Source of the DNA: an uncultured Bacteroidia bacterium | Lineage (GTDB): Bacteria; Bacteroidota; Bacteroidia; Bacteroidales; UBA932 | Assembly: GCA_902782225.1 (NCBI GenBank) | Contig: CACZMF010000004.1 | Location: forward strand, 62,001-126,000 | Direction of reading: 5' to 3' | Length of the DNA: 64,000 nucleotides | Part shown: piece by piece, positions 1 to 64,000 of the stretch | How the letters are laid out: every line of letters begins with the position of its first letter | How positions within the stretch are numbered: position 1 is the stretch's first letter | Notes under the pieces: generated by a model | Told to the model about the DNA's origin: nothing | Database searches by the model: none | Seen by the model: only the letters and a program-made list of their open reading frames with translations | Position numbers and translations under genes: made by a program

Positions 1-1713
1 TATACACAGTCTGCCTCCGAGCCCTTCAAGGTGGAGGTGACCGGCTCGATCGGCGGAAACACTGGCTCCAAGGAGTTCTCCTCCGTCCTTGCTTCCGGAA
101 AGAATGTTTTCGAGGCCGGCAAGGTGAAGAAGATCAAGCTCAACATCGATTCCATGGCAGCAGCCGGCAACGTCAACACGGTTGCCGAAGTGCTTTCCGG
201 AACAGTCGGTGAGGAATACACGCTCAACGGAGCCCAGGTGACTTCCGTCGTGGGCAGCTCCTATTTCGTGACCGACGCGACCGGCACCGTGATGTGCTAC
301 AAGAGCGGCCACGGTCTCGCCATAGGCGATATCGTGAATGTCCAGGGCAAGTCCATGGCGTACAATAACCTCGTTGAGTTGAGTAATCCGGTGGCTACCA
401 AGGTTTCCGGCGGCACCCGTTCCATCACCCCTGCCGTCTGGAGCACTTCCGACATGGTGGCCGCCTACGGCAACGCCCAGATCGCCTATGTCACATATGA
501 GACTGAGTTCACCGGCTCCCGCAATGCTCCTCTGACCGGGACCGATATCGTTCTCTACACGACCAACGCTTCCGGAGTCAGCATCAGCAAGGACAAGACC
601 TACAAGGTCACCGGCTACGTGTATGGCTGGATGGATTTTGAGAAGGACAGCAAGGTCACCAAGGAAGTCTGCATGTACGTCGAGACGGCCGAAGAGGTCA
701 CCGGCGGACAGACTGCCACCCTTGAGATCAGCCCCAAGAGCATGACCTTCGAGGCGGCCGGCGGCAGCAAGGAAGTGACCGTGACTTGCGACAACGAGAA
801 GTGGAGCTGGGGCCAGACCCCCGATTGGGCCACACTTACCCGCGAAGGCAACAAGGTGACCGTCACAGTCGCTGAAAACACCGGCGAAGAAAAGCGCGAG
901 GGCACAGTCACCTTCACCCACTCCAACGGCACCCTCTCAGCAGAACTTACGATTTCCCAGAAAGGGACTGCTGCCTCTGATAATATTTCCCTTTCTCCGG
1001 CATCATATACCTTTGATGCCGTGCCTGCCGGCCCTCTTGAGGTAACCGTTACATCCAACGCTGACGGATGGACATATGACGCTCCGACTGAAACCTGGAT
1101 TCATCTTTCGACCAATGGCAACACAGTAACTGTTACTGTCGATGAGAATACTGGCGATGCCAGAAATGTCACCGTAAAGTTCCACCACGCGAATGGGTCT
1201 CCCAATGCAAACCTGGTCATTAATCAGAGGGCAAAGAGTTCAGGGAACAAGGTGACCTATACAAAAGTAACTTCCGGAACTATCGGTACCGGAGATTACC
1301 TGATCGTTTGCGAGGATGCCGGCAAGGCCTTGGATGGCAGTCTGACCGATTATTCCAAGGCTAACAGCATGGATGTCACAATCAACGGCAATACTATAAC
1401 CGTCGATGAAGGGTCTGATATTCACTATGATGCGACATCAAAGACGATTGTGTCTGCAAGCGGCTTGTATATCGGAGCAAAGAGTAACAACAACAATGGT
1501 ATCTCGACCAGGAAGAGCGACCCTCAAGGTAGTAGTGCTATATATATCATAGATATTACCGTTTCCAATGGCGAGGCTTCTATAGGTTGTACTCTTGATG
1601 CCGGTTTCCACTCGCTGAAATACAACAATACAAATGACAGCGACTACTTCCGTTTTTACAAGCCAACATCCTCATTGGCGTCCAGCCCTCTGTCCATTTA
1701 CAAAAAGAACTAA
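1..1713 (+). CDS. BACON-domain surface protein, 5' end cut by window edge
   Basis: The frame is open to base 1, so the N-terminus and any signal peptide lie outside the window; the GTG at 31 is internal. The visible part starts with a beta-rich OB-fold-like stretch, followed by two BACON-type immunoglobulin-like repeats (about nt 720-965 and 975-1235), each with the family pattern S-P-x-S/x-F, an internal W near W-S-W/W-T-Y, and a closing I-S-Q-K or I-N-Q-R. A C-terminal beta-rich module resembles domains common at the ends of Bacteroidales secreted proteins. BACON domains usually bind carbohydrate or mucin-like ligands in surface proteins. No catalytic domain is visible. The last 350 bases are more AT-rich than the rest. 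Function beyond surface binding is unknown. Confidence 0.75.
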   Translation, partial: YTQSASEPFKVEVTGSIGGNTGSKEFSSVLASGKNVFEAGKVKKIKLNIDSMAAAGNVNTVAEVLSGTVGEEYTLNGAQVTSVVGSSYFVTDATGTVMCYKSGHGLAIGDIVNVQGKSMAYNNLVELSNPVATKVSGGTRSITPAVWSTSDMVAAYGNAQIAYVTYETEFTGSRNAPLTGTDIVLYTTNASGVSISKDKTYKVTGYVYGWMDFEKDSKVTKEVCMYVETAEEVTGGQTATLEISPKSMTFEAAGGSKEVTVTCDNEKWSWGQTPDWATLTREGNKVTVTVAENTGEEKREGTVTFTHSNGTLSAELTISQKGTAASDNISLSPASYTFDAVPAGPLEVTVTSNADGWTYDAPTETWIHLSTNGNTVTVTVDENTGDARNVTVKFHHANGSPNANLVINQRAKSSGNKVTYTKVTSGTIGTGDYLIVCEDAGKALDGSLTDYSKANSMDVTINGNTITVDEGSDIHYDATSKTIVSASGLYIGAKSNNNNGISTRKSDPQGSSAIYIIDITVSNGEASIGCTLDAGFHSLKYNNTNDSDYFRFYKPTSSLASSPLSIYKKN

Positions 1714-1739
1714 CTGTCAACTTCTAATCCTATAATCAT

Positions 1740-3020
1740 ATGGCCTATCAAAAAGTAACCACAACCTCCTACGGAGGCCGCCTCAAGAACGCTCTTCAGG
1801 GCGTTGGCGCAGGCTTTATCATGTTGATTGCCGGTACCATCCTCCTCTTCTGGAATGAAGGCCGCACAGTCAAGACCACAAGGATGCTCAAGGAAGCCCA
1901 GGGCGTCTGCATCGAATTGGGCGACATCCAGCAGATCGATGCAGAAAAGAACGGCAAGATGATCCACGCCAGCGGTTTTGCAGGCACCGAGGACATCCTT
2001 GCAGACGACGATTTCGACATCTCCCTCAATGCCGTGAAGCTCATCCGCAGCACCGAGTATTATCAGTGGGTCGAGCACACCAAGACCGAAACCAAAGACA
2101 AAGTCGGCGGCGGCCAGGAGACCATCACCACCTACACCTACAGCAAGGAGTGGGTCAGCAGCCCCGTCAACTCTTCTTCATTCGAGGATCCTTCCTACCG
2201 CGGTATCGACAACCAGGTGCTCCTCACCGTCGAAGACAAGACATGGCAGGCTGAGAACGTCCAGTTCGGCGCCTACGCCTTCCCCGAGGGCCTTATTTCC
2301 CAGATGAACAACACCCAGCCCCTGACGGTCGAGCTCAAAGATGAGGTCGTGAATAAATATGAGTCTGAATTCCACCGCGTTTTCGATGTGGCCAACACCG
2401 ACACGTTTATGCACCCCAAGGGAAATGTCCTCTACATAGGTCTCAATCCCAACAGCCCGAAGGTCGGTGACGTGCGTGTCACCTATCAGAAGGTCCTTCC
2501 CGGAGACGTGTCCATACTTGCCAAGGTCAACGGCAACACCTTCGAAAGATTCACGGCAAAGAACGGCTACGGCCTGATGACCCTTGTGGACGGCACCGTG
2601 GGCATGGATGAGATGTTCGCCAGCGAGCATTCCTCCAACAAGACCACCGCGTGGATCCTCCGCTTCATCGGTATCCTGCTGATATTCTTCGGCTTCAAGA
2701 ACATCTTCAACATCATCACCCAGCTCCTCAAGGTGCTTCCGTTCCTCGGCAATATCGCCAATCTCGGCGTCAACCTTGTGGCCGGTGTGCTGGCCTTCGC
2801 CTGGTCGCTGATCGTGATAGCGATCGCCTGGCTGTGGTACAGGCCCGTGCTCGGAATCATCCTGCTTGCCGCCGCCGGAGCCCTTATCTGGTTTCTCGGC
2901 AAGAAGAGCAAGGAAAAGAAAGCCCAGCTCGAGGCCGAAGCGGCTGCTGCACCCGTGCAGCCCGTTGCTCCCGCTCAGCCCGCTGCACCCGCTCCGGACA
3001 TCGATTCTCAGCCCGAATAG
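1740..3020 (+). CDS. TMEM43 family membrane protein
   Basis: The 426-residue product fits the TMEM43/LUMA family (formerly DUF1625). It has an N-terminal membrane segment (about residues 20-37, ending in FWNEGR, a family hallmark), a long soluble middle part, and a cluster of hydrophobic segments from about residue 305 to 390. The tail is charged (KKSKEKK) and then rich in Ala and Pro. Bacterial members have no assigned biochemical function; a role in membrane organisation is only inferred from the eukaryotic protein. It starts 26 bases after the BACON gene and is followed by a strong hairpin terminator, so the two genes may be cotranscribed. The ATG at 1740 gives the expected short cytoplasmic N-terminus. 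Confidence 0.8.
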   Translation: MAYQKVTTTSYGGRLKNALQGVGAGFIMLIAGTILLFWNEGRTVKTTRMLKEAQGVCIELGDIQQIDAEKNGKMIHASGFAGTEDILADDDFDISLNAVKLIRSTEYYQWVEHTKTETKDKVGGGQETITTYTYSKEWVSSPVNSSSFEDPSYRGIDNQVLLTVEDKTWQAENVQFGAYAFPEGLISQMNNTQPLTVELKDEVVNKYESEFHRVFDVANTDTFMHPKGNVLYIGLNPNSPKVGDVRVTYQKVLPGDVSILAKVNGNTFERFTAKNGYGLMTLVDGTVGMDEMFASEHSSNKTTAWILRFIGILLIFFGFKNIFNIITQLLKVLPFLGNIANLGVNLVAGVLAFAWSLIVIAIAWLWYRPVLGIILLAAAGALIWFLGKKSKEKKAQLEAEAAAAPVQPVAPAQPAAPAPDIDSQPE

Positions 3021-3040
3021 GGAGAGAGGACATAATAAAC

Positions 3041-3076
3041 AAAACCGGTCTGCCTGGAATGGCGGACCGGTTTTTT
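3041..3076. terminator. Bidirectional intrinsic terminator
   Basis: AAAACCGGTC and GACCGGTTTT arms form a long GC-rich stem, extended inside by GCC/GGC, with a T run on the right and an A-rich run on the left (T-rich on the minus strand). It can end transcription of the TMEM43 gene from the left and of tRNA-Gly from the right. Confidence 0.85.
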
Positions 3077-3080
3077 GTTG

Positions 3081-3151
3081 AGCAGGATAAGGGAGTCGAA
3101 CCCTCCTCCTTGGCTTGGGAAGCCAATGCACTACCGATGTGCTAATCCTGC
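3081..3151 (-). tRNA. tRNA-Gly (anticodon CCC)
   Basis: The minus strand folds as a standard 71-base cloverleaf. The acceptor stem is GCAGGAT/ATCCTGC, the D stem GCAC/GTGC, the anticodon stem TTGGC/GCCAA with loop TTCCCAA, the T stem GAGGG/CCCTT with loop TTCGACT, and the discriminator base is T. The anticodon CCC reads GGG glycine codons. No CCA is encoded, as is usual in Bacteroidota. Confidence 0.95.
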
Positions 3152-3161
3152 AACAGGTGTG

Positions 3162-3191
3162 CAAAGATACGAATTTTTTGTATCTTCGCAA
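3162..3191 (-). promoter_or_regulatory. Promoter of tRNA-Gly
   Basis: On the minus strand TTG (3191-3189), a 19-base spacer and TATCTTTG (3169-3162) match the Bacteroidota -33/-7 consensus. The -7 box ends 10 bases before the mature tRNA. It overlaps an inverted copy, TATCTTCG at 3181-3188 on the plus strand, which may serve the flippase gene. Confidence 0.75.
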
Positions 3192-3195
3192 GATA

Positions 3196-5529
3196 ATGCC
3201 GGAAATTTCAGAAAATAGCCGCCGCATCGCCCGCAACACCATCCTGCTGTATTTCAGGATGCTCCTGCTGATGGCCATAGGCCTCTACACGTCCCGCGTC
3301 GTGCTCCGGTCTCTCGGAATCGACGACTACGGGATCTACGGAGCGGTCGGGGGCGTGGTGATGCTGTTCACCGTCGTGACAAATTCCGTCTCGCAGTCGA
3401 TCAGCCGCTACATCACCTGGCATCTCGGTCTGGGACAGGCTGACAACCTCCACCGCGTATTCTCGACCGCGGTGCTGATGCAGCTGATTTTCTGCGTGTT
3501 GTTGCTCGTGCTCACTGAGACTGCCGGCCTGTGGTGGGTGAACCATAAGATGAATATTCCGCCGGGGCGCTATGAGGCCGCTGGCTGGGTGCTGCAGTGC
3601 TCGATGGGAGTGCTTATGGTCAGCCTGCTCAGCGTGCCCTACAACGCCACGATAATCTCCCATGAGCGTATGGACCTTTTCGCCTGGATCAGCCTGGGCG
3701 AGGCGGTCCTGAAGCTGGGCGTAGCCCTGCTGCTGGTCCTGTCGCCGGGCGACAAGCTGAAACTCTATGCAGTGCTGATGCTGGCGGTCGCGGTGCTGGT
3801 GCGGCTCACCTACGGCATCTGCTGCCGCCGCCTTTTCCCGGAGACCCGCGGCCGCATCGTCTTCGACCGCAAACTGCTGAAGGAAATGACTTCATTTGCC
3901 GGCTGGAACGTACTCGGCAGTGGCGCATACATAGTCAACACGCAGGGAGTCAACCAGTTGGTCAATATCTTCTTCGGAGTCGCCTTCAACGGAGCCCGCC
4001 ACGTGGCCCTGCAGGTGGAAAACATACTCAAGCAGTTTGTCTCCAATTTCCTGACTGCCCTGAATCCGCAGATCACCAAGTCGTATGCCGCATCCAACAA
4101 GGCCTACGCCTTCGAGCTTGTGGGCAAGGGCGTCAAGTACAGCGGCCTCATACTGCTGGCCCTCGGCCTGCCCCTGGTGCTGGAAGCGCCGGAGCTGCTG
4201 CGCCTGTGGCTCGGGGATGTGCCGGAGCACAGCGTGGTGTTCACCCGCCTCACGGTGCTGTGCCTGCTGGTGGACCTGATGCTGAATCCGCTCCTGACGC
4301 TGATTCAGGCGGACGGACGCATAAGGTCGTACTATATAGTCAGTTCCTCCGTTGCCCTGCTGTGCTTCGCCTCGTCGTGGGTGGCTTTTGCCGCGGGTGC
4401 TCCCGCTTTTGTCTCCTATCTGTTTTTCGCGTCTGCATATCTGCTTGTGGATGTGGTGAAGATAGTATTCGCCAGGCGTCTTGCCGGGTACACTTTCCGG
4501 GGTTTGGTCGATGATGCCCTGATGCCCCTGACGGCGACCGCCGTCGGAGTGTCGGGAGTGATGGTGCTCCTCCATCTCGTTGTTGCCGCTCCGCTCTGGC
4601 GGCTGCTGGCGGTGCTCTTCGCCGAGATGCTGATGCTTCCTTGCCTGTGCTGGGAATGCGCCATGACCAGGGGCGAGAGGGATTTCGTGCTCCGCAAGAT
4701 CGGCCGTTTCCTGCCGGACGGACTGTATCTTCGTATGAAATACAGGGTTATGATGGACCGCAGGCTCCATCTGTGCCGTCCCGGGACATTCAATGAGAAG
4801 ATACAGTGGCTGAAGATCCACGACCGCAGGCCGGAGTACACGGCGCTGGTGGACAAGGCAGCCGTCAAGGACTGGGTGGCCGGGCGCATCGGGGCTGAAT
4901 ATGTGATTCCGAACCTTGGCGTCTGGAGCAGCGCGAAGGACATAGACTTTGATTCTCTGCCGGAGCGTTTCGTGCTGAAATGCAACCACGACAGCGGCAG
5001 CGTGGTGATCTGCGACGGTTCTTCCGACCGCGATGCGGTCGTCCGCCGGCTGGAAGAGGCCCTTGGAAGGAATTACTCTTCCGTCGGACGCGAGTGGGCG
5101 TATAAGGGGGTAGAGCCCAAGGTGCTTGCGGAACCTATGCTGGACGATGGCAGCCCGGACGGGCTCACTGATTATAAATTCTTCTGTTTCAATGGGGAAC
5201 CGCGTTTCCTGTATGTGTCCAGAGGGCTGGATGACCATCGCACCGCTCATATCAGTTTCGCTTGGCCGGACTGGACCCCCGCTCCTTTCAGGCGCAGCGA
5301 CTATGAGCCTTTCGCCCAGTTGCCGCCGGCGCCTTCGAAGCTCGGGCTGATGATGGACCTGAGCCGCAGGCTTGCCGAAGGGATACGCTTCGTGCGGGTG
5401 GATTTCTACCAGGTGGGGGAGAAGGTGCTGTTCTCCGAAATGACCTTTTATCCCTGCGGCGGGTTCCTGCCCCTGGGAAGTTATGAACAGGACTGCCAGA
5501 TGGGTGATATGCTGAATCTTAAGCAATGA
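3196..5529 (+). CDS. Polysaccharide flippase fused to TupA-like ATP-grasp domain
   Basis: The product is 777 residues if it starts at ATG 3196 (MPEISENSRR). The longer frame from 3115 would run through the tRNA and is rejected. Residues 1 to about 490 are a multi-pass Wzx/MATE-like lipid-linked oligosaccharide flippase, with repeated hydrophobic helices and the N-terminal motif RIARNTILLYFRM. From about residue 505 a soluble domain follows with the TupA-like ATP-grasp signature (PGTFNEKIQWLKI, FVLKCNHDSGS, DYKFFCFNGEPR). Such domains occur in polysaccharide-building enzymes that modify glycans in an ATP-dependent way. The two activities are normally separate proteins, so this is an export plus modification fusion by inference. 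The stop overlaps the next start as ATGA. Confidence 0.85.
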   Translation: MPEISENSRRIARNTILLYFRMLLLMAIGLYTSRVVLRSLGIDDYGIYGAVGGVVMLFTVVTNSVSQSISRYITWHLGLGQADNLHRVFSTAVLMQLIFCVLLLVLTETAGLWWVNHKMNIPPGRYEAAGWVLQCSMGVLMVSLLSVPYNATIISHERMDLFAWISLGEAVLKLGVALLLVLSPGDKLKLYAVLMLAVAVLVRLTYGICCRRLFPETRGRIVFDRKLLKEMTSFAGWNVLGSGAYIVNTQGVNQLVNIFFGVAFNGARHVALQVENILKQFVSNFLTALNPQITKSYAASNKAYAFELVGKGVKYSGLILLALGLPLVLEAPELLRLWLGDVPEHSVVFTRLTVLCLLVDLMLNPLLTLIQADGRIRSYYIVSSSVALLCFASSWVAFAAGAPAFVSYLFFASAYLLVDVVKIVFARRLAGYTFRGLVDDALMPLTATAVGVSGVMVLLHLVVAAPLWRLLAVLFAEMLMLPCLCWECAMTRGERDFVLRKIGRFLPDGLYLRMKYRVMMDRRLHLCRPGTFNEKIQWLKIHDRRPEYTALVDKAAVKDWVAGRIGAEYVIPNLGVWSSAKDIDFDSLPERFVLKCNHDSGSVVICDGSSDRDAVVRRLEEALGRNYSSVGREWAYKGVEPKVLAEPMLDDGSPDGLTDYKFFCFNGEPRFLYVSRGLDDHRTAHISFAWPDWTPAPFRRSDYEPFAQLPPAPSKLGLMMDLSRRLAEGIRFVRVDFYQVGEKVLFSEMTFYPCGGFLPLGSYEQDCQMGDMLNLKQ

Positions 5530-6284
5530 GCCGCTGGACCATATATACTGCAATCGTGGGGGACATCGACACTCTGGTGCAGCCCCGGGTCGTGGATTCC
5601 CGCTTCGACTACGTGTGCTTCGTGCGCCGCGGAAGCGGACGGCAGGGCGTCTGGGAGCTAAGGGAAATCGGGGAGGACCTAGAGGACGACAGGATGCTGG
5701 CTCGTTACGCCAAGCTGCATCCCTGCGAACTGCTGCCGGACTGCGAATGGAGCCTCTGGATGGACGGCAACCTCGTGCCGCGTACGGCAGCGTTCTATGA
5801 TCTGGTCGCGGATTGCATTGCGGAAGGGACGCCCCTGCGCACATTTGTGCACCCCTACCGCGACTGCACCTACGAAGAGGCGTATGCCTGTGTCGCTGCA
5901 GGCAAGGAGAGCTTCGGAACGGCCATGAAGGTGGTCCGGTATCTTGAGAGGGAAGGATTTCCGCGCCACTGCGGACTATGCGAAACAAGCCTCCTGCTGC
6001 GCTCGCATAAGGATTTGAAAGTGAGGATGTTGAATGTGCTCTGGTGGCAGATGCTCCAGAATCTCTCGAAGCGGGACCAGCTCAGCTTCATCTACTGCGT
6101 ACGCAGAGTGGGACTGAATTGGAAGCCGATTCTGCCGGCGGGCACGAATATGCGGTCCTGTGAGCAACTGGACTACATCCACCACGACCGCCGGCCATCC
6201 CGGCCGTGGCTGGTCAAAAAGTGGTACGACGGCAGGCGCCGGATTGAGAAGTGGCTGCTGCGCAGGAAAGTGGATTCTATTTGA
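5526..6284 (+). CDS. DUF616/TOD1-MUCI70-type glycosyltransferase
   Basis: The 252-residue soluble protein matches the DUF616 (TOD1/MUCI70) glycosyltransferase-like family: it opens with IYTAIVGDID, continues with FDYVCFVRRG, and has the acidic sugar-nucleotide motif SLWMDGNLVP, followed by HPYRDCTYEEA. These proteins act in surface glycan assembly; donor and acceptor are unknown. It overlaps the flippase gene by 4 bases, so the two are translationally coupled and probably work on the same glycan. Its 3' end overlaps the convergent glycosyltransferase gene by 8 bases. Confidence 0.8.
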   Translation: MSRWTIYTAIVGDIDTLVQPRVVDSRFDYVCFVRRGSGRQGVWELREIGEDLEDDRMLARYAKLHPCELLPDCEWSLWMDGNLVPRTAAFYDLVADCIAEGTPLRTFVHPYRDCTYEEAYACVAAGKESFGTAMKVVRYLEREGFPRHCGLCETSLLLRSHKDLKVRMLNVLWWQMLQNLSKRDQLSFIYCVRRVGLNWKPILPAGTNMRSCEQLDYIHHDRRPSRPWLVKKWYDGRRRIEKWLLRRKVDSI

Positions 6285-7137
6285 GGAAGGCTCCCGCCTT
6301 GCGGCTCTGCTTGCGCAGGCGTATCAGTTCCGGATAGCGTTTCCAGAGTGTGCCGATGAAGCGCAGGGGCGCTTTGTCCAGGTGCAGCAGGCTGATGCCC
6401 AGCAGGCGGAGCGGCTCGCCCAGCAGGCGAAGCAGCAGGCCTCTTTTCGGGCTACTCACGTGGACTACTGAAGCGTTGCATTTCAGGAACATACGCCTTT
6501 CCGGTGTGCTTGGCCTGTCGGCTCTGTCGTGGACGGCCTTAGCTTCGGGCACCACTCCGCAGGAATATCCGAACCAGCGGGCTCGGTCGATGTAATTGTC
6601 ATCCTCGCCGTAAAGCGTGAAAGCGGGGGAGAAGCCTCCGGTCTCCATCAGGCAGCCCCTGCTCACCATCCAATGGGCGGCCATCACGAAGGGCACTTCG
6701 ACGACAGTCTCGCCTTTGTGCCTGCGGATGAAGCGTTTGCAGCGTTTTGCGAACTGCTTGTCCATTTTCCGGCCGGAGGCGTCGTTCTGGACGGGGCTGA
6801 GTATGCCGTAGCGGCTGTATTCGAAGCCCTTGAGCAGTTTCTCTATCGTGTCCGGCTCCAGCCAGGCGTCCTGGTTGAGAAGATAGACGTAGAAATAGCC
6901 TTCTTCGATCGCCAGTTTCATACCTATGTTGTTGGCGGCACCGAATCCTATGTTGGAATTGTTGGCCACCACCTGGACTCCGTGTTTCTGCAGCCATTCC
7001 ACGCTGCCGTCCGTGGAGCCGTTGTCGATGGCGATGATGTCGGCCTGGACGGTGGAGGAACGCACCGAGGAGATGCACTTTTCGAGCCAGCGCATCCCGT
7101 TGAAAGTCACGATGATGACGAGGATTTCAGAGTTCAT
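6277..7137 (-). CDS. Family 2 glycosyltransferase
   Basis: The 286-residue protein has the GT-A fold of GT2 enzymes. It starts with ILVIIVTFNG, followed by IAIDNGSTDGS, the NNSNIGFGAANNIG segment typical of rhamnosyltransferase-like members, LNQDAWLEPD (DXD-like position) and GEDDNYIDRARWFG near the catalytic base. It probably adds a sugar to a cell-surface glycan; donor and acceptor cannot be told from sequence. It is the second gene of a two-gene minus-strand operon, overlapping the upstream GT2 gene by 11 bases. Confidence 0.88.
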   Translation of the reverse strand: MNSEILVIIVTFNGMRWLEKCISSVRSSTVQADIIAIDNGSTDGSVEWLQKHGVQVVANNSNIGFGAANNIGMKLAIEEGYFYVYLLNQDAWLEPDTIEKLLKGFEYSRYGILSPVQNDASGRKMDKQFAKRCKRFIRRHKGETVVEVPFVMAAHWMVSRGCLMETGGFSPAFTLYGEDDNYIDRARWFGYSCGVVPEAKAVHDRADRPSTPERRMFLKCNASVVHVSSPKRGLLLRLLGEPLRLLGISLLHLDKAPLRFIGTLWKRYPELIRLRKQSRKAGAFLK

Positions 7138-8032
7138 TGAAGTAGCGTATGAAGATTTCTTTTGGGCTCTTGCGGGTCCATATGCTGCGGGTTATGTGGC
7201 GGTAGGTGAGCAGCTCGGCCTTGTGGCCGAGGACGGCCGCTTTGATGCGCTTCCCCAATTCGGCAGTCCACACGCCAAGTCCCAGCAGGAAATAGCGGAG
7301 GGCGCTGCCGCCGCTGAAGAAAATCAGGCTGCCGCGCACTGCGCACGGGCGTATCGCCGGAGCGATCCGGGAGGCGGTGGTGCGCCATTTGTGCACCACG
7401 CAGGCGTCGGAGTCGCACCAGACCGAATAGCCGCGCCTGCGGGCCAGGGTGGAAAGGGCTATGTCTTCAGGGGTGAAATAATATGTTTCGTCGAACCATC
7501 CCAGCTCGCGGAAGATGCTGGTCTTGATCAGGAATGCGGCGCCGCTGATGTTGAAGGTCCTGAAAAGGCCGCTGCCGTTGTCGACGGGCTCCTTGTAGAG
7601 GTGCCACTGCTGGAGGACATAGTTGAGGGCAGGGTAGTCGGGCCTGCCGCAGAGCTGGAGGGTGCCGTCGGCGTTGAGCAGTTTCGGGCTCACTATTGCC
7701 GCATCTTCCGGCAGGCGGGAGAAATCTTCCAGCAGGCGGTCTATCGCGGGGCCGGGGAGCTCGGTGTCGTCGTTCAGCACGAAGCAATACTCGCCGCCGG
7801 CCTGCCTGAGGGCCAGGTTGTTATTCTCCGAAAAGCCGCTCAGTGAGTCGTTTACGATAAAGCGTACATAGGGGAATTCCTCCCGCATCGCTGACAGATT
7901 GTCAGCCGAAAAGCGGTATGCGACCACGAAAATCTCGCAATCGGCCGTGGTATGCTCTTTGATGCTTCGCAGGCACGGCCGGAGATTGTCGGGCCTGTTC
8001 ATACACACAATTATTATACTTACGGCGGGCAT
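7127..8032 (-). CDS. Family 2 glycosyltransferase
   Basis: The GT2 domain starts directly at the chosen ATG (MPAVSIIIVCMNRPDN), with SGFSENNNLALRQAGG, FVLNDDTELP (DXD-like) and the downstream W-F-D-E-x-Y-F-x-P-E-D motif common to GT2 rhamnosyltransferase-type proteins. A start at 8095 would add 21 unrelated residues and overlap secA, so 8032 is preferred. Length is then 301 residues. It lies in an operon with the next GT2 gene. A TACATTTG box ends 6 bases before this ATG, so the message may be leaderless. Confidence 0.87.
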   Translation of the reverse strand: MPAVSIIIVCMNRPDNLRPCLRSIKEHTTADCEIFVVAYRFSADNLSAMREEFPYVRFIVNDSLSGFSENNNLALRQAGGEYCFVLNDDTELPGPAIDRLLEDFSRLPEDAAIVSPKLLNADGTLQLCGRPDYPALNYVLQQWHLYKEPVDNGSGLFRTFNISGAAFLIKTSIFRELGWFDETYYFTPEDIALSTLARRRGYSVWCDSDACVVHKWRTTASRIAPAIRPCAVRGSLIFFSGGSALRYFLLGLGVWTAELGKRIKAAVLGHKAELLTYRHITRSIWTRKSPKEIFIRYFNEL

Positions 8033-8038
8033 AGCATA

Positions 8039-8046
8039 CAAATGTA
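8039..8046 (-). promoter_or_regulatory. -7 box of the GT2 operon
   Basis: TACATTTG on the minus strand fits TAnnTTTG. Only 6 bases separate it from the ATG at 8032. No good -33 TTG is seen at the normal spacing. Confidence 0.45.
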
Positions 8047-8058
8047 CGATTTTTTTAC

Positions 8059-8066
8059 TAATTTTG
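8059..8066 (+). promoter_or_regulatory. -7 box of secA
   Basis: TAATTTTG fits the Bacteroidota -7 consensus and lies 22 bases before the secA ATG, inside an AT-rich stretch between divergent genes. Confidence 0.5.
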
Positions 8067-8088
8067 CCCGATTTAGAACTTTTTAAGA

Positions 8089-11000
8089 ATGGCACTTGCT
8101 GACATTATCAAGAAAATTTTCGGTTCCAAGGCGGACCGCGACTATAAGGCTGTGAAGCCTATTCTTACCAAAATCCTTGAAGCATATCCCGCTATCGACG
8201 CGCTTTCCAACGATGAACTCCGCGCCCGTTCCGCAGCCCTGCGCCAGCAGCTTCGGGATGTAGAGGCCCCGTTTGAGGACCGCATCGCCCAAATCAAGGA
8301 AGAACTTGCGAAGGACATTCCCATTTCCGAGAAGGAAAAGCTCGCCACCGAGTCCGACAAGCTCGTCAAGGATGAGGATGAAGCGATAGAAAAATGCCTC
8401 ACCGAGATACTCCCGGAGGCGTTTTCCATCATGAAGAGCACCGCCAGGCGCCTCAAGGAGAATGAGCGTATCGAAGTCACCGCCACCCAGTTCGACCGCG
8501 ACATCAGCGTCAACCACGATTTCGTGACCATAGAAGGCGACAAGGCAATCTACAGCAACCACTGGATCGCCGGCGGCAACGAAGTGACCTGGGACATGGT
8601 CCACTACGACGTGCAGCTCATCGGCGGTATAGCCCTGCATCAGGGAAAGATCGCTGAAATGGCCACCGGTGAAGGCAAGACCCTCGTGGCAACGCTCCCT
8701 GTGTTCCTCAATGCCCTCGCCGGCAAGGGCGTCCACGTGGTCACCGTCAACGACTACCTGTCCAAGCGTGACTCGGAGTGGATGGGGCCGCTTTATATGT
8801 TCCACGGGCTCAGCGTGGACTGCATCGACAAGCATCAGCCCAACTCCGATGCCCGCAGGCGCGCCTACGACTGCGACATCACCTTCGGAACCAACAACGA
8901 ATTCGGCTTCGACTACCTGCGTGACAACATGGCCGTCGCCAAGGAAGACCTCGTGCAGCGCAAGCACCACTATGCCATTGTGGACGAGGTCGACTCCGTG
9001 CTCATCGACGATGCCCGTACGCCGTTGATCATTTCCGGTCCCGTGCAGAAAAACACCGACGACGATGCGCAGTACACCGAGTACAAGCCCTATGTGGAGC
9101 GTCTCTACCAGGCCCAGCGCCAGCTTGTGAACCAGTGCCTCAACGAGGCGAAGAAACTCATTTCGGCAGGCGACGAGCGCGAAGGCGGAAAGCTCCTCCT
9201 GCGTGCCCACAAGGGCCTTCCCAAGTACCAGCCGCTCATCAAGTATCTTTCCGAGCCCGGAATCAAGGTCATACTCCAGAAGACGGAGAACTACTATATC
9301 CAGGACAACGAGAAGGAGATGCCCGTCATCACCGACCCTCTCTACTTCGTGATCAACGAGCAGCTCCACTCCGTGGTGAAGACCGACAAGGGAGACGCCA
9401 TGCTCGCACAGGCGGTCGGCACCGAAGATTTCTTCGTGCTTCCCGACGTGGGCGTGCGCACTGCCGAGATCATGCAGGGCGAAGGCTCTCCGGCTGAAAA
9501 GCAGGCCAGGAAGGACGCCCTGATGGAGGAATTCTCACTGAAGAGCGAGCGTGTCCACGTGGTGGAGCAGCTCCTTAAGGCCTACGCAATGTTCGAAAAG
9601 GATGTGGATTACATCATTTCCGAAGACGGAAAGGTCAAGATCGTGGATGAAAGCACCGGCCGTATCATGGAAGGGCGCCGCTGGAGCGACGGCCTGCACC
9701 AGGCGGTCGAGGCGAAGGAGAACGTGAAGGTGGAAGCCGCCACGCAGACTTTCGCCACCATCACCCTCCAGAACTACTTCCGTATGTACCACAAACTTGC
9801 CGGTATGACCGGTACGGCAGAGACGGAGGCAGGTGAGTTCTGGAGCATCTACAAGCTGGACGTGATGGTGATCCCGACCAACCGCCCCGTCATCCGCGAC
9901 GACCAGGACGACCGCATCTACAAGACGAAGAAGGCTAAATATGCAGCCGTGATCGACCGCGTGGCCGAGCTCTCCAAGGCTGGCCGCCCGGTGCTGGTGG
10001 GCACGACCGACGTCGAGACCTCCGAGCTCCTGAGCCGCATGCTCCGCCTGCGCGGCATTCGCCACAACGTGCTGAACGCCAAGGAGCACGCCCGTGAAGC
10101 TGAAATCGTGGGCCAGGCCGGCCAGAGTTCGACCGTGACCATTGCCACCAATATGGCTGGCCGTGGTACCGATATCAAGTTGTCCGATGAAGTCAAGGCT
10201 GCCGGCGGTCTGGCGATAATCGGCACCGAGCGCCACGATTCCCGCCGCGTGGACAGGCAGCTCCGCGGCCGTGCCGGACGTCAGGGCGACCCGGGTTCTT
10301 CGACCTTCTATATTTCCCTGGAAGACAAGCTGATGCGTCTGTTCGGCTCGGAGCGTATCGCAAGTATGGTGGACAAGATGGGCATGAAGGACGATGAGGC
10401 CCTCGTCAGTTCCATGCTATCCGGAGCTATCGAGAATGCCCAGAAGAAAGTCGAGGAAAACAACTTCGGCATCCGTAAGCGCCTCCTCGAGTACGACGAC
10501 GTCATGAACTATCAGCGCGAGGCCATATATTCCCGCCGCCGCAACGCAATCGCCGGCGACAAGGTGGAAATAGACCTCCAGAACATGATGGTCGATACGG
10601 CATCGGTGTTCGTGGACAGGACCGAAGGATACTCGTTCGAGGATTTCCGCGAGTCCCTGATGGCCAAGTTCTCCATCGACGTAGATATGCCGGAGGAAGA
10701 ATATGCCAAGGCCAAGAAGAACGACCTGGTGAAGCACATCTGCGACGTGATGCTCGAGGCCTACAAGCGCCGTATGGATTCCCTGGATGAGAAGCTTTAT
10801 CCCATCATCAAGGAAGTGTACGAAAAGCAGGGGTCGATGTACCAGAACATCGCCATCCCGGTGTCCGACGGCCGCAAGGTGATCAACCTCTCCGTGAATC
10901 TGGAGAAGGCCTACGAAAGCGAAGGCCGCGAGATCTCCAAGACCCTGAGCAAGAACATCATACTCTATCAGATCGATGAGCATTGGAAGGAGCACCTGCG

Positions 11001-11367
11001 CGAGATGGACGACCTCAAGCAGAGTGTCCAGAACGCTGCATACGAGCAGAAAGACCCTATCGTGGTCTATAAGCTGGAAAGCTACAACCTCTTCTCCGAC
11101 ATGCTGGAGGCGCTCAACCAGGACGTGCTTTCATTCCTCTTCAGGGCATTCGTGCCGCTGAGCGACCGCAGCCAGCCTCCGCAGAGGGCCATGCAGCGCA
11201 AGACCGACATGTCGCAGATGCAGACCCAGCACTCCGATCTCAGCACCAACGGGGAACAGAAAGCCAATACACCAGTCAAAGTAGATAAGCACGTGGGCCG
11301 CAATGACCCTTGTCCTTGCGGAAGCGGTAAAAAATTCAAGAATTGCCATGGAAAAGGAATTGTTTAA
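8089..11367 (+). CDS. secA: Preprotein translocase ATPase SecA
   Basis: SecA drives secretory proteins through SecYEG by ATP hydrolysis. The 1092-residue product has Walker A MATGEGKT at residues 191-198, the DEVDSVLIDDARTPLIISG motor segment near 300, the preprotein cross-linking region, the second nucleotide-binding fold with ATNMAGRGTDIKL and RRVDRQLRGRAGRQGD, the helical scaffold and wing, and a C-terminal zinc-binding SEC-C motif (CPCGSGKKFKNCHG). The length fits Bacteroidota SecA, which is longer than the E. coli protein. The bactofilin gene starts inside its last 20 bases. Confidence 0.98.
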   Translation: MALADIIKKIFGSKADRDYKAVKPILTKILEAYPAIDALSNDELRARSAALRQQLRDVEAPFEDRIAQIKEELAKDIPISEKEKLATESDKLVKDEDEAIEKCLTEILPEAFSIMKSTARRLKENERIEVTATQFDRDISVNHDFVTIEGDKAIYSNHWIAGGNEVTWDMVHYDVQLIGGIALHQGKIAEMATGEGKTLVATLPVFLNALAGKGVHVVTVNDYLSKRDSEWMGPLYMFHGLSVDCIDKHQPNSDARRRAYDCDITFGTNNEFGFDYLRDNMAVAKEDLVQRKHHYAIVDEVDSVLIDDARTPLIISGPVQKNTDDDAQYTEYKPYVERLYQAQRQLVNQCLNEAKKLISAGDEREGGKLLLRAHKGLPKYQPLIKYLSEPGIKVILQKTENYYIQDNEKEMPVITDPLYFVINEQLHSVVKTDKGDAMLAQAVGTEDFFVLPDVGVRTAEIMQGEGSPAEKQARKDALMEEFSLKSERVHVVEQLLKAYAMFEKDVDYIISEDGKVKIVDESTGRIMEGRRWSDGLHQAVEAKENVKVEAATQTFATITLQNYFRMYHKLAGMTGTAETEAGEFWSIYKLDVMVIPTNRPVIRDDQDDRIYKTKKAKYAAVIDRVAELSKAGRPVLVGTTDVETSELLSRMLRLRGIRHNVLNAKEHAREAEIVGQAGQSSTVTIATNMAGRGTDIKLSDEVKAAGGLAIIGTERHDSRRVDRQLRGRAGRQGDPGSSTFYISLEDKLMRLFGSERIASMVDKMGMKDDEALVSSMLSGAIENAQKKVEENNFGIRKRLLEYDDVMNYQREAIYSRRRNAIAGDKVEIDLQNMMVDTASVFVDRTEGYSFEDFRESLMAKFSIDVDMPEEEYAKAKKNDLVKHICDVMLEAYKRRMDSLDEKLYPIIKEVYEKQGSMYQNIAIPVSDGRKVINLSVNLEKAYESEGREISKTLSKNIILYQIDEHWKEHLREMDDLKQSVQNAAYEQKDPIVVYKLESYNLFSDMLEALNQDVLSFLFRAFVPLSDRSQPPQRAMQRKTDMSQMQTQHSDLSTNGEQKANTPVKVDKHVGRNDPCPCGSGKKFKNCHGKGIV

Positions 11368-11782
11368 CCGGTTCAAGAATATGTCCCGCAATCCTGAACC
11401 TGCGGACGTCAATACTGTATGCCGCATCTCTGAGGGCACATCCGTCAAAGGTGAAATCAACTCCCGCAACGACCTGCGCATCGACGGAGAAGTGGAAGGG
11501 AAACTTTTCTCTGAAGGCCGTATAGTGGTGGGGGAGAAGGCCCTTATCAAGGGCGCCATCCTATGCAATGACCTGGACCTGTGGGGTGCGGTGGACGGCG
11601 ATGTCTATGTGAAGGAACTGCTTTCCGTCAAGAGCACCGCCAAAGTGTCCGGCAGCCTGCACGTCCGCAAACTCCAGGTGGAGATGGGGGCTGCCTTCAA
11701 CGGCACATGCAAGATGATTACCGACAGCGATTTCGAAGAAGCACCCGCTGCCGGCGCTTCACAACCTGCGGAGGTTGAATAG
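11348..11782 (+). CDS. Bactofilin family cytoskeletal protein
   Basis: The 144-residue protein is mostly a right-handed beta-helix built from short G-x-I/V repeats (VKGEINSRNDLRIDGEVEGK, then GAVDGDVYVKELLSVKSTA), as in bactofilins (DUF583), which polymerise into filaments and position cell-wall or surface machinery. The ATG at 11348 gives the usual charged N-terminus. The upstream in-frame codon at 11303 would lie deep in secA. Overlap with secA by 20 bases suggests coupled expression. Its last 24 bases overlap the convergent zinc-ribbon gene. Confidence 0.85.
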   Translation: MEKELFNRFKNMSRNPEPADVNTVCRISEGTSVKGEINSRNDLRIDGEVEGKLFSEGRIVVGEKALIKGAILCNDLDLWGAVDGDVYVKELLSVKSTAKVSGSLHVRKLQVEMGAAFNGTCKMITDSDFEEAPAAGASQPAEVE

Positions 11783-12124
11783 CTTGCTGTCGCTCATATT
11801 GTAGATGAAGTCGAAGCACCTGTATTCCAGGTGCTTTCCTTTTTTCTGTACCTGATGGGTCACGAAGTCCGGCTGGAAACCCATCTGGGTGAGCGTGCTC
11901 ACCGGGCAGCTGGCTCCTTTAAGCCGGAACAGCGCTTCCAGTATGCTGTAGTTGCGGGTGAGTATCTTCAGGGTTGCGTTATGGGTTTTCACGGGCCGGT
12001 AGCGAAGATGTCCGTGGTACTTGTTCCTGCAGCTGTCGCAGCAGAATTTCTTGTCCGTACGCCCATAAACAGGGCCTCCGCACTCCAGGCAATGACCGCC
12101 TTCGGTTTCAGTGGTACTATACAT
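11759..12124 (-). CDS. Small zinc-ribbon protein of unknown function
   Basis: With the start at 12124 (MYSTTETEGG) the product is 121 residues. It contains a C-x2-C...C-C-x2-C treble-clef or zinc-ribbon motif (CLECGGPVYG, FCCDSCRNKYH) near the N-terminus, then a helical, basic C-terminal part (LKILTRNYSILEALFRLKG). Proteins of this type are widespread in Bacteroidota and are annotated only as zinc-ribbon or hypothetical. The alternative start at 12157 lies upstream of a good -7 box, so it is not preferred. DNA or RNA binding is possible but not shown. Confidence 0.7.
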   Translation of the reverse strand: MYSTTETEGGHCLECGGPVYGRTDKKFCCDSCRNKYHGHLRYRPVKTHNATLKILTRNYSILEALFRLKGASCPVSTLTQMGFQPDFVTHQVQKKGKHLEYRCFDFIYNMSDSKLFNLRRL

Positions 12125-12141
12125 AGTTGCGCAGGTTTTCC

Positions 12142-12172
12142 CAAATATCGCAGGCAATTATTGAAAATGCAA
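12142..12172 (-). promoter_or_regulatory. Promoter of the zinc-ribbon gene
   Basis: On the minus strand TTG (12172-12170), a 20-base spacer and GATATTTG (12149-12142) resemble the -33/-7 consensus with one mismatch. It lies 17 bases before the ATG at 12124 and supports that start. Confidence 0.5.
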
Positions 12173-12417
12173 GGAATCGAAAAAATCGTAAATCACTTTT
12201 TGCGAATCTTTTCATGAAAAGGATTTTTTTGTGGAAAAGAATCTGTTTCGTTTTTTTTTCGCTTTCGGGCCGCGGCTTTAAAAATCGTAAAAAGTTGCAT
12301 ACGGCGGGGCCAGGAGTGGATCGGGCAAAGAAAAAATGCGTTTCCTTTGCACTGGGACGAAGGCGCCGCAGCGGTGCCGGGGAGCCCGGATTGTTAAAAC
12401 CAAATTATGGAAAACTA
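12173..12417. other. Noncoding region upstream of ssb
   Basis: This 245-base stretch has no credible gene. The left half is AT-rich with several T runs. The right half holds TTCCTTTG (12342-12349, one mismatch to TAnnTTTG) as a weak -7 candidate for ssb, and a short GGCGCCGC/GCGGTGCC hairpin at about 12362-12378 in the presumed leader. No -33 element is evident. Confidence 0.4.
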
Positions 12418-12765
12418 ATGGAACAAATCAACAAAGTAGAGCTTGTCGGGGTTGTCGGCAGCGTGCGAATCCAGCACTTCGGCGACAAACAGATGGCAAG
12501 ATTCACAGTGGTGACCAACCGTGCCTACAAAAACAGGGAGGGCGCTCCGGTCATCGAAACCACCTGGCACAATGTCGCAGCCTTCGAGGGCAAGTATGTG
12601 CAGGATGTAGACAAAATCGAGAAGGGCAAGCCCGTGAAGGTCCAGGGGCGCCTTCAGATCCAGCGCTACACCGGCGTGGACGGTGTGGAACGCACTTCCG
12701 TGGACGTGATATGCTCGCGCCTCACCATTCTTCCCGATGATACTGAAATGCAATACGAAATGTAG
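12418..12765 (+). CDS. ssb: Single-stranded DNA-binding protein (OB fold)
   Basis: The 115-residue protein has the SSB OB-fold: NKVELVGVVGSVRI, ARFTVVTNRAY, the WHNVAAF strand and KGKPVKVQGRLQIQRYTG, then DVICSRLTILP. SSB coats single-stranded DNA in replication and repair. It is short and ends without the acidic DDxPF tail through which canonical SSB recruits partners; it stops at EMQYEM. It may be a second, accessory SSB, as many Bacteroidota carry several. The ATG at 12418 is chosen because the OB fold starts at once; the longer frame upstream is low-complexity. Confidence 0.9.
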   Translation: MEQINKVELVGVVGSVRIQHFGDKQMARFTVVTNRAYKNREGAPVIETTWHNVAAFEGKYVQDVDKIEKGKPVKVQGRLQIQRYTGVDGVERTSVDVICSRLTILPDDTEMQYEM

Positions 12766-12777
12766 GAGGAGGGGATT

Positions 12778-13812
12778 ATGAAACAGTTGATCTACATTCT
12801 GTCGGCATTTGCCGTCGCGGCTCTGTCTTCTTGTACGACAGACAGTATTGCGGAATATCCCGTGCAGGACAAGGTGCCGGTGACCATCAATGTGGGTACG
12901 CCTGCCACCAAGCGTATGGGCTCAAGTGCGAACGATATGCAGCTTAAGAACTTCCAGATATTCGTGTTCACAAGCACTGGAAAGTTTGAAACGGCTTCCG
13001 AGCTGAAGGCCTCCGTGACCCAGGTGACGCTGGACCTGCTTCCCGGCCCCAAGCATATCTGGGTCCTCGGCAACATCCCGGCAGCTTTGGGCACGCCTAC
13101 CAATGAAACCACATTCAAGGCGACCAGCAGCTCCCTCCTGAACAATGCGTGCGACAAGATAGCCATGAGCAGCTATTCCGAGGCAGTCATCACGACCGAG
13201 ACGCAAATCGAAGTGAGCCTGAAGCACATTGCCTGCAAGATTGTGCTGGACAAAGTGACCCGCAGCTTTGCCAATGAAGATTACGGCGCGTGTCCGTTGA
13301 TTATCAAAAGCGTGTATATCAGCAACGTTGCAGCGGACACAAGCCTGGACGGGACTGCTGCCCCTACGGTCTGGTGCAACAAGTTCGGCGACATAGACAA
13401 CAATCTTACCGCCTTGCAGAAGGAAATGCTGGTCAATGACGAAATCAACTATTCGATTGCGCAAAGCGGATCCTATGATGCGGTGCATACTTTCTATGCC
13501 TATCCCAATCCGACCGTGGCCGACAACTTCTCCAACACCTGGAGCGCCCGGCACACGCGCCTCGTGATCAAGTGCGACTATAACGGCAAGACCTGTTATT
13601 ATCCGGTCACGCTGCCGAAGTCCACAGGCGGTACTCCAGGTACGCTGGAGCGGAACAAGGTGTACCACATCAGCCAGCTGACCCTCAAGCGCCCCGGCTC
13701 CTCGAGCCCTGAAAATCCGGGAGATGAGGTTGATTCCGAAGTCAGTGTGACCTTCAAGGTCACCGTCTCTGCCTGGGAAGGCGACACGTCCTACACCGAA
13801 ATCTTCGAGTAG
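12778..13812 (+). CDS. Major fimbrial subunit, Mfa1/FimA-like lipoprotein
   Basis: The 344-residue product has a lipoprotein signal (ALSSCTTDS, Cys at about residue 19), then a transthyretin-like N-terminal domain typical of type V fimbrillins (VPVTINVGTP, LKNFQIFVFTSTGKFE, PGPKHIWVLGNIP) and a second beta domain ending WEGDTSYTEIFE. These subunits are lipidated, processed by an Arg/Lys protease at the surface, and polymerise by donor-strand exchange. A strong Shine-Dalgarno (AGGAGGAGGGG) precedes the ATG. It is followed after 1 base by the Mfa2-like anchor gene, so it is the first gene of a fimbrial operon. It lies 12 bases after ssb. Confidence 0.85.
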   Translation: MKQLIYILSAFAVAALSSCTTDSIAEYPVQDKVPVTINVGTPATKRMGSSANDMQLKNFQIFVFTSTGKFETASELKASVTQVTLDLLPGPKHIWVLGNIPAALGTPTNETTFKATSSSLLNNACDKIAMSSYSEAVITTETQIEVSLKHIACKIVLDKVTRSFANEDYGACPLIIKSVYISNVAADTSLDGTAAPTVWCNKFGDIDNNLTALQKEMLVNDEINYSIAQSGSYDAVHTFYAYPNPTVADNFSNTWSARHTRLVIKCDYNGKTCYYPVTLPKSTGGTPGTLERNKVYHISQLTLKRPGSSSPENPGDEVDSEVSVTFKVTVSAWEGDTSYTEIFE

Positions 13813-13813
13813 T

Positions 13814-14587
13814 ATGAAACGTATTCTCTGCTTCATCACCGTGCTGCTCCTCTGCTCTTGCACCGTGAAGGAGAACAGGTCCTTCTGCCCCTGTGAACTG
13901 CTGGTGTATTCCGAAGAGCCGTTGAAGACGGATGGAAGCGTGTTGGTCAGTGTAATTCAGGACGGTGAGGTGGTGAAGCAGGGGATGATGAGCCGCGATG
14001 ATTTTGAGAGCGGCAACTGCCGCCTCACGGTGCCCCGCCGTCCGTCACAGGTCACGGTGTTCACCGGAATCAAGGATATGAACGCCGTAAGCGGCCGCCT
14101 TCTCAACATACGCTTCGAGCATCAGTGCGACGAAGTGTACAGTTGCAGCGACGTGGCTTTGCTGGAAGGTGATTCGTATGAATGTCCCGTGATGCCGCAC
14201 AAGAATTATGCGCGCCTCTTCCTGACGATACTGGGCCTTCCGGTCGAATCTGCGGTGGCTGTCAGCGGCAATGTGAAGGGCTATGACATACTTAGCCTGG
14301 ATCCCTGTAAAGGCCTTTTCCAATGCTCTCCGGACAAAGACCAGGACGGACAGGAATTCCTGGTGCGCCTGCCCCGGCAGCTGGATGACGGCCTGAGCCT
14401 GGACGTGCTCAAAGGCAACAACCTGTTCCGCTCTGTGCCTATAGGAAGCATGATTGCTGCGAGCGGCTACAGTTACGATGACCCCGACCTGCTGGATATA
14501 ACCCTGACCGTGGATCTTTCCAAGTCCTTTGTTGTCCTGACTGTTTCCGGCTGGGAGACTGAAACCTATCCAATAGTTGAATACTAG
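13814..14587 (+). CDS. Fimbrial anchor/assembly lipoprotein, Mfa2/FimB-like
   Basis: The 257-residue lipoprotein (LLLCSCTVKE, Cys at about residue 16) starts its mature part with RSFCPCELLVYSEE, the pattern of Mfa2/FimB fimbrial anchor proteins. These cap and tether the fimbrial rod to the outer membrane. The two-domain beta architecture ends with FVVLTVSGWETETYPIVEY. It sits between the major subunit gene and a large DUF4906-type gene, the order usual for Bacteroidales fimbrial operons. Assignment rests on family pattern and context. Confidence 0.8.
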   Translation: MKRILCFITVLLLCSCTVKENRSFCPCELLVYSEEPLKTDGSVLVSVIQDGEVVKQGMMSRDDFESGNCRLTVPRRPSQVTVFTGIKDMNAVSGRLLNIRFEHQCDEVYSCSDVALLEGDSYECPVMPHKNYARLFLTILGLPVESAVAVSGNVKGYDILSLDPCKGLFQCSPDKDQDGQEFLVRLPRQLDDGLSLDVLKGNNLFRSVPIGSMIAASGYSYDDPDLLDITLTVDLSKSFVVLTVSGWETETYPIVEY

Positions 14588-14591
14588 AATT

Positions 14592-17270
14592 ATGAAAGCT
14601 TATTCCCTTATACCTATAATGCTGTTGCTGTCCTGCACCGTGAGCGGCCCCGAGTCCGCTTTCAGCGGCAGGACGGGCAGCAGGGAGGTCGTGATCCAGA
14701 TTACCGGAGATGCGCTGCCCGCGGCTTCGACCAGAAGCAGTGTCACGGCGTCGGATTCCGCTTTGCGGATCGTGGATGTGTTGTTCTATGAAAATTCCCG
14801 CCTTTGCGGCGAACTGACGGCCCACAGGACAGTTGATTGGACTGGCAGTTGTTCGCTGTCGGTAAACTTGTCCCTCGGGCGGACCTATGAAGTGCTGGTG
14901 ATAGCCAATACCGACGGAATTACGCCTCCGCAGACACTTCAGGAGGCACTTTCAGGTCTCAGGTACACGGCCTCGGGAATAAGCGGCTGGAATTCCACCG
15001 GCCTCCCTATGTGCGGCCGGAAAAGCGTCACCGTGACTCCGTCGACCCGGGAAATCGAAATTCCTCTCACGCGCATCGTGGCAAAGGTGAAACTATCCAT
15101 CCACACTTCAGGGCTTGAACACGGAACGATAGATTTCACTTCCATCAGCGTGCGGCAGATGAACCTGCGTTGCCCTTTCTTCGGGGAGGGCCGTGCGACT
15201 TCGGCCGGCGGCACGACTGAAGGCGACCTCGCGTCGGAAGCGGAGATAGCCGGCATCAATTCGAACCGAAGCGGCTACACCGCAACTTTCTATTTGCTTG
15301 AAAACCTGCAGGGGGACCTGCTCCCCGGCAACAACGACCCGGACAAGAAGAACCCGGACAACGTCCTGGCGGCGGGTGGCAACCCAAATACTTGTTCTTA
15401 TCTTGAAATCCTAGGCCGCTATTGCGATACTTCGGGCAATCTCACGGGCACTCCGCTCACGGCCCGTCTGTTCCTGGGTGCAGACCCCTGCAGTAATTTC
15501 GACGTGCTGCGCAATATGCAGTACGATATCGACCTCACTATCACCGATGAGGGTTGCCTGCGCACGGACTGGAAGATCGACGGCAATCTGGATGACCGTC
15601 GCACGCTTCAGTTCACGACTTCCAGCAGCACCATCACGCCGTCATCCTCCGCTACCGCCCTCCTCTCAACGAATCTCAGGATGTCTGACGGGGACTACAG
15701 TTATTCGCTTTCAGGCGATCTTGGGTGCTTCAGCGTTTCCGAGGCCTGGTCGGGCCGGTTGTTCACCATAACTGCAGCCGGTTCTGCCCCGGCCGGTGCC
15801 AGCATCAGCATAACAGCGTCGAGCTGGGACGGCCGGCATATAACTGTGCATACAGTAACCGTGGAAAGACCGTCGAGTTCCAACTATGCCATTGAAATCG
15901 AAGATGGCGGGACATTGTATGTGGCCCAGCGGAGAAGCGTCTCGGTTTCGGACAAGGCTACTGGGCTCTATCCGTCCGGCGTCGTGGAACTTACTTCTAT
16001 GAACGGCAGGGTCAGGCTCCATAAATCCGGTGCGGAATGGGTGATGGGAGCATTGAGCGCAGGAGAAGATGAGCTGGTCCTGAAAGTCGGCGGCATCATT
16101 GTCGCGACCGAGTCCGTGCTTGTGGAGGCCCCGCTGCTGGAATACCCGTCAAGCCGTGTTTTTCTCCCCCTGGACGGAGCTGATGTCGTGTGCGGACCTT
16201 ATTATTATGAGGAGGACGGCACCCGGCTCTATTGGGAGGATTTCGACCCCGATTTGTATCAGGAGCTCCTCAACGTCAGCGTGGTGCGCAGCCAGGATTC
16301 TGCAATGCGGGGGAGCCGCTGGAATTCTTCCGGGACCGGAGGCAATCCGGCCGTCCTTGAAAAAAGCATGTCCGATGACTTCACTCTGTTGTGCTATTGT
16401 ATTTCCAGGCTTTCGCTGGGCGGCGTGCCCATTTCTGAGAATTACGATTTCGGAAGCGGGGATGTTTCTCTTGAGCGCATCACTGCTTATCCGGCAAGCG
16501 ATGTGTGCGGGGTGGCTCCTGCCTCTGCGGTTCTGTATACCTCCGAGCCTTTCATTGGCTCCAGGCACTTTGGAAGCCGTAGCAGCTGGGCACTGGCACG
16601 CTGGCCTGCCGAGGGCGTCCACGATGAGACCTTCACCTTCACCTTGTACAATCTGGTCCGCTCCGGGAATGACTACACGCGGGCATCTGCGGTGTATCCA
16701 TTCTCGAGCGAGAACAAGTACAGTTTCAGTTTCCCCCGCTCCAACACGGTGGAAATGACGGTGCTCTATGCCGACAATGTGGAGGCGGCGATGCCAGAGC
16801 GTTATTTCACTTTCGCGCCATCTATGCGCAACCGGCACTCCGGCGAAGAATATATCTCTTCCTACAGGTGGTCCGTGGATTTCACAGTGAACCTGGCGCT
16901 TGGCGCCGTGGCTGAAGAAAACGGTGCCGGAGGCTGCGCCATAAGCGTGGAATGGGTATTCCCGCGCCGGGACGACGGACTGCTGGATTACCTGGAGGAT
17001 AACGTCGTCGCAAGCAACTGGGGCAGGGGCTATTACCTGAAAGGTATGTATAGTACCTTGTACACCATCTATGGCTATAGCAGCGATATGGTGCGCGAGC
17101 AGGAAGTGCCGGACTACGTGTTTGCAGATCTCCGGTATGCGCCGGGCTCGATAGTGCCGCTGAGCCAGGACAGTTATCAGGTTCCCGAGGGTTATGCCGT
17201 GGGCTATGACCTTGTGCTGTGGAAATATGGTGCGCTCTATCCCGACACCGGCGGGTGGATAGTGAAATAA
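14592..17270 (+). CDS. DUF4906-type fimbrial tip/minor subunit lipoprotein
   Basis: The 892-residue product starts at ATG 14592 (MKAYSLIPIMLLLSCTVS), giving a lipoprotein signal. The in-frame TTG at 14577 lies inside the previous gene and is not used. Residues about 35-330 resemble the fimbrillin fold (REVVIQITGD, IVDVLFYENSRL, YEVLVIANTDG). The rest is a long series of beta domains and is the feature of DUF4906-type proteins found as the last gene of Mfa/FimA operons, where they may form the adhesive tip. Only 4 bases separate it from the anchor gene. The 3' end overlaps the convergent ureohydrolase gene by 34 bases. Confidence 0.7.
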   Translation: MKAYSLIPIMLLLSCTVSGPESAFSGRTGSREVVIQITGDALPAASTRSSVTASDSALRIVDVLFYENSRLCGELTAHRTVDWTGSCSLSVNLSLGRTYEVLVIANTDGITPPQTLQEALSGLRYTASGISGWNSTGLPMCGRKSVTVTPSTREIEIPLTRIVAKVKLSIHTSGLEHGTIDFTSISVRQMNLRCPFFGEGRATSAGGTTEGDLASEAEIAGINSNRSGYTATFYLLENLQGDLLPGNNDPDKKNPDNVLAAGGNPNTCSYLEILGRYCDTSGNLTGTPLTARLFLGADPCSNFDVLRNMQYDIDLTITDEGCLRTDWKIDGNLDDRRTLQFTTSSSTITPSSSATALLSTNLRMSDGDYSYSLSGDLGCFSVSEAWSGRLFTITAAGSAPAGASISITASSWDGRHITVHTVTVERPSSSNYAIEIEDGGTLYVAQRRSVSVSDKATGLYPSGVVELTSMNGRVRLHKSGAEWVMGALSAGEDELVLKVGGIIVATESVLVEAPLLEYPSSRVFLPLDGADVVCGPYYYEEDGTRLYWEDFDPDLYQELLNVSVVRSQDSAMRGSRWNSSGTGGNPAVLEKSMSDDFTLLCYCISRLSLGGVPISENYDFGSGDVSLERITAYPASDVCGVAPASAVLYTSEPFIGSRHFGSRSSWALARWPAEGVHDETFTFTLYNLVRSGNDYTRASAVYPFSSENKYSFSFPRSNTVEMTVLYADNVEAAMPERYFTFAPSMRNRHSGEEYISSYRWSVDFTVNLALGAVAEENGAGGCAISVEWVFPRRDDGLLDYLEDNVVASNWGRGYYLKGMYSTLYTIYGYSSDMVREQEVPDYVFADLRYAPGSIVPLSQDSYQVPEGYAVGYDLVLWKYGALYPDTGGWIVK

Positions 17271-17884
17271 TCCAGCAACTTCCCGCGGATACGGGTGTTG
17301 ATCGAATAGTCTTCAGGGCCGGCGCCTTTTGCGGCGGTAAGGCCTCCGCAGATGTCGGCCCCGATGATGCGATGGCTTACGGCTATGGCGTCCAGGCTCC
17401 CCAAGAGGGTCTCGGGCGTCATGGTGCCGTGACTCCAGTCGGTGCGGGCAAAATCGGGGGACAAGACGTCCAGGTCGATGGAAATATAGACCGGAAGTGC
17501 TCCGGGAACAGCGGATGTGTTGAGAAAATCGCTTTTCATCTGCTTCAACTCCCTTCTGGCGGAAAGCACCCAGGAGCCGCAGCTGAGCAGGGATTCCCCG
17601 AAAGCGCCCTCCTGGTCGTCGGGATGGTTGTCGAACAGGGCAAGGATGAAGGGCCCGTTTATGCGCTCCATCCATAACTTGCTGATATAGTGGTAGTCGC
17701 CGGAATCTATCCAATGCACGCCGGACAGCCGTTCCCCCGCGATGGCCGATCTCAGGACGCTTTCAGCAGCAGGGCTGCAGTAGCAGTTGCTGCCTTCGAG
17801 ATCCCGGAAATCAAGCACTGAAGCCCCTGGAATCGACCAGGATTCATCGTCGTAGAGGCTGCTCAGTTTAAGAATTGTGTGCAT
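17237..17884 (-). CDS. Short ureohydrolase (arginase/agmatinase family)
   Basis: The 215-residue protein keeps the metal motifs of ureohydrolases that cleave guanidino or formimino groups: an early G-D-Y-H, ALFDNHPDDQ (D-x-H-x-D type) and SIDLDVLSPDF (D-x-D-x-D/L type), plus H-G-T-M-T-P. It is much shorter than typical arginase or agmatinase (about 300 residues), lacking the N-terminal third. Substrate is open: arginine, agmatine, formiminoglutamate or another guanidino compound. A hut role is unlikely because that operon carries ftcD. It overlaps the fimbrial gene end by 34 bases. A TAGATTTG box ends 8 bases before its ATG. Confidence 0.7.
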   Translation of the reverse strand: MHTILKLSSLYDDESWSIPGASVLDFRDLEGSNCYCSPAAESVLRSAIAGERLSGVHWIDSGDYHYISKLWMERINGPFILALFDNHPDDQEGAFGESLLSCGSWVLSARRELKQMKSDFLNTSAVPGALPVYISIDLDVLSPDFARTDWSHGTMTPETLLGSLDAIAVSHRIIGADICGGLTAAKGAGPEDYSINTRIRGKLLDYFTIHPPVSG

Positions 17885-17892
17885 AACTTGCC

Positions 17893-17900
17893 CAAATCTA
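17893..17900 (-). promoter_or_regulatory. -7 box of the ureohydrolase gene
   Basis: TAGATTTG on the minus strand matches TAnnTTTG; 8 bases separate it from the ATG at 17884, so the transcript would have almost no leader. No TTG lies at the usual -33 spacing. Confidence 0.45.
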
Positions 17901-17912
17901 AAAAAAAATTCT

Positions 17913-17920
17913 TATTTTTG
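17913..17920 (+). promoter_or_regulatory. -7 box of the 17951 gene
   Basis: TATTTTTG matches TAnnTTTG and lies 30 bases before the ATG at 17951. A TTG at 17888-17890 gives a slightly long 22-base spacer. Confidence 0.5.
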
Positions 17921-17950
17921 CTTGTTCAAGTACAAGGAATCTTTTTTTTG

Positions 17951-18415
17951 ATGGCCGCTGAAGAACTATTCCCGCTCGACCCTGAGAAAGTATATTTCTC
18001 CATGGATGAGTTGACGCTTGACACCGAAGAGGGTCCCAAGACCCTTAGGCTCGGTGCCTGGCTGAATGTCGACCCGGTGCGGATCCACAAGATGATTGTA
18101 CGGGAAAAGGTCCTCCAGGTGGACAGTTTCGAAGTCCTCAATCCTCTCGTCAGTAAGCTCAGAAGGGCAGACCCCGAATACTACAAGCGTTTCATGGGCC
18201 TCCAGCTCATCATCGACTATCCCGGCTACAGCACCGGCATCGTGGCAAAGATTCCCTATGAGAACGATCCGGTGGGTTTCTATAAATGGTGGCGCAAGGG
18301 CAAGCACGAGGACAAGGTGTATCTCTCCCTTGGCTACAAGATAAAACTCTTTGAGAAAGTGTCCATGATGGATCCCAAGATGATCCTGAAGAAGGACCTC
18401 AAGGAGATTCAGTGA
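17951..18415 (+). CDS. Conserved hypothetical protein
   Basis: The 154-residue soluble protein (start ATG 17951, MAAEELFPLDPEKVYF) is not a family I can name. It has no signal peptide or membrane segment. Visible features are an acidic N-terminal half, an RLGAWLNVDPVRIHKMIVRE segment that could be a helix-rich binding surface, and a basic C-terminus with KWWRKGKHEDK and DPKMILKKDLKEIQ. The longer frame from 17879 is rejected because it covers the promoter. The gene ends 6 bases before lplA, so it is probably the first gene of the ligase/glycine cleavage operon; a link to that function is only context. Confidence 0.6.
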   Translation: MAAEELFPLDPEKVYFSMDELTLDTEEGPKTLRLGAWLNVDPVRIHKMIVREKVLQVDSFEVLNPLVSKLRRADPEYYKRFMGLQLIIDYPGYSTGIVAKIPYENDPVGFYKWWRKGKHEDKVYLSLGYKIKLFEKVSMMDPKMILKKDLKEIQ

Positions 18416-18421
18416 TTCCGG

Positions 18422-19135
18422 ATGGTCAATTTCATTCTCCCCGCCGGCCCCGACAGGCCTTTGTCCTTTTACCTGGCGATGGAAGAATACGTCGCCGCTG
18501 CCTATGGCTGCGGTTTTTTTGTGTGGCGTGTGGCGCCGACCGTGATTATCGGCCGCAACCAGGATCTGCAGTCCGAAGTGAACCTCGGCTTCTGCCGCGG
18601 ACACGGCATCGATATAGTGCGCCGCAAGAGCGGGGGAGGCTGCGTGTATGCCGACAAGGGAAACCTGATGATTTCATATATCACGCCCGCGAAAGGGGTG
18701 GAAACGGTGTTCCGGGAGTATCTGGAGAGCCTGTCCGCCTGCCTTCGCAGCCTTGGTGTGGATGCAGTTTATACTGAGCATAATGATGTGCTGGCCGGCG
18801 GATCCAAGGTATCGGGCAACGCTTTCTTCGTGCATCCTTCCGCGAGCATCGTGCACGGCACGCTGCTGCATTCCGTGGATTTCGACATGCTGCAGCAGGC
18901 AATCACGCCGCCTGCCGCCAAGCTGGCCAGGCATTCCGTGCACTCGGTCAGGCAGAGGGTCGTCAACCTTGTGGACCTCGGCTTCGCCCTGCCGGTGGAG
19001 GCTCTGGAAGACGCTCTCGTGGACTGGTTCTGCGATTCGTCACGCCTCCTGGCACCTTCGGAAGTGACAGCAATACTGGAGTTGGAAAAGAGTTATAAAA
19101 ACCGTATATTTGACCCGCTATGGACGAACAGCTGA
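18422..19135 (+). CDS. lplA: Lipoate-protein ligase A family protein
   Basis: The 237-residue protein has the biotin/lipoate ligase fold: IIGRNQDLQSEVN, RRKSGGGCVYADKGNL (the R-R-x-S/T-G-G-G-x-V-x-H/A-D loop that binds lipoyl-AMP) and GGSKVSGNAF with the catalytic lysine. It attaches lipoate or octanoate to target lysines. It lacks the usual C-terminal accessory domain of E. coli LplA, so it may act with a separate partner or as an LplJ- or LipM-like ligase. It overlaps gcvT by 16 bases in the same operon as gcvH, which points to GcvH as substrate. Confidence 0.88.
   Translation: MVNFILPAGPDRPLSFYLAMEEYVAAAYGCGFFVWRVAPTVIIGRNQDLQSEVNLGFCRGHGIDIVRRKSGGGCVYADKGNLMISYITPAKGVETVFREYLESLSACLRSLGVDAVYTEHNDVLAGGSKVSGNAFFVHPSASIVHGTLLHSVDFDMLQQAITPPAAKLARHSVHSVRQRVVNLVDLGFALPVEALEDALVDWFCDSSRLLAPSEVTAILELEKSYKNRIFDPLWTNS
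19082..19112 (+). promoter_or_regulatory. Internal promoter for gcvT
   Basis: TTG (19082-19084), a 20-base spacer and TATATTTG (19105-19112) form a full consensus promoter inside the end of lplA. The -7 box ends 7 bases before the gcvT ATG, so the transcript would be leaderless or nearly so. Confidence 0.6.
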
Positions 19136-20223
19136 AAACTACCTGCCTGCACGACTCCCACGTGGCCCTCGGAGCCAAGATGAGTCCTTTCGCAGGCTTT
19201 GATATGCCGATACAGTACAGCGGCATCATCCAGGAACACAACGCCGTGCGCACGGCCGTCGGAATGTTTGACGTCTCGCATATGGGTGAGATTTTCATCG
19301 ACGGACCTGATGCCGGCGCTTTCGTTTCTCATATATTCACCAACGATATCCGTGAGCTCGAGCCGGGCCGTATCCTTTATGGCATGATGTGCTACCCGGA
19401 CGGCGGCGTGGTCGACGACCTGCTGGTCTACAAGGAGTTCGAGTCCGGCTACCTGCTGGTTGTCAACGCAGCCAACATTGAGAAGGACTACCGCTGGATG
19501 CTGGACAACTCGAAGGGCTTCGAGGTGGAGATATTCAATGACTCGGAGTCCTGGGGCCAGATAGCCCTGCAGGGACCCAAGGCCGAGGACGCCCTCGTGA
19601 AACTCTTCGGCATCGAGGAGCTTCGCGAGCTGGAGTTCTACACCTTCTACGACCTCGAGGACGAGGAAGGCGGGCGCGTAATCGTGAGCCGCACCGGCTA
19701 CACCGGAGAAGACGGCTTCGAAATCTATGCGGATCCGGACAACATCGTGGAAATGTGGGAGACGCTGCTCGAAGACGGAGTGCAGCCCTGCGGCCTGGGT
19801 TGCCGCGACACCCTCCGCTTCGAAGCGGGCCTGCCCCTCTACGGCGACGAGCTCAGCCCGGAAATCAGCCCCGTCATGGCCGGCCTTTCCATGTTCTGCA
19901 AGCTGGACAAGCCCGAATTCATAGGAAAAGAGGCCCTCGAGAAACAGAAGGCGGAAGGCGTGGCCCGCAAACTCGTGGGCATAGAGCTCAAAGACAATGC
20001 AATCCCCCGCGCGGGCTATCCCGTGGAGCTGGAGGATGAGACCGTGGTCGGAGTCGTGACCACCGGCTATCACTCCATTTCCCTGGACAAGAGCATCTGC
20101 TTCGCCCTCGTGGATTCAGCATACGCCGCACTCGGCACACCCCTCTTCGTGCGCATACGCAAGCGCGTATTCCCCGGAGAGGTCGTCAAGAAAAGGTTTT
20201 ACAAGACAAATTATAAGAAATGA
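19120..20223 (+). CDS. gcvT: Glycine cleavage system T protein (aminomethyltransferase)
   Basis: GcvT transfers the methylene group from aminomethyl-lipoyl GcvH to tetrahydrofolate and releases ammonia. The 367-residue product shows LHDSHVALGAKMSPFAGFDM at the N-terminus, VGMFDVSHMGE, SRTGYTGEDGFEIY (folate-binding region), LGCRDTLRFEAGLPLYG and a C-terminal beta-barrel ending GEVVKKRFYKTNY. The ATG at 19120 places the conserved start correctly. It overlaps lplA by 16 bases and gcvH by 4 (ATGA). Confidence 0.97.
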   Translation: MDEQLKTTCLHDSHVALGAKMSPFAGFDMPIQYSGIIQEHNAVRTAVGMFDVSHMGEIFIDGPDAGAFVSHIFTNDIRELEPGRILYGMMCYPDGGVVDDLLVYKEFESGYLLVVNAANIEKDYRWMLDNSKGFEVEIFNDSESWGQIALQGPKAEDALVKLFGIEELRELEFYTFYDLEDEEGGRVIVSRTGYTGEDGFEIYADPDNIVEMWETLLEDGVQPCGLGCRDTLRFEAGLPLYGDELSPEISPVMAGLSMFCKLDKPEFIGKEALEKQKAEGVARKLVGIELKDNAIPRAGYPVELEDETVVGVVTTGYHSISLDKSICFALVDSAYAALGTPLFVRIRKRVFPGEVVKKRFYKTNYKK

Positions 20224-20597
20224 GCAAGATCATTGAAGGACTCCGCTACAGCGAGTCACACGAATGGGTGAAGGTCGAAGGCGACCTTGCCGTCATTGGA
20301 GTCAGCGATTTCGCGCAAGCGGAAATGGGTGACATCACATACGTCGATCTCCCTTCCGAGGGCGATGAAGTCGAGGCTGGAGAAGAATTCGGCGCACTGG
20401 AAAGCGTCAAGGCTTCCAGCGAGCTTTACAGCCCCGTGAGCGGCACTGTAGAGGCCGTCAACGACGAGCTTGAGGGTGCTCCCGAAAAGGTCAATGAAGA
20501 CGCCTACGCCGCCTGGATCATCAAGGTGCGCATGAGCGATCCTTCAGAACTCGACGCCCTTATGGACGCCGCCGCCTACGCCGAAATAGCCAAGTAA
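20220..20597 (+). CDS. gcvH: Glycine cleavage system H protein
   Basis: The 125-residue lipoyl carrier shuttles the aminomethyl group between the P, T and L proteins. It has RYSESHEWVKVEGDLAVIG at the N-terminus and the lipoyl-attachment loop GALESVKASSELYSP, with Lys64 as the modified residue. Length is normal for the family. It overlaps gcvT by 4 bases and is followed 2 bases later by gcvPA. The cotranscribed LplA is the likely enzyme that lipoylates it. Confidence 0.98.
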   Translation: MSKIIEGLRYSESHEWVKVEGDLAVIGVSDFAQAEMGDITYVDLPSEGDEVEAGEEFGALESVKASSELYSPVSGTVEAVNDELEGAPEKVNEDAYAAWIIKVRMSDPSELDALMDAAAYAEIAK

Positions 20598-20599
20598 AT

Positions 20600-21913
20600 A
20601 TGGGAACATTCGCCTATTTCCCCCACACCGAGGAGGATATTAAGGTGATGTTGGAACGCATCGGCGTCGGCTCCATGGACGAGCTGTATGCCGATGTGCC
20701 TGCGGAATTCATCCGCCGCGGGGAGTACGACCTGCCTTCCGCCATGAGCGAGGAGCAGGTACGTGCGTGGTTCGAGAGCATGGCTTCGAAAAACACCCGC
20801 CTGAAGGTGTTTGCCGGTGCCGGTGCCTACGACCACTACACCCCGTCCGTGATTCCCTACATCACTTCCCGTTCGGAGTTCCTGACCGCCTACACCCCGT
20901 ATCAGTGCGAGATATCCCAGGGCACGCTCCGCTACATTTTCGAGTGGCAGACGATGATCTGCCGTCTGACCGGCCTGGACGTGGCCAACGCTTCCATGTA
21001 TGACGGCCCCACCGCCGCCGCGGAGGCCATGCGCATGTGCGTCGCCTGCACCCGCAGACGCAACACGGTTGTGGCTTATTCCGGCCTTCTGCCCAACGTA
21101 CTTGCGACCCTGCGCACCTATGCCCGCTATTCCGGGATCAACCTGGTCGAGACCTGGGAGATTGCAGAGGCCGTGGCCGAGGGCACGCTGGACCTTGCCG
21201 GCGTCATCGTGCCGTCCATCGACAAGTTCGGCTGCATTATGAATCATAAGGGACTGGCGGACCTCGTCCACGAAATGGGAGGCCTGCTGGTGGAATACTG
21301 CGATCCGTCGGCCCTTGCCGTCGTGAAGTCGCCCGCTGAATGGGGCGCCGACATTGCCGTCGGAGACGGCCAGAGCCTCGGTATCCCTCTTTGCTACGGC
21401 GGTCCCTACGTGGGCTTTATGGCCTGCCGGAACGAGTGGATGCGGAAGCTCCCCGGACGTATCGTCGGCCAGACCGCCGATGCCGCCGGACGCCGCGCCT
21501 TCGTGCTGACCCTCCAGGCCCGTGAGCAGCACATACGCCGCGAAAAAGCGACGTCCAACATCTGCTCCAACGAGTCGCTGATGGCTCTTTGGTGCACCAT
21601 CTACCTTTCCCTGATGGGCCCCGAGGGGATGCGCAAGCTCAACGCCCTCTGCTACGAGGGTGCCCACCATCTCCACGACGCCCTGCTTGCCACCGGCAAG
21701 TTCGAGGATCCGTTCGAAGGCAAGCCCTTCCTGAAGGAGTTCGCTCTCAAGCCCCTGTGCGACGTGGAGAGGCTCCAGAAGGCGCTGCTGGACGCCGGTT
21801 ATTTCGCCGCTCTCGCCACTGAAGAGGGTTATGTGACCTTCTGCGTGACCGAGCGCCGCACCCCGGAAGAAATCGACGGACTAGTCAAAGTCATAAAGGA
21901 GGCCGCGTTATGA
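20600..21913 (+). CDS. gcvPA: Glycine dehydrogenase (decarboxylating) subunit 1
   Basis: The 437-residue product is the N-terminal half of the two-subunit P protein, which decarboxylates glycine with pyridoxal phosphate. Family marks include [56 protein letters not shown] and [19 protein letters not shown]. It carries the PLP-dependent transferase fold but not the lysine, which is on subunit 2. The stop overlaps the gcvPB start by 4 bases, fitting equal expression of the two halves. Confidence 0.97.
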
Positions 21914-23382
21914 GATACTACGACAAACTTATATTCGAACTCTCCCGTCCCGGCCGCAGCGGCTACTCGCTGCCGGACTACTCCGGAGGGGAGAAACTCC
22001 CCCTGAAAAACGTCCTACGGACCCCACCGCTGCGCTTCGCTTGCGGTTCCCCCTCTTATGGTGCCGAGGGTGGCACAGTTTTTCAGGGGGAGTTCCTCCC
22101 CTCCGGTGTATGGCGTGAATCACCTCTGGACCTGCCGGAAGTGAGCGAACCTGACGTGGTGCGCCATTACACCAACCTCAGCCAGATGAATTTCGGCGTG
22201 GACACAGGCTTCTACCCGCTTGGGTCCTGCACGATGAAATACAATCCCAAGATCAACGAGGAGATAGTGGCGCAGTTCAACGGCATCCATCCTCTCCAGC
22301 CGGATTCCACTGTGGAAGGCGCCCGTGCCATACTCGATTTCATGGACAAGGCCCTCGCAGAGATCACAGGCATGAAGCATTTCACCTTCCTGCCCTGCGC
22401 CGGTGCCCACGGAGAGCTGACCGGCCTGATGCTGATGCGTGAATACCATATGGGCAGGGGAGACCTTGCCCGCACCAAGGTCATCGTGCCCGACAGCGCC
22501 CACGGCACCAATCCTGCCAGCGCGGCTGTTTGCGGGCTCGAGGTGGTGGTGGTCAAATCCAAGCCCGACGGCCTGGTGGACGTGGAGGATCTCAAGCCCC
22601 TGCTCGGCCCCGACATCGCCGGCATAATGATGACCAACCCCAACACCCTCGGCCTATTCGAGCGCGACATCAAGGAAATCGCGTCACTGGTGCATAGCTG
22701 CGGCGGCCTGCTCTACTATGACGGCGCCAACATGAATCCCCTGCTCGGCATGGTGCGTCCCGGCGACATGGGCTTTGACATCATGCACCTCAACCTCCAC
22801 AAGACCTTCTCCACGCCCCACGGCGGAGGCGGTCCCGGCAGCGGCCCTGTGGGCGTGGCGGAAAAACTGGTCCCGTACCTGGCAAAACCGCGCGTGAGCG
22901 GCTTCCACGGCAATTTCGGAGTAATTCTCCGTGCCTGTGCCTACATACTCAGCCTCGGTCGCGAGAACATCAAGCTGGCTGGCAAACTGTCCACCCTGGC
23001 GGCAAACTACGTGAAGGAATCCCTGAAGGACTGCTACAAGCTGCCCATCCCTTCCGTATGCAAGCACGAATTCGTGTTCGACGGCCTGCTCGAAGCGGGA
23101 GACGTTTCCACCCTGGATGTGGCCAAGCGCCTGCTGGACTACGGTTTCCATGCCCCGACGATCTATTTCCCGCTCCTCTTCCATCAGGCAATAATGATAG
23201 AACCGACCGAAACCGAGTCGCTCCAGACCCTTGATGCCTTCATCGATGCGATGCGCGCCATTGCCGCTGAAGCAGCGAAGGATCCGGAACTGCTCCACGG
23301 TGCGCCGCACAACGCTCCCATTGGCAGGCCCGATGAGACCACTGCGGCCCGTCAGCCGGTCCTGAAATACACCGCCCAATGA
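21910..23382 (+). CDS. gcvPB: Glycine dehydrogenase (decarboxylating) subunit 2, with in-frame palindromic insert
   Basis: The 490-residue catalytic half of the P protein has [18 protein letters not shown] with PLP lysine K298, and [16 protein letters not shown] near the N-terminus. Between YSLP (about residue 18) and LPEVSE (about residue 80) the linker is about 28 residues longer than in the B. subtilis-type protein as I recall it. The extra part is encoded by a palindromic element (21983-22106; residues 25-66). The insert leaves the frame open and lies before the conserved core, so the enzyme is probably active. The stop overlaps the phosphoesterase start by 4 bases. Confidence 0.96.
21983..22106. 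repeat. Palindromic element A inside gcvPB
   Basis: Two 29-base arms (21983-22011 and 22078-22106) are inverted repeats with one mismatch. They flank a 66-base core that itself contains hairpins: GTCC/GGAC, CCGC/GCGG and GTGCC/GGCAC. The last 27 core bases, starting CCCTCTTATGGTGCC, recur exactly in element B at 37305-37417, whose arms are unrelated. Confidence 0.85.
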
Positions 23383-25007
23383 AGAAAGTACTGGCAATAG
23401 CCGCTTTTTTGCTTCTTCCCTTCCTGCTGCAGGGCGGAGTCGTGAAGGGCCGCGTGAGCTCAGAAGGCAGGCCGGTTGCCGGCGTGCAGGTGTCTGACGG
23501 CCGTCAGATAGTGCTCACGGACGCCCGCGGGCGCTACTCCATGAAGACCGACAAGGCCGACAGCATAGTGTTCATCACCACTCCGTCCGGCTATATCGCC
23601 GAGCCGATAGATCCCGTGCGCCCCGGCTTCTGGCAGCTTCTCACGGAGAAGCCGTGCAAGACTGAGGTGCATGATTTCAACCTTGTGCCACAGGACCAGA
23701 ACGGCTACAGCGTGATTTTCATCACCGACTGCCACCTTGCCGACGACCCTTCCCGCAACTGCCTGGAGCGCTTCCGGAAGGACGTGCTTCCGGTCGTAAA
23801 GCGTGAATACGAGGCGGCAGCGGCCAAAGGTCCGGTCTACACGATGAACCTTGGGGATTTTTCCCACGACCGCTACTGGTATGACTTCGATTTCAACGAA
23901 GCCGACGCCGAGCGTTTCCTCGTGTCGTGCGGCTATCCCTCTCCTGTCTACACTGTGACCGGCAACCACGACAATGACGGTGCCGTGGCCGGGCTGGGGG
24001 AGCGCACGGACTTCGTGTCTGCCTGGAACTACCGCCACACCTGGGGGCCCGGGTGCTATTCGGTCAACATAGGCGGCGACCACTGGATTTTCATGGACAC
24101 CGTGGAGTATATCAACGACGGCGATGTGGACAAGCGCCACAAGAATATCAACGGCAAGCGCAACTACCGCTGCCGCATCCTCGACAAGGACATCGAGTGG
24201 CTCAGGAAAGACCTGCAGTATGTCCGCAAGGACAGCCGCATCTTCCTCTGTACCCACGTGCCCCTCTTCAACGACGCGTTCAAGAGCGAGAGGCTCGAGG
24301 ACGGACAGGTAGCCGTGCTGGATGATGTATTCAAGGATTACCCCACGGTCTATGTGTACTCCGGCCACACCCACAAGCACCTGAATTCATCCTCCGGCAA
24401 ATACCCCCGCTTCAAGCAGTTCATCTTCGCGGCGACTTCCGGAAACATGTGGAACCACCCCGAAGGCTATCAGGCCATAGAATCCGATTCCAGCGACCAG
24501 GCCATCAATGTGATGGACTGCCGCGAGAGCGATCCCAGGCCCCGCTTTGTCCATATCACGGGCGTCGGGAAGATGCTTAGGGCATATGACATCAACACCG
24601 TCGCCGAGTACTACCGCACCGACCCTCAGTGCCGGATATTCCACCGCCTGTATCCCAACCGCACCTGGTTTGCCGATCCGGAGTTCGAGAACATGGTCTA
24701 TGTCAACTACTGGGGTTATGCCCCGGGGCAGAAGGTGGAGATGTTCGAGAATGGCAAGCCGCTGAAAGTGAGCCGTAAAGACTATGACGAGCCGCTCGCT
24801 GCCATAACCTATGTGACTCCCGGACTGAATGAAGGTTCAACGGCTTCGAAATCGAACGTGAAGAACCGCAGGACTTCCCACACTTTCGTCGCTACCGCAA
24901 GCACCTCCGACGCTCCGGTCGTGTTCCGCGCTACCGATGCCGAAGGCAATGTGGTGTGCGAAGAAGAAATAATCAGACCTAAAGTATTCAATCAATACAT
25001 CCATTAA
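23379..25007 (+). CDS. Secreted calcineurin-like phosphoesterase (three-domain type)
   Basis: The 542-residue protein has a signal peptide ([20 protein letters not shown]), an N-terminal beta domain like MetallophosN (residues about 22-110), a calcineurin-like metallophosphoesterase core and a C-terminal MetallophosC-like beta domain. Metal ligands are visible as [35 protein letters not shown] and YSGHTHKH. It probably acts in the periplasm on a phosphoester such as a phospholipid head group, nucleotide or glycan phosphate; substrate unknown. It overlaps gcvPB by 4 bases, but the context gives no clear metabolic link. Confidence 0.88.
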
Positions 25008-25025
25008 TTATATCTAATCCAAGTT

Positions 25026-25796
25026 ATGAAGAATTATTTTGATCTTACCGGCCGCGTGGCTGTCGTCACCGGCGCTTCCACTGGTCTTGGGCTGCAGATG
25101 GCAAAGGCGTTTGCAAGCCAGGGTGCCAAGCTTGTGCTTCTTGCAAGGCGTATGAACCTCCTTGAGGAGAATGCAAAAGCCATCACCGAGGAATTCGGCG
25201 TCGAGGTCCTTCCTTTTGCCTGCGACATCACCGACACCGAGAAAGTCAAGGCTGCTGTTGCTGCTACAATGGAGCGTTTCGGCCGCGTGGATATCTTGAT
25301 GAACAATGCCGGTACCGGTGCAGTGGCTCCTGCCGAAGAAATCACCGACGAGCAGTTCAAGCACGAATTGAACATCGACCTCTACGGCTCCTTCGTCTGC
25401 GCCCGTGAGTTCGGTAAGGAAATGATTAAGGCTGGCTATGGCCGTATCATCAATATCGCTTCCATGTATGGTCTGGTGGGCAACCTCATCGTGGGTTCCG
25501 CTCCCTACCACGCTGCCAAGGGCGGTGTCGTGAACCTGACCCGCGCACTTGCAGCAGAGTGGGGCAAGTACGGCATCACCGTGAACAGCATCTGCCCCGG
25601 TTATTTCTACACCGACCTGACCACCGCAACCCTCGATTCCGATTATTTCCAGGCAATCGCCAAGAACAACATCCCTCTCGGACGTTACGGCAAGCAGGGC
25701 GAACTCGACACCTGCGCCCTCTTCCTGGCATCTCCCGCCAGCACCTACGTCAACGGCCAGAACATCGCCGTGGACGGTGGCTACACCTGCATCTAA
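25026..25796 (+). CDS. SDR-family oxidoreductase (gluconate 5-dehydrogenase/KduD-like)
   Basis: The 256-residue classical short-chain dehydrogenase has the NAD(P) motif TGASTGLG, NNAG, the catalytic Ser near INIASMYG, the Y-x3-K pair in PYHAAKGG, and PGYFYTDL. The A-R-R after LVLL at the end of strand 2 favours NADPH. Closest by pattern are gluconate 5-dehydrogenases and related sugar-acid dehydrogenases. It could reduce a ketogluconate or 2,5-diketo-3-deoxygluconate, but a second SDR next to kduI is the better KduD candidate. A strong terminator follows. Confidence 0.8.
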   Translation: MKNYFDLTGRVAVVTGASTGLGLQMAKAFASQGAKLVLLARRMNLLEENAKAITEEFGVEVLPFACDITDTEKVKAAVAATMERFGRVDILMNNAGTGAVAPAEEITDEQFKHELNIDLYGSFVCAREFGKEMIKAGYGRIINIASMYGLVGNLIVGSAPYHAAKGGVVNLTRALAAEWGKYGITVNSICPGYFYTDLTTATLDSDYFQAIAKNNIPLGRYGKQGELDTCALFLASPASTYVNGQNIAVDGGYTCI

Positions 25797-25815
25797 TCAA
25801 TTGCTACATAACCCC

Positions 25816-25849
25816 AAAAAGGCCGGAGCTCTTCAGCCCCGGCCTTTTT
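25816..25849 (+). terminator. Intrinsic terminator after the SDR gene
   Basis: AAAAAGGCCGG and CCGGCCTTTTT form an 11-bp stem around a 12-base loop, ending in a T run. It lies 19 bases after the SDR stop. Confidence 0.9.
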
Positions 25850-25878
25850 GGCCTTTGGCCCTAGTTCTTTGAGAGGAT

Positions 25879-25945
25879 AAAAAAAGGCATCTCACTCGGA
25901 ATGGGATGCCTAATGGTTTCTCTAGAAACGTCATAACCCAATGAC
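25879..25945 (-). ncRNA. Candidate small RNA with three hairpins
   Basis: From a predicted start near 25945 the minus strand encodes three successive hairpins in about 67 bases: GTCAT/ATGAC with a 6-base loop, GTTTC/GAAAC with a TAGA loop, and a terminator stem AGGCATC/GATGCCT followed by a T run. A full consensus promoter lies directly upstream. I do not recognise a named RNA family. A 28-codon frame overlaps it but would start before the expected transcript start. Confidence 0.65.
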
Positions 25946-25949
25946 ATTG

Positions 25950-25979
25950 CAAAGATACAAATCAATCTTTAATTGTCAA
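25950..25979 (-). promoter_or_regulatory. Promoter of the candidate small RNA
   Basis: On the minus strand TTG (25979-25977), a 19-base spacer and TATCTTTG (25957-25950) match the consensus exactly and have the same spacing as the tRNA-Gly promoter. Confidence 0.75.
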
Positions 25980-26007
25980 GACTCTTTATTCGTGACAATA
26001 AAAGATT
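25964..26007. repeat. Inverted repeat over the small-RNA promoter
   Basis: A 15-base AT-rich arm (25964-25978) and its inverted copy (25993-26007) match at 14 of 15 positions around a 14-base loop. The left arm covers most of the small-RNA -33 element. It could be an operator or a weak terminator for hutI. The remaining bases to 26081 hold no gene. Confidence 0.6.
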
Positions 26008-26081
26008 TTGCTGATTTTTATAGCGAACCGCCGAAATCGAAAAAACCTTGACTACAATTCTTTATATGAAAGATTATCTTT

Positions 26082-27416
26082 TCAGCTCCGGCCTTTTTTG
26101 AATACGGTGCGTATCCAGGGGGTCTGGTAGGTGTAGGGGACTTTCGTGAGGGTCCAGCCGGGGCGGGTGAGGATGAGGTCTGCGCGTTTTCCCGGGGTGA
26201 TGGAACCGGTAACGTCGCTGATGCCCATGGCGTAGGCTCCGTTGAGCGTCAGTGCGTTCAGCGCCTGGACGGGAGTAAGCCGCATTTTGATGCAGGCGAG
26301 GGCCATCACGAAGCGCATATCGCCCATAGGGGAGGAACCGGGATTGTAGTCCGAAGCCAGGGCGATGCCCAGGCCTGCGGATATGAATTCTTTCGCCCGG
26401 CCGAAGGGTATTCCGAGGAAGAAAGAAGACCCCGGGAGCATCGTGGGCATGGTGCCGCTGCCCTTGAGAGCCGCGATTTCAGCATCGGTGGTCTGCTCGA
26501 GATGGTCCACGGAAAGTGCGCCGTGGGCTACGCCCACCTGCACTCCGCCGCTGACCCCCAGTTCGTTGGCATGGATCTTGGGCCTGAGGCCGCAGCGGGC
26601 GCCGGCTTCCAGTATCCTTGCCGTGTCTTCAGGCGTGAAGAAGCCGGAGTCGCAGAACACGTCCACGAAATCCGCCAGCTCCGCAGCCCGGGGCATCAGA
26701 TCAATCATTTCCCTGACATACGCCTCCTTCGTGTAGCCCCGGCCCACGGCATGGGCTCCCAGGAAGGTGGCGCGCACGAGCGCCGGGACGCTTTCGCGTA
26801 TGCGGCGTATGACCCTGAGCATCTTAAGCTCTCCCTCGGGGCAGAGGCCGTAGCCGCTTTTGATTTCGATTGCAGTCGTGCCGGAAGCCATCATCTCTTC
26901 GACTCTCTCCATCGACTGGCGGTAGAGTTCGTCTTCGGACGTGGCGTTCAGCAGGTCGGCGGAATTGAGTATGCCGCCTCCGCGGGCCGCAATCTCTTCA
27001 TAGCTAAGGCCCTCTATCTTGTCGAGGAATTCTCCGTCGCGGCTGCCGGCATAGACGATGTGGGTGTGGCTGTCGCAGAATCCCGGCATCACCATCCCGC
27101 CCTGAGCATCGATTACCGCATCAGGCCCGTCCGGAGCAGAGTGTACCCCAGGCCCCTTTTCAGTATCGGCCGGAGCAGTGTGTGCCCGAAGCCCCATAAA
27201 ACATGGGGAAAAGGGGCTTCGGGCACACACTGCTCCGGCCTCTGACATGTTACCGGCCTCTGACATGGTGCCGAAATCATCGATGGTGCCGTCGGGGGCT
27301 ATGCGCAGCCATGCGTCGTGCAGGATTCCGGTCTCGGACATTTCGGCCCCCTGCTTGCGCAGAACGCCTTTCGGGACTATGCCGACTAGCTCGCCTATGT
27401 TGATGATTGTTGTCAT
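26082..27416 (-). CDS. hutI: Imidazolonepropionase, with palindromic insert
   Basis: HutI hydrolyses 4-imidazolone-5-propionate to N-formimino-glutamate, the third step of histidine breakdown. The 444-residue amidohydrolase has VMPGFCDSHTHIVYAGSRDGE (His ligands), IEIKSGYGL, FLGAHAVG, KIHANELG and SVDHLEQ, and LASDYNPGSSP. It is longer than the usual 400-420 residues. The excess is at about residues 45-100, where a 73-base perfect palindrome and partial copies of its arm encode a low-complexity stretch before DAVIDAQGG. This lies in the small beta domain outside the active site. It is the last gene of the hut operon and overlaps hutH by 4 bases. Confidence 0.95.
   Translation of the reverse strand: MTTIINIGELVGIVPKGVLRKQGAEMSETGILHDAWLRIAPDGTIDDFGTMSEAGNMSEAGAVCARSPFSPCFMGLRAHTAPADTEKGPGVHSAPDGPDAVIDAQGGMVMPGFCDSHTHIVYAGSRDGEFLDKIEGLSYEEIAARGGGILNSADLLNATSEDELYRQSMERVEEMMASGTTAIEIKSGYGLCPEGELKMLRVIRRIRESVPALVRATFLGAHAVGRGYTKEAYVREMIDLMPRAAELADFVDVFCDSGFFTPEDTARILEAGARCGLRPKIHANELGVSGGVQVGVAHGALSVDHLEQTTDAEIAALKGSGTMPTMLPGSSFFLGIPFGRAKEFISAGLGIALASDYNPGSSPMGDMRFVMALACIKMRLTPVQALNALTLNGAYAMGISDVTGSITPGKRADLILTRPGWTLTKVPYTYQTPWIRTVFKKGRS
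27168..27240. repeat. Palindromic element C inside hutI
   Basis: Perfect 28-base inverted repeats (27168-27195 and 27213-27240) surround a 17-base centre, itself flanked by CCCCAT/ATGGGG. A diverged partial copy of the arm lies at 27130-27160, and a tandem 18-base repeat starting CCGGCCTCTGACATG follows from 27235. All of it is translated in hutI. Confidence 0.85.
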
Positions 27417-28900
27417 AAATACTGTTCCTGACGCAGGAATTCAACCGATTTCTCGATAAGTGGATGCATATAGCAGTCGTTGTCGATGAAGGGAACCACC
27501 TTGCGGAAGTCTTCGAACACCCGCTCGATAGCGGGGGAGGATTTCGCCGGACGCCTGAACTCGAGGGCCTGGGCGGCGTTGAACAGCTCGATTCCGAGCA
27601 CTGTCTCCGTGTTGTCCACAATCCGCACGAGCTTTGTGGCTGAATTGGAACCCATGCTCACGTGGTCCTCCTGGCCCTGGGAAGAAGGAATGGAGTCGCA
27701 GGACGCCGGCCAGCAGAGGCCCTTGTTCTGGCTCACGATGGAAGCGGCAGTGTACTGAGGAATCATAAATCCGTTGTTGAGGCCCGGGGTAGCGACCAGA
27801 TACTTGGGAAGGCCGCGCAGGCCGTGGATCAGCTGGTAGGTGCGGCGCTCGGAGATGCTGGCAAGTTCCGACATCGCTATCGCAAGGGCATCCATAGGGA
27901 TGGCTATGGGCTCTCCGTGGAAGTTGCCGGCCGATATGACCATGTCCTCGTCCGGGAAAATGTTGGGATTGTCGGTGGCGGAGTTGATTTCCGCCTCGAT
28001 GACGGACTTTACGTAGAGGATGTTGTCCTTGACGGCACCGTGGACCTGGGGGATGCAGCGGAAACTGTAGGGGTCCTGGACGTGCTCCTTGGGGCGCCGG
28101 GACAGTTCGCTGCCCTCCAGCAGCTCGATGAAGCGCTCGCCGGTGAGTATCTGGCCCTTATGGGGGCGCAGATGGTGTGTGAGCGGCAGGAACGGCTCTA
28201 TGCGGCCGTCGTAGGCGTCCAGAGACATGGCGCCGATGAGGTCCGCCCACCTTGACAGGCGCATGCTCTTGAGGATGGACCATACGGCGTGGGCGCTCAT
28301 GAACTGGGTGCCGTTGAGCAGGGCGAGGCCTTCCTTCGACTGGAGGGTTATGGGCTCCCAGCCCTTTTCTGCCCAGACTTCGGCGGCGGGGCGCACCTTT
28401 CCTTTGTACAGCACTTCGCCCAGGCCGAGCAGCGGAAGGCTGAGGTGGGCGAGGGGGGCGAGGTCGCCTGACGCGCCGAGGGAGCCCTGCTGGTAGACCA
28501 CCGGAAGGATGTCCTCGTTGAACATGTCGATAAGGCGCTGGACGGTGATGAGCTGCGCCCCGGAGTGGCCGTAGGAGAGGCTCTGCGCCTTGAGGAAGAG
28601 CATCAGCTTGACTATCTGCGGGCGCACGGTCTCGCCGGCTCCGCAGGCGTGCGAGACGACCAGGTTGTACTGGAGCCGGGATAGCTGGTCGCGGGGGATG
28701 GTCACGTTGTAGAGCGAGCCGAAACCGGTGGTGATGCCATAGACCGGCCTGCCTATGTCTTCCATCTTGTCGTCCAGGTATTTGCGGCATTTGATTATGG
28801 CGTCTGTCGCCTCCTGCGAGAGGACCAGTTTTTCATTGTTGTCGATTATGGCCTTGAGCCGCTCCAGGGAGAGGCGCTCCTTTGAGATGTAGTGAATCAT
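27413..28900 (-). CDS. hutH: Histidine ammonia-lyase
   Basis: HutH removes ammonia from histidine to give urocanate. The 495-residue protein has the MIO-forming Ala-Ser-Gly triad at residues 143-145 in QQGSLGASGDLAPLAHL, the N-terminal YGITTGFGSL with catalytic Tyr, and QDPYSFRCIPQVHG and QEDHVSMGSN toward the C-terminus. Length is typical. It overlaps hutU and hutI by 4 bases on each side, consistent with a tightly coupled operon. Confidence 0.97.
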   Translation of the reverse strand: MIHYISKERLSLERLKAIIDNNEKLVLSQEATDAIIKCRKYLDDKMEDIGRPVYGITTGFGSLYNVTIPRDQLSRLQYNLVVSHACGAGETVRPQIVKLMLFLKAQSLSYGHSGAQLITVQRLIDMFNEDILPVVYQQGSLGASGDLAPLAHLSLPLLGLGEVLYKGKVRPAAEVWAEKGWEPITLQSKEGLALLNGTQFMSAHAVWSILKSMRLSRWADLIGAMSLDAYDGRIEPFLPLTHHLRPHKGQILTGERFIELLEGSELSRRPKEHVQDPYSFRCIPQVHGAVKDNILYVKSVIEAEINSATDNPNIFPDEDMVISAGNFHGEPIAIPMDALAIAMSELASISERRTYQLIHGLRGLPKYLVATPGLNNGFMIPQYTAASIVSQNKGLCWPASCDSIPSSQGQEDHVSMGSNSATKLVRIVDNTETVLGIELFNAAQALEFRRPAKSSPAIERVFEDFRKVVPFIDNDCYMHPLIEKSVEFLRQEQYL

Positions 28901-30915
28901 TGTTCGTTTAGTGCTTTTCTGATTAATGTGGTGTCGGCGTCGTTGGGGAGGGTGACGCGTAGCCCCGGGGTGCGGGCCATTTCCCGCTCGATTGCAAAAC
29001 GGGCGCCTTCGTTGCGGGCCCAGGAGCGGCGTGCGATGCCGTTGTTGACGTCCCAGAACAGCATTTCGCGTATGTGGCGGGCGGAATCCTCGGAACCGTC
29101 GATGACCATTCCGAATCCTCCGTTGATTACCTCGCCCCAGCCCACGCCGCCGCCGTTGTGGACGGAGACCCAGGTGGCGCCGCGGAAGGAGTCGCCGATG
29201 ACGTTCTGGACGGCCATATCCGCAGTGAAGCGGGAGCCGTCGTAGATGTTGGATGTCTCACGGAAGGGGGAGTCGGTACCGGAGACGTCGTGGTGGTCGC
29301 GCCCGAGCACTATGGGAGCCTTGATTTCGCCCTTGCGTATGGCCTCGTTGAAGGCCAGCGCGATGCGTGTGCGGCCTTCGCAGTCGGCGTAGAGTATGCG
29401 GGCCTGGGAGCCCACGACGAGCCGGTTGCGGCCGGCTTCCTCTATCCAGCGGATGTTGTCGCGCATCTGGCCGGAGATTTCTTCGGGAGCGCTGGCGGCG
29501 ATTTCGGACAGCACCCTGACGGCAATGGCGTCGGTCTGCGCGAGGTCTTCAGGGTCTTCGCTCATGCACACCCACCTGAACGGGCCGAATCCATAGTCGA
29601 AGTAGAGCGGCCCCATGATGTCCTGGACGTATGAGGGGTAACGGAAACGGCCGTCGGGAAGCAGCACGTCGGCGCCTGCACGGGAGCTTTCCAGCAGGAA
29701 GGCATTGCCGTAGTCGAAAAAGTACATTCCCCTGGCGGACAGGCGGTTGATTGCCGCGACCTGACGCCTCAGGGAGGCCTGCACCGCTTCCTTGAACCTG
29801 TCGGGCTCCTCAGCCATCATCTTCTTGGATTCCTCCAGACTGTAGCCGGCCGGGTAGTATCCGCCCGCCCACGGGTTGTGGAGGGAAGTCTGGTCGGAGC
29901 CCAGGTCCACGTGGATATCCTCGTCGGCGAGGCGTTCCCAAAGGTCCACCACATTGCCGACGTAGGCAAGGGATACCACCTCCCGGGAGGCCACGGCCCT
30001 GCGTATTCTGGGCACCAGTTCATCCAGGCTGTAGTGGAGTTCATCCACCCAGCCCTGCTCGTAACGCTTCCCGGCCGCCTTGGGATTGATTTCTGCGGTG
30101 ACGCTGACCACGCCGGCGATGTTGCCGGCCTTGGGCTGGGCCCCGGACATGCCGCCGAGCCCCGCCGTCACGAACAGCAGCCCGGAGTTGTCGTCCCGGG
30201 AGCCGGCGGTGGACCTCACTTTCCGCGCAGCGTTCATCACCGTGATGGTGGTGCCGTGCACTATTCCCTGCGGCCCGATGTACATATAGGAGCCGGCGGT
30301 CATCTGCCCGTACTGGCTCACTCCTAGGGCGTTGAATTTCTCCCAGTGGTCGGGCTTGGAATAATTTGGGACCACCATTCCGTTGGTCACTATCACCCTG
30401 GGAGCGTCCTTGTGGCTGGGGAAAAGGCCCAGCGGATGGCCGGAATACATCACCAGGGTCTGTTCGTCCGTCATCGTGGCAAGATACTGCATCACGAGGC
30501 GGTACTGGGCCCAGTTCTGGAAAATGGCGCCGTTGCCTCCGTAGATGATGAGCTCGTGGGGATGCTGGGCCACCCTGGGGTCCAGGTTGTTCTGTATCAT
30601 CGCCATAATGGCCGCCGCCTGGGTGCTGCGCGCGGGATACTCGCTTATCGGGCGCGCGTACATTTCATAAGCAGGGCGGAAACGGTACATATAGATGCGT
30701 CCGTAGAGGCGCAGCTCTTCCGCGAATTCCGGAGCCAGCACGGCGTGGTGCCGGGCCGGGAAGTAGCGCAGGGCGTTACGCAGGGCGAGTTCCTTTTCGG
30801 CCGGACTCAGTATGTCTTTGCGCCTCGGGGCGTGGTTGACTGTAGCGTCGTAGGGCCTGGGGGCCGGCAGCTCTTCGGGGATGCCGGCAAGGATGTCTGT
30901 CTTGAACTGGTCCAT
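28897..30915 (-). CDS. hutU: Urocanate hydratase
   Basis: HutU adds water to urocanate, using tightly bound NAD+ as electrophile, to give imidazolonepropionate. The 672-residue protein contains YGGNGAIFQNWAQYRL, MYSGHPLGLFPS, GGMSGAQPKA, DQTSLHNPWAGGYYP and HNGGGVGWGEVINGG. It is longer than the roughly 555-residue E. coli/Pseudomonas form, as are other Bacteroidota members. It starts 3 bases after ftcD and overlaps hutH by 4 bases. Confidence 0.95.
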   Translation of the reverse strand: MDQFKTDILAGIPEELPAPRPYDATVNHAPRRKDILSPAEKELALRNALRYFPARHHAVLAPEFAEELRLYGRIYMYRFRPAYEMYARPISEYPARSTQAAAIMAMIQNNLDPRVAQHPHELIIYGGNGAIFQNWAQYRLVMQYLATMTDEQTLVMYSGHPLGLFPSHKDAPRVIVTNGMVVPNYSKPDHWEKFNALGVSQYGQMTAGSYMYIGPQGIVHGTTITVMNAARKVRSTAGSRDDNSGLLFVTAGLGGMSGAQPKAGNIAGVVSVTAEINPKAAGKRYEQGWVDELHYSLDELVPRIRRAVASREVVSLAYVGNVVDLWERLADEDIHVDLGSDQTSLHNPWAGGYYPAGYSLEESKKMMAEEPDRFKEAVQASLRRQVAAINRLSARGMYFFDYGNAFLLESSRAGADVLLPDGRFRYPSYVQDIMGPLYFDYGFGPFRWVCMSEDPEDLAQTDAIAVRVLSEIAASAPEEISGQMRDNIRWIEEAGRNRLVVGSQARILYADCEGRTRIALAFNEAIRKGEIKAPIVLGRDHHDVSGTDSPFRETSNIYDGSRFTADMAVQNVIGDSFRGATWVSVHNGGGVGWGEVINGGFGMVIDGSEDSARHIREMLFWDVNNGIARRSWARNEGARFAIEREMARTPGLRVTLPNDADTTLIRKALNEQ

Positions 30916-30918
30916 AGC

Positions 30919-32625
30919 TTACAGTTTGATGTTGGCATTGACGGCATCCAGCACTTGCTCCTGCAGGGCAACGGCCTCCTCCACTATCTCCGCGGCCCGC
31001 CGGATAAGCGGCTCTGCGGGGGCGGTGTCGCTGAGGCCTGCGGCGTTGATCCGCACGTTGAGTTCGGCTCCGCGTATACCTGCTACTGCGGCCAGAGCCG
31101 CTACACCGGCGTCAGATGCGGAAGCGGGATTGCCCTTGCGTGCCATCTCAAGAGCGAGAGGCAGGGCCTTCAGGGAAGCTTCCATAGTGCGCAGGGGCAC
31201 CGAGGCGGCATACAGCGTCGCCTCTTCCAGGGCGGTGGCGCGGGCCGCCTTTTCCTCTTCCGTGCCCTTTGGAAGCGACAGGGCATCCATTATGCGGTTG
31301 AACGCGGCCGTGTCTTCATCCACGAGGGCAAGCAGTTCGCCAATCAACGCCTGTCCCTTTTCGGCAACGTCCGAAAATTCTTTCCAGCGCTCGTCCCATC
31401 CTCTCTTGTGGGCGGAAAGATTTGCCACCATTGTGGCGAGGGCTGCGCCAAGCCCGCCCATGACGGCAGACACGGAGCCTCCGCCGGGAGCCGCCGACTC
31501 CGAGGCTGTCTCGAGGGTGAAGCCTTTGACGCTCATGCGTACGAGCCGCTCGCGGGCCGCCTTCTCCTGCTCGTCTTCCATCAGGTACTCGATGACCTTT
31601 TCCCGGGGATCGAAGGGCTTCAGGTCGTCCAGTGACATGGATTTCACAGCAATCCTGATAATCTCTTCCTCGCTGATTCCGAGGGAACGCTGCTGCTTTT
31701 CCAGATAATACTTGCCCGCCTCGAGGAGCACTTTCCTAGGCACCAGGCCCACGATTTCGGCGCCGGTCACGCGGAGGCCGCGCGCGGCGGCGGCCCTGCA
31801 CACTTCGTCGAAGGCGACGTGGAGGGGCGTAGCATCGATGTCGGTTATGTTCATGGACACTTGTGCAATGCCGTATTCATCTATGTACCAGCCGATTGCC
31901 TTGCAGCCCTTCAGGGTGCCTGGTATCCAGACCTGGCCTCCTTCTGCGTCTTTGATCAGTTTGCCGGTCAGGGATCCGCCTTCACGGGCCTTGCGGCCTT
32001 TTTCGCGCACGTCGAAGGCCACGGCCATGGCCCTGCGGGTGGAGGTGGTGTTGAGATTGAAATTCACGGCCACGAGGAAATTGCGGGCGCCCACGTTGGT
32101 GGCTCCGGTGCGGGCGGCCGTCTCGTCGAAACTGCCGCCGAAGTCCGGCCTGCGGGCAGGATCCGCCATCTTCTCGGGGAGGGCTTCATATTCGCCGGCG
32201 CGGCAAACCGCAAGGTTGCGGCGTTCGGGCTTGAAAGCCGCCGCCTCATAGCAGTAGCAGGGGATTCCGAGTTCACGCCAGAGGCGTCCGGCGAGGGCCC
32301 GGGCGAGCTCGGCGCACTCTTCCAGGGTGATGCCGGACACCGGAATCAGGGGAAGCACGTCGGTGGCGCCGCTGCGCGGATGCGCGCCGTGGTGCTTGCG
32401 CATGTCTATCAGTTCCTTGGCAGCTGCAGCTCCCTTGAATGCGGCTTCCACGACCGGTTCCGGCTCTCCCACGAAGGTCACGACCGTGCGGTTCGTGGCC
32501 TCGCCGGGATCCACGTTGAGCACCTTCACGCCTTCGACCGACGCTATTGCGGAGACGATTCCGTCTATGACCGCCTTGTTCCGTCCCTCGCTGTAATTGG
32601 GGACGCATTCGATGATTCTTTTCAT
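30919..32625 (-). CDS. ftcD: Bifunctional glutamate formimidoyltransferase/formimidotetrahydrofolate cyclodeaminase
   Basis: The 568-residue protein fuses two enzymes. Residues 1 to about 325 are the formiminotransferase (ECVPNYSEGRNKAVI, GATDVLPLIPVSG, VNFNLNTTSTRRAM), which moves the formimino group of formiminoglutamate to tetrahydrofolate. Residues about 360-568 are the cyclodeaminase (SAAPGGGSVSAVMGGLGAAL), which forms methenyl-THF and ammonia. The arrangement is as in mammalian FTCD. It is the first gene of the hut operon, so histidine carbon ends as glutamate and its one-carbon unit feeds folate, the same pool served by the glycine cleavage operon. A good promoter lies 25 bases upstream. 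Confidence 0.96.
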   Translation of the reverse strand: MKRIIECVPNYSEGRNKAVIDGIVSAIASVEGVKVLNVDPGEATNRTVVTFVGEPEPVVEAAFKGAAAAKELIDMRKHHGAHPRSGATDVLPLIPVSGITLEECAELARALAGRLWRELGIPCYCYEAAAFKPERRNLAVCRAGEYEALPEKMADPARRPDFGGSFDETAARTGATNVGARNFLVAVNFNLNTTSTRRAMAVAFDVREKGRKAREGGSLTGKLIKDAEGGQVWIPGTLKGCKAIGWYIDEYGIAQVSMNITDIDATPLHVAFDEVCRAAAARGLRVTGAEIVGLVPRKVLLEAGKYYLEKQQRSLGISEEEIIRIAVKSMSLDDLKPFDPREKVIEYLMEDEQEKAARERLVRMSVKGFTLETASESAAPGGGSVSAVMGGLGAALATMVANLSAHKRGWDERWKEFSDVAEKGQALIGELLALVDEDTAAFNRIMDALSLPKGTEEEKAARATALEEATLYAASVPLRTMEASLKALPLALEMARKGNPASASDAGVAALAAVAGIRGAELNVRINAAGLSDTAPAEPLIRRAAEIVEEAVALQEQVLDAVNANIKL

Positions 32626-32650
32626 AGAAAAGGGTTATTAGTTTTATCTC

Positions 32651-32680
32651 CAAATATAGCGAGATTTTTGCTCATCCAAA
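32651..32680 (-). promoter_or_regulatory. Promoter of the hut operon
   Basis: On the minus strand TTTG (32680-32677), an 18-base spacer and TATATTTG (32658-32651) match the consensus, 25 bases before the ftcD ATG. TATATTTA at 32693-32700 on the plus strand may serve the divergent YitT gene. Confidence 0.7.
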
Positions 32681-32720
32681 ACAAAAATGTGCTATATTTA
32701 CACGGCCAATCAACCACATT

Positions 32721-33650
32721 ATGAATAACGTGCTTCGTTACCTTTGTACCTTCAAGTTCTGGAAGGAACTCGTCCTTATGACGCTCGGTATGGCGATCGC
32801 TGCGGCAGGAGTCTACTACTTCATGATGCCGAGCAAACTGGTCCTCGGTTCCATATCCGGTCTGTCCATAGTCATATCCAACCTTTTCGGCCTGGCCGGC
32901 ATCACCGTGAAAGTTTCGGTGGTGGTGACGGTGATCAATGCCATCCTGCTGATAATGGCCTGGTTCCTAATAGGAAAGGAATTCGGCGCCAAGACGGTCT
33001 ACACCGCCTTGATTCTCGGCCCGCTGCTGGAATTCTGGGAGAAGGTGATGCCCTATGAGAAACTCATCGAACCCGGATTGACCTCCGTGATGGGCGACCC
33101 GCTCCTGGACCTGATCTGCTTCGTGCTTATGGTGAGCATATCGCAGACATTGCTGTTCCATATCAACGCATCCACCGGAGGCCTCGACATCCTGGCCAAG
33201 ATAGTCAACAAGTACCTGCATTTCGACATAGGCGTGTCGGTGAGCGTGGCCGGCGCCATCATCTGTTGCACTGCCTTCGCCATCAATCCTTTCCGCCTGG
33301 TGGTCACCGGCCTTGTGGGCACCTGGTTCAACGGCCTGGCCATAGATCACTTCACCGCCAGCATCAACAAGCGCAAGAGGGTGTGCATAATATCGAAGGA
33401 ATACGAACGCCTGCGCGTCTATATCATCGACACCCTCCACAGGGGCTGCAGCCTGTATGAAGTCAAGGGCGGCTACAGCGGGGAAATAAACGTCGAGGTG
33501 CAGGCGCTGCTGACCCAGGATGAGTTCTCGAACCTGATGAACTATATCCGCACCGAAAAGATAGATGCCTTCATAACGGCCGGCAACGTGAGCGAGATTT
33601 ACGGCCTGTGGAACAACCAGAAGCACCGCCGGGGGAATTCAGGAGTTTAG
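32721..33650 (+). CDS. YitT family membrane protein
   Basis: The 309-residue protein has about five to six N-terminal hydrophobic helices (the YitT/DUF161 region, with FMMPSKLVLGSISGLS and NASTGGLDILAKIVNKYLHF) and a soluble C-terminal DUF2179 domain from about residue 215 (RVYIIDTLHRGCSLYEVKGG, FITAGNVSEIYG). The biochemical role is not established in Bacteroidota; transport or membrane stress roles have been suggested for relatives. It is divergent from the hut operon and appears monocistronic or cotranscribed with little else. Confidence 0.85.
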   Translation: MNNVLRYLCTFKFWKELVLMTLGMAIAAAGVYYFMMPSKLVLGSISGLSIVISNLFGLAGITVKVSVVVTVINAILLIMAWFLIGKEFGAKTVYTALILGPLLEFWEKVMPYEKLIEPGLTSVMGDPLLDLICFVLMVSISQTLLFHINASTGGLDILAKIVNKYLHFDIGVSVSVAGAIICCTAFAINPFRLVVTGLVGTWFNGLAIDHFTASINKRKRVCIISKEYERLRVYIIDTLHRGCSLYEVKGGYSGEINVEVQALLTQDEFSNLMNYIRTEKIDAFITAGNVSEIYGLWNNQKHRRGNSGV

Positions 33651-33651
33651 C

Positions 33652-33682
33652 TTGCATTTTGTGCTGAAATTGATTACTTTTG
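33652..33682 (+). promoter_or_regulatory. Promoter of the 33709 lipoprotein gene
   Basis: TTG (33652-33654), a 20-base spacer and TACTTTTG (33675-33682) match the consensus, 26 bases before the ATG. Confidence 0.65.
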
Positions 33683-33708
33683 GACGTTAGTTAAATAAAG
33701 TCAAGATA

Positions 33709-34620
33709 ATGAAACGTTTTTCCATCATCTTTGCCGCATTGCTGGCACTTGTCGCCGTTTCCTGCAAGAAGCCCGTCGATCCCAACCTCCCCACCATCAC
33801 CTGGGCGTCAAATCCCAGTTTCGGACAGGTGGAACTGGCCCCCGGACTGGATGGCGCAGTTGCAATCGCTGCCCCCGGCAAGATAGACCTGCTGACTGTC
33901 ACGCTGGAACTCGGCGAATACTCGCTCCTTGCCAATCAATACATAGAAACCTCCGCCAACAAAGGCTCCGCTTCAAAGGGGGCTGTGCTGGACTTCATCG
34001 ACGATCCTCTGGCATCTGCATTCGTCAAGGGACTCGGGATGCCCGGCGGCTCTTCGCTTCGCGGCAAGACCCTGGCGAACATCGACCTGGTGGCTATACT
34101 CAATACCCTGATCAAGGGCCAGCCCGTGAAGAACAACACCACCTTCACCATCACGATCAACCTCCAGGATCAGGAGAAGCACAGCGCCGTGGCAAAGTCG
34201 AAGATCCATTTCACCTCCGCCCCTGCGTTCTACTGGGACAATAACTCCAAGTTCGACGTGGTCGACCTGAACGCCGCCCAGATTGCCTGCAAGATACGCG
34301 TCAACGCTCCCGGCAAGATCAAGGATCTCACCATCAAGCTCGAAGACGGAGCTGACGCCAAGCTGATGTCCTACATCAAGAACCGTACTGCGAACAGCGG
34401 CTCATTGATTGATCTCGTCAATGACGAGAAGGCCGGCTCGGCGTTCAAGGACTCTTTCCCTTCCGGTTCGACAGTTTCCGGAAAGGTGGATGTGGTGCTG
34501 GATTTCTCCTTTATGTATGACCTCCGCTTCGATATGGCCACGTCGACCAACGTCTTCACCATCAAGGTGATGGATGTCAACGGCAAGGAGGAGACCACTC
34601 AGGTCAAGTTCAAGCGGTAG
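33709..34620 (+). CDS. Lipoprotein of unknown function with internal duplication
   Basis: The 303-residue protein has a lipoprotein signal (LLALVAVSCKKPVD, Cys at residue 19). The mature part holds two similar beta-rich halves: each begins near W-x-S/N-N-P/S-x-F, continues with a NAPGKI or AAPGKI turn plus DLT-I-x-L-E, then a Y-I-x-T/N-R-x-A-N segment and a FVKG/FKDSFPSGS loop, and ends in a T-F-T-I strand. This suggests a duplicated domain of about 140 residues. No enzyme motif is visible and I do not recognise the family. It is probably anchored in the periplasm or at the surface. Its stop is 5 bases from the convergent eda stop. Confidence 0.7.
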   Translation: MKRFSIIFAALLALVAVSCKKPVDPNLPTITWASNPSFGQVELAPGLDGAVAIAAPGKIDLLTVTLELGEYSLLANQYIETSANKGSASKGAVLDFIDDPLASAFVKGLGMPGGSSLRGKTLANIDLVAILNTLIKGQPVKNNTTFTITINLQDQEKHSAVAKSKIHFTSAPAFYWDNNSKFDVVDLNAAQIACKIRVNAPGKIKDLTIKLEDGADAKLMSYIKNRTANSGSLIDLVNDEKAGSAFKDSFPSGSTVSGKVDVVLDFSFMYDLRFDMATSTNVFTIKVMDVNGKEETTQVKFKR

Positions 34621-34625
34621 TTCTA

Positions 34626-35288
34626 TTATTTCCTGAACCACTCGAGAGACTTGGCGCAGAGCGCGGAAATCGCGTTCCAGTCGCCTGCGGCTATGACCTC
34701 CTTCGGGAAGAGCTTCGAGCCCATCCCGACTGCGGTCACTCCGCTCTTTGCCCAGGCGGAGAGGTTTTCCTGGGTCGGCTCCACGGCGCCCGTGCACATG
34801 ATCATTGCCCAGGGCAGGGGGGCGAGCACGTTCTTGACGAACGCAGGGCCTCCGACGGTGCCGGCAGGGAAGACTTTCACCAGGTCGCATCCAAGCTCCT
34901 GTGCGTGCACGATTTCGCTCACTGTGCCGCAGCCGGGGGAGTAGGGGACGCCCCTGCGGTTGCACAGGGGGGCGACTTCTTCCACCAGGCAGGGGGACAC
35001 GATGAAATCGGCTCCCATCTGGATGTAGAGCGCGGCGGTCGGGGCATCGAGGATGGTGCCGGCGCCAAGCGCCATTTCGGGACATTCAGCACGCACGAAA
35101 GCCATTACGGCCTCAAACACCTTGTGGGCTCCGTCGCCGCGGTTCGTGAACTCGAAGGCGCGGATGCCTCCGTCATAGCAGGCTTTGACGACCTTGCAGG
35201 TCAGTTCTACGTCTTTGTTGTAGAACACGGGCACGATTCCGGTGCCGCGGATGATACCGATGGTATCGATTTTATTGAATTTTGACAT
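34626..35288 (-). CDS. eda: KDPG aldolase (2-dehydro-3-deoxy-6-phosphogluconate aldolase)
   Basis: The enzyme cleaves KDPG to pyruvate and glyceraldehyde-3-phosphate, the last step of both galacturonate routes encoded here. The 220-residue class I aldolase has the Schiff-base lysine K138 in CDLVKVFPAG, the catalytic Glu in FEFTNRGDGA (E46), and GAGTILD and ADFIVSPC. It lies 25 bases after the KDG kinase gene, in the order of the pathway. Confidence 0.95.
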   Translation of the reverse strand: MSKFNKIDTIGIIRGTGIVPVFYNKDVELTCKVVKACYDGGIRAFEFTNRGDGAHKVFEAVMAFVRAECPEMALGAGTILDAPTAALYIQMGADFIVSPCLVEEVAPLCNRRGVPYSPGCGTVSEIVHAQELGCDLVKVFPAGTVGGPAFVKNVLAPLPWAMIMCTGAVEPTQENLSAWAKSGVTAVGMGSKLFPKEVIAAGDWNAISALCAKSLEWFRK

Positions 35289-35313
35289 AGATGCTAAACT
35301 TGATGTTTACTCC

Positions 35314-36351
35314 TTAACGGCTTACACGGCCGGAACCGCCGCCATTGATCAGACCTTCGACCTCGGCCACGGAGACGCGGTTGTAGTCGCCGATTATGGT
35401 GTGCTTGAGGGCGGATGCGGCAGCGGCGAATTCAATCGCTTCCTGGTCGGTGCCGTAGGTGATAAGGCCGTAGAGCAGGCCGCCCATGAAGGAATCTCCG
35501 CCGCCCACGCGGTCGACGATGTGGGTGATGTCGTAGCGCCTTGACTGCCAGAGGGTCTTGCCGTCGTAGAGGACGCCGCCCCAGGTGTTGTGGTTGGCAT
35601 TGATGGAGCCGCGCAGGGTGACGGCCACCTTCTTGCAGCGGGGGAATTTCTCCATGAGCTGGCGGCACACGCTGATGAATGCGGTCTGGTCGATTTCGCC
35701 GCCGGTCTTCTCCGCGTCGAATCCTTCGGGCTTGATGCCGAATTCCTTCTCGGCGTCTTCTTCGTTGCCGAGGATGAGGTCGCAGCCTTCCACGAGGGCG
35801 GGCATGACCTCGGACGCGCTCTTGCCGTATTTCCAGAGTTTCTTGCGGTAGTTGAGGTCGCAGCTCACCTTCACGCCCATCTCATTTGCCACCTTGATGG
35901 CTTCCAGGCAGGCGTCTGCAGCGCCCTGGCTGAGGGCGGGGGTGATGCCGGTCCAGTGGAACCAGTCGGCTCCTTCGAGCACTTTGTGCCAGTCCACCAT
36001 GCCGGGTTTGATTTCGGAAATCGCAGAGTTTGCCCTGTCGTAGATGACCTTGCTGCCGCGGGCGACGGCTCCGGTCTCGAGGTAGTAGATGCCCACGCGG
36101 TCGCCGCCGTAGACGATGTCGTCCACTCCGACGCCGAAGCCGCGGAGCTCGGCGACACACATGTCTGCGATGTCGTTCTTGGGAAGGCGGGTCACGAAAC
36201 GGGCGTCCACGCCATAATTGGCGAGGGAGACTGCAACATTGGCTTCGCCGCCGCCGAAAGTGGCGTCAAACTGGCGGGCCTGGGAGAACCGGAGATATCC
36301 GGGGGTGTAGAGGCGAAGCATCACTTCGCCGAATGTTACTACTTTTGCCAT
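35314..36351 (-). CDS. kdgK: 2-keto-3-deoxygluconate kinase (PfkB family)
   Basis: KdgK phosphorylates KDG from altronate dehydratase or KduD to KDPG. The 345-residue PfkB-type kinase has the N-terminal GGGEANVAVSLANYG substrate motif, NYRKKLW, and the C-terminal RVGGGDSFMGGLLYG loop with the catalytic Asp. Placement beside eda and divergent from a kduD-kduI unit makes the substrate assignment firm, although the family also contains fructokinases and ribokinases. A TATATTTG box at 36394-36387 precedes it by 35 bases. Confidence 0.9.
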   Translation of the reverse strand: MAKVVTFGEVMLRLYTPGYLRFSQARQFDATFGGGEANVAVSLANYGVDARFVTRLPKNDIADMCVAELRGFGVGVDDIVYGGDRVGIYYLETGAVARGSKVIYDRANSAISEIKPGMVDWHKVLEGADWFHWTGITPALSQGAADACLEAIKVANEMGVKVSCDLNYRKKLWKYGKSASEVMPALVEGCDLILGNEEDAEKEFGIKPEGFDAEKTGGEIDQTAFISVCRQLMEKFPRCKKVAVTLRGSINANHNTWGGVLYDGKTLWQSRRYDITHIVDRVGGGDSFMGGLLYGLITYGTDQEAIEFAAAASALKHTIIGDYNRVSVAEVEGLINGGGSGRVSR

Positions 36352-36386
36352 ATTTAAAACACTGATTTATATCGGTTATAGTTGTG

Positions 36387-36394
36387 CAAATATA
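36387..36394 (-). promoter_or_regulatory. -7 box of kdgK-eda
   Basis: TATATTTG on the minus strand matches the consensus, 35 bases before the kdgK ATG. The palindromic operator at 36411-36430 lies across the expected -33 region. Confidence 0.6.
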
Positions 36395-36410
36395 AGCAAT
36401 TTTCGCATAA

Positions 36411-36430
36411 TTCCGTGTACGGTCACGGAA
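36411..36430. promoter_or_regulatory. Candidate operator between kdgK and the kduD-like gene
   Basis: TTCCGTG and CACGGAA are perfect 7-base inverted arms around a 6-base spacer, the size of a LacI- or GntR-type site. GGTCACG plus an A-rich tail then recurs as a direct repeat (36421-36435 and 36443-36458), 22 bases or two helical turns apart. The cluster sits between the two divergent -7 boxes and could control both transcripts. Confidence 0.5.
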
Positions 36431-36459
36431 AAATGATTATGAGGTCACGAAAAAAATGT

Positions 36460-36467
36460 TAACTTTG
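36460..36467 (+). promoter_or_regulatory. -7 box of the kduD-like operon
   Basis: TAACTTTG matches the consensus, 29 bases before the ATG at 36497. Confidence 0.6.
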
Positions 36468-36496
36468 TAAACAGTAACACGAAAACCATCCTTCTT

Positions 36497-37300
36497 ATGG
36501 ACAATCTTTTTTCTCTGAAAGGCAAGAACGCCTGGGTCACCGGAGCCGCCTACGGCATCGGATTCGCCATCGCCAAAGCATTCGTGGAGGCCGGCGTGGA
36601 AAACATCATCTTCAACACGTCCAACGAGGCCTCGATGCTGAAGGGGCTCGATGCCTACCGCGAAGCCGGTATCAGCAACGTCCGCGGCTACGTGTGCGAC
36701 GTGACTGATGAAAATGCGGTCAAGGAGCTCGTTGAGCGCATCCACAGGGAAGTGGGGCAGATAGATATCCTGGTCAACAATGCCGGCATCATCAAGCGCA
36801 TCCCTATGCACGAAATGAAGCGCGAGGAGTTCCAGCGGGTCATCGACGTGGATCTCGTGGGTCCTTACATCTGCTCCGCTGCCGTGGTGCCCGAGATGAT
36901 GGAGCGCCGAGAGGGAAAGATAATCAATATCTGCTCTATGATGAGCGAACTGGGCCGCGAGACCGTGAGCGCCTATGCCGCCGCAAAGGGCGGACTGAAG
37001 ATGCTGACCCGCAACATCTGCTCGGAGTACGGCGAGTACAACATCCAGTGCAACGCAATAGGCCCCGGCTACATTGCGACGCCCCAGACGGCACCCCTGC
37101 GTGAGCGCCAGCCGGACGGCAGCCGCCATCCTTTCGACAGCTTCATCTGCGCCAAGACCCCTGCCGGCCGCTGGCTGGAGCCCGATGAGCTCGCCGGCCC
37201 CGCTGTCTTCCTCGCATCTAAGGCCTCCGATGCCGTGAACGGCCATATCCTCTACGTGGACGGCGGCATCCTGGCATACATCGGCAAGCAGCCCAAATAA
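36497..37300 (+). CDS. kduD: SDR oxidoreductase, probable KduD (DKII reductase)/gluconate 5-dehydrogenase
   Basis: The 267-residue classical SDR has TGAAYGIG for NAD(P), NNAGIIKRIPMHEM, catalytic Ser near INICSMM, Y-x3-K in AYAAAKGG and PGYIATPQT. The sequence type is annotated as gluconate 5-dehydrogenase in Bacteroidales. In pectin loci it is expected to interconvert 2,5-diketo-3-deoxygluconate and KDG, the KduD step, because it heads an operon with a permease and kduI and faces kdgK. The symbol is given on context. The alternative is a true gluconate 5-dehydrogenase. Confidence 0.8.
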   Translation: MDNLFSLKGKNAWVTGAAYGIGFAIAKAFVEAGVENIIFNTSNEASMLKGLDAYREAGISNVRGYVCDVTDENAVKELVERIHREVGQIDILVNNAGIIKRIPMHEMKREEFQRVIDVDLVGPYICSAAVVPEMMERREGKIINICSMMSELGRETVSAYAAAKGGLKMLTRNICSEYGEYNIQCNAIGPGYIATPQTAPLRERQPDGSRHPFDSFICAKTPAGRWLEPDELAGPAVFLASKASDAVNGHILYVDGGILAYIGKQPK

Positions 37301-37304
37301 TTTA

Positions 37305-37417
37305 ATGCTGCCGGCTCCGGCCCGGGAATCGTCGCTGCGCGACCCCTCCCATAAATGGGCCCCTCCCTCTTATGGTGCCGAGGGTGGCACAGATTCCCGG
37401 GCCGGAGCCGGCAGCAT
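37305..37417. repeat. Palindromic element B between kduD-like and EIIC genes
   Basis: Perfect 26-base inverted arms (37305-37330 and 37392-37417) flank a 61-base core with its own hairpins: GTCGC/GCGAC, CCCAT/ATGGG and GTGCC/GGCAC. The last 27 core bases are identical to those of element A in gcvPB, while the arms differ completely. It fills nearly all of the 130-base intergenic space inside an operon. Confidence 0.88.
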
Positions 37418-37430
37418 CGACAGTTAAGAT

Positions 37431-38840
37431 ATGGAACAAGTATTCAGTTATATAATCGGACTGGGGGCGGCGGTGATGATGCCGGTGCTCTTCACCATCC
37501 TCGGGCTTTGCATAGGCATCAAGTTCGGAAAGGCGCTGAAGAGCGGCCTTCTCGTGGGCGTGGGCTTCGTGGGCCTGAGCGTCGTGACGGCCCTGCTGAC
37601 TTCCAGCATGGGCGCCCCGCTCAAGACCATGACCGAGATCTATGACCTCCATCTCGGAATCTTCGACATGGGATGGCCGGCGGCCGCTTCCGTGGCCTAC
37701 AACACCACCGTCGGTGCCTTCATCATCCCGGTGTGCCTCGGCATCAACATTCTGCTGCTGCTGGTCAAGGCCACCAACACCATCAACATCGACCTGTGGA
37801 ACTACTGGCATTTCGCATTCATAGGCGCCGTGGTGTTTTATGCCACCGACAGCATCTGGTGGGGCTTCTTCGCGGCCGTCATATGCTTTGTCATAACCCT
37901 CGTGATGGCAGACCTCACCACGAAGAAGTTCCAGTCCTATTATAAAGACCTCGACGGAATCAGCATCCCCCAGCCCTTCTGCCAGAGCTTCGTGCCGTTT
38001 GCAGAGGGCGTGAACTGGTGCCTGGACAAGATTCCCGGCTTTGGTAAGCTGGACATCGATGCCGAAGGGATGAAGAAGAAATTCGGCATCCTCGGCGAGC
38101 CGCTTTTCCTTGGCGTGCTGGTGGGCATCCTGATCGGCTGCCTGTCCTGCAGCAGCTGGGGAGAGATCGTGCAGAATATTCCCAAGATCCTTGGCCTGGG
38201 CATCAAGATGGGCGCCGTGATGGAGCTCATTCCCCGCATCACATCCCTTTTCATCGAAGGCCTCAAGCCCATCGCCGAGGCGACCAAGGACCTGGTGTCC
38301 CGCAAGTTCAAGAATTCCGCCGGCATCAATATCGGTATGAGTCCCGCCCTCGTGATCGGGCACCCGACGACCCTTGTGGTGTCGCTCCTGCTCATTCCCG
38401 TGACCATACTGCTTTCGGTGATACTGCCCGGCAATGAATTCCTGCCGCTGGCCTCGCTTGCCGGCATGTTCTACGTGTTCCCGGCCGTGCTGCCCATAAC
38501 CAAGGGCAACGTGGTAAAGACCTTCATCGTGGGACTTGTGGCTCTGACCGTGGGCCTGTATTTCGTCACCGACCTGGCCCCCTGGTTCACCCTTGCCGCT
38601 CAGGATGTCTATGCCCGCACCGGAGATGCCGCAGTGGCCATCCCCGAAGGCTTCCAGGGAGGCAGCCTCGACTTTGCGTCCAGCATCTTCTCCTGGGTAA
38701 TCTTCCACCTCGTCCACGACTTCAAGTGGATAGGCGGCGGCATACTTGTTGCCGGCACGACCGTGATGGCCATTTTCAACCGCAGAAGAATAATCAAATC
38801 ATCTTATGAAAACAATATTGACCGCAGCACTGCTGCTTAG
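37431..38840 (+). CDS. Orphan galactitol-type PTS EIIC-like permease
   Basis: The 469-residue protein is a polytopic membrane protein (about 11-12 hydrophobic segments) of the galactitol EIIC (GatC) family, with [36 protein letters not shown] and [17 protein letters not shown]. No EIIA, EIIB, HPr or EI gene is nearby. It probably transports without phosphorylation. Its position between a kduD-like gene and kduI suggests an unsaturated-uronate product as substrate. Its last 35 bases overlap the signal-peptide region of kduI. The 5' intergenic space is occupied by palindromic element B. Confidence 0.8.
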
Positions 38841-39726
38841 CACAATCGCCATGAGCGCACAGACTACAAAGTACACAATCCAGACCGCCTGCCATCCCGA
38901 GGATGCCAAGCACTACGACACCGAAACCCTGAGGGCCCGTTTCCTGATGCCCGAGGTGATGGTCGCCGACGAGATCCGTCTAACTTATTCCCTCTACGAC
39001 CGCTTCATTTTCGGCGGCGCGGTGCCTGCCACCAAAGACCTCAAGCTTGAGACCATCGACCCTCTCAAGGCCGACTACTTCCTTGAGCGCAGGGAGCTCG
39101 GCGTCATCAACGTGGGCGGCGAAGGCGTCGTGGTGGTGGACGGAAAGAGCTACACGCTCAAGTTCAAGGATGCCCTGTATGTGGGACGCGGCAACAAAGA
39201 TGTCGTGTTCAGGAGCAAGGATGCCAAGAAGCCCGCAAAGTTCTACATCAACTCCGCTCCCGCTCACAAGGCCTACAAGACCCAGCTCGTGACGATCGAG
39301 GGCCGCAAAGGTTCCCTCAAGTCCAATTCGTTCCCTGCCGGAAAGATGGAAGACAGCAACGACCGCGTCATCAACCAGCTCATCGTGGCCAATGTGCTCG
39401 AGGAAGGTCCCTGCCAGCTGCAGATGGGCCTGACCGAACTCAAGCCCGGCAGCGTGTGGAACACTATGCCCGCCCACACCCACTCCCGCCGCATCGAGGC
39501 TTATTTCTATTTCAACGTGACCGAGGGCAATATGATCTGCCACCTCATGGGTGAGCCTCAGCAGGAGCGTCTTGTGTGGATGGCAAACGAGCAGGCCATC
39601 ATGTCTCCTGAGTGGAGCATCCACGCCGCCGCCGGCACCTCCAACTACATGTTCATCTGGGGCATGGCCGGGGAGAACCTCGACTATGGCGATATGGACA
39701 AGTTCGGCTACACCGAAATGAGATAG
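38806..39726 (+). CDS. kduI: 5-keto-4-deoxyuronate isomerase with signal peptide
   Basis: KduI converts 5-keto-4-deoxyuronate, which forms from unsaturated galacturonate, to 2,5-diketo-3-deoxygluconate. The 306-residue protein matches KduI throughout ([50 protein letters not shown]) and has the four metal ligands H224, H226, E231 and H272. Unlike the cytoplasmic E. coli enzyme it begins with a clear signal peptide, [19 protein letters not shown]. An internal ATG at 38851 would yield a cytoplasmic form but has no ribosome-binding site. Export to the periplasm is therefore likely. It overlaps the permease gene by 35 bases. Confidence 0.92.
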
Positions 39727-39734
39727 GACAGACC

Positions 39735-40898
39735 TTATCCTGCAATCAAGCGACCCGCCTTGGGAATCTTTTGCACGAGTATGCAAAAGATTGCCGAGGC
39801 GGTGAAGCTTAATATGGCGGTGGCGAGTATCTGCACCGGAGTGGTCCAGATCCCAAGCACCCCTTCAGCCCCCAGGCCAAGGGCGCCCCGAAGCCATCCG
39901 GAGATGGCGCCGAGTATCACCATGTGGCACAGGTACATGCCGTAGCTTGCCTTGCTGACCGGCACGAGTACTTTCTCATAGAAAGCCCCGCCGTTCTGTA
40001 TGAGGCGGAAGAGCAGCATCCAAGCAACTACCATAAGGGCGACGCCAAGGGTGTCGTTGAGCCAGGGGCCTTCCCAAAGGGCTGCAAGCCCCACGGGGCC
40101 TTCAACGGGGAATTCTCCGCCGCAGTCGGCCCACACGCGGGTGAGGAAGCCGGCGTTGCAGACTGCGAATCCTGCAAGGAAAAGAGGGGTGGCGATCGCT
40201 ATTGTGCGCCCTGCGGACATACGGCCAACGAACTTCTTGAAGTAGAGGCCGAGAAGCAGGTAGCCGATGAAGCCGCTGAAATAGTAGAACAGGCCGTAGC
40301 TGTTCCAGCTGGCTTCGCCCCAGAGCGGGTACTTGGCGGTGTTGGGAATACCGGAAGGGCCATAGATGACGGGAGCGGCCCCGCCTGCCCACTGGCGGAT
40401 GAAAGGAATGGCCGTGGTGAAGAGGCAGACCGCAAGGTAGAACAGTAGTTCCTTCCTGCCCACCTTGCGTGCCCACGGAGAAAGGAGGGGCATCAGCAGG
40501 TAGATGCCCAGTAGCATATACACGAACCACAAATGGCCCGCGGCATAGTTGAAATTCAGCAGCAGGTCCTTGAAATTCTGCACCGGTTCACCCCAGATAA
40601 GGGCATAGACCACGCTCCACACCAGGAAAGGCGGCAGGATGCGCAGCGCACGCCGCTTGAAGAATTCTTTCGTGGGGTAGCCGAGCGGGAACTGGAGGTA
40701 GCTCGATGCCACCACGAAAAGCGCCACGCAGGCACGCGGGATGACATTCAGCACCGACACCCATAGCGCGTCGGCCTTGGTGAGGATGAGCGAGCCCTCA
40801 CCACCCAGGTAGAAGGGCTCGCAGCTGTGGGTGGCCATCACCAGGAAGCACGCGGTCACGCGCAGCCAGTCCAGCCAGATTTCGCGATTGCTGCTCAT
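39735..40898 (-). CDS. Acyltransferase family 3 membrane protein
   Basis: The 387-residue integral membrane protein has about ten hydrophobic helices and the family start EIWLDWLRVTACFLVMATHS with the conserved Arg and His, followed by ...GHLWFVYMLLGIYLLMP. Members O-acylate surface sugars or peptidoglycan using acetyl- or other acyl-CoA. Here it may acetylate a glycan, or it may be unrelated to pectin use. It lies at the 3' end of the minus-strand pectin genes, 16 bases after the CE8 gene, and its stop is 8 bases from the convergent kduI stop. Confidence 0.85.
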   Translation of the reverse strand: MSSNREIWLDWLRVTACFLVMATHSCEPFYLGGEGSLILTKADALWVSVLNVIPRACVALFVVASSYLQFPLGYPTKEFFKRRALRILPPFLVWSVVYALIWGEPVQNFKDLLLNFNYAAGHLWFVYMLLGIYLLMPLLSPWARKVGRKELLFYLAVCLFTTAIPFIRQWAGGAAPVIYGPSGIPNTAKYPLWGEASWNSYGLFYYFSGFIGYLLLGLYFKKFVGRMSAGRTIAIATPLFLAGFAVCNAGFLTRVWADCGGEFPVEGPVGLAALWEGPWLNDTLGVALMVVAWMLLFRLIQNGGAFYEKVLVPVSKASYGMYLCHMVILGAISGWLRGALGLGAEGVLGIWTTPVQILATAILSFTASAIFCILVQKIPKAGRLIAG

Positions 40899-40914
40899 AA
40901 GCTCATGTTGTTAT

Positions 40915-42651
40915 TTACCAGCCAAGCACTGCCTGGCGGGACGAGTACTGCGCGGCTTCTTCCGCGCTGAGCACCAATCCGTAGGAATTGTGCCCCGTGA
41001 CCGGCTTCCCGTTCGGATCCACGCTGCCGTATTCCTTCCATCCGGAAGTGGCCGTGGGCTTGGACGGGGTCGGAGCCGGAGAAGTATACCATCCGGCTGC
41101 GGCGATGACAGGGGACATAGTGCAGCCGATATAGGTCACGTTGTCGTATTTGCTGCTGTCGCCGCCGGAGCGGGCAAGATACATTGACCCGTCTTTCACG
41201 CCGCTTTCAGCGGTGAGTTTGCAATTCAGGAACACAAACCCCTTGCTGGATGCGCTTTCGATACGGGCCTGGACTATGTAGCCGCCGGCCCTGGAGCGTA
41301 TCTCGCAATTTTCGAAGAGGCAGGCTTCGGGATAGCCCCATATAAAGTCCACGTGCCCTGCTATCAGTGTGTTGTGGACCCACACCTTGCCTTTGGTAAG
41401 GAAGGTGTCCTGCCAGGAGAGGAGGCGGCAGCTTTCGATGACCATCTTGCCGGAGGAGTTGAAGTAGATAGTCTCCGCCTGGCCTTTCTGCTCCCCGAAA
41501 CTGTTCTCGATGGTGAGGTTCTCTATCGTAAGGTTGTCGCAGCTTTCGGCAAGGAAGAGGCCGCGGCCGCCCGGGACGCCGACTTCGCCGCCCCTGGAGG
41601 GCAGGGATGTGGCGCTTGCGCCGCTTCCGGAGCAGTAGCTTTCGTTGTTGGGGTAGGAAATGACGGTGCCCTCGGCGGAAGCACCCTTGATCGTGAGATT
41701 GTTCTTCTCGCGAAGGAAAAGCATCTCGTTGAAAATGCCCTTGCCCACTTCTACGGTGGCTTCGGCATTCTTGTCCAGCGAGGAGACATACGTCAGGGCG
41801 CCCTGGACGGTGCAGAAGTCTCCGCTTCCGTCCTGCAGCACGCTATAGACCGGCCCGGCGGGCTTTGACTTGGTGGTGAATGTCCATTCGCCATTTTCCA
41901 CCGCCTTTCCGGCAACGCTCTGGTCCACGGTCACGTAGTAGTTGCGGCCGAAATCGAGCACGTTGTTGTGGAGCTTGATTTCCAGCTTGTTGCCCTTTAC
42001 GCGCAGGGGGGTGTAGTGCTCCACGCGGTAGCGCTTGCCCGAGCGCATGGCGTCCATGAAAGTGTTGAACTTGCTTTCCTTGCCCAGGGCGGCCTTAGGA
42101 ATCATGCATCCGTCCTCGCGTATGCTCACCCCGGAAAGGTCGGCAAGGTCTATCCTGTCCACTTCCTTGCCCTCTGAGGAGAACACCCTTATGCAGCCGC
42201 TGCTGCCAAGCACCGGGGCGGAATCCAGTTTCAGCACAAGGGGAGCGTCGACGCACACTGCATCGGCAGCCGGCACGTCCGGCTGGCTGCTGCCCGTCGT
42301 TGTGAAGCCTATGCTGCTGAAATCCGAACTCGCGCCGGAGCCCATGCTGCGCACGCTGAAAGTGTAGGCGGTGCCCGGCTTCAGGCCTTCTGCAGTGACG
42401 TTTCGTTTGGTCACGCTGCCGGAAGCAGCGGTATCGCTGCCCAGAGCGACCTTCCATTCGTAGGATGAGGCTCCCTCCACGGGATTCCACTGCACGGTCA
42501 CGGATGTCTCGGTGGTGCTCCTGACTGTCAGGCCTTCGGGAGCCGCCGGGGCGGAGGGCGTCTCCGGGCCGTCTGAAGGCTGCTTGCAGCCGGGAAGAAG
42601 CATCCCGGCCGCAAGGCAGACAACAATAAGTTTACGCAATGAATCAATCAT
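40915..42651 (-). CDS. Pectinesterase (CE8) lipoprotein with Fn3 domain
   Basis: The enzyme removes methyl esters from pectin so that lyases and isomerases can act. The 578-residue protein has a lipoprotein signal (LLPGCKQPSD), a fibronectin type III domain (about 34-118), an SbsA-type Ig-like domain (about 130-255) and a CE8 right-handed beta-helix (about 265-560). Catalytic marks are GQAETIYFNSS, SWQDTFL (S412 to L418) and VDFIWGYPEA near residue 433, carrying the two Asp residues. The usual LGRPW motif is replaced by LARSGGD, so activity or specificity may differ. It overlaps the exuT stop by 1 base. Confidence 0.88.
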   Translation of the reverse strand: MIDSLRKLIVVCLAAGMLLPGCKQPSDGPETPSAPAAPEGLTVRSTTETSVTVQWNPVEGASSYEWKVALGSDTAASGSVTKRNVTAEGLKPGTAYTFSVRSMGSGASSDFSSIGFTTTGSSQPDVPAADAVCVDAPLVLKLDSAPVLGSSGCIRVFSSEGKEVDRIDLADLSGVSIREDGCMIPKAALGKESKFNTFMDAMRSGKRYRVEHYTPLRVKGNKLEIKLHNNVLDFGRNYYVTVDQSVAGKAVENGEWTFTTKSKPAGPVYSVLQDGSGDFCTVQGALTYVSSLDKNAEATVEVGKGIFNEMLFLREKNNLTIKGASAEGTVISYPNNESYCSGSGASATSLPSRGGEVGVPGGRGLFLAESCDNLTIENLTIENSFGEQKGQAETIYFNSSGKMVIESCRLLSWQDTFLTKGKVWVHNTLIAGHVDFIWGYPEACLFENCEIRSRAGGYIVQARIESASSKGFVFLNCKLTAESGVKDGSMYLARSGGDSSKYDNVTYIGCTMSPVIAAAGWYTSPAPTPSKPTATSGWKEYGSVDPNGKPVTGHNSYGLVLSAEEAAQYSSRQAVLGW

Positions 42652-44102
42652 CAGACTTCAACAGGCTTGTATTTGGGCACGAGGGACTTCATGATGCTCC
42701 ACGCGATGATGTAGGCAAGACCGCAGAAGCAGAACATTATGAAGTAGCCGGCCGGCTTGCCCTCGAAGCCGAGGAAGTGGAATGCTGCACCCTGTGCTTC
42801 GGCATAGGTGAACAGCTGTCCCGCCACCCACTGGATGATCATGGAGCCGATACCGCCGGCCATCGCGCCGATGCCGGTGATGGTCGCGACGGTGCTCTTC
42901 GGGAACATGTCGCCGGTGGTGGAGAAGAGGTTGGCGCTCCAGGCCTGATGGCCTGCTCCCGCAAGGCCGATGAGTATTGCCGGCCACCAGGGCGTGTTGA
43001 AATGCACGCCAAGAGGCTGGGCAAGCAGAGCGGCGAGGGGGAAGAAGGCGAATATAAGCATAGCAAGCATACGGCCTGCATACGGATGCATACCCTTCTT
43101 GTCTACGAATATCTTGGGCAGGTATCCGCCTCCGATGGAGATCACGGTGACGATAAGGTAGAGCGTGAAGATCAGCCACTGTCCGAGCGGCGAAGTGGCC
43201 GGAGCCTGGAACTGGTTGCTGAAATATGAAGGCGCCCAGAAGAGGAAGAACCACCACACGCCGTCGGTGAAGAACTTGCCGGCGATGAAAGACCAGGTCT
43301 GCCTGTACTTGAAGCACTTCAGGAAAGGAATGCTCTTCTCTTCGGCGACAGCGGCCTTTGCGGCTGCCTCCTCGGCATCATCCTGGTGGATGTACTCAAG
43401 CTCGGCCTCGTTCACCCTCTTGCTCTTCTCCGGCTTGTCGTACATGAAGGCCCAGAAGAACATCCAGATGAAGCCCAGTCCGCCTATGATGATGAATGCC
43501 ATCTCCCAGCCGAACTTGACGGCCAGCGGCGGTATGAGCAGGGGAGCTGCCAGGGCGCCGACCGAAGCGCCGGCATTGAAGATGGAGGTCGCGAAAGCAC
43601 GGTCCTTCTTCGGGAAGTATTCGGCTGTGACCTTGATTGCGGCAGGGAAGTTTCCGGCTTCACCGAGGGCGAGTATGCCTCGGCAAAGAAGGAACAGGTA
43701 GACCGAGGTCGTGGATACAGCAAGGGCGATGTTCGATCCGGCTTCCACGGCGCGCATCGCGGCCACGGAGTCGAGACCGGAGATGTGGGCTGTGGCCCAG
43801 CCGGTGGCGGCGTGGAGGCATGCGCCTGCGGACCACACTCCGATGGCGATCAGGTAGCCCTTCTTGGTGCCCATCCAGTCCACGAACTTGCCGGCGAACA
43901 GGCAGCAGATTGCGTAGAAGATGGAGAAGAAGCTGGTGATGGTGCCGTAGTTGGCGTCGGTCCAGTGGAACTCGGGCTTGATGAACTCCTCATAGGTGAG
44001 GGAGAGCACCTGCCTGTCGAGATAGTTGACGGTGGTGGCCACGAACAGCAGGCTGCACAGCCACCAGCGCCAATTGGTCATCAATTTCTTCTGTGTGCTC
44101 AT
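42651..44102 (-). CDS. exuT: MFS hexuronate transporter (ExuT-like)
   Basis: The 483-residue major facilitator protein has 12 predicted helices, with NYLDRQVLSLTYEEFI at the start, GILALGEAGNFPAAIKVTAE after helix 4 and a charged central loop (KSKRVNEAELEYIHQDDAEE). The family (anion:cation symporters) carries galacturonate or glucuronate with protons. It lies between the CE8 gene and uxaB and starts 5 bases after uxaB, so import and reduction of galacturonate are cotranscribed. Confidence 0.9.
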   Translation of the reverse strand: MSTQKKLMTNWRWWLCSLLFVATTVNYLDRQVLSLTYEEFIKPEFHWTDANYGTITSFFSIFYAICCLFAGKFVDWMGTKKGYLIAIGVWSAGACLHAATGWATAHISGLDSVAAMRAVEAGSNIALAVSTTSVYLFLLCRGILALGEAGNFPAAIKVTAEYFPKKDRAFATSIFNAGASVGALAAPLLIPPLAVKFGWEMAFIIIGGLGFIWMFFWAFMYDKPEKSKRVNEAELEYIHQDDAEEAAAKAAVAEEKSIPFLKCFKYRQTWSFIAGKFFTDGVWWFFLFWAPSYFSNQFQAPATSPLGQWLIFTLYLIVTVISIGGGYLPKIFVDKKGMHPYAGRMLAMLIFAFFPLAALLAQPLGVHFNTPWWPAILIGLAGAGHQAWSANLFSTTGDMFPKSTVATITGIGAMAGGIGSMIIQWVAGQLFTYAEAQGAAFHFLGFEGKPAGYFIMFCFCGLAYIIAWSIMKSLVPKYKPVEV

Positions 44103-44106
44103 AAGC

Positions 44107-45546
44107 CTAGATTATTGCCCTGACGGCAGAACGCATTCCTTCAAGATGGATCAGGGCGAGAGCTTTGCCAAGCAGCCTCTGGAGGCCGGGGATGGCGCGG
44201 AGGTCTTCGCCCCAGATGAATTCTGCTCCAAGCACGCCGTCCGCAACCTTTGCGGGATCTTCGGTGGCCCAGAGCTCCTGGAGAAGTCCGGTGATCTTCG
44301 GGTCGTCGTTGGGCACGATTTCGTCGTCACCCCTCTTGCCGCCCTTGTAGTAGGTGCAGATGGCTGCAAGGCCGAGCACCAGGCCCACGGGCAGCTCTCC
44401 CTTGCGCTCCAGATAGGTCTTGAGGCCGGGAAGGTCGCGGGTCTTGAACTTGGGGAAGGAGTTGAGCATGATGGAAGTCACGAAATGCTTCACGAAAGGA
44501 TTGCGGAAGCGCTCCATCACGTCTGCGGCGAATTTCTCCAGCTCTTCCTTCGGGAGGTTGAGGGTGGGGAGGAGTTCGTCGAACATGACCTTCTTGACAT
44601 ACTGGCCCACTTCGGGATCCTCGCAGCACTGCTTCACGGTGTCAAGTCCGCAGAGGTAGCCGACCGGCGACAGCACGGTGTGGGGGCCGTTGAGCAGGGT
44701 GACCTTACGCTCGTGGTAGGGCGCTTCGCTGGGCACGAAGAGCACGTTGAGACCGGCCTTGTCGGCAGGGAACTCGGTGGCAACTTCCTTCGGGGCCTCG
44801 ATGACCCAGAGGTGGAAGATCTCCGCCTTGTCGAGGAGGTTGTCCTGGTAGCCCACCCTTTCGCAGAGCTGGGCGGCGGTGTCGCGGGGGTAGCCGGGCA
44901 CGATGCGGTCCACGAGGGTGCTGTAGACGCCGCAGCTCTCTTCGAACCAGGCGCGGAATCCTTCAGGAAGCTTCCAGAGGTCGATGTACTGCCGGATGCA
45001 TTCCTTGAGGTGCTTGCCGTTTTCGAAAATCAGCTCGCAGGGGAAGATGATGAATCCCTTGCTCTTGTCGCCCTTGAAGTACTCCCAGCGGTGGTAGAGG
45101 AGCTGGGTGAGCTTGCCGGGATAGGAGGATGCGGGGGCATCGTCCAGCTTGCAGGAAGGATCGAATGCGATGCCTGCTTCTGTGGTGTTGGAGATCACGA
45201 AGCGCATTTCGGCCTGTTCCGCGAGTTTCAGGTAGGCGTCGAACTCCTCGTAGGGGTTGATGCCGCGGCTGATCACATCGATGAGATCCACGCTGTCCAC
45301 GGGCTCTCCGTTCTGGAGACCCTGGAGGTTGAGGTGGTAGAGGCCGTCCTGCTCGTTGAGCCAGCTGACCATGCCTTTCTCGATGGGCTGGACCACGACC
45401 ACGGAGCCGTCGAAATCGGTCTTCTGGTTGGTTTTCCAAATGATCCATTCGATGAATGCGCGGAGGAAGTTGCCTTCTCCGAACTGGATTACTTTTTCGG
45501 TGTAGCGTTTCGCCTGGGGGGCGGTAGTACGGTTTAATCTTTCCAT
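44107..45546 (-). CDS. uxaB: Tagaturonate reductase (altronate oxidoreductase)
   Basis: UxaB reduces tagaturonate to altronate with NADH. The 479-residue protein belongs to the mannitol dehydrogenase/UxaB family, with the Rossmann start VIQFGEGNFLRAFIEWIIW, VVVVQPIEKGMV, FVISNTTEAGIAFD and the catalytic region HTVLSPVGYLCGLDTV, then RFRNPFVKHFVTSIMLNSFPK. Length fits E. coli UxaB. It is located between the PL1 lipoprotein gene and exuT in one polycistron. Confidence 0.95.
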   Translation of the reverse strand: MERLNRTTAPQAKRYTEKVIQFGEGNFLRAFIEWIIWKTNQKTDFDGSVVVVQPIEKGMVSWLNEQDGLYHLNLQGLQNGEPVDSVDLIDVISRGINPYEEFDAYLKLAEQAEMRFVISNTTEAGIAFDPSCKLDDAPASSYPGKLTQLLYHRWEYFKGDKSKGFIIFPCELIFENGKHLKECIRQYIDLWKLPEGFRAWFEESCGVYSTLVDRIVPGYPRDTAAQLCERVGYQDNLLDKAEIFHLWVIEAPKEVATEFPADKAGLNVLFVPSEAPYHERKVTLLNGPHTVLSPVGYLCGLDTVKQCCEDPEVGQYVKKVMFDELLPTLNLPKEELEKFAADVMERFRNPFVKHFVTSIMLNSFPKFKTRDLPGLKTYLERKGELPVGLVLGLAAICTYYKGGKRGDDEIVPNDDPKITGLLQELWATEDPAKVADGVLGAEFIWGEDLRAIPGLQRLLGKALALIHLEGMRSAVRAII

Positions 45547-45558
45547 AACTATGTTTGT

Positions 45559-48500
45559 TTATTCACTTTCGTTGACTATGACCAGCAGCAGGGCCTGCTC
45601 GCTGCTCTTTTGCTTGATGGTGTAATGGGTGCCTTTCTCAAGCTGGAGCACACCTGAATCTCCCAGCGTGTCGTATGGAGTGGGGAACTCCTGCGCAGTG
45701 CCGCCGTCCGGGACAATCTGGATCTTGGCGGTGTCGGCGCTGCTTGATTTGCGTATGAACCAGAACTGGACCGTCGAATTCAGGGTCTGGGAGGTGGTGA
45801 ATGAAACGGCTCCGGAGCTGTTGAGCTTGACTCCCTTGGTGGAAGTATAGTCCCCTATGGTCCAGGGATTGAAATTCTGGGAATAGTTGCTTGAGAGGTC
45901 GGCTTTAGCGCTGGCGGTGAAATAACTGCCGGCCGCACCGTCGGTGAGGTTCTGGGCCGCACTCTTGGAGTCGTAGTAGAACACGTGGGTGTGGGCTCCT
46001 TCGCCGGTCTGGGGCGTGCCGGGGTCATCCGGATTTTCAATGTCGGGATTGTCGGGGTTGTCCGGATCGCTGCCGTTGAATTCGGTGATGCCGCCGTTGT
46101 TCACGGCGACGGGCGCATCAGCCCAGCCGAGTTTGCCGTAGCCGGAGTGCTCTTTCACCACCGCGGGCACGTCTTCTGCCGCCGTCACGACGTAGTCGTA
46201 GGCGGGCTTGAAGTCGTCGTAGGTGAGGGGGGTGATGGTGCTGCCGTTGTAGGACGTGTACTTGACGTTGCTCAGCGGGTACGGGTCCTTTGCCTTGGCG
46301 GGACGGTTGGCGTACACGTTCTGCGTGGGGTAGAGGTATCCTGCCACGGAGCCCTGGAGGTTGGATTCGTTGCTCTCCTTGGCGGGATATGTGCAGATGT
46401 CGGTAGGCAACTGAACGCCGTCAAAGTAGTTGTATTCGACAAGCACTTTTGCTCCGTATGCCGAACCTACGCCGTAGGTGGTGCATCCGTCATACAGGTT
46501 GTTGTAGACGTGGGCCCGGCCGAAACGGACGCGGGGATGGCGTGAAGACGACTGGTCAAACCAGTTGTGGTGGAAGGTGGCGGTGATGGAAACGTCGCTG
46601 CTCTGGTTGTTGGAGTGCCCCACGAGACAGCTCTTCTGCGTCTTGATGTAGCGGCACCAGCTTACGGTCACGTTTTTGGTTCCATGGGTGACGTCGGTAC
46701 TGCCGTCCTCGTAGTCCTTGGTCTGGTCGAGGGATGTGAAGGTGCAGTGGTCGACCCACACTCCGTCACATTCCTGCATGCTGACGGCGTCGGCGCCGTT
46801 GTTGGCCTTGGGCTGCTGGAAGTTGATGTTGCGGATGATGATGTTGCTGGCCCGCACGCAGAAGATGCCGATACGGTCCATGACGAAACTGTCTGTGCCG
46901 TAGAAGCTCAGGTTGCTGACTTCTTTCACGTCGAACCAGGGATGGGCAGCGCTGAAATCGCGCCCGTCCTCGGGCCCGAAAGTGCCGCTGAGCCATATCG
47001 TGACGGGGGAGTGGTCCCCTTTCTTCTCGCTCTTCGCGCGGTCGAGCAGCCAGGTCTGGAGGGCCTTGCCGTTGTTGAAATGGAGGATGTTGCCCGATGA
47101 CGCGCCTTCGCCTCCGGTCACGTTGCCCTGCTTGGCATAGCCGTAGAGGACGGTGTGGTCTACAGTGCCGACCGCGGGAGGGGTGGTGCACTCGAGGTTG
47201 CCGCCGGTTTCCGGCTCGGGATCCGGGCCCGGAGCCACCTCGGCCACCTCGCCGGTGAATTTCAACTTGTAGAATCTCAGGCTGTTGCCGGTCGGATAGA
47301 TGCTGACTTCGCCCGCGGGAACGTTCTTGAATATGCACTCGGAAGGGGCACCCGTATTGGCGGAGCCGCCGGGAGCGGATGCTTCGTAGCTGCCGGACTT
47401 AACGTTGACAATGCGCGTAAGATCTTCGCTGTTGCCGGTGTTGGATGACCATACCGTCAGTTTGCCTGCCGTGTTGGCGGTGAACTTCATCACGCGGTTG
47501 GATCCGTCGCTCTTGCCGCCCCACTGGAAGTAGCTGGTGCTGTACTTGCTCTTTTCCGTGGAATATATGGTGAGGTTGTCAAGGGTCAGGTTCCAGCCAG
47601 TGATGTCAGTCTCGGCTTTTCCGTACTTGGCGAACGCTTCCTGCCATCCTGCCTCGGAGAAGTCCCATACCGTGGGCACGATTCCGGTGCTCTGCTCGAT
47701 GTCGCTGTCGTCGATGACGAACTTCAGGGTGTTGATCTTTCCGGGAACGAAGGAAACCGCCTGGCTGAGGGTGGCGCTGCGGGAAATCTCTATGCTGCCC
47801 TCGTCGGTCACGACTTCGGCGGTGATGGTGGTGCCGGCGGCCAGGGTGGTGGGGTTGATGATGACGAACGCTCCGGCCTGGCCGTCGGCCGTCCAGTCGT
47901 CGCCTTCATAAGATGCGGTCACATAGTTGTAGCTGCTCTTGCCTTCCCAGGCGGTGATTTCAGTCTTGAGAATGTCCACCGACAGGCGTCCGGTCAGGGT
48001 GGCGGCGGAAGATTTGAGCGTGACGCTCCTGATCTTCTTACCGCCCAGCACGCCGGCCTTGGTGCCGTCGGCAATCACCACTTTGGCAACCGCCAGCATA
48101 CGGGTGAAATCGAGCGGGGCGGCATCGACGAGCTTGCCGTCGGCAATCGTGATTTGGGTGGCTCCGGACACGAGAAGGTCGGCGGCCGGGTCGAAAGTGC
48201 CCAGGCCGGGCAGATTCTGCTCTGCGGGGAGCTTGAACTTGAATGTGCTGCCGCTGCGTCCGTCCTTCATTGCCCTGGGATAGTAGGCGTAGAGGGTGTG
48301 GGTGCCGTCGGCAAGTTCCACGGAACCGGAGAAACTGCCGGTGATTCCGTCTTCTGCATTGTTGCTGAAGCCTTTCTGGGGGGAATAATCGTCGCCCTCA
48401 AGGTAGGTCACGGTCAGGGAATCGCCCTTCTGCCACTTGGGCTGCCAGCCTTCCTGCACGGCTTCGATGAAGGTGCGGGTCGCGGGCTGCGCGGCGGAAA

Positions 48501-48621
48501 GGGTCACGGCGACCTCCCGGATGCCGGACGGGACGGGGGCGCTCACCGCCAGCTCTTTGGGCTGGCATGCGGCAAGCGCCATTGCAGCAATGCTGATAAG
48601 TGCAAGTAATGTCTTTCTCAT
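45559..48621 (-). CDS. Large pectate lyase (PL1) lipoprotein
   Basis: The 1020-residue protein has a lipoprotein signal (MALAACQPKE) and a fimbrillin-like beta domain (about 25-310: PATRTFIEA, HTLYAYYPR). A roughly 120-residue beta domain (about 315-455) follows, starting VWDFSEAGWQEAFAKYG and containing SEDLTRIVNV and GNSLRFYKLKF. Next is a PL1 pectate lyase beta-helix (about 480-830) with WVDHCTFTSL and SSRHPRVRFGRAHVYNNLYD (catalytic Arg region), and a last beta domain. It cleaves polygalacturonate by beta-elimination to unsaturated oligomers, probably at the surface. The 315-455 domain recurs in the DUF4957-type gene and in a fossil at 48783. Confidence 0.9.
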   Translation of the reverse strand: MRKTLLALISIAAMALAACQPKELAVSAPVPSGIREVAVTLSAAQPATRTFIEAVQEGWQPKWQKGDSLTVTYLEGDDYSPQKGFSNNAEDGITGSFSGSVELADGTHTLYAYYPRAMKDGRSGSTFKFKLPAEQNLPGLGTFDPAADLLVSGATQITIADGKLVDAAPLDFTRMLAVAKVVIADGTKAGVLGGKKIRSVTLKSSAATLTGRLSVDILKTEITAWEGKSSYNYVTASYEGDDWTADGQAGAFVIINPTTLAAGTTITAEVVTDEGSIEISRSATLSQAVSFVPGKINTLKFVIDDSDIEQSTGIVPTVWDFSEAGWQEAFAKYGKAETDITGWNLTLDNLTIYSTEKSKYSTSYFQWGGKSDGSNRVMKFTANTAGKLTVWSSNTGNSEDLTRIVNVKSGSYEASAPGGSANTGAPSECIFKNVPAGEVSIYPTGNSLRFYKLKFTGEVAEVAPGPDPEPETGGNLECTTPPAVGTVDHTVLYGYAKQGNVTGGEGASSGNILHFNNGKALQTWLLDRAKSEKKGDHSPVTIWLSGTFGPEDGRDFSAAHPWFDVKEVSNLSFYGTDSFVMDRIGIFCVRASNIIIRNINFQQPKANNGADAVSMQECDGVWVDHCTFTSLDQTKDYEDGSTDVTHGTKNVTVSWCRYIKTQKSCLVGHSNNQSSDVSITATFHHNWFDQSSSRHPRVRFGRAHVYNNLYDGCTTYGVGSAYGAKVLVEYNYFDGVQLPTDICTYPAKESNESNLQGSVAGYLYPTQNVYANRPAKAKDPYPLSNVKYTSYNGSTITPLTYDDFKPAYDYVVTAAEDVPAVVKEHSGYGKLGWADAPVAVNNGGITEFNGSDPDNPDNPDIENPDDPGTPQTGEGAHTHVFYYDSKSAAQNLTDGAAGSYFTASAKADLSSNYSQNFNPWTIGDYTSTKGVKLNSSGAVSFTTSQTLNSTVQFWFIRKSSSADTAKIQIVPDGGTAQEFPTPYDTLGDSGVLQLEKGTHYTIKQKSSEQALLLVIVNESE

Positions 48622-48633
48622 CGCTGCGATGCT

Positions 48634-48774
48634 TTAAAAGGTGTATTCATCGCCCCCCGTGAGGAGGTCCCCGGCGCCGTTGTCGGTGAGGTCACTGCCC
48701 CCGAGAAGGGCAGCGGCCTCAAGCGTGGCGATGGATTCACAACAGGGAGTTGTGTAAAATGATGATCTTTTCAT
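48634..48774 (-). CDS. 46-residue microprotein of unknown function
   Basis: A 46-codon frame starts at ATG 48774 with a GAGGAA ribosome-binding site 6 bases upstream and ends 12 bases before the PL1 gene. The peptide begins MKRSSFYTTPCCESIATLE and has a Gly/Asp-rich tail ending GGDEYTF. This layout (basic start, short hydrophobic middle, G/D/N-rich tail) resembles small orphan peptides commonly seen in Bacteroidales surface-glycan loci. No signal peptide is clear. Function is unknown. Confidence 0.5.
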   Translation of the reverse strand: MKRSSFYTTPCCESIATLEAAALLGGSDLTDNGAGDLLTGGDEYTF

Positions 48775-48782
48775 AATATTCC

Positions 48783-48845
48783 TCATTTTCCGGTGAATTC
48801 TATCTTGTAGAAGCGTAGCGCATTGCCTGCGGGGCAGTGTAGATT
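48783..48845 (-). pseudogene. Fossil C-terminus of the PL1-associated beta domain
   Basis: The minus strand encodes PAGNALRFYKIEFTGK followed by a stop. This matches the closing strand of the beta domain in the PL1 lyase (PTGNSLRFYKLKFTGE) and in the DUF4957-type protein. No domain body precedes it: only about 36 unrelated bases separate it from the uxaA stop. It looks like what remains after deletion of a gene. Confidence 0.6.
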
Positions 48846-48881
48846 GTCATTTTTGTCATATATTGTGTTGTTTTCTGTTTG

Positions 48882-50426
48882 TCAAAGCGTCACTCCGCTC
48901 TTGAAAATGGCGATCTCGCGATAGCCGTTGGCCTCGTTGCGAACTCTCTCTCCGCTTGCTGCCGCAAGCACGGTCTCGATGAACCGGGCGGCGACGCTGT
49001 CCATGGATTCGTCCTGGGCGAGCACTCCCGCGTTGAAGTCTATCCAGCCGGGCTTGGCCTCAAACAACGGAGTGTTGGTGCTGATCTTCATGGTGGGCAC
49101 GAAGCTGCCGAACGGGGTGCCGCGGCCGGTGGTGAAGAGCACGATCTGGCAGCCTGAAGCGCCGAGAGCGGTGCTGGCCACGAGGTCGTTGCCCGGGGCG
49201 GACAACAGGTTGAGGCCCTTCACGCTCAGGCGTTCGCCGTATTTCAGGACTCCGCGCACGATGCTCTTGCCGCATTTCTGGGTGCAGCCAAGACTCTTTT
49301 CCTCGAGCGTGCTGATGCCTCCCGCCTTGTTGCCGGGGGAGGGGTTCTCATAGACGGGCATGCCCTGCTTGATGAAGTAGTCCTTGAAGTCGTTGATCAG
49401 GGCAACGGTCTTGTCGAAGGTGGCCTTGTCCTGGCAGCGGTTCATAAGGATGGTCTCCGCGCCGAACATTTCTGGCACTTCGGTGAGCACTGTGGTGCCG
49501 CCCTGGGCCACTATCCAGTCGGAGAACACGCCCAGAAGGGGGTTTGCCGTAATGCCGCTGAGGCCGTCGGAGCCGCCGCACTTCAGGCCGACGCGAAGTT
49601 CGCTCACCGGCACATCTTCACGCCTGTCCTTGGAGCACACGGCGTAGATTTCGCGCAGCTGCTGAAGGCCGTATTCGACCTCGTCGTCCACTTTCTGCGT
49701 CGCGAACATGCGCACGCGCGCCTCATCGACGGGGCCTACGAGTTCGCGGAATGCGTCGAGCTGATTGTTCTCGCAACCGAGGCTGACCACCAGCACACCG
49801 CCGGCGTTGGGATGGTGCACCATGTCGGCGAGGACGGTGCGGGTGTTTTCGTGGTCGCCGCCCAGCTGCGAACAGCCGTAATTGTGGGGGAACGCCACGA
49901 TGGCGTCCACTGAGCTTTTGGCTTCAGGGGAAGTCCCCCTTCGCTCCTGTTCGTAAGGGCCAAAGTCGCTCAGGGGAACTTCCCCTTTTGCTGCAAGCTC
50001 CTGCTTGAAGCGTTCGACGATCTGCTGGCAGATGCCGTTGACGCAGCCCACGGTGGGGATGACCCAGATCTGGTTGCGTATGCCCACCTGCCCGTCGGCC
50101 CTGCGGAATCCACGGAATGTACGCTTCGTGGAGGCAGGTTCAATCTCCACGAGGGCGGGGCTGTAGCTATAATCCAGCAGGCCTTCGAGGTTGGTCTTGA
50201 CGCAGGAGTGGTCCACCATCGTGCCGGCGGGAGCATTGCGGGTCACGTGGCCTATGGGGAAACCGTACTTGATGACGTTCTGCCCTTCGGCGAGGTCCTG
50301 GAGCACTATCTTGTGTCCGCGGGGAATGTCGCAGAGGAGCTTCACTCCTTCCACGACTTCACCGGCCTGCAGGTCCTGCAGGGCCACGGCCACGTTGTCG
50401 TCGGGATTTATCTTAATGTACTTCAT
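48882..50426 (-). CDS. uxaA: Altronate dehydratase, with in-frame palindromic insert
   Basis: UxaA dehydrates altronate to KDG. The 514-residue protein has an N-terminal SAF domain (KINPDDNVAVALQDLQAGE, residues 1-90) and the UxaA catalytic domain with AFPHNYGCSQLGGDHENT, LGCENNQ, LKCGGSDGLSGITANP and a C-terminal ASGCQIVLFTTGRGTPFG. Between VERFKQEL and VDAIVAF, about 25 extra residues (roughly 143-172) are encoded by palindromic element D. The insert keeps the frame and sits just before a metal-binding region, so an effect on activity is possible. It ends 1 base before the uxaC frame begins its region, fitting one operon. Confidence 0.94.
   Translation of the reverse strand: MKYIKINPDDNVAVALQDLQAGEVVEGVKLLCDIPRGHKIVLQDLAEGQNVIKYGFPIGHVTRNAPAGTMVDHSCVKTNLEGLLDYSYSPALVEIEPASTKRTFRGFRRADGQVGIRNQIWVIPTVGCVNGICQQIVERFKQELAAKGEVPLSDFGPYEQERRGTSPEAKSSVDAIVAFPHNYGCSQLGGDHENTRTVLADMVHHPNAGGVLVVSLGCENNQLDAFRELVGPVDEARVRMFATQKVDDEVEYGLQQLREIYAVCSKDRREDVPVSELRVGLKCGGSDGLSGITANPLLGVFSDWIVAQGGTTVLTEVPEMFGAETILMNRCQDKATFDKTVALINDFKDYFIKQGMPVYENPSPGNKAGGISTLEEKSLGCTQKCGKSIVRGVLKYGERLSVKGLNLLSAPGNDLVASTALGASGCQIVLFTTGRGTPFGSFVPTMKISTNTPLFEAKPGWIDFNAGVLAQDESMDSVAARFIETVLAAASGERVRNEANGYREIAIFKSGVTL
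49913..50000. repeat. Palindromic element D inside uxaA
   Basis: Imperfect inverted arms share GAGCTT at the outer ends and AGGGGAAGT plus CCCCT inside, around a roughly 30-base centre. The inner arm AGGGGAACTTCCCCT is itself palindromic. The C5-rich arm resembles that of element A. Confidence 0.7.
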
Positions 50427-50427
50427 A

Positions 50428-51843
50428 CTAGAAGTCGAAATAGTTCTTGGCGTTGTTGTAGCAGATGTCTTCGATCATGTGTCCGAGGAAACCGATTTCG
50501 GAGGCGGGAAGCTTGCCGTTTTCCACGTCGGTGCCCACTACGTCGCAGAGTATGCGGCGGAAGTACTCGTGGCGGGGGTAGCTGATGAAGGAGCGGCTGT
50601 CGGTGAGCATGCCCACGAAGCGGCTGAGAAGGCCGAGGTTCGACAGGGCGTTCATCTGCTTGCGCATGCCGTCTTCCTGGTCCAGGAACCACCAGCCGGA
50701 GCCGAACTGCATCTTGCCGGGCACGGTGCCGTCGTTGAAGGTGTAGGCCATGGTCATCATCACCTCGTTGTCCTTGGGGTTGAGGCAGTAGAGTATGGTC
50801 TTCGCGAGCTTGTCTTCGCTTGCGAGACGGTCGAGGAACTTGTGGCCCGCCGCTGCCGTGGGAAGGTCGTGGATGGCATCGAAACCGGTGTCGGGGCCCA
50901 CGAGGCCGAACATCTTGGAGTTGTTGTTGCGGATGGCGCCCACGTGGAACTGCTGGGTCCAGCCGGCCTCGGCGTCCATGACCGCCTGGTCGTGGAGGAA
51001 TGCGCTGCGGAACTTCTCCAGCTCGCGCGGGCCGGGAGCTATGCCCATAAGCACTTTCTTGAAGATGAGCTCGATTTCAAGTTCCTTGTAGTCGGCGGCA
51101 TAGAAGGTCTCGAGGCCATGGTCGGAGAGCTTGCAGCCGTTGGCGGCGAAGTAATCGTGGCGCTTCTGCAGGGCCTCGCGGAGGTCGGCGTAGGAGTCGA
51201 TTTCCATGCCGGCGGCTTCGCCCAGCTGCTTCAGGTAGGCCTTGTAGGCCTCGGGATTCTCGATGGCCATTGCCTTGTCGGGCCTCCAGGCGGGAATCAC
51301 CTTCGTGCCGAAAGGCTTCTGCGCTATCATCTTGTGCCAGCGGAGGTCGTCGGCGGGGTCGTCGGTGGTGCAGACCACGTCCACGTTGAATCTGCGGATG
51401 AGGGCCTGGCCGCGGAACTCGGGAGTGGCGAGCTTGGCATTGCACTCGTCGAATATCTCGCGTGCGGTGGCGGGGCAGAGGAGCTTGTCTATCCCGAACA
51501 CGCGGCTGAGCTCGAGGTGGGTCCAGTGGTAGAGCGGATTGCGCATTGTGTAGGGGACGGTCTCCGCCCACTTCTTGAAGGTCTCCCAGGAGTCGTACTT
51601 GCCTCCGGTGAGGTAGTCCTCGGACACGCCGTTGCCGCGCATTGCGCGCCACTTGTAGTGGTCGCCGTAGTGGCCGTCCACCAGCCAGAGTTGGGTGATG
51701 TCGCGGAACTGGATGTTCTCTGCGATCTGCTGCGGCACGAGGTGGCAGTGGTAGTCGATGATGTGCATTTTTTCAGCGTGCTCGTGGAAGAGCTTGCGCG
51801 CTGTCTCCGTCTGGAGCATGAAATCGGGGTTGATAAAGCTCAT
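50428..51843 (-). CDS. uxaC: Uronate isomerase
   Basis: UxaC isomerises galacturonate to tagaturonate (and glucuronate to fructuronate), the first cytoplasmic step here. The 471-residue amidohydrolase-like protein has IIDYHCHLVPQQIAENI at the N-terminus with the metal-binding H-x-H, DDPADDLRWHKMI, VIPAWRPDKAMAIENP, and LTDSRSFISYPRHEYFRRIL at the C-terminus. Length is that of the E. coli enzyme. It is followed 1 base later by uxaA and lies downstream of the SusC/SusD-type genes. Confidence 0.96.
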   Translation of the reverse strand: MSFINPDFMLQTETARKLFHEHAEKMHIIDYHCHLVPQQIAENIQFRDITQLWLVDGHYGDHYKWRAMRGNGVSEDYLTGGKYDSWETFKKWAETVPYTMRNPLYHWTHLELSRVFGIDKLLCPATAREIFDECNAKLATPEFRGQALIRRFNVDVVCTTDDPADDLRWHKMIAQKPFGTKVIPAWRPDKAMAIENPEAYKAYLKQLGEAAGMEIDSYADLREALQKRHDYFAANGCKLSDHGLETFYAADYKELEIELIFKKVLMGIAPGPRELEKFRSAFLHDQAVMDAEAGWTQQFHVGAIRNNNSKMFGLVGPDTGFDAIHDLPTAAAGHKFLDRLASEDKLAKTILYCLNPKDNEVMMTMAYTFNDGTVPGKMQFGSGWWFLDQEDGMRKQMNALSNLGLLSRFVGMLTDSRSFISYPRHEYFRRILCDVVGTDVENGKLPASEIGFLGHMIEDICYNNAKNYFDF

Positions 51844-51905
51844 AATGACAATTGATTGATTTGGGAGGGAGTCGGGCGGTCAGGCCCGGCTCCCCAGAAG
51901 ATGTA

Positions 51906-52318
51906 CTATTTGTTGGTGTAGTATATGCGGTAGAAGCGCAGTGCGTTGCCGGTGCAATAGATCAGCACTTCGCCTGCAGGAATGCTGAATTCGACTTCCT
52001 TGGCACCGTCGTTGACGTTGTAGCCGCCCCGACTGCTCGTCTCCGCCCACGTTGACCGTGACCATACGTGTCAGGTCTTCGGATGAACCGGTGTTGGACA
52101 CCCATACTTTCAGGGTGCCCTGCTCGGGAGCGGTGAACTTGGCATAGCGGTCGGCAGTGCTGCCCTTGCCGCCCCACTGGAAGTAGGTGGTGTTGTACTT
52201 GCTCTTCGCGGTGGACACGAGAGTGAGTCCGTCGTAGCTGAGGTTCCAGTTCGTGATGTCGGTGTTGGCTCCGCCAAGCTTGGCGAATTCGGCCTGCCAG
52301 TCGGCAGTCGGCAGCGCT
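51906..52318 (-). pseudogene. Frameshifted C-terminal domain of the DUF4957-type gene
   Basis: The C-terminal beta domain is split over three frames. A 7-base tandem duplication (52299-52305 and 52306-52312) moves the frame by one after WDFSA. The next part (DWQAEFAKLGGANTDITNWN to EDLTRMVTVNVGG) reads in a second frame. A further shift near 52027-52042 leads to a third frame encoding FSIPAGEVLIYCTGNALRFY and a stop at 51906. Homology to the PL1 gene domain shows the intended order. Confidence 0.75.
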
Positions 52319-54766
52319 GAAGTCCCAGGTGAGTACGTGGGTCTCTTCCACGCCGCCACCGCCCTTGGGCTGGATGGCGAAGGAAGCGGCGCCGGCTTCG
52401 GACTTCTTGTAGTAGATGTCGTCTTCGGCGGGCTGAGCGGTCACGCTGAAGGTGTAGAGACCGGCCTTGAGCTGTGCCACCTCTTCTGCGGGAACGGTGA
52501 AGGTGCATTCAGTCTGGGGATCATATGCCCTCTTGTTGAAGACCACGACATAGCTGTCGGCATTCGGAATGTCGCTCCAGCTTGCCGTGACGGCGGTCTC
52601 TTCGCCTTCGGAGATTGTGACTGGCTCCACCTTCACCACGGGCGTAGGAAGAACCTTGTCGCCGGCAGAGATATCCTCGCTCCAGGCGAGCTTCGTGATA
52701 CTCACGGGGCCGGTTGGATAGATGCATACGATTCCATCTCCGTTCACGGGGCTCACGACCACTTTGTCGACTCCGTCCTTGGCCATAGAGGAGACCACTC
52801 CGCCCATGACCGAGAAACCGTTGCCGTCTATAAGGCCGATTTTCACTCCGTTGCCTTTGCCGTCGGGATCGCTGATCTGGATGTCGACGGAACCGGCTTT
52901 ATTCACCAGGAAGAAGATGTATCCGTCCGTAGGGACGCCCTTGCTGTTGGTGGAAGCGGCGCTGAGGAAATTGATGCCGCCATCAGCGTTCATAGGCACC
53001 GCCTCGCTGGCCACGAGCATGAGTTCGTCGCGCACACGGGGGCTCTTGACCTCTCCTGCAAACAGTTTGGCGTCCTGCAGGTTCCAGGTATGGGCTTCGG
53101 TGAGGGCGTGCTGGGTGAGGTCTTCTGCCTCCTGGACAAGCTCGTTCCACCATTTGGCGGCACCGATCTGATTCGCCGCAAGCTCCTGGTTGGACAGGTT
53201 GAAGTAGTTGCCCTTGGAGTTGAAGCAAGGATCGGCATCAAGTTCCGTCATTGCAGCATCAGATGCCGGGCACTGCTTGAAGAAGTCTGCGCCGTGAACA
53301 TACACATAGTTGTCGGAAGCATTCAGGCTTGAGGGCATCAATGTGGCGGCATTGGACTGGAACAGCTGTGAACGCAGTGTGGCTGCACCGGGGTTGACGT
53401 CATCCTCATACAGGAAGAGGTTCTTCTTCAATGAGAAGGTGCTTATCTGTGAACGGATGGCAAAAATGCCGCGGCAGTTGCTGTTGTCGAAGTTGGCAAT
53501 GTTCTTGACGGTGTTGTTGTCGAACGTCATTGTGCCGAGGGTCAGACCGGCGTCAAGGCGGAAGAGCGTGCGGATACCGTCGTAGATGGTGTTGTTGACA
53601 AGCGAAATGTTGTTGATCGTGCAGTTCTGGCGCACGTCGAAGCAGTCACCGCTGCTGCCCGAGATATCGTGCATGTCGCAGCCTTCCATCGTGAAGTCGT
53701 CAAGGGTCATCACGTTGGCATTGTTGTCATAGAACAGGCCGGCGGTGTAGTCGCAGATACCGCAGTTCACAAGCTTGATGCTGCCCACGCTGATGACACC
53801 GCCGTTGTGTTCGAAGATGCGGGAGTACTTGCCGCCCTGACCATTGATTTCAATGCCTTCGATGTAGATGTCGCCACCGGTGAAGCTCTCGTTCAGTTTG
53901 ATGTCGCAGTAGACAACCGGACGGTTGCCTTCGGCATCTGTCTGTCCGAGTACGCGGAAGCCCTTTGCCGGAACGATGCTTCCCACTTCGTAGGGGGATC
54001 CGGAAAGGCTCACATACACATTGCCTCCGTTGACCATTGCATCTTTCAGTGCAGCGGCATCGGTGACGGTCGTCAGTGAAGAAGCGTCGGGTAAGGTCCA
54101 GGCGCAAAGTGCACCGCGGCTCGCGCTCTTGAAGAAAAGCACCACATTGTACTCGGTGGAAGGGACGAGGCCGCCAACGGTTGCGGAAGCTGCCGTTTTG
54201 TCTGCATCGGTGAGCGTGTAGATGACAGTCTTGCCACCCATCACAGGGCTGCATTCAATCCTTTCAACGTCGGCAAAGTCGGGCACGTCCCTGGACCAGG
54301 AGAAAGTGATACTGTCGCTGGTCTTGGCTGTAGCCTTAAGGTACAGGTTGTCCTTGACTGCATATGTCTGAAAACTGCTTCCGAAGTAAGCCCAGTTGGA
54401 TGGCTCGGTCTTAGAACTAAGGCCACGAACCTTGAACCCGCATTTAAGATCTTCTCCCAGAGTTGCCTGGAAGGGCACGTTGTCAATGGGAACAGTGAAA
54501 CTAGCCACTTGAGCGCCTTCTCCATTCTCTTTGGTTTCATCGTATTCGAAAACGATGAGTTCGTATTCCTCGACATCCTTTGTGGTGTCCCAGGAGAAGA
54601 TTCCTACGTTACCAAGAGTACGGATGGGGCGATAGCCCAAATTGATTGGCTGGATGCAGCGTTGGAGCGAGAGGGAAGTGACTTCCTTGAACTCTTTGGA
54701 GCATCCTGCAGCCAAAAGCATAGCGGTTACGCAGAGCGCAAGCCGGAATATATTCTTGGTTCTCAT
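51962..54766 (-). CDS. DUF4957/DUF5123-type surface lipoprotein, C-terminus frameshifted
   Basis: The lipoprotein signal (MLLAAGCSKEF) is followed by two Fn3-like segments (about 40-225: IFSWDTTKDVEEYELIVFEY, ITFSWSRDV, LVPSTEYNVVLFFKS). Then comes a beta-helix-like DUF4957/DUF5123 region (about 230-560) with NNIS-, NNTI- and DNNT-type turns, and further beta domains. In Bacteroidales pectin loci such proteins sit after SusD and bind or process glycan at the surface, in the SusE/F position. The start is ATG 54766, 1 base after the susD stop. The open frame runs to 51962, but its last 110 residues are an artefact of frameshifts; the true domain end is at 51906. Confidence 0.75.
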   Translation of the reverse strand: MRTKNIFRLALCVTAMLLAAGCSKEFKEVTSLSLQRCIQPINLGYRPIRTLGNVGIFSWDTTKDVEEYELIVFEYDETKENGEGAQVASFTVPIDNVPFQATLGEDLKCGFKVRGLSSKTEPSNWAYFGSSFQTYAVKDNLYLKATAKTSDSITFSWSRDVPDFADVERIECSPVMGGKTVIYTLTDADKTAASATVGGLVPSTEYNVVLFFKSASRGALCAWTLPDASSLTTVTDAAALKDAMVNGGNVYVSLSGSPYEVGSIVPAKGFRVLGQTDAEGNRPVVYCDIKLNESFTGGDIYIEGIEINGQGGKYSRIFEHNGGVISVGSIKLVNCGICDYTAGLFYDNNANVMTLDDFTMEGCDMHDISGSSGDCFDVRQNCTINNISLVNNTIYDGIRTLFRLDAGLTLGTMTFDNNTVKNIANFDNSNCRGIFAIRSQISTFSLKKNLFLYEDDVNPGAATLRSQLFQSNAATLMPSSLNASDNYVYVHGADFFKQCPASDAAMTELDADPCFNSKGNYFNLSNQELAANQIGAAKWWNELVQEAEDLTQHALTEAHTWNLQDAKLFAGEVKSPRVRDELMLVASEAVPMNADGGINFLSAASTNSKGVPTDGYIFFLVNKAGSVDIQISDPDGKGNGVKIGLIDGNGFSVMGGVVSSMAKDGVDKVVVSPVNGDGIVCIYPTGPVSITKLAWSEDISAGDKVLPTPVVKVEPVTISEGEETAVTASWSDIPNADSYVVVFNKRAYDPQTECTFTVPAEEVAQLKAGLYTFSVTAQPAEDDIYYKKSEAGAASFAIQPKGGGGVEETHVLTWDFSAADCRLAGRIRQAWRSQHRHHELEPQLRRTHSRVHREEQVQHHLLPVGRQGQHCRPLCQVHRSRAGHPESMGVQHRFIRRPDTYGHGQRGRRRAVGAATTSTTVPRKSNSAFLQAKC

Positions 54767-54767
54767 A

Positions 54768-56600
54768 TTATTCTGCATAATGATAATCGTTTTTCAATTT
54801 TCCCTGGCTGCCGTCGATGAGGGTCTTGAAAATAGGCCAAAACATATACTCTTCGGGATTGTTGACATACAGGCCGTCGATACGTTCATCATACAGACCG
54901 ACCTGGGAGTTGGTGCTGGCAACCTTGGTGATATATTCTTTCTCATCTTCCCAGTCTCCTGCGGGAACGGCCTTCTCGCCTTTCTTGAAACCGTAGATGG
55001 TCACTGCGTTGTCTTCGACTCTCCAGTACACATTTCCGGTCATATAGTTGTAGGGCTCCTCCAGATTGCGGAGCTTCCGCATATCGTTTTTGGCTTCATC
55101 CATCTTGCTCTTGAGCATGCCCCAGCGGATGAGGTCGGCCTTGCGGAGGAACTCACCGCAGAATTCGAATGCGCGCTCGTCCACGATGGCATTGAACATT
55201 TCATCCTTGGATGCAATGGCATTGACATAGTCTTCCGCCTGATCCTCGTGGCCTGCGAATGCGCGCTTACGGACGGGGAGGAAATACTCCTTGGCGCTGT
55301 TGAGGTTGCCAAGTTCGTTGGAAATTTCGGAGGCCATCAGAAGTATGTCTGCATAGCGCATCACTGCGGGCTTGACGCCGTCATCGGTGTCGCCGACATA
55401 GCCAGGAGTGTTCTCCAGACGGAATTTTCCGAAGTACCAGGTGGCGATTCCGGCAATCTTGAATCCGTCGACGGATTCCTTGTCGTTCGCGTGTTTCCAG
55501 TTGACGCAGGTTATGTCGCGACGGACATCATTCTCGTCATATTTCCACCAGAGAGTGGGCACGGGACCGACCGAACCGCCGCGGTTGTTGGCTCCGAACA
55601 AAGTGCCGTTTTCCACGCGCACGGCGAATGTGGTGTTCCAGCGGCCTCGGCCATCGGCGAACGGTAGCACGAAGAGCGTTTCACCGTCAAAATTGATGTT
55701 GTTGATGGTGTTCTGGCGGTTCCAGTATGCTGCGAAGCTGGGATCCAGCGAGCAGCCTCCGTTGTTGATGGCGTCTTCCAGGTGTTTGAGTGCCTTGGGA
55801 TACAGGACACTCTTCTGGAGTTCGGGGCAGTCTGTCGTACGCACTCTGCCGAGGTCTCCGGTGCCAACCATCCCGTCGTCAGGACGGAGTGCGGAACCGG
55901 ATGCCGCAAGGGCTATACGGGCGTACAGGCCTTCTGCAAAAACCTTGTTGATGCGGTCGGTGCGTGAAGTCGCGGCTGTCTTCCCGGGGTAGGGAAGGAC
56001 CTCGATGGCTTTGTCCAGGTCTTTGAGAATGTGGACATAGATGGTGTCGCGGCACTCTTTTTCCTTGTACAGTGACTCTGAATCCACGGAAGAGAAGCGG
56101 GCGGGCACGTCTCCCCAGATCTTGGTCAGGTCGTAGTAGAGCATGGCACGCAGGGTCAGGGCTTCACCCCAGAGGTAGCGCATATTGGCGTCGGCCTCGA
56201 GGTTTCCGTATTGCTCCAGGCCTTCGATGGCCAGGTTGCATCTCTCTACGCCTCTGTACATCAATGAGAAAGGCCCACCGTCTTTGCTGAGCTCGGAGCT
56301 GGCCTTGTCGGTGTCGTAGTTTGTGATGCGGCCCTTGTCGGACTTGGGGTCATAGGTGTTGTACCACTCAATATCCGTGTTGAAACCGTACCAGCAGATA
56401 ACCCTGTTACGGTAGCTGAGGTCGAGGGTGAATGTCTGGTAGATACCATAGATGGCTCCTTCTGCCAGGTCGTAGTTGGCATACACGTCTCCCGGTTCAA
56501 AAGCCGAAGGGGATGACGGTTTCAGCATGGATTTGTCGCAGGAAACACTGAGTGCTGCAACAGCTGCAAGGCTGATTAAAACTGAATAAATCTTTTTCAT
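54768..56600 (-). CDS. SusD/RagB family outer-membrane glycan-binding lipoprotein
   Basis: The 610-residue product starts at ATG 56600 (MKKIYSVLISLAAVAALSVSCDKS), a lipoprotein signal with Cys at about residue 21. The mature protein has the SusD pattern: early ANYDLAEGAIYGIYQTF, LMYRGVERCNLAIEG, ALTLRAMLYYDLTKIWGDVP in the TPR region, and a C-terminal VMRYADILLMASEISNELGN with DERAFEFCGEFLRKADLIRW. SusD proteins cap the SusC barrel and hand over oligosaccharides, here most likely pectin fragments. It lies directly after susC, 12 bases from its stop. Confidence 0.95.
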   Translation of the reverse strand: MKKIYSVLISLAAVAALSVSCDKSMLKPSSPSAFEPGDVYANYDLAEGAIYGIYQTFTLDLSYRNRVICWYGFNTDIEWYNTYDPKSDKGRITNYDTDKASSELSKDGGPFSLMYRGVERCNLAIEGLEQYGNLEADANMRYLWGEALTLRAMLYYDLTKIWGDVPARFSSVDSESLYKEKECRDTIYVHILKDLDKAIEVLPYPGKTAATSRTDRINKVFAEGLYARIALAASGSALRPDDGMVGTGDLGRVRTTDCPELQKSVLYPKALKHLEDAINNGGCSLDPSFAAYWNRQNTINNINFDGETLFVLPFADGRGRWNTTFAVRVENGTLFGANNRGGSVGPVPTLWWKYDENDVRRDITCVNWKHANDKESVDGFKIAGIATWYFGKFRLENTPGYVGDTDDGVKPAVMRYADILLMASEISNELGNLNSAKEYFLPVRKRAFAGHEDQAEDYVNAIASKDEMFNAIVDERAFEFCGEFLRKADLIRWGMLKSKMDEAKNDMRKLRNLEEPYNYMTGNVYWRVEDNAVTIYGFKKGEKAVPAGDWEDEKEYITKVASTNSQVGLYDERIDGLYVNNPEEYMFWPIFKTLIDGSQGKLKNDYHYAE

Positions 56601-56612
56601 CTTGGTCGGCAA

Positions 56613-59600
56613 TTAAAAAGTGAGGTTGATACCGGCCACGCATCCTATGCTCTTGGGATAAGCTGAGTAGTCGACGCCGGGGGTAAGAGGAGTCTCTCTG
56701 CGGGTGTCTACTTCGGGGTCGAATCCGGAGTATTTTGTCAGACAGAAGAGATTGGTCCCCGTGACATAGATGCGGGCCTTGCGCAGGTGTATCTTCTCAG
56801 TGAGTTTTTCGGGGAAAGTATAGCCGATGGTGACGTTCTGCAGACGCAGGAAAGAACCGTCTTCCACTGCCCAGTCGGTAAGCACGGCGCGATAGCTTGC
56901 GGGACTCCACATGGTGGTGCCTGCATTCACGGCGGCAAGCTTTTCAGGATCGGTGATTATCTCGCCGGTCGCCCAGTCCACGTTGGTCCAGCGCTTGGAA
57001 ACTTCCATGCCTTTCATCTGGTTGCGGGGCGTGCTCTTGTTGCGGGAAGAGGTGAAATCGATCTTGTTGGCGTTGTAGACCTGGTTGCCAAGCATGAAGT
57101 TGAAATTGGCGCTGAAGTCGATTCCCTTGAAGAATCCGGACAGTCCGAAGCCTCCGGTGAAGTCGGGAAGGGCATTGCCTATGACCGTCATATCGTTGGA
57201 ATCCACCTTCCCGTCAGGAATGGGATTGCCGTTGTCGTCATATGCTCCTGCGAGGTCCTTCAGTTTCATGGCGCCGGGACGCATATACTCAGTACCTATT
57301 ACGGTAGTTGCATCCACCATGCCGTCTTTAAGTTTCCATTTGCCGTCCACAAGGTCGAAATCGCTGACTTCATAGCGTCCGTCAGCACGATAACCGTAGA
57401 TGTTTCCGATAGGCTGGCCGACAGTGACAAGGTAGTCCTGCGTCATTTCGCTGGATGCCCATTTTGAATAGGTGCTGGGAAGGTACTCCAGGCCGCCAAG
57501 GTCGGTCACTACATTCTTGTTGAAGGCGATGTTTCCGTTGAGATTCAGGGAGAAGTCCTTCTTTGACACCACGGGAGCGTTGAGGGTCAGTTCGATACCG
57601 CGGTTTCTGGTGGAACCGATGTTGCGGTACTGGGTGGCATAACCGGTGCCTGCTCCGGATATGGGATAATTGATGAGCAGGTCCTTTGTGGAGTTCTGGT
57701 ACACCTCGATGCTACCGTTGAGCTTGCTCTGCCAGAAGCTGAAATCCAGACCGATATTATGGGTGTATGTGGTTTCCCAGCGAAGTTCGGGGTTGTTCAG
57801 GATGTCTCCGGCGGAGTAGTAAGTAGGATTCTGGCTGATGAAGCCTGCAGATGCTTTGTACTGCTTGTACAGCTGGCCGGAAGGGATGTTGTTGTTGCCG
57901 GCGGTACCGAAGCTGTAGCGGAGCTTGAGCTGGTCCAGCCAGCTGTGGGCATCATCCATCCAAGGCTCGTTGGAAATGGTCCAGGATGCGGCGGCCGAAG
58001 GGAAGAATCCCCAGGGATTCGCAAATTTCGACGAAGCGTCTGCACGCAGTGTCGCTCCAACGGAGTAACGGTGCTTGTAGTCGTAGTTGACCCTTCCGAA
58101 GAAAGAAAGCAACACGTCGTTAGGAGAATAGATATTGGAATACTCTTTCATCAATCCGGCCGAGGAGATATAGTTCCAGGCCATGGAAGCGTCAAAGAAA
58201 GAAGGGAAGTTGACCGACGTGTCAGTCAGGGTGTTGCTCTTGGTGACAGTGAGCTCCTGGCCGAGGAGAGCGGTCATGCTGTGGTCTTCATTCTTGAACA
58301 CATTCGCAAAGTCGTAGTTCAGGGTATTGGTGTTGCGGTAGCGTGTGCGGAAGAGCTCTTTATGCTCGTTTGCGGGGTTGTTGGGATAACCTGACTTGTC
58401 GAATACATACCACGTTGAGATGCCGTAGAAACGGTCGTCGCTCTGGCGGTGATCCTCGATGCCTCCTTCAATTTTCAGTTTGAGCTTGTCAACTATGGTC
58501 CAGTTGAATGCTGCGTTCAGGTTGAGGGTGGTACGAAGGCGCTGGGAGTCGTTGTCGCGAACGGACTGCAGAGGGTTGACGTAGTCGCCGTACTCGGCTT
58601 CATCTTCGTTTGCAGCGGAGCCGGGAATGGGCAGCGGACTATAAACCACGGCGTGTTTGAGACGGCCGTTTCCGGAAGAAGTGCTCTTGTCGTTGAGGGA
58701 GTTGGCTCCGGAACCGCGGACCTTGACCCTGGCGTAACGGACGCTCAGGTCGACGCTGGTGGTCTTCGAGGTTTTGAAGTTGCCCTTCATGCTGATGTTG
58801 TCCCTGCTGTAGTTGGAACCTGCCATGATGGCCTGGTCGCCAAGGTGGGCGTAGCTGGCTGTCCAGTTGTATCCCTCGCCGCTTCCGGAGATGGAAGCAT
58901 CGGCGCTATAGGAATATCCGGTGTTGCCGAATACCGCATCGACCCAGTTGTTGCCTGCCACTCCTCTGTAAAGGTCCATGTCGGAGAAGGTTCCGAAGTA
59001 GGGCTCATAGCGGCTGGATACCTTGTCGGACATCGCTGCGAGTTCATATACGAGCTGCACGAAATCGTAAGGCTCCATAGCTTGGACGGCATTGCGGTTT
59101 GCCATCCACTTGGGACCGCCGTATGCGTTGACCTTCACGGAAATCTTCTGTCCTTTTTCAGCACCCTTGGTGGTCACAATGACGACACCGTTTGCACCAC
59201 GGGCACCGTATATAGCCGTGGAGAAAGCGTCTTTCAACACGTCGATGCTTGCAATTTCGGACGATGAGATGTCATTGATCGATTCCACCGGGAAGCCGTC
59301 CACGATGTAGAGGGGGCTGTTGTCCTGGGTGATGGAGCTGCCGCCACGGACGCGGATCTTGATGTCGGCGTCGGGGTCGCCTTCAGTGGTCACGACGGAC
59401 ACGCCGGCCATCTTGCCGGTGAGGGCCTGGCTGACGGTGGTTACAGGTTGCTCGGTGAGTTTGTCGGAGTTCACGGACGAGACCGAACCGAGGAGGTCGC
59501 GGCGCTTGACCGTCTGATAACCCACGACAACCACCTCGTCAAGGACGGTGGTGTCGGTCGCAAGGACGACGTCGATCTGGGTGCGTCCGTTGATGGGGAC

Positions 59601-59849
59601 GGTCTGGTCGGCGAGTCCGATGAACGAGTACACCAGATTCACTGCGTCTGCGGGAACGGTGAGCTCGTAGTCGCCGTCCAGGCCGGTGACCGTGCCGATG
59701 GTGGTGCCTTCCACGAAGACACCGGCACCGATGAGCGGTTCACCGCTTTCGTCCGTCACTATACCTTTCACGGTAGTCTGGGCGGAAAGCGACCAAGCTG
59801 CTCCGAGGCAGAGGAACGCAAGAATCAATTTCTTTGCTAAACTGTTCAT
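56613..59849 (-). CDS. SusC/RagA family TonB-linked outer-membrane transporter
   Basis: The 1078-residue protein has a signal peptide ending WSLSAQ, a carboxypeptidase-regulatory-like domain (VKGIVTDESGEPLIGAGVFV, about 27-110), a TonB-box-like segment (VLDEVVVVGYQTVKRRDLLG) and a plug (IRVRGGSSITQDNSPLYIVDG, VIVTTKGAEKGQ). The beta-barrel ends with a terminal aromatic strand (GVDYSAYPKSIGCVAGINLTF). It imports oligosaccharides into the periplasm with energy from TonB. Position with SusD, pectate lyases and GH105 points to galacturonan fragments. It starts 35 bases after the upstream lyase stop. Confidence 0.97.
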   Translation of the reverse strand: MNSLAKKLILAFLCLGAAWSLSAQTTVKGIVTDESGEPLIGAGVFVEGTTIGTVTGLDGDYELTVPADAVNLVYSFIGLADQTVPINGRTQIDVVLATDTTVLDEVVVVGYQTVKRRDLLGSVSSVNSDKLTEQPVTTVSQALTGKMAGVSVVTTEGDPDADIKIRVRGGSSITQDNSPLYIVDGFPVESINDISSSEIASIDVLKDAFSTAIYGARGANGVVIVTTKGAEKGQKISVKVNAYGGPKWMANRNAVQAMEPYDFVQLVYELAAMSDKVSSRYEPYFGTFSDMDLYRGVAGNNWVDAVFGNTGYSYSADASISGSGEGYNWTASYAHLGDQAIMAGSNYSRDNISMKGNFKTSKTTSVDLSVRYARVKVRGSGANSLNDKSTSSGNGRLKHAVVYSPLPIPGSAANEDEAEYGDYVNPLQSVRDNDSQRLRTTLNLNAAFNWTIVDKLKLKIEGGIEDHRQSDDRFYGISTWYVFDKSGYPNNPANEHKELFRTRYRNTNTLNYDFANVFKNEDHSMTALLGQELTVTKSNTLTDTSVNFPSFFDASMAWNYISSAGLMKEYSNIYSPNDVLLSFFGRVNYDYKHRYSVGATLRADASSKFANPWGFFPSAAASWTISNEPWMDDAHSWLDQLKLRYSFGTAGNNNIPSGQLYKQYKASAGFISQNPTYYSAGDILNNPELRWETTYTHNIGLDFSFWQSKLNGSIEVYQNSTKDLLINYPISGAGTGYATQYRNIGSTRNRGIELTLNAPVVSKKDFSLNLNGNIAFNKNVVTDLGGLEYLPSTYSKWASSEMTQDYLVTVGQPIGNIYGYRADGRYEVSDFDLVDGKWKLKDGMVDATTVIGTEYMRPGAMKLKDLAGAYDDNGNPIPDGKVDSNDMTVIGNALPDFTGGFGLSGFFKGIDFSANFNFMLGNQVYNANKIDFTSSRNKSTPRNQMKGMEVSKRWTNVDWATGEIITDPEKLAAVNAGTTMWSPASYRAVLTDWAVEDGSFLRLQNVTIGYTFPEKLTEKIHLRKARIYVTGTNLFCLTKYSGFDPEVDTRRETPLTPGVDYSAYPKSIGCVAGINLTF

Positions 59850-59884
59850 TTGGAGTTGTTTGGTTTGTTGGTTAGTATTATATG

Positions 59885-61717
59885 TTAGAGTTTTGTATAT
59901 GTTCCTTTGGCATTGCCGCCGGCGACGATGTCGCGGACGATGTAATGCAGGTACATTTCAAGGTTGGTGTAGCGCTTGTTCTTGTCGAGGCTGACGGCGG
60001 CTGCGTCCGAGGCACTGGTCTTATTCAGGCCGAACTGGGTCTCGAACCAGTCGGGCATGCCGTCGGCGTCGGAGTCGTTGACGGCTTCGCCTTTGTATTC
60101 CGGCCATCCGCCCACGTCGGACTGGGTGTCGATAAGACCGTTTTTGGATCCGTTGCTGCCATTGTAGGTGAATTTTCCTTCGCGGGTCTCCGCGGCCACA
60201 CGCTCATCCACGGAATCCCGTTTTAGACTTGCTCCGGCGTGGTCCGCCACGGCGCTGAAAGCATCCTGGGCGCTGTGGATGCTAAGGGACGACTGACTCG
60301 CTTCATAGGAGAAGGGCTTGTCGGACCTGATCGTGGAGATGACGCTTGACGAGGCGGTGGTACCGGTCCAGTTGTCGGAAGTCATTCCGGAATTGCCGTC
60401 CATGCAGTTGCCGGTCATGTAGAAGTGGCCGGGGACTATCTTGCCGGTGCCAAGGTTGCTGCAGTTGCTGCAGGAGGTGGTGGGGTCGATGAACCAGAGT
60501 TTCTTCTTGTTGGTCGCCGGACCGGGCTTGTAGTAGTTGCCTATCACGTTGTACTGCTTGAAGATGCCCTGGTTGTTGGCGCTCTCGCCGCCGTAGCAGG
60601 TGTTGCTGCCCCAGTTGTAGACGACGTTGTTCACGAGGCTCACCGGGCCCTTCTGGGTGGAGACGTAGTCGTGGTCGATACGGGGGTTGCGGCTGTCGTG
60701 GTGGGCCAGCAGGTTGTGGTGGTAGGTGGCGTTGGTGCCGCCCCAGATGCCGCCGTAGCCGTGGGCGCCCTTGCCGTGGACGGAGTTGCGCAGACTCTCG
60801 GACACAATGCTCCACTGGAGGGTGAAGTTGTCCATGCCGTAGAAGGATGCGCATTCGTCGGTGCACCAGCTCAGGGAGCAGTGGTCGATGATGATGTTCT
60901 TGTACTGTCCGTTGTCGTGGGACATGATGTTCATGGCGTCGTCTTCCGTCTTCGTCTCGTCGCCCATACGGCAGCGTATGTAGCGTATGACCACGTTGCT
61001 GGCGTTGATGGCGACACGGTAGTTCTTGAGGCAGATTCCGTCGCCGGGAGCGGTCTGGCCGGCGATGGTGACGTCGTTGCGGTTGATGTTGAGGGTGCTC
61101 TTGAGCTCGATGATGCCGGCCACGTCGAACACTATCGTGCGGGGGTAGTTCTGCGTCACAGCCCAGCGGAGCGAGCCCTGGCTGTTGTTGTCTTCGAGGG
61201 TGGTCACGTGCAGCACCTTGCCGCCGCGGCCTCCCGTGGCCCACATGCCGCCGCCCTCGGCGCCGGGGAAGGCACGGGCGAGGCCGTCTTCCTCATTTGC
61301 GGGGATAAGGAAATCCTCGTAGTTCTCAGGATTGGCGGGAGTGTCGGGGCCGGGGTCGGGGGTAGCGGAGCCCTGGGTTGCGGCTTCGATGGCGGACGAC
61401 CAGGCAGATGTGCCGGCGCTGCCCACGCTGCGCACGCTGAACTTGTAGGTGGTCCCGGGAGTGAGGCCGGAAATCACGGTGTTACGGGCGCTCGAGCTGC
61501 CGGTCTTGACTTCTGTGGAGCCTTCCAGGAGGCGCCAGTCGTATGATGCGGCGCCATCGGTGACGTTCCACTGGAAGGAGAGGGAAGTCTCCGTGGAGGA
61601 GTGCAGCTTGATCCCGGTCGGAACCGCGGGGGCCGAGGGAGTCTCTTCCTTGGGTTTCTCGCCGCAGGTGGCGGCAAGGAAGGAGAGGGATAAAAGTATC
61701 AACAGGTATTTCCTCAT
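59885..61717 (-). CDS. Pectate lyase (PL1) lipoprotein with Fn3 domain
   Basis: The 610-residue protein has a lipoprotein signal (LAATCGEKPKE), a fibronectin type III domain (about 32-116) and a parallel beta-helix lyase of PL1 type (about 145-560) starting ARAFPGAEGGGMWATGGRGG, with ITLEDNN-like, YIRCRMGDE, IIIDHCSLSWCTDE and HHDSRNPRID segments. A calcium-site-like DSDADGMPDWFETQFGLN follows near the C-terminus. It probably cleaves pectate at the surface or in the periplasm. It overlaps the GH105 gene by 4 bases. The Fn3 part resembles that of the CE8 lipoprotein at 40915. Confidence 0.88.
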   Translation of the reverse strand: MRKYLLILLSLSFLAATCGEKPKEETPSAPAVPTGIKLHSSTETSLSFQWNVTDGAASYDWRLLEGSTEVKTGSSSARNTVISGLTPGTTYKFSVRSVGSAGTSAWSSAIEAATQGSATPDPGPDTPANPENYEDFLIPANEEDGLARAFPGAEGGGMWATGGRGGKVLHVTTLEDNNSQGSLRWAVTQNYPRTIVFDVAGIIELKSTLNINRNDVTIAGQTAPGDGICLKNYRVAINASNVVIRYIRCRMGDETKTEDDAMNIMSHDNGQYKNIIIDHCSLSWCTDECASFYGMDNFTLQWSIVSESLRNSVHGKGAHGYGGIWGGTNATYHHNLLAHHDSRNPRIDHDYVSTQKGPVSLVNNVVYNWGSNTCYGGESANNQGIFKQYNVIGNYYKPGPATNKKKLWFIDPTTSCSNCSNLGTGKIVPGHFYMTGNCMDGNSGMTSDNWTGTTASSSVISTIRSDKPFSYEASQSSLSIHSAQDAFSAVADHAGASLKRDSVDERVAAETREGKFTYNGSNGSKNGLIDTQSDVGGWPEYKGEAVNDSDADGMPDWFETQFGLNKTSASDAAAVSLDKNKRYTNLEMYLHYIVRDIVAGGNAKGTYTKL

Positions 61718-62895
61718 ATCTTGTCGTATTCTATCGATGCCCAGATGAGGGGTCCGATGCCCTTGGGGTCGTTCGCGCGTATGCGCTCGTGTATGTAATA
61801 TTCATATGTGCCGCTGCGCATTTCCTTGCCGCCGAGGCCGGCCACCTCGCAGCACTGGTTGAGGTTCACAAGGCCGTTCGCACCCACGGTGACGAAGGTC
61901 CTGAGAAGCCTGCGGTAGCGGTCTCTCGCGGATTTGACGCTGTAGTCCTTGATCCAGCCGCTCCGGGTGCCTTTCAGGAGCACGTAGGTGAACATTGCGC
62001 TGGCGCTGGCCTCGAGGTAGTTGCCTTCCGCTCCCGGACGGTCGAGGACCTGGTACCACATGCGGCTTTCCGGATCGGCGAATTCACGCACCGTCTGCAT
62101 AAGACGGGAGAGCATGTCTATGAGCTTCTGCTGCATTTCTCCTTCAGGTATCCAGGGTATGACGTCGGCAAGGGCCATCGCATACCAGCCGCAGGCGCGG
62201 CCCCAGGCGTGCTCGGACTGGCCGGTCGCAGGGTCGCACCAGAACATCTTGTGCGAGGAATCCCAGGCGTGGCGCAGCAGCTTTGTGCCGGGGTCGTAGC
62301 AATTGTCCCAGGCAAGGGTGAACTGCTTCACGATATCCTGGTAGTTGGCCTGCTTGAGAGAGTCGGGGACGAAGCGGGCGGTGTATTCGGCGTAGAAGGG
62401 CTCCACCATATAGAGGCCGTCGAGCCACATCTGGTCCGGATATATCTTTTTGTGCCAGAAGCCGCCCTCGGGCGTGCGGGGCATTTCCTGTATCTGCCCG
62501 TAGAGATTGTCCATCGCGAGCCTGTATTTCTCCTTGCCTGTGGACTCGTAGAGCTGGAAGAGCGTCTTCCCGGGGCAGATGTGGTCGGAGGAGTAGTTGG
62601 ATTTCTTGTATTTGCCTCCGATGCTGCCAGTCGAGTCGATGACGGCGTCGTACCAGGCGTCGACGTAGCTTATGACAGATTCTTCGCTTCGCTCAGAATG
62701 ACAGGCGGCATCCAGCATTGCCTTGAGCTCGAGGCCTGTGGTGTAGTTCCATTTAAGGCGGCCTTCCTGGCCGTCGATGTATGATGCCTCGGGGCAGCGG
62801 ACCATTTCGGAACGGACGACGTCCCGGTACAGCTGAGCCTTGGCTGTGCAGGCAGTCAAGGCTAAGGCGCAGAGTATGAGATGCAGGGGCTTCAT
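61714..62895 (-). CDS. GH105 unsaturated rhamnogalacturonyl/galacturonyl hydrolase
   Basis: The enzyme removes the 4,5-unsaturated uronate from lyase products. The 393-residue protein has a short signal (LILCALALTACTAKAQ), an (alpha/alpha)6-barrel with YPDQMWLDGLYMVEPFYAEY (catalytic Asp region) and EHAWGRACGWYAMALADVIP, and GSGTYEY-like residues near the end. At residues 64-73 the peptide HSERSEES is encoded by a short palindromic repeat (element E), which lengthens the loop between LDAAC and VISYVDAWYD without breaking the frame. It overlaps both neighbours by 4 bases. Confidence 0.92.
   Translation of the reverse strand: MKPLHLILCALALTACTAKAQLYRDVVRSEMVRCPEASYIDGQEGRLKWNYTTGLELKAMLDAACHSERSEESVISYVDAWYDAVIDSTGSIGGKYKKSNYSSDHICPGKTLFQLYESTGKEKYRLAMDNLYGQIQEMPRTPEGGFWHKKIYPDQMWLDGLYMVEPFYAEYTARFVPDSLKQANYQDIVKQFTLAWDNCYDPGTKLLRHAWDSSHKMFWCDPATGQSEHAWGRACGWYAMALADVIPWIPEGEMQQKLIDMLSRLMQTVREFADPESRMWYQVLDRPGAEGNYLEASASAMFTYVLLKGTRSGWIKDYSVKSARDRYRRLLRTFVTVGANGLVNLNQCCEVAGLGGKEMRSGTYEYYIHERIRANDPKGIGPLIWASIEYDKI
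62672..62704. repeat. Short palindromic element E inside GH105
   Basis: ATTCT/AGAAT arms around TCGCTTCGCTC, flanked by 7-base direct repeats ATGACAG (62672-62678 and 62698-62704). The sequence belongs to a widely seen family that is translated as HSERSEES when inserted in genes. Confidence 0.7.
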
Positions 62896-64000
62896 CTGTT
62901 GTCGTAGGGGTTCCAGACGATTCCGTCTTCCTTTTGGTACATCACTTTGTCGAAGGAGAATTCAGCCGCCTTGCGGGCATTCAGTTTCTTCGCCCACTTG
63001 ACCCTGGGCCCGGCGGCTCCGGGGCCGTAGTTGTCGTATTCGGCATACCAGGAATTCTTCTTGGTGTCGGGCTTGCCTTCCTTCTCCCAGTCGTGCCAGC
63101 CCTCCGGGACAATGTGGGGGCCGAGCTCGCAGTGGATGAACACCGTCTTTGCGTAGGCGCCCCAGGGGCGGCCCAGGTAGACTTTGTCAACGCCGGGGGC
63201 GGCGGTGAGCCTGCAGTCCTTGAAGACGTAGCCGTACTTCTGGCCCTGAAGGGTGGATGCGGCCGTGACGTAACTGTTTTTCTTGCTGTGGATCAGGCAG
63301 TTTTCGAAGTAGGCGATGCTGGGCCCGAAGATGAAATCGGTGGTGCCTTCGATGTAGCAGTCCAGGAAGTAGTTGCGCTTTATGCCGCCTTCCTTTCCGT
63401 AGCGGCCGTAGGTGTAGAGGGTGTCCTGGTTGCCAAGGAAGCGGCAGCCCCTGAAGAAGAGGAAGTCGCCGTCCGTGAATACGGCCACGGCCTGGGCGAT
63501 GTCCTTGCCCTCGCCGGCGGAATTCTCGAAGGTCAGGTTCTCGAAGGTGATGTAGCTGGCGTGGATGTAGATGGTGGCGCTTCCGGAGGTGCCGACAGCG
63601 AAATCGCGGCCGGGCCAGAGCTGCTTTGCGTACTTGTCGAAAGTGATTATGGTGTTTTCTGCATCCTCGCCCTTGATGTGGAGGCGGAACTTGGTGTGGG
63701 GGATGCTGACCATTTCCTTGTAGATGCCCTTGCGGATGAGGATGGTGGTGATTTCCTTGTGGCTGTAGTCGGGGCAGGCGTCGATTGCTTCCTGCACGGT
63801 CAAGTAGTCGCCGTGGCCGTCGGCGGACACCACGATGTCGTAGCGGGTGAGGTGCGAGGCGATTTCGGGAAGCTGCTCCCGGATGAGCCCGCAGATGATT
63901 TCAGTGACCTTGCGGGCGCCGGAAGCCACTGTGTGGGTGTTGTCGGTCTTCCCGTCTGGGGCGTAGGCGTAGCGGCCGGGGGCAAGGTGCATGAAGTACG
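62892..64000 (-). CDS. CE12-CE8 bifunctional pectin esterase, 5' end cut by window edge
   Basis: The frame is open to the window end (codons TAC TTC before the ATG at 63992), so the protein starts outside. The first visible 45 residues end an SGNH rhamnogalacturonan acetylesterase (CE12): block V reads DGKTDNTHTVASGARKV with the Asp-x-x-His pair. From about residue 52 a full CE8 pectin methylesterase follows (VVSADGHGDYLTVQEAI, FLGNQDTLYTYGR, CYIEGTTDFIFGPS and VYLGRPWGAYA), with both catalytic Asp residues. The enzyme would remove acetyl and methyl esters together. It overlaps GH105 by 4 bases and is the first visible gene of the operon. Confidence 0.9.
   Translation of the reverse strand, partial: YFMHLAPGRYAYAPDGKTDNTHTVASGARKVTEIICGLIREQLPEIASHLTRYDIVVSADGHGDYLTVQEAIDACPDYSHKEITTILIRKGIYKEMVSIPHTKFRLHIKGEDAENTIITFDKYAKQLWPGRDFAVGTSGSATIYIHASYITFENLTFENSAGEGKDIAQAVAVFTDGDFLFFRGCRFLGNQDTLYTYGRYGKEGGIKRNYFLDCYIEGTTDFIFGPSIAYFENCLIHSKKNSYVTAASTLQGQKYGYVFKDCRLTAAPGVDKVYLGRPWGAYAKTVFIHCELGPHIVPEGWHDWEKEGKPDTKKNSWYAEYDNYGPGAAGPRVKWAKKLNARKAAEFSFDKVMYQKEDGIVWNPYDNR

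Follow-up and report, generated by a model that had tools for sequence, protein, structure and literature searches.

The window analysed here, a stretch of 64,000 nucleotides from an uncultured Bacteroidia bacterium (contig CACZMF010000004.1, positions 62,001 to 126,000), carries two short palindromic elements, A and B, each consisting of a core flanked by inverted arms (Table 1). Element A lies within gcvPB, in frame (ORF 21910-23382), and not beside it as a sequence-only reading had placed it; the frame stays open and GcvPB, with the element inside, scores 648.5 bits against a cut-off of 441. Element B separates two genes that read in the same direction. For the upstream one (36497-37300) the top NCBIfam name above cut-off is gluconate 5-dehydrogenase, and the EIIC-GAT-like gene downstream (37431-38840) reaches 359.6 bits, under its cut-off of 542.2.

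Table 1. Elements A and B and their host or neighbouring genes (positions in the window).
Feature	Position	Strand	Remark
Element A, left arm	21983..22011	.	29 nt
Element A, core	22012..22077	-	pairing kept family-wide on the minus strand
Element A, right arm	22078..22106	.	29 nt, one mismatch to left arm
Element B, left arm	37305..37330	.	26 nt
Element B, core	37331..37391	-	61 nt
Element B, right arm	37392..37417	.	26 nt, perfect
gcvPB, carrying element A in frame near its start	21910..23382	+	core-free orthologues exist
KduD-like dehydrogenase gene, upstream of B	36497..37300	+	context
EIIC-GAT-like gene, downstream of B	37431..38840	+	context

The description of the two elements in the sequence-only reading holds: they share an identical core end and the same order of core hairpins, and the arms, 29 nt with one mismatch in A and a perfect 26 nt in B, are unrelated in sequence between the two. 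A repeat finder stretches the arms of A to 33 nt (94%) and gives those of B as 26 nt (100%) with a spacing of 61 nt. The 28-mer common to both, CCCTCTTATGGTGCCGAGGGTGGCACAG, occurs as identical copies at 22051 and 37365; allowing up to three mismatches, it has two matches in the window and none in 100 shuffles. Both elements fold far beyond 200 shuffles (z of -8.79 for A and -9.14 for B).

A restriction of the core to these two places, which would have undone the earlier suggestion that the arms derive from target DNA, is not what we found. Element A searched against its own genome (G000) gave 13 matches; once the two that are arms of A itself are set aside, 11 places remain. In ten of these the arms measure 25-33 nt and match with few exceptions or none, and the eleventh (L013) is a tandem arrangement. 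A scripted set of cores with long near-perfect inverted arms comprises 171 elements under 92 genome labels, an approximate count of labels assigned by hand, several of them merged. This set takes in cores within three mismatches of the core pattern, leaving out the diverged cores of L271, L285, L286 and L405, and drops arm scores below 12, as does the core/arm correlation (4128 pairs); scores below 16 or arms below 18 nt were dropped from the core-free comparisons, paired changes, mismatch skew, host-gene counts and strand stability. The 61-nt core of B has matches in 21 of 61 genomes, that is, in 21 of the 37 genomes of the genus (its own included) and in none of 24 genomes from other families. 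An order-wide sample gave matches in four of 295 genomes: G000, G254 of the same genus (a 25-nt match only), G524 of another genus of the family, with two copies whose arms measure only 7 and 8 nt by the arm finder, and G606 of another family. A pattern scan of GTDB yielded at least 119 stretches; among the matches listed, all are Bacteroidales or Bacteroidia, many from rumen, and such MAGs presumably often belong to the GTDB genus Cryptobacteroides. Neither element B nor its core has a match in phages and plasmids, and viral contigs gave one match (L263). L334 and L335, considered as an autonomous longer version, carry about 60 nt of extra core with no gene therein, and that candidacy was dropped.

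The constancy of the middle and the variability of the outside, first noticed in A and B, are borne out in many copies. All 119 left arms with an arm score of at least 18 (18-36 nt long) differ as strings, so that the few conserved arm types which would also have told against target-derived arms are not seen; the exceptions are eight of the 12 G016 loci examined (L068-L075), which have similar ends, and six G087/G098 loci with similar left ends. Only the innermost arm pairs are conserved, with the consensus AAACC, and past about ten pairs the arms show only a weak self-complementary bias, G-rich and then C-rich. Across 4128 non-orthologous pairs, arm similarity is unrelated to core similarity (rho -0.016): in the five pairs with a core identity of at least 98.5%, mean arm identity is 0.43, against 0.42-0.45 in the other classes and 0.36 in the flank control. 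Within G000, L003, L004 and L008 have an identical 60-nt core and unrelated arms. Near-identical cores with such dissimilar arms indicate that the arms do not travel with the core. The three copies in G606 have three unrelated arm pairs, so the principle of private arms extends beyond the genus.

When the 171 elements were compared, with the same locus called by flank homology, core and arm identities were 0.784 and 0.434 for different loci of the same genome (189 pairs), 0.767 and 0.534 for the same locus in different genomes (70 pairs), and 0.640 and 0.400 for different loci in different genomes (9458 pairs). Core similarity thus hardly depends on whether two copies share a genome or a locus (p 0.24), whereas arms are clearly more alike within a locus (p 7e-5). 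Arms within one genome are slightly more alike than arms between genomes (0.434 vs 0.400, p 6e-7) and are therefore not wholly independent. Cores alike within a genome and arms alike within a locus lend partial support to the modular exchange of arms, the other mechanism that the sequence-only reading had put forward.

At single loci the arms are inherited across species and change in concert. They are nearly the same in the close pairs L016/L325, L046/L313 and L130/L135, yet differ in L306/L307, whose flanks are 92-96% identical. Across the 24 same-locus pairs that could be aligned, which have loci in common, the arms show 423 unchanged positions, 95 two-sided changes that keep the pair and 45 changes that break it. 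The paired changes divide into 47 transitions and 48 transversions; transversions bypass G.U and need no RNA selection. The core is inverted relative to its flanks in 33 of 71 same-locus pairs, which share loci among themselves and of which one joins two elements from one locus in one genome. Arms are still similar in the core-inverted pairs L053/L187, L041/L175 and L048/L329, and some core-inverted pairs may be separate insertions.

Occupied and empty sites were compared between relatives. The close pairs G087/G098 and G093/G173 were of little use, and the best sites came from G003/G173 (flanks 87-99%). Downstream of yggS, G177 (85%) is empty and reads TATTAAATGG, whereas G000 (L004) carries the whole palindrome, bordered by TTA at either end; the site is also occupied in G319 and G219, and the arms of G319 are partly like those of G000. 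Inspection by eye of L305, which is missing from G003, and of L048 revealed no clear target duplication. The L048 element is present in G003 and G093 and missing from G173, which points to clean loss. At the kdu site, stop and start overlap in four core-free relatives, and the elements of G000, G204 (where the core is inverted) and G004 (where it has diverged) each have an arm pair unlike the others.

Such sites bear on the idea, raised with the first description of A and B, that the core inserts and one target flank is copied to the other side, giving a target-derived arm pair. In 522 arm-plus-flank alignments to core-free loci, a set of non-independent rows in which loci recur, the arm was scored absent 483 times, partial 29 times and present 10 times. 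It counted as absent when a flank alignment, 50 nt or longer, reached less than 35% of the arm, which includes alignments ending early; one of the "present" rows (L278 vs L271) comes from a locus that is in fact occupied and has a diverged core. The gcvPB site supplies 30 of the 39 partial or present rows (23 of the 29 partial and 7 of the 10 present), with six partial rows from A, whose right arm aligns with three core-free orthologues at as many as 24 of 33 positions, and 7 present and 17 partial rows from L085. Outside that site the best case is L414, which holds the right arm of L047 alone (87%). A formal test at three loci found that only one of 20 arms beats a pool of other arms at p <0.05 (the right arm of L088, p 0.026). 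With arm shuffles as the background, three arms pass, namely the right arm of A and both arms of L088; the right arm of A reaches p 0.013 in this comparison and 0.117 with other arms. Comparisons by eye (L306 vs L307, L012 vs L216, L317 vs L411, and L006 vs L142 in rmlB) also favour a target origin. Neither arm is present at the clean empty sites L377, L406, L413 and L417, and arms are likewise missing from four kdu sites that lack the core and share the downstream gene. What the by-eye comparisons at gcvPB, rmlB and tsaB suggest was not confirmed as a general rule by the formal test, the 522 comparisons and the cleaner empty sites. Empty sites can also be later losses, so that they do no more than weaken the idea, and their emptiness alone cannot show where an arm came from. 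We consider target-derived arms quite unlikely as a general mechanism, with the evidence leaning towards them at the gcvPB site of A and at L047.

The mismatches that remain in the arms reveal a strand asymmetry. On the plus strand of the core, in the orientation in which it was first read, they amount to 72 A.C, 25 G.T and 49 others. The innermost eight pairs are unskewed (nine A.C and nine G.T); beyond them, 63 A.C stand against 16 G.T (p 9e-8; 50 elements vs 9), and hairpin 2 has 17 A.C against 3 G.T. Since A.C on this strand is G.U on the opposite one, the excess marks the minus strand as the one whose pairing is kept. Sorted by host-gene arrangement, with gene directions taken from a crude open-frame script, A.C:G.T is 26:0 (++), 11:6 (+-), 13:5 (--) and 9:4 (-+); only the ++ skew is significant alone, and the common direction in all four arrangements implies that the skew tracks the core and not simply the host mRNA. 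The orientation of the element to the host gene, by the same script, is itself unskewed (42 ++ vs 37 --), which gives no hint that the element acts within the host mRNA.

Could such a pattern arise with no selection on folding, pairing being kept by replication template switching at the hairpin and the skew being mutational? The share of transversions among the paired changes and the core inversions are in keeping with this, as are other palindromes with unrelated loops found at the same sites (L127 and L142 in rmlB; L347 at kdu). The skew, which runs in one direction relative to the core in every host-gene arrangement and again in hairpin 2, suggests that more than mutation is at work, and we find this explanation improbable.

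A minus-strand structure built from 22 sequences of one core subtype has 97.7% of its cells paired (85.2% in shuffles) and 88 two-sided changes (24.1 in shuffles), and no slid version of it exceeds 49.5% paired. Further pair types number 24, no higher than in shuffles (26.1). Most of the covariation is carried by the arms and the third hairpin, and a possible pseudoknot is invariant. This covariation supports the minus-strand helices as predicted, and folded single-stranded DNA would give the same signal. The minus strand is predicted to be the more stable in 135 of 144 elements, and the same is seen with the core alone. A G-quadruplex was considered because of the minus-strand G-tracts and set aside: folding that allowed quadruplexes used one in only 12 of 144 minus strands and in none of 144 plus strands. 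Searches of Rfam returned only a tRNA in the window and, for L003 and L006 at a relaxed threshold, six matches, all under their gathering scores.

Several copies, like A, lie inside genes. Elements are found in frame in gcvPB, rmlB, tsaB and an E2 gene, and other copies lie between genes. The GcvPB, RmlB and TsaB frames with their insert are still above the family cut-offs, and the E2 of G087 with its element matches E2 families below theirs; in all four of these central enzymes a match to the family persists despite the peptide that the element adds. The gcvPB and rmlB sites have received different insertions in different species. Overall, a frame free of stops extends 240 nt to either side at 45 loci; of 128 nearby control windows, 86 are stop-free.

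Mobilization by a Y1 (RAYT) transposase, with the family as a kind of REP or REPIN, would be consistent with the divergent Y1 proteins of the genus, where a PF01797 hit was obtained in 18 of the 21 genomes that have the core and in 9 of the 16 that lack it (raw counts). Against it, the ends vary in this family, the 16 stretches around PF01797 hits contain no core at E <0.01 (one chance-level match had E 0.35), and one of these stretches, L362, has other hairpins beside its gene, as judged by eye. This origin is very improbable, and the 16 Y1 stretches point to no mobilising enzyme for the family.

Many RNAs are constant inside and variable outside, in their closing stems. A family of structured RNAs that is now barely mobile or immobile, sitting at old loci where P1-like arms drift by compensatory change, would account for the covariation and the strand skew, for arms inherited at a locus and for sites occupied in more than one species. 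It fits poorly with presence and absence between close relatives, with near-identical cores bearing unrelated arms in one genome, and with the many copies that lie in open frames and in either orientation to host genes; we hold it to be unlikely. For an RNA with a closing stem, this family is unusual in that its copies are dispersed, resemble one another within a genome, occur in frame inside genes and have a core that flips.

We tentatively favour, at a little less than an even chance, the reading that A and B are copies of a dispersed structured element whose working form would be the folded minus strand, either RNA or single-stranded DNA. The arms would be the closing helix of this strand, unconstrained in sequence and held in their pairing; and the core would be either constrained or homogenised among the copies of one genome. 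At a new site, we conjecture, a single event of snap-back (template-switch) synthesis could supply the matching arm, and such synthesis might also repair arm mismatches and invert the core. Template switching has been reported to make and mend stems (PMC8794818), and the transversions among the paired changes fit such a process. A more specific form of this reading, possible and on balance somewhat unlikely, is that only the core is mobile, as a folded single strand, and that its closing arm is newly snap-back-copied at each site; this would yield private perfect repeats, kept paired on one strand, around a core free to flip. A literature search, scant on subscription papers, found no description of such a family, a weak indication that it is new.

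Conserved ends are what usually identifies a small mobile element; here this arrangement is reversed in well over a hundred copies. With ends private to each copy, searches for conserved terminal repeats would miss the family, each of its palindromes looking unique. Known systems resemble it in some respects only. First, MITEs are similarly shorter than 500 bp, with inverted repeats and no coding capacity of their own, and are described as having terminal inverted repeats and target duplications (PMC10969869); here the repeats differ from copy to copy, and conserved terminal repeats common to copies are absent outside the G016 and G087/G098 loci. Second, Rickettsia palindromic elements (RPEs) are also short palindromes, many of them in frame within unrelated genes, and each of their families takes its name from a conserved sequence and peptide (PMC10969869). 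In-frame insertion into protein genes is common to both, whereas here only the middle is conserved, not the full length, and the arms are locus-private. Third, REPs and REPINs with their RAYTs are likewise short dispersed palindromes in many copies, unlike the present family in that REPs are depicted with a conserved tagged sequence (PMC3733652, PMC3116915), while no core was found in the 16 Y1 stretches. Fourth, integron attC sites are palindromic, variable in sequence and conserved in structure, with one strand (the bottom one) used in folded form (PMC2727003); in our family it is the centre that is conserved and the outer stem that varies, and no cassette array was seen. Finally, hairpins made by template switching have perfect stems that arise in one event and are mended by multibase paired changes, as in the present arms, and are presented as a mutation process acting on existing genes (PMC8794818), in contrast to a dispersed family with one core and a strand skew. 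The family thereby offers many natural replicates for studying how long perfect stems arise and how they stay paired while their sequence changes, work that has usually dealt with single hairpins.

Some sites occupied by the element, or their counterparts elsewhere, also harbor other palindromes. At the rmlB site of other species (L115, L117, L123, L127, L129, L138 and L142), several different repeats and palindromes are found at one and the same place, including hairpins with unrelated loops in L127 and L142. Behind kduD in another genome (G220, locus L347), the position held by element B in the window's own genome is taken by a palindrome whose loop is unrelated, and at three loci (L008, L039 and L210) the palindrome GTTCCACGTGGAAC adjoins the element or its empty site. 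The window itself contains an additional palindrome (27131-27240), with perfect 28-nt arms and a 17-nt loop of different sequence; one of its arms is repeated next to it in diverged form.

The core pattern had a single match in viral contigs (IMG/VR contig L263, 4056-4079), around which a script search for arms found none. By eye, two GGTGTCC/GGACACC hairpins adjoin a Y1 transposase gene at L362 (about 2400-2490), and are possibly the REPs of that gene itself.

Variant architectures of the element were also observed. At L013, on contig C21 of the window's own genome, a tandem form reads arm-core-arm-core-inverted arm, with the arm in two direct copies and the second core longer. Two further loci carry longer cores.

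Loci with a longer core
Locus	Position	Additional sequence
L334	about 2810-3110	~60 extra nt, including TTGTCCCCCAGGGGACATTTG or close to it
L335	about 2850-3150	~60 extra nt, including TTGTCCCCCAGGGGACATTTG or close to it

In genome G016, eight copies (L068-L075) have a longer core and ends in common, as would be expected of a form that multiplied as a conventional unit.
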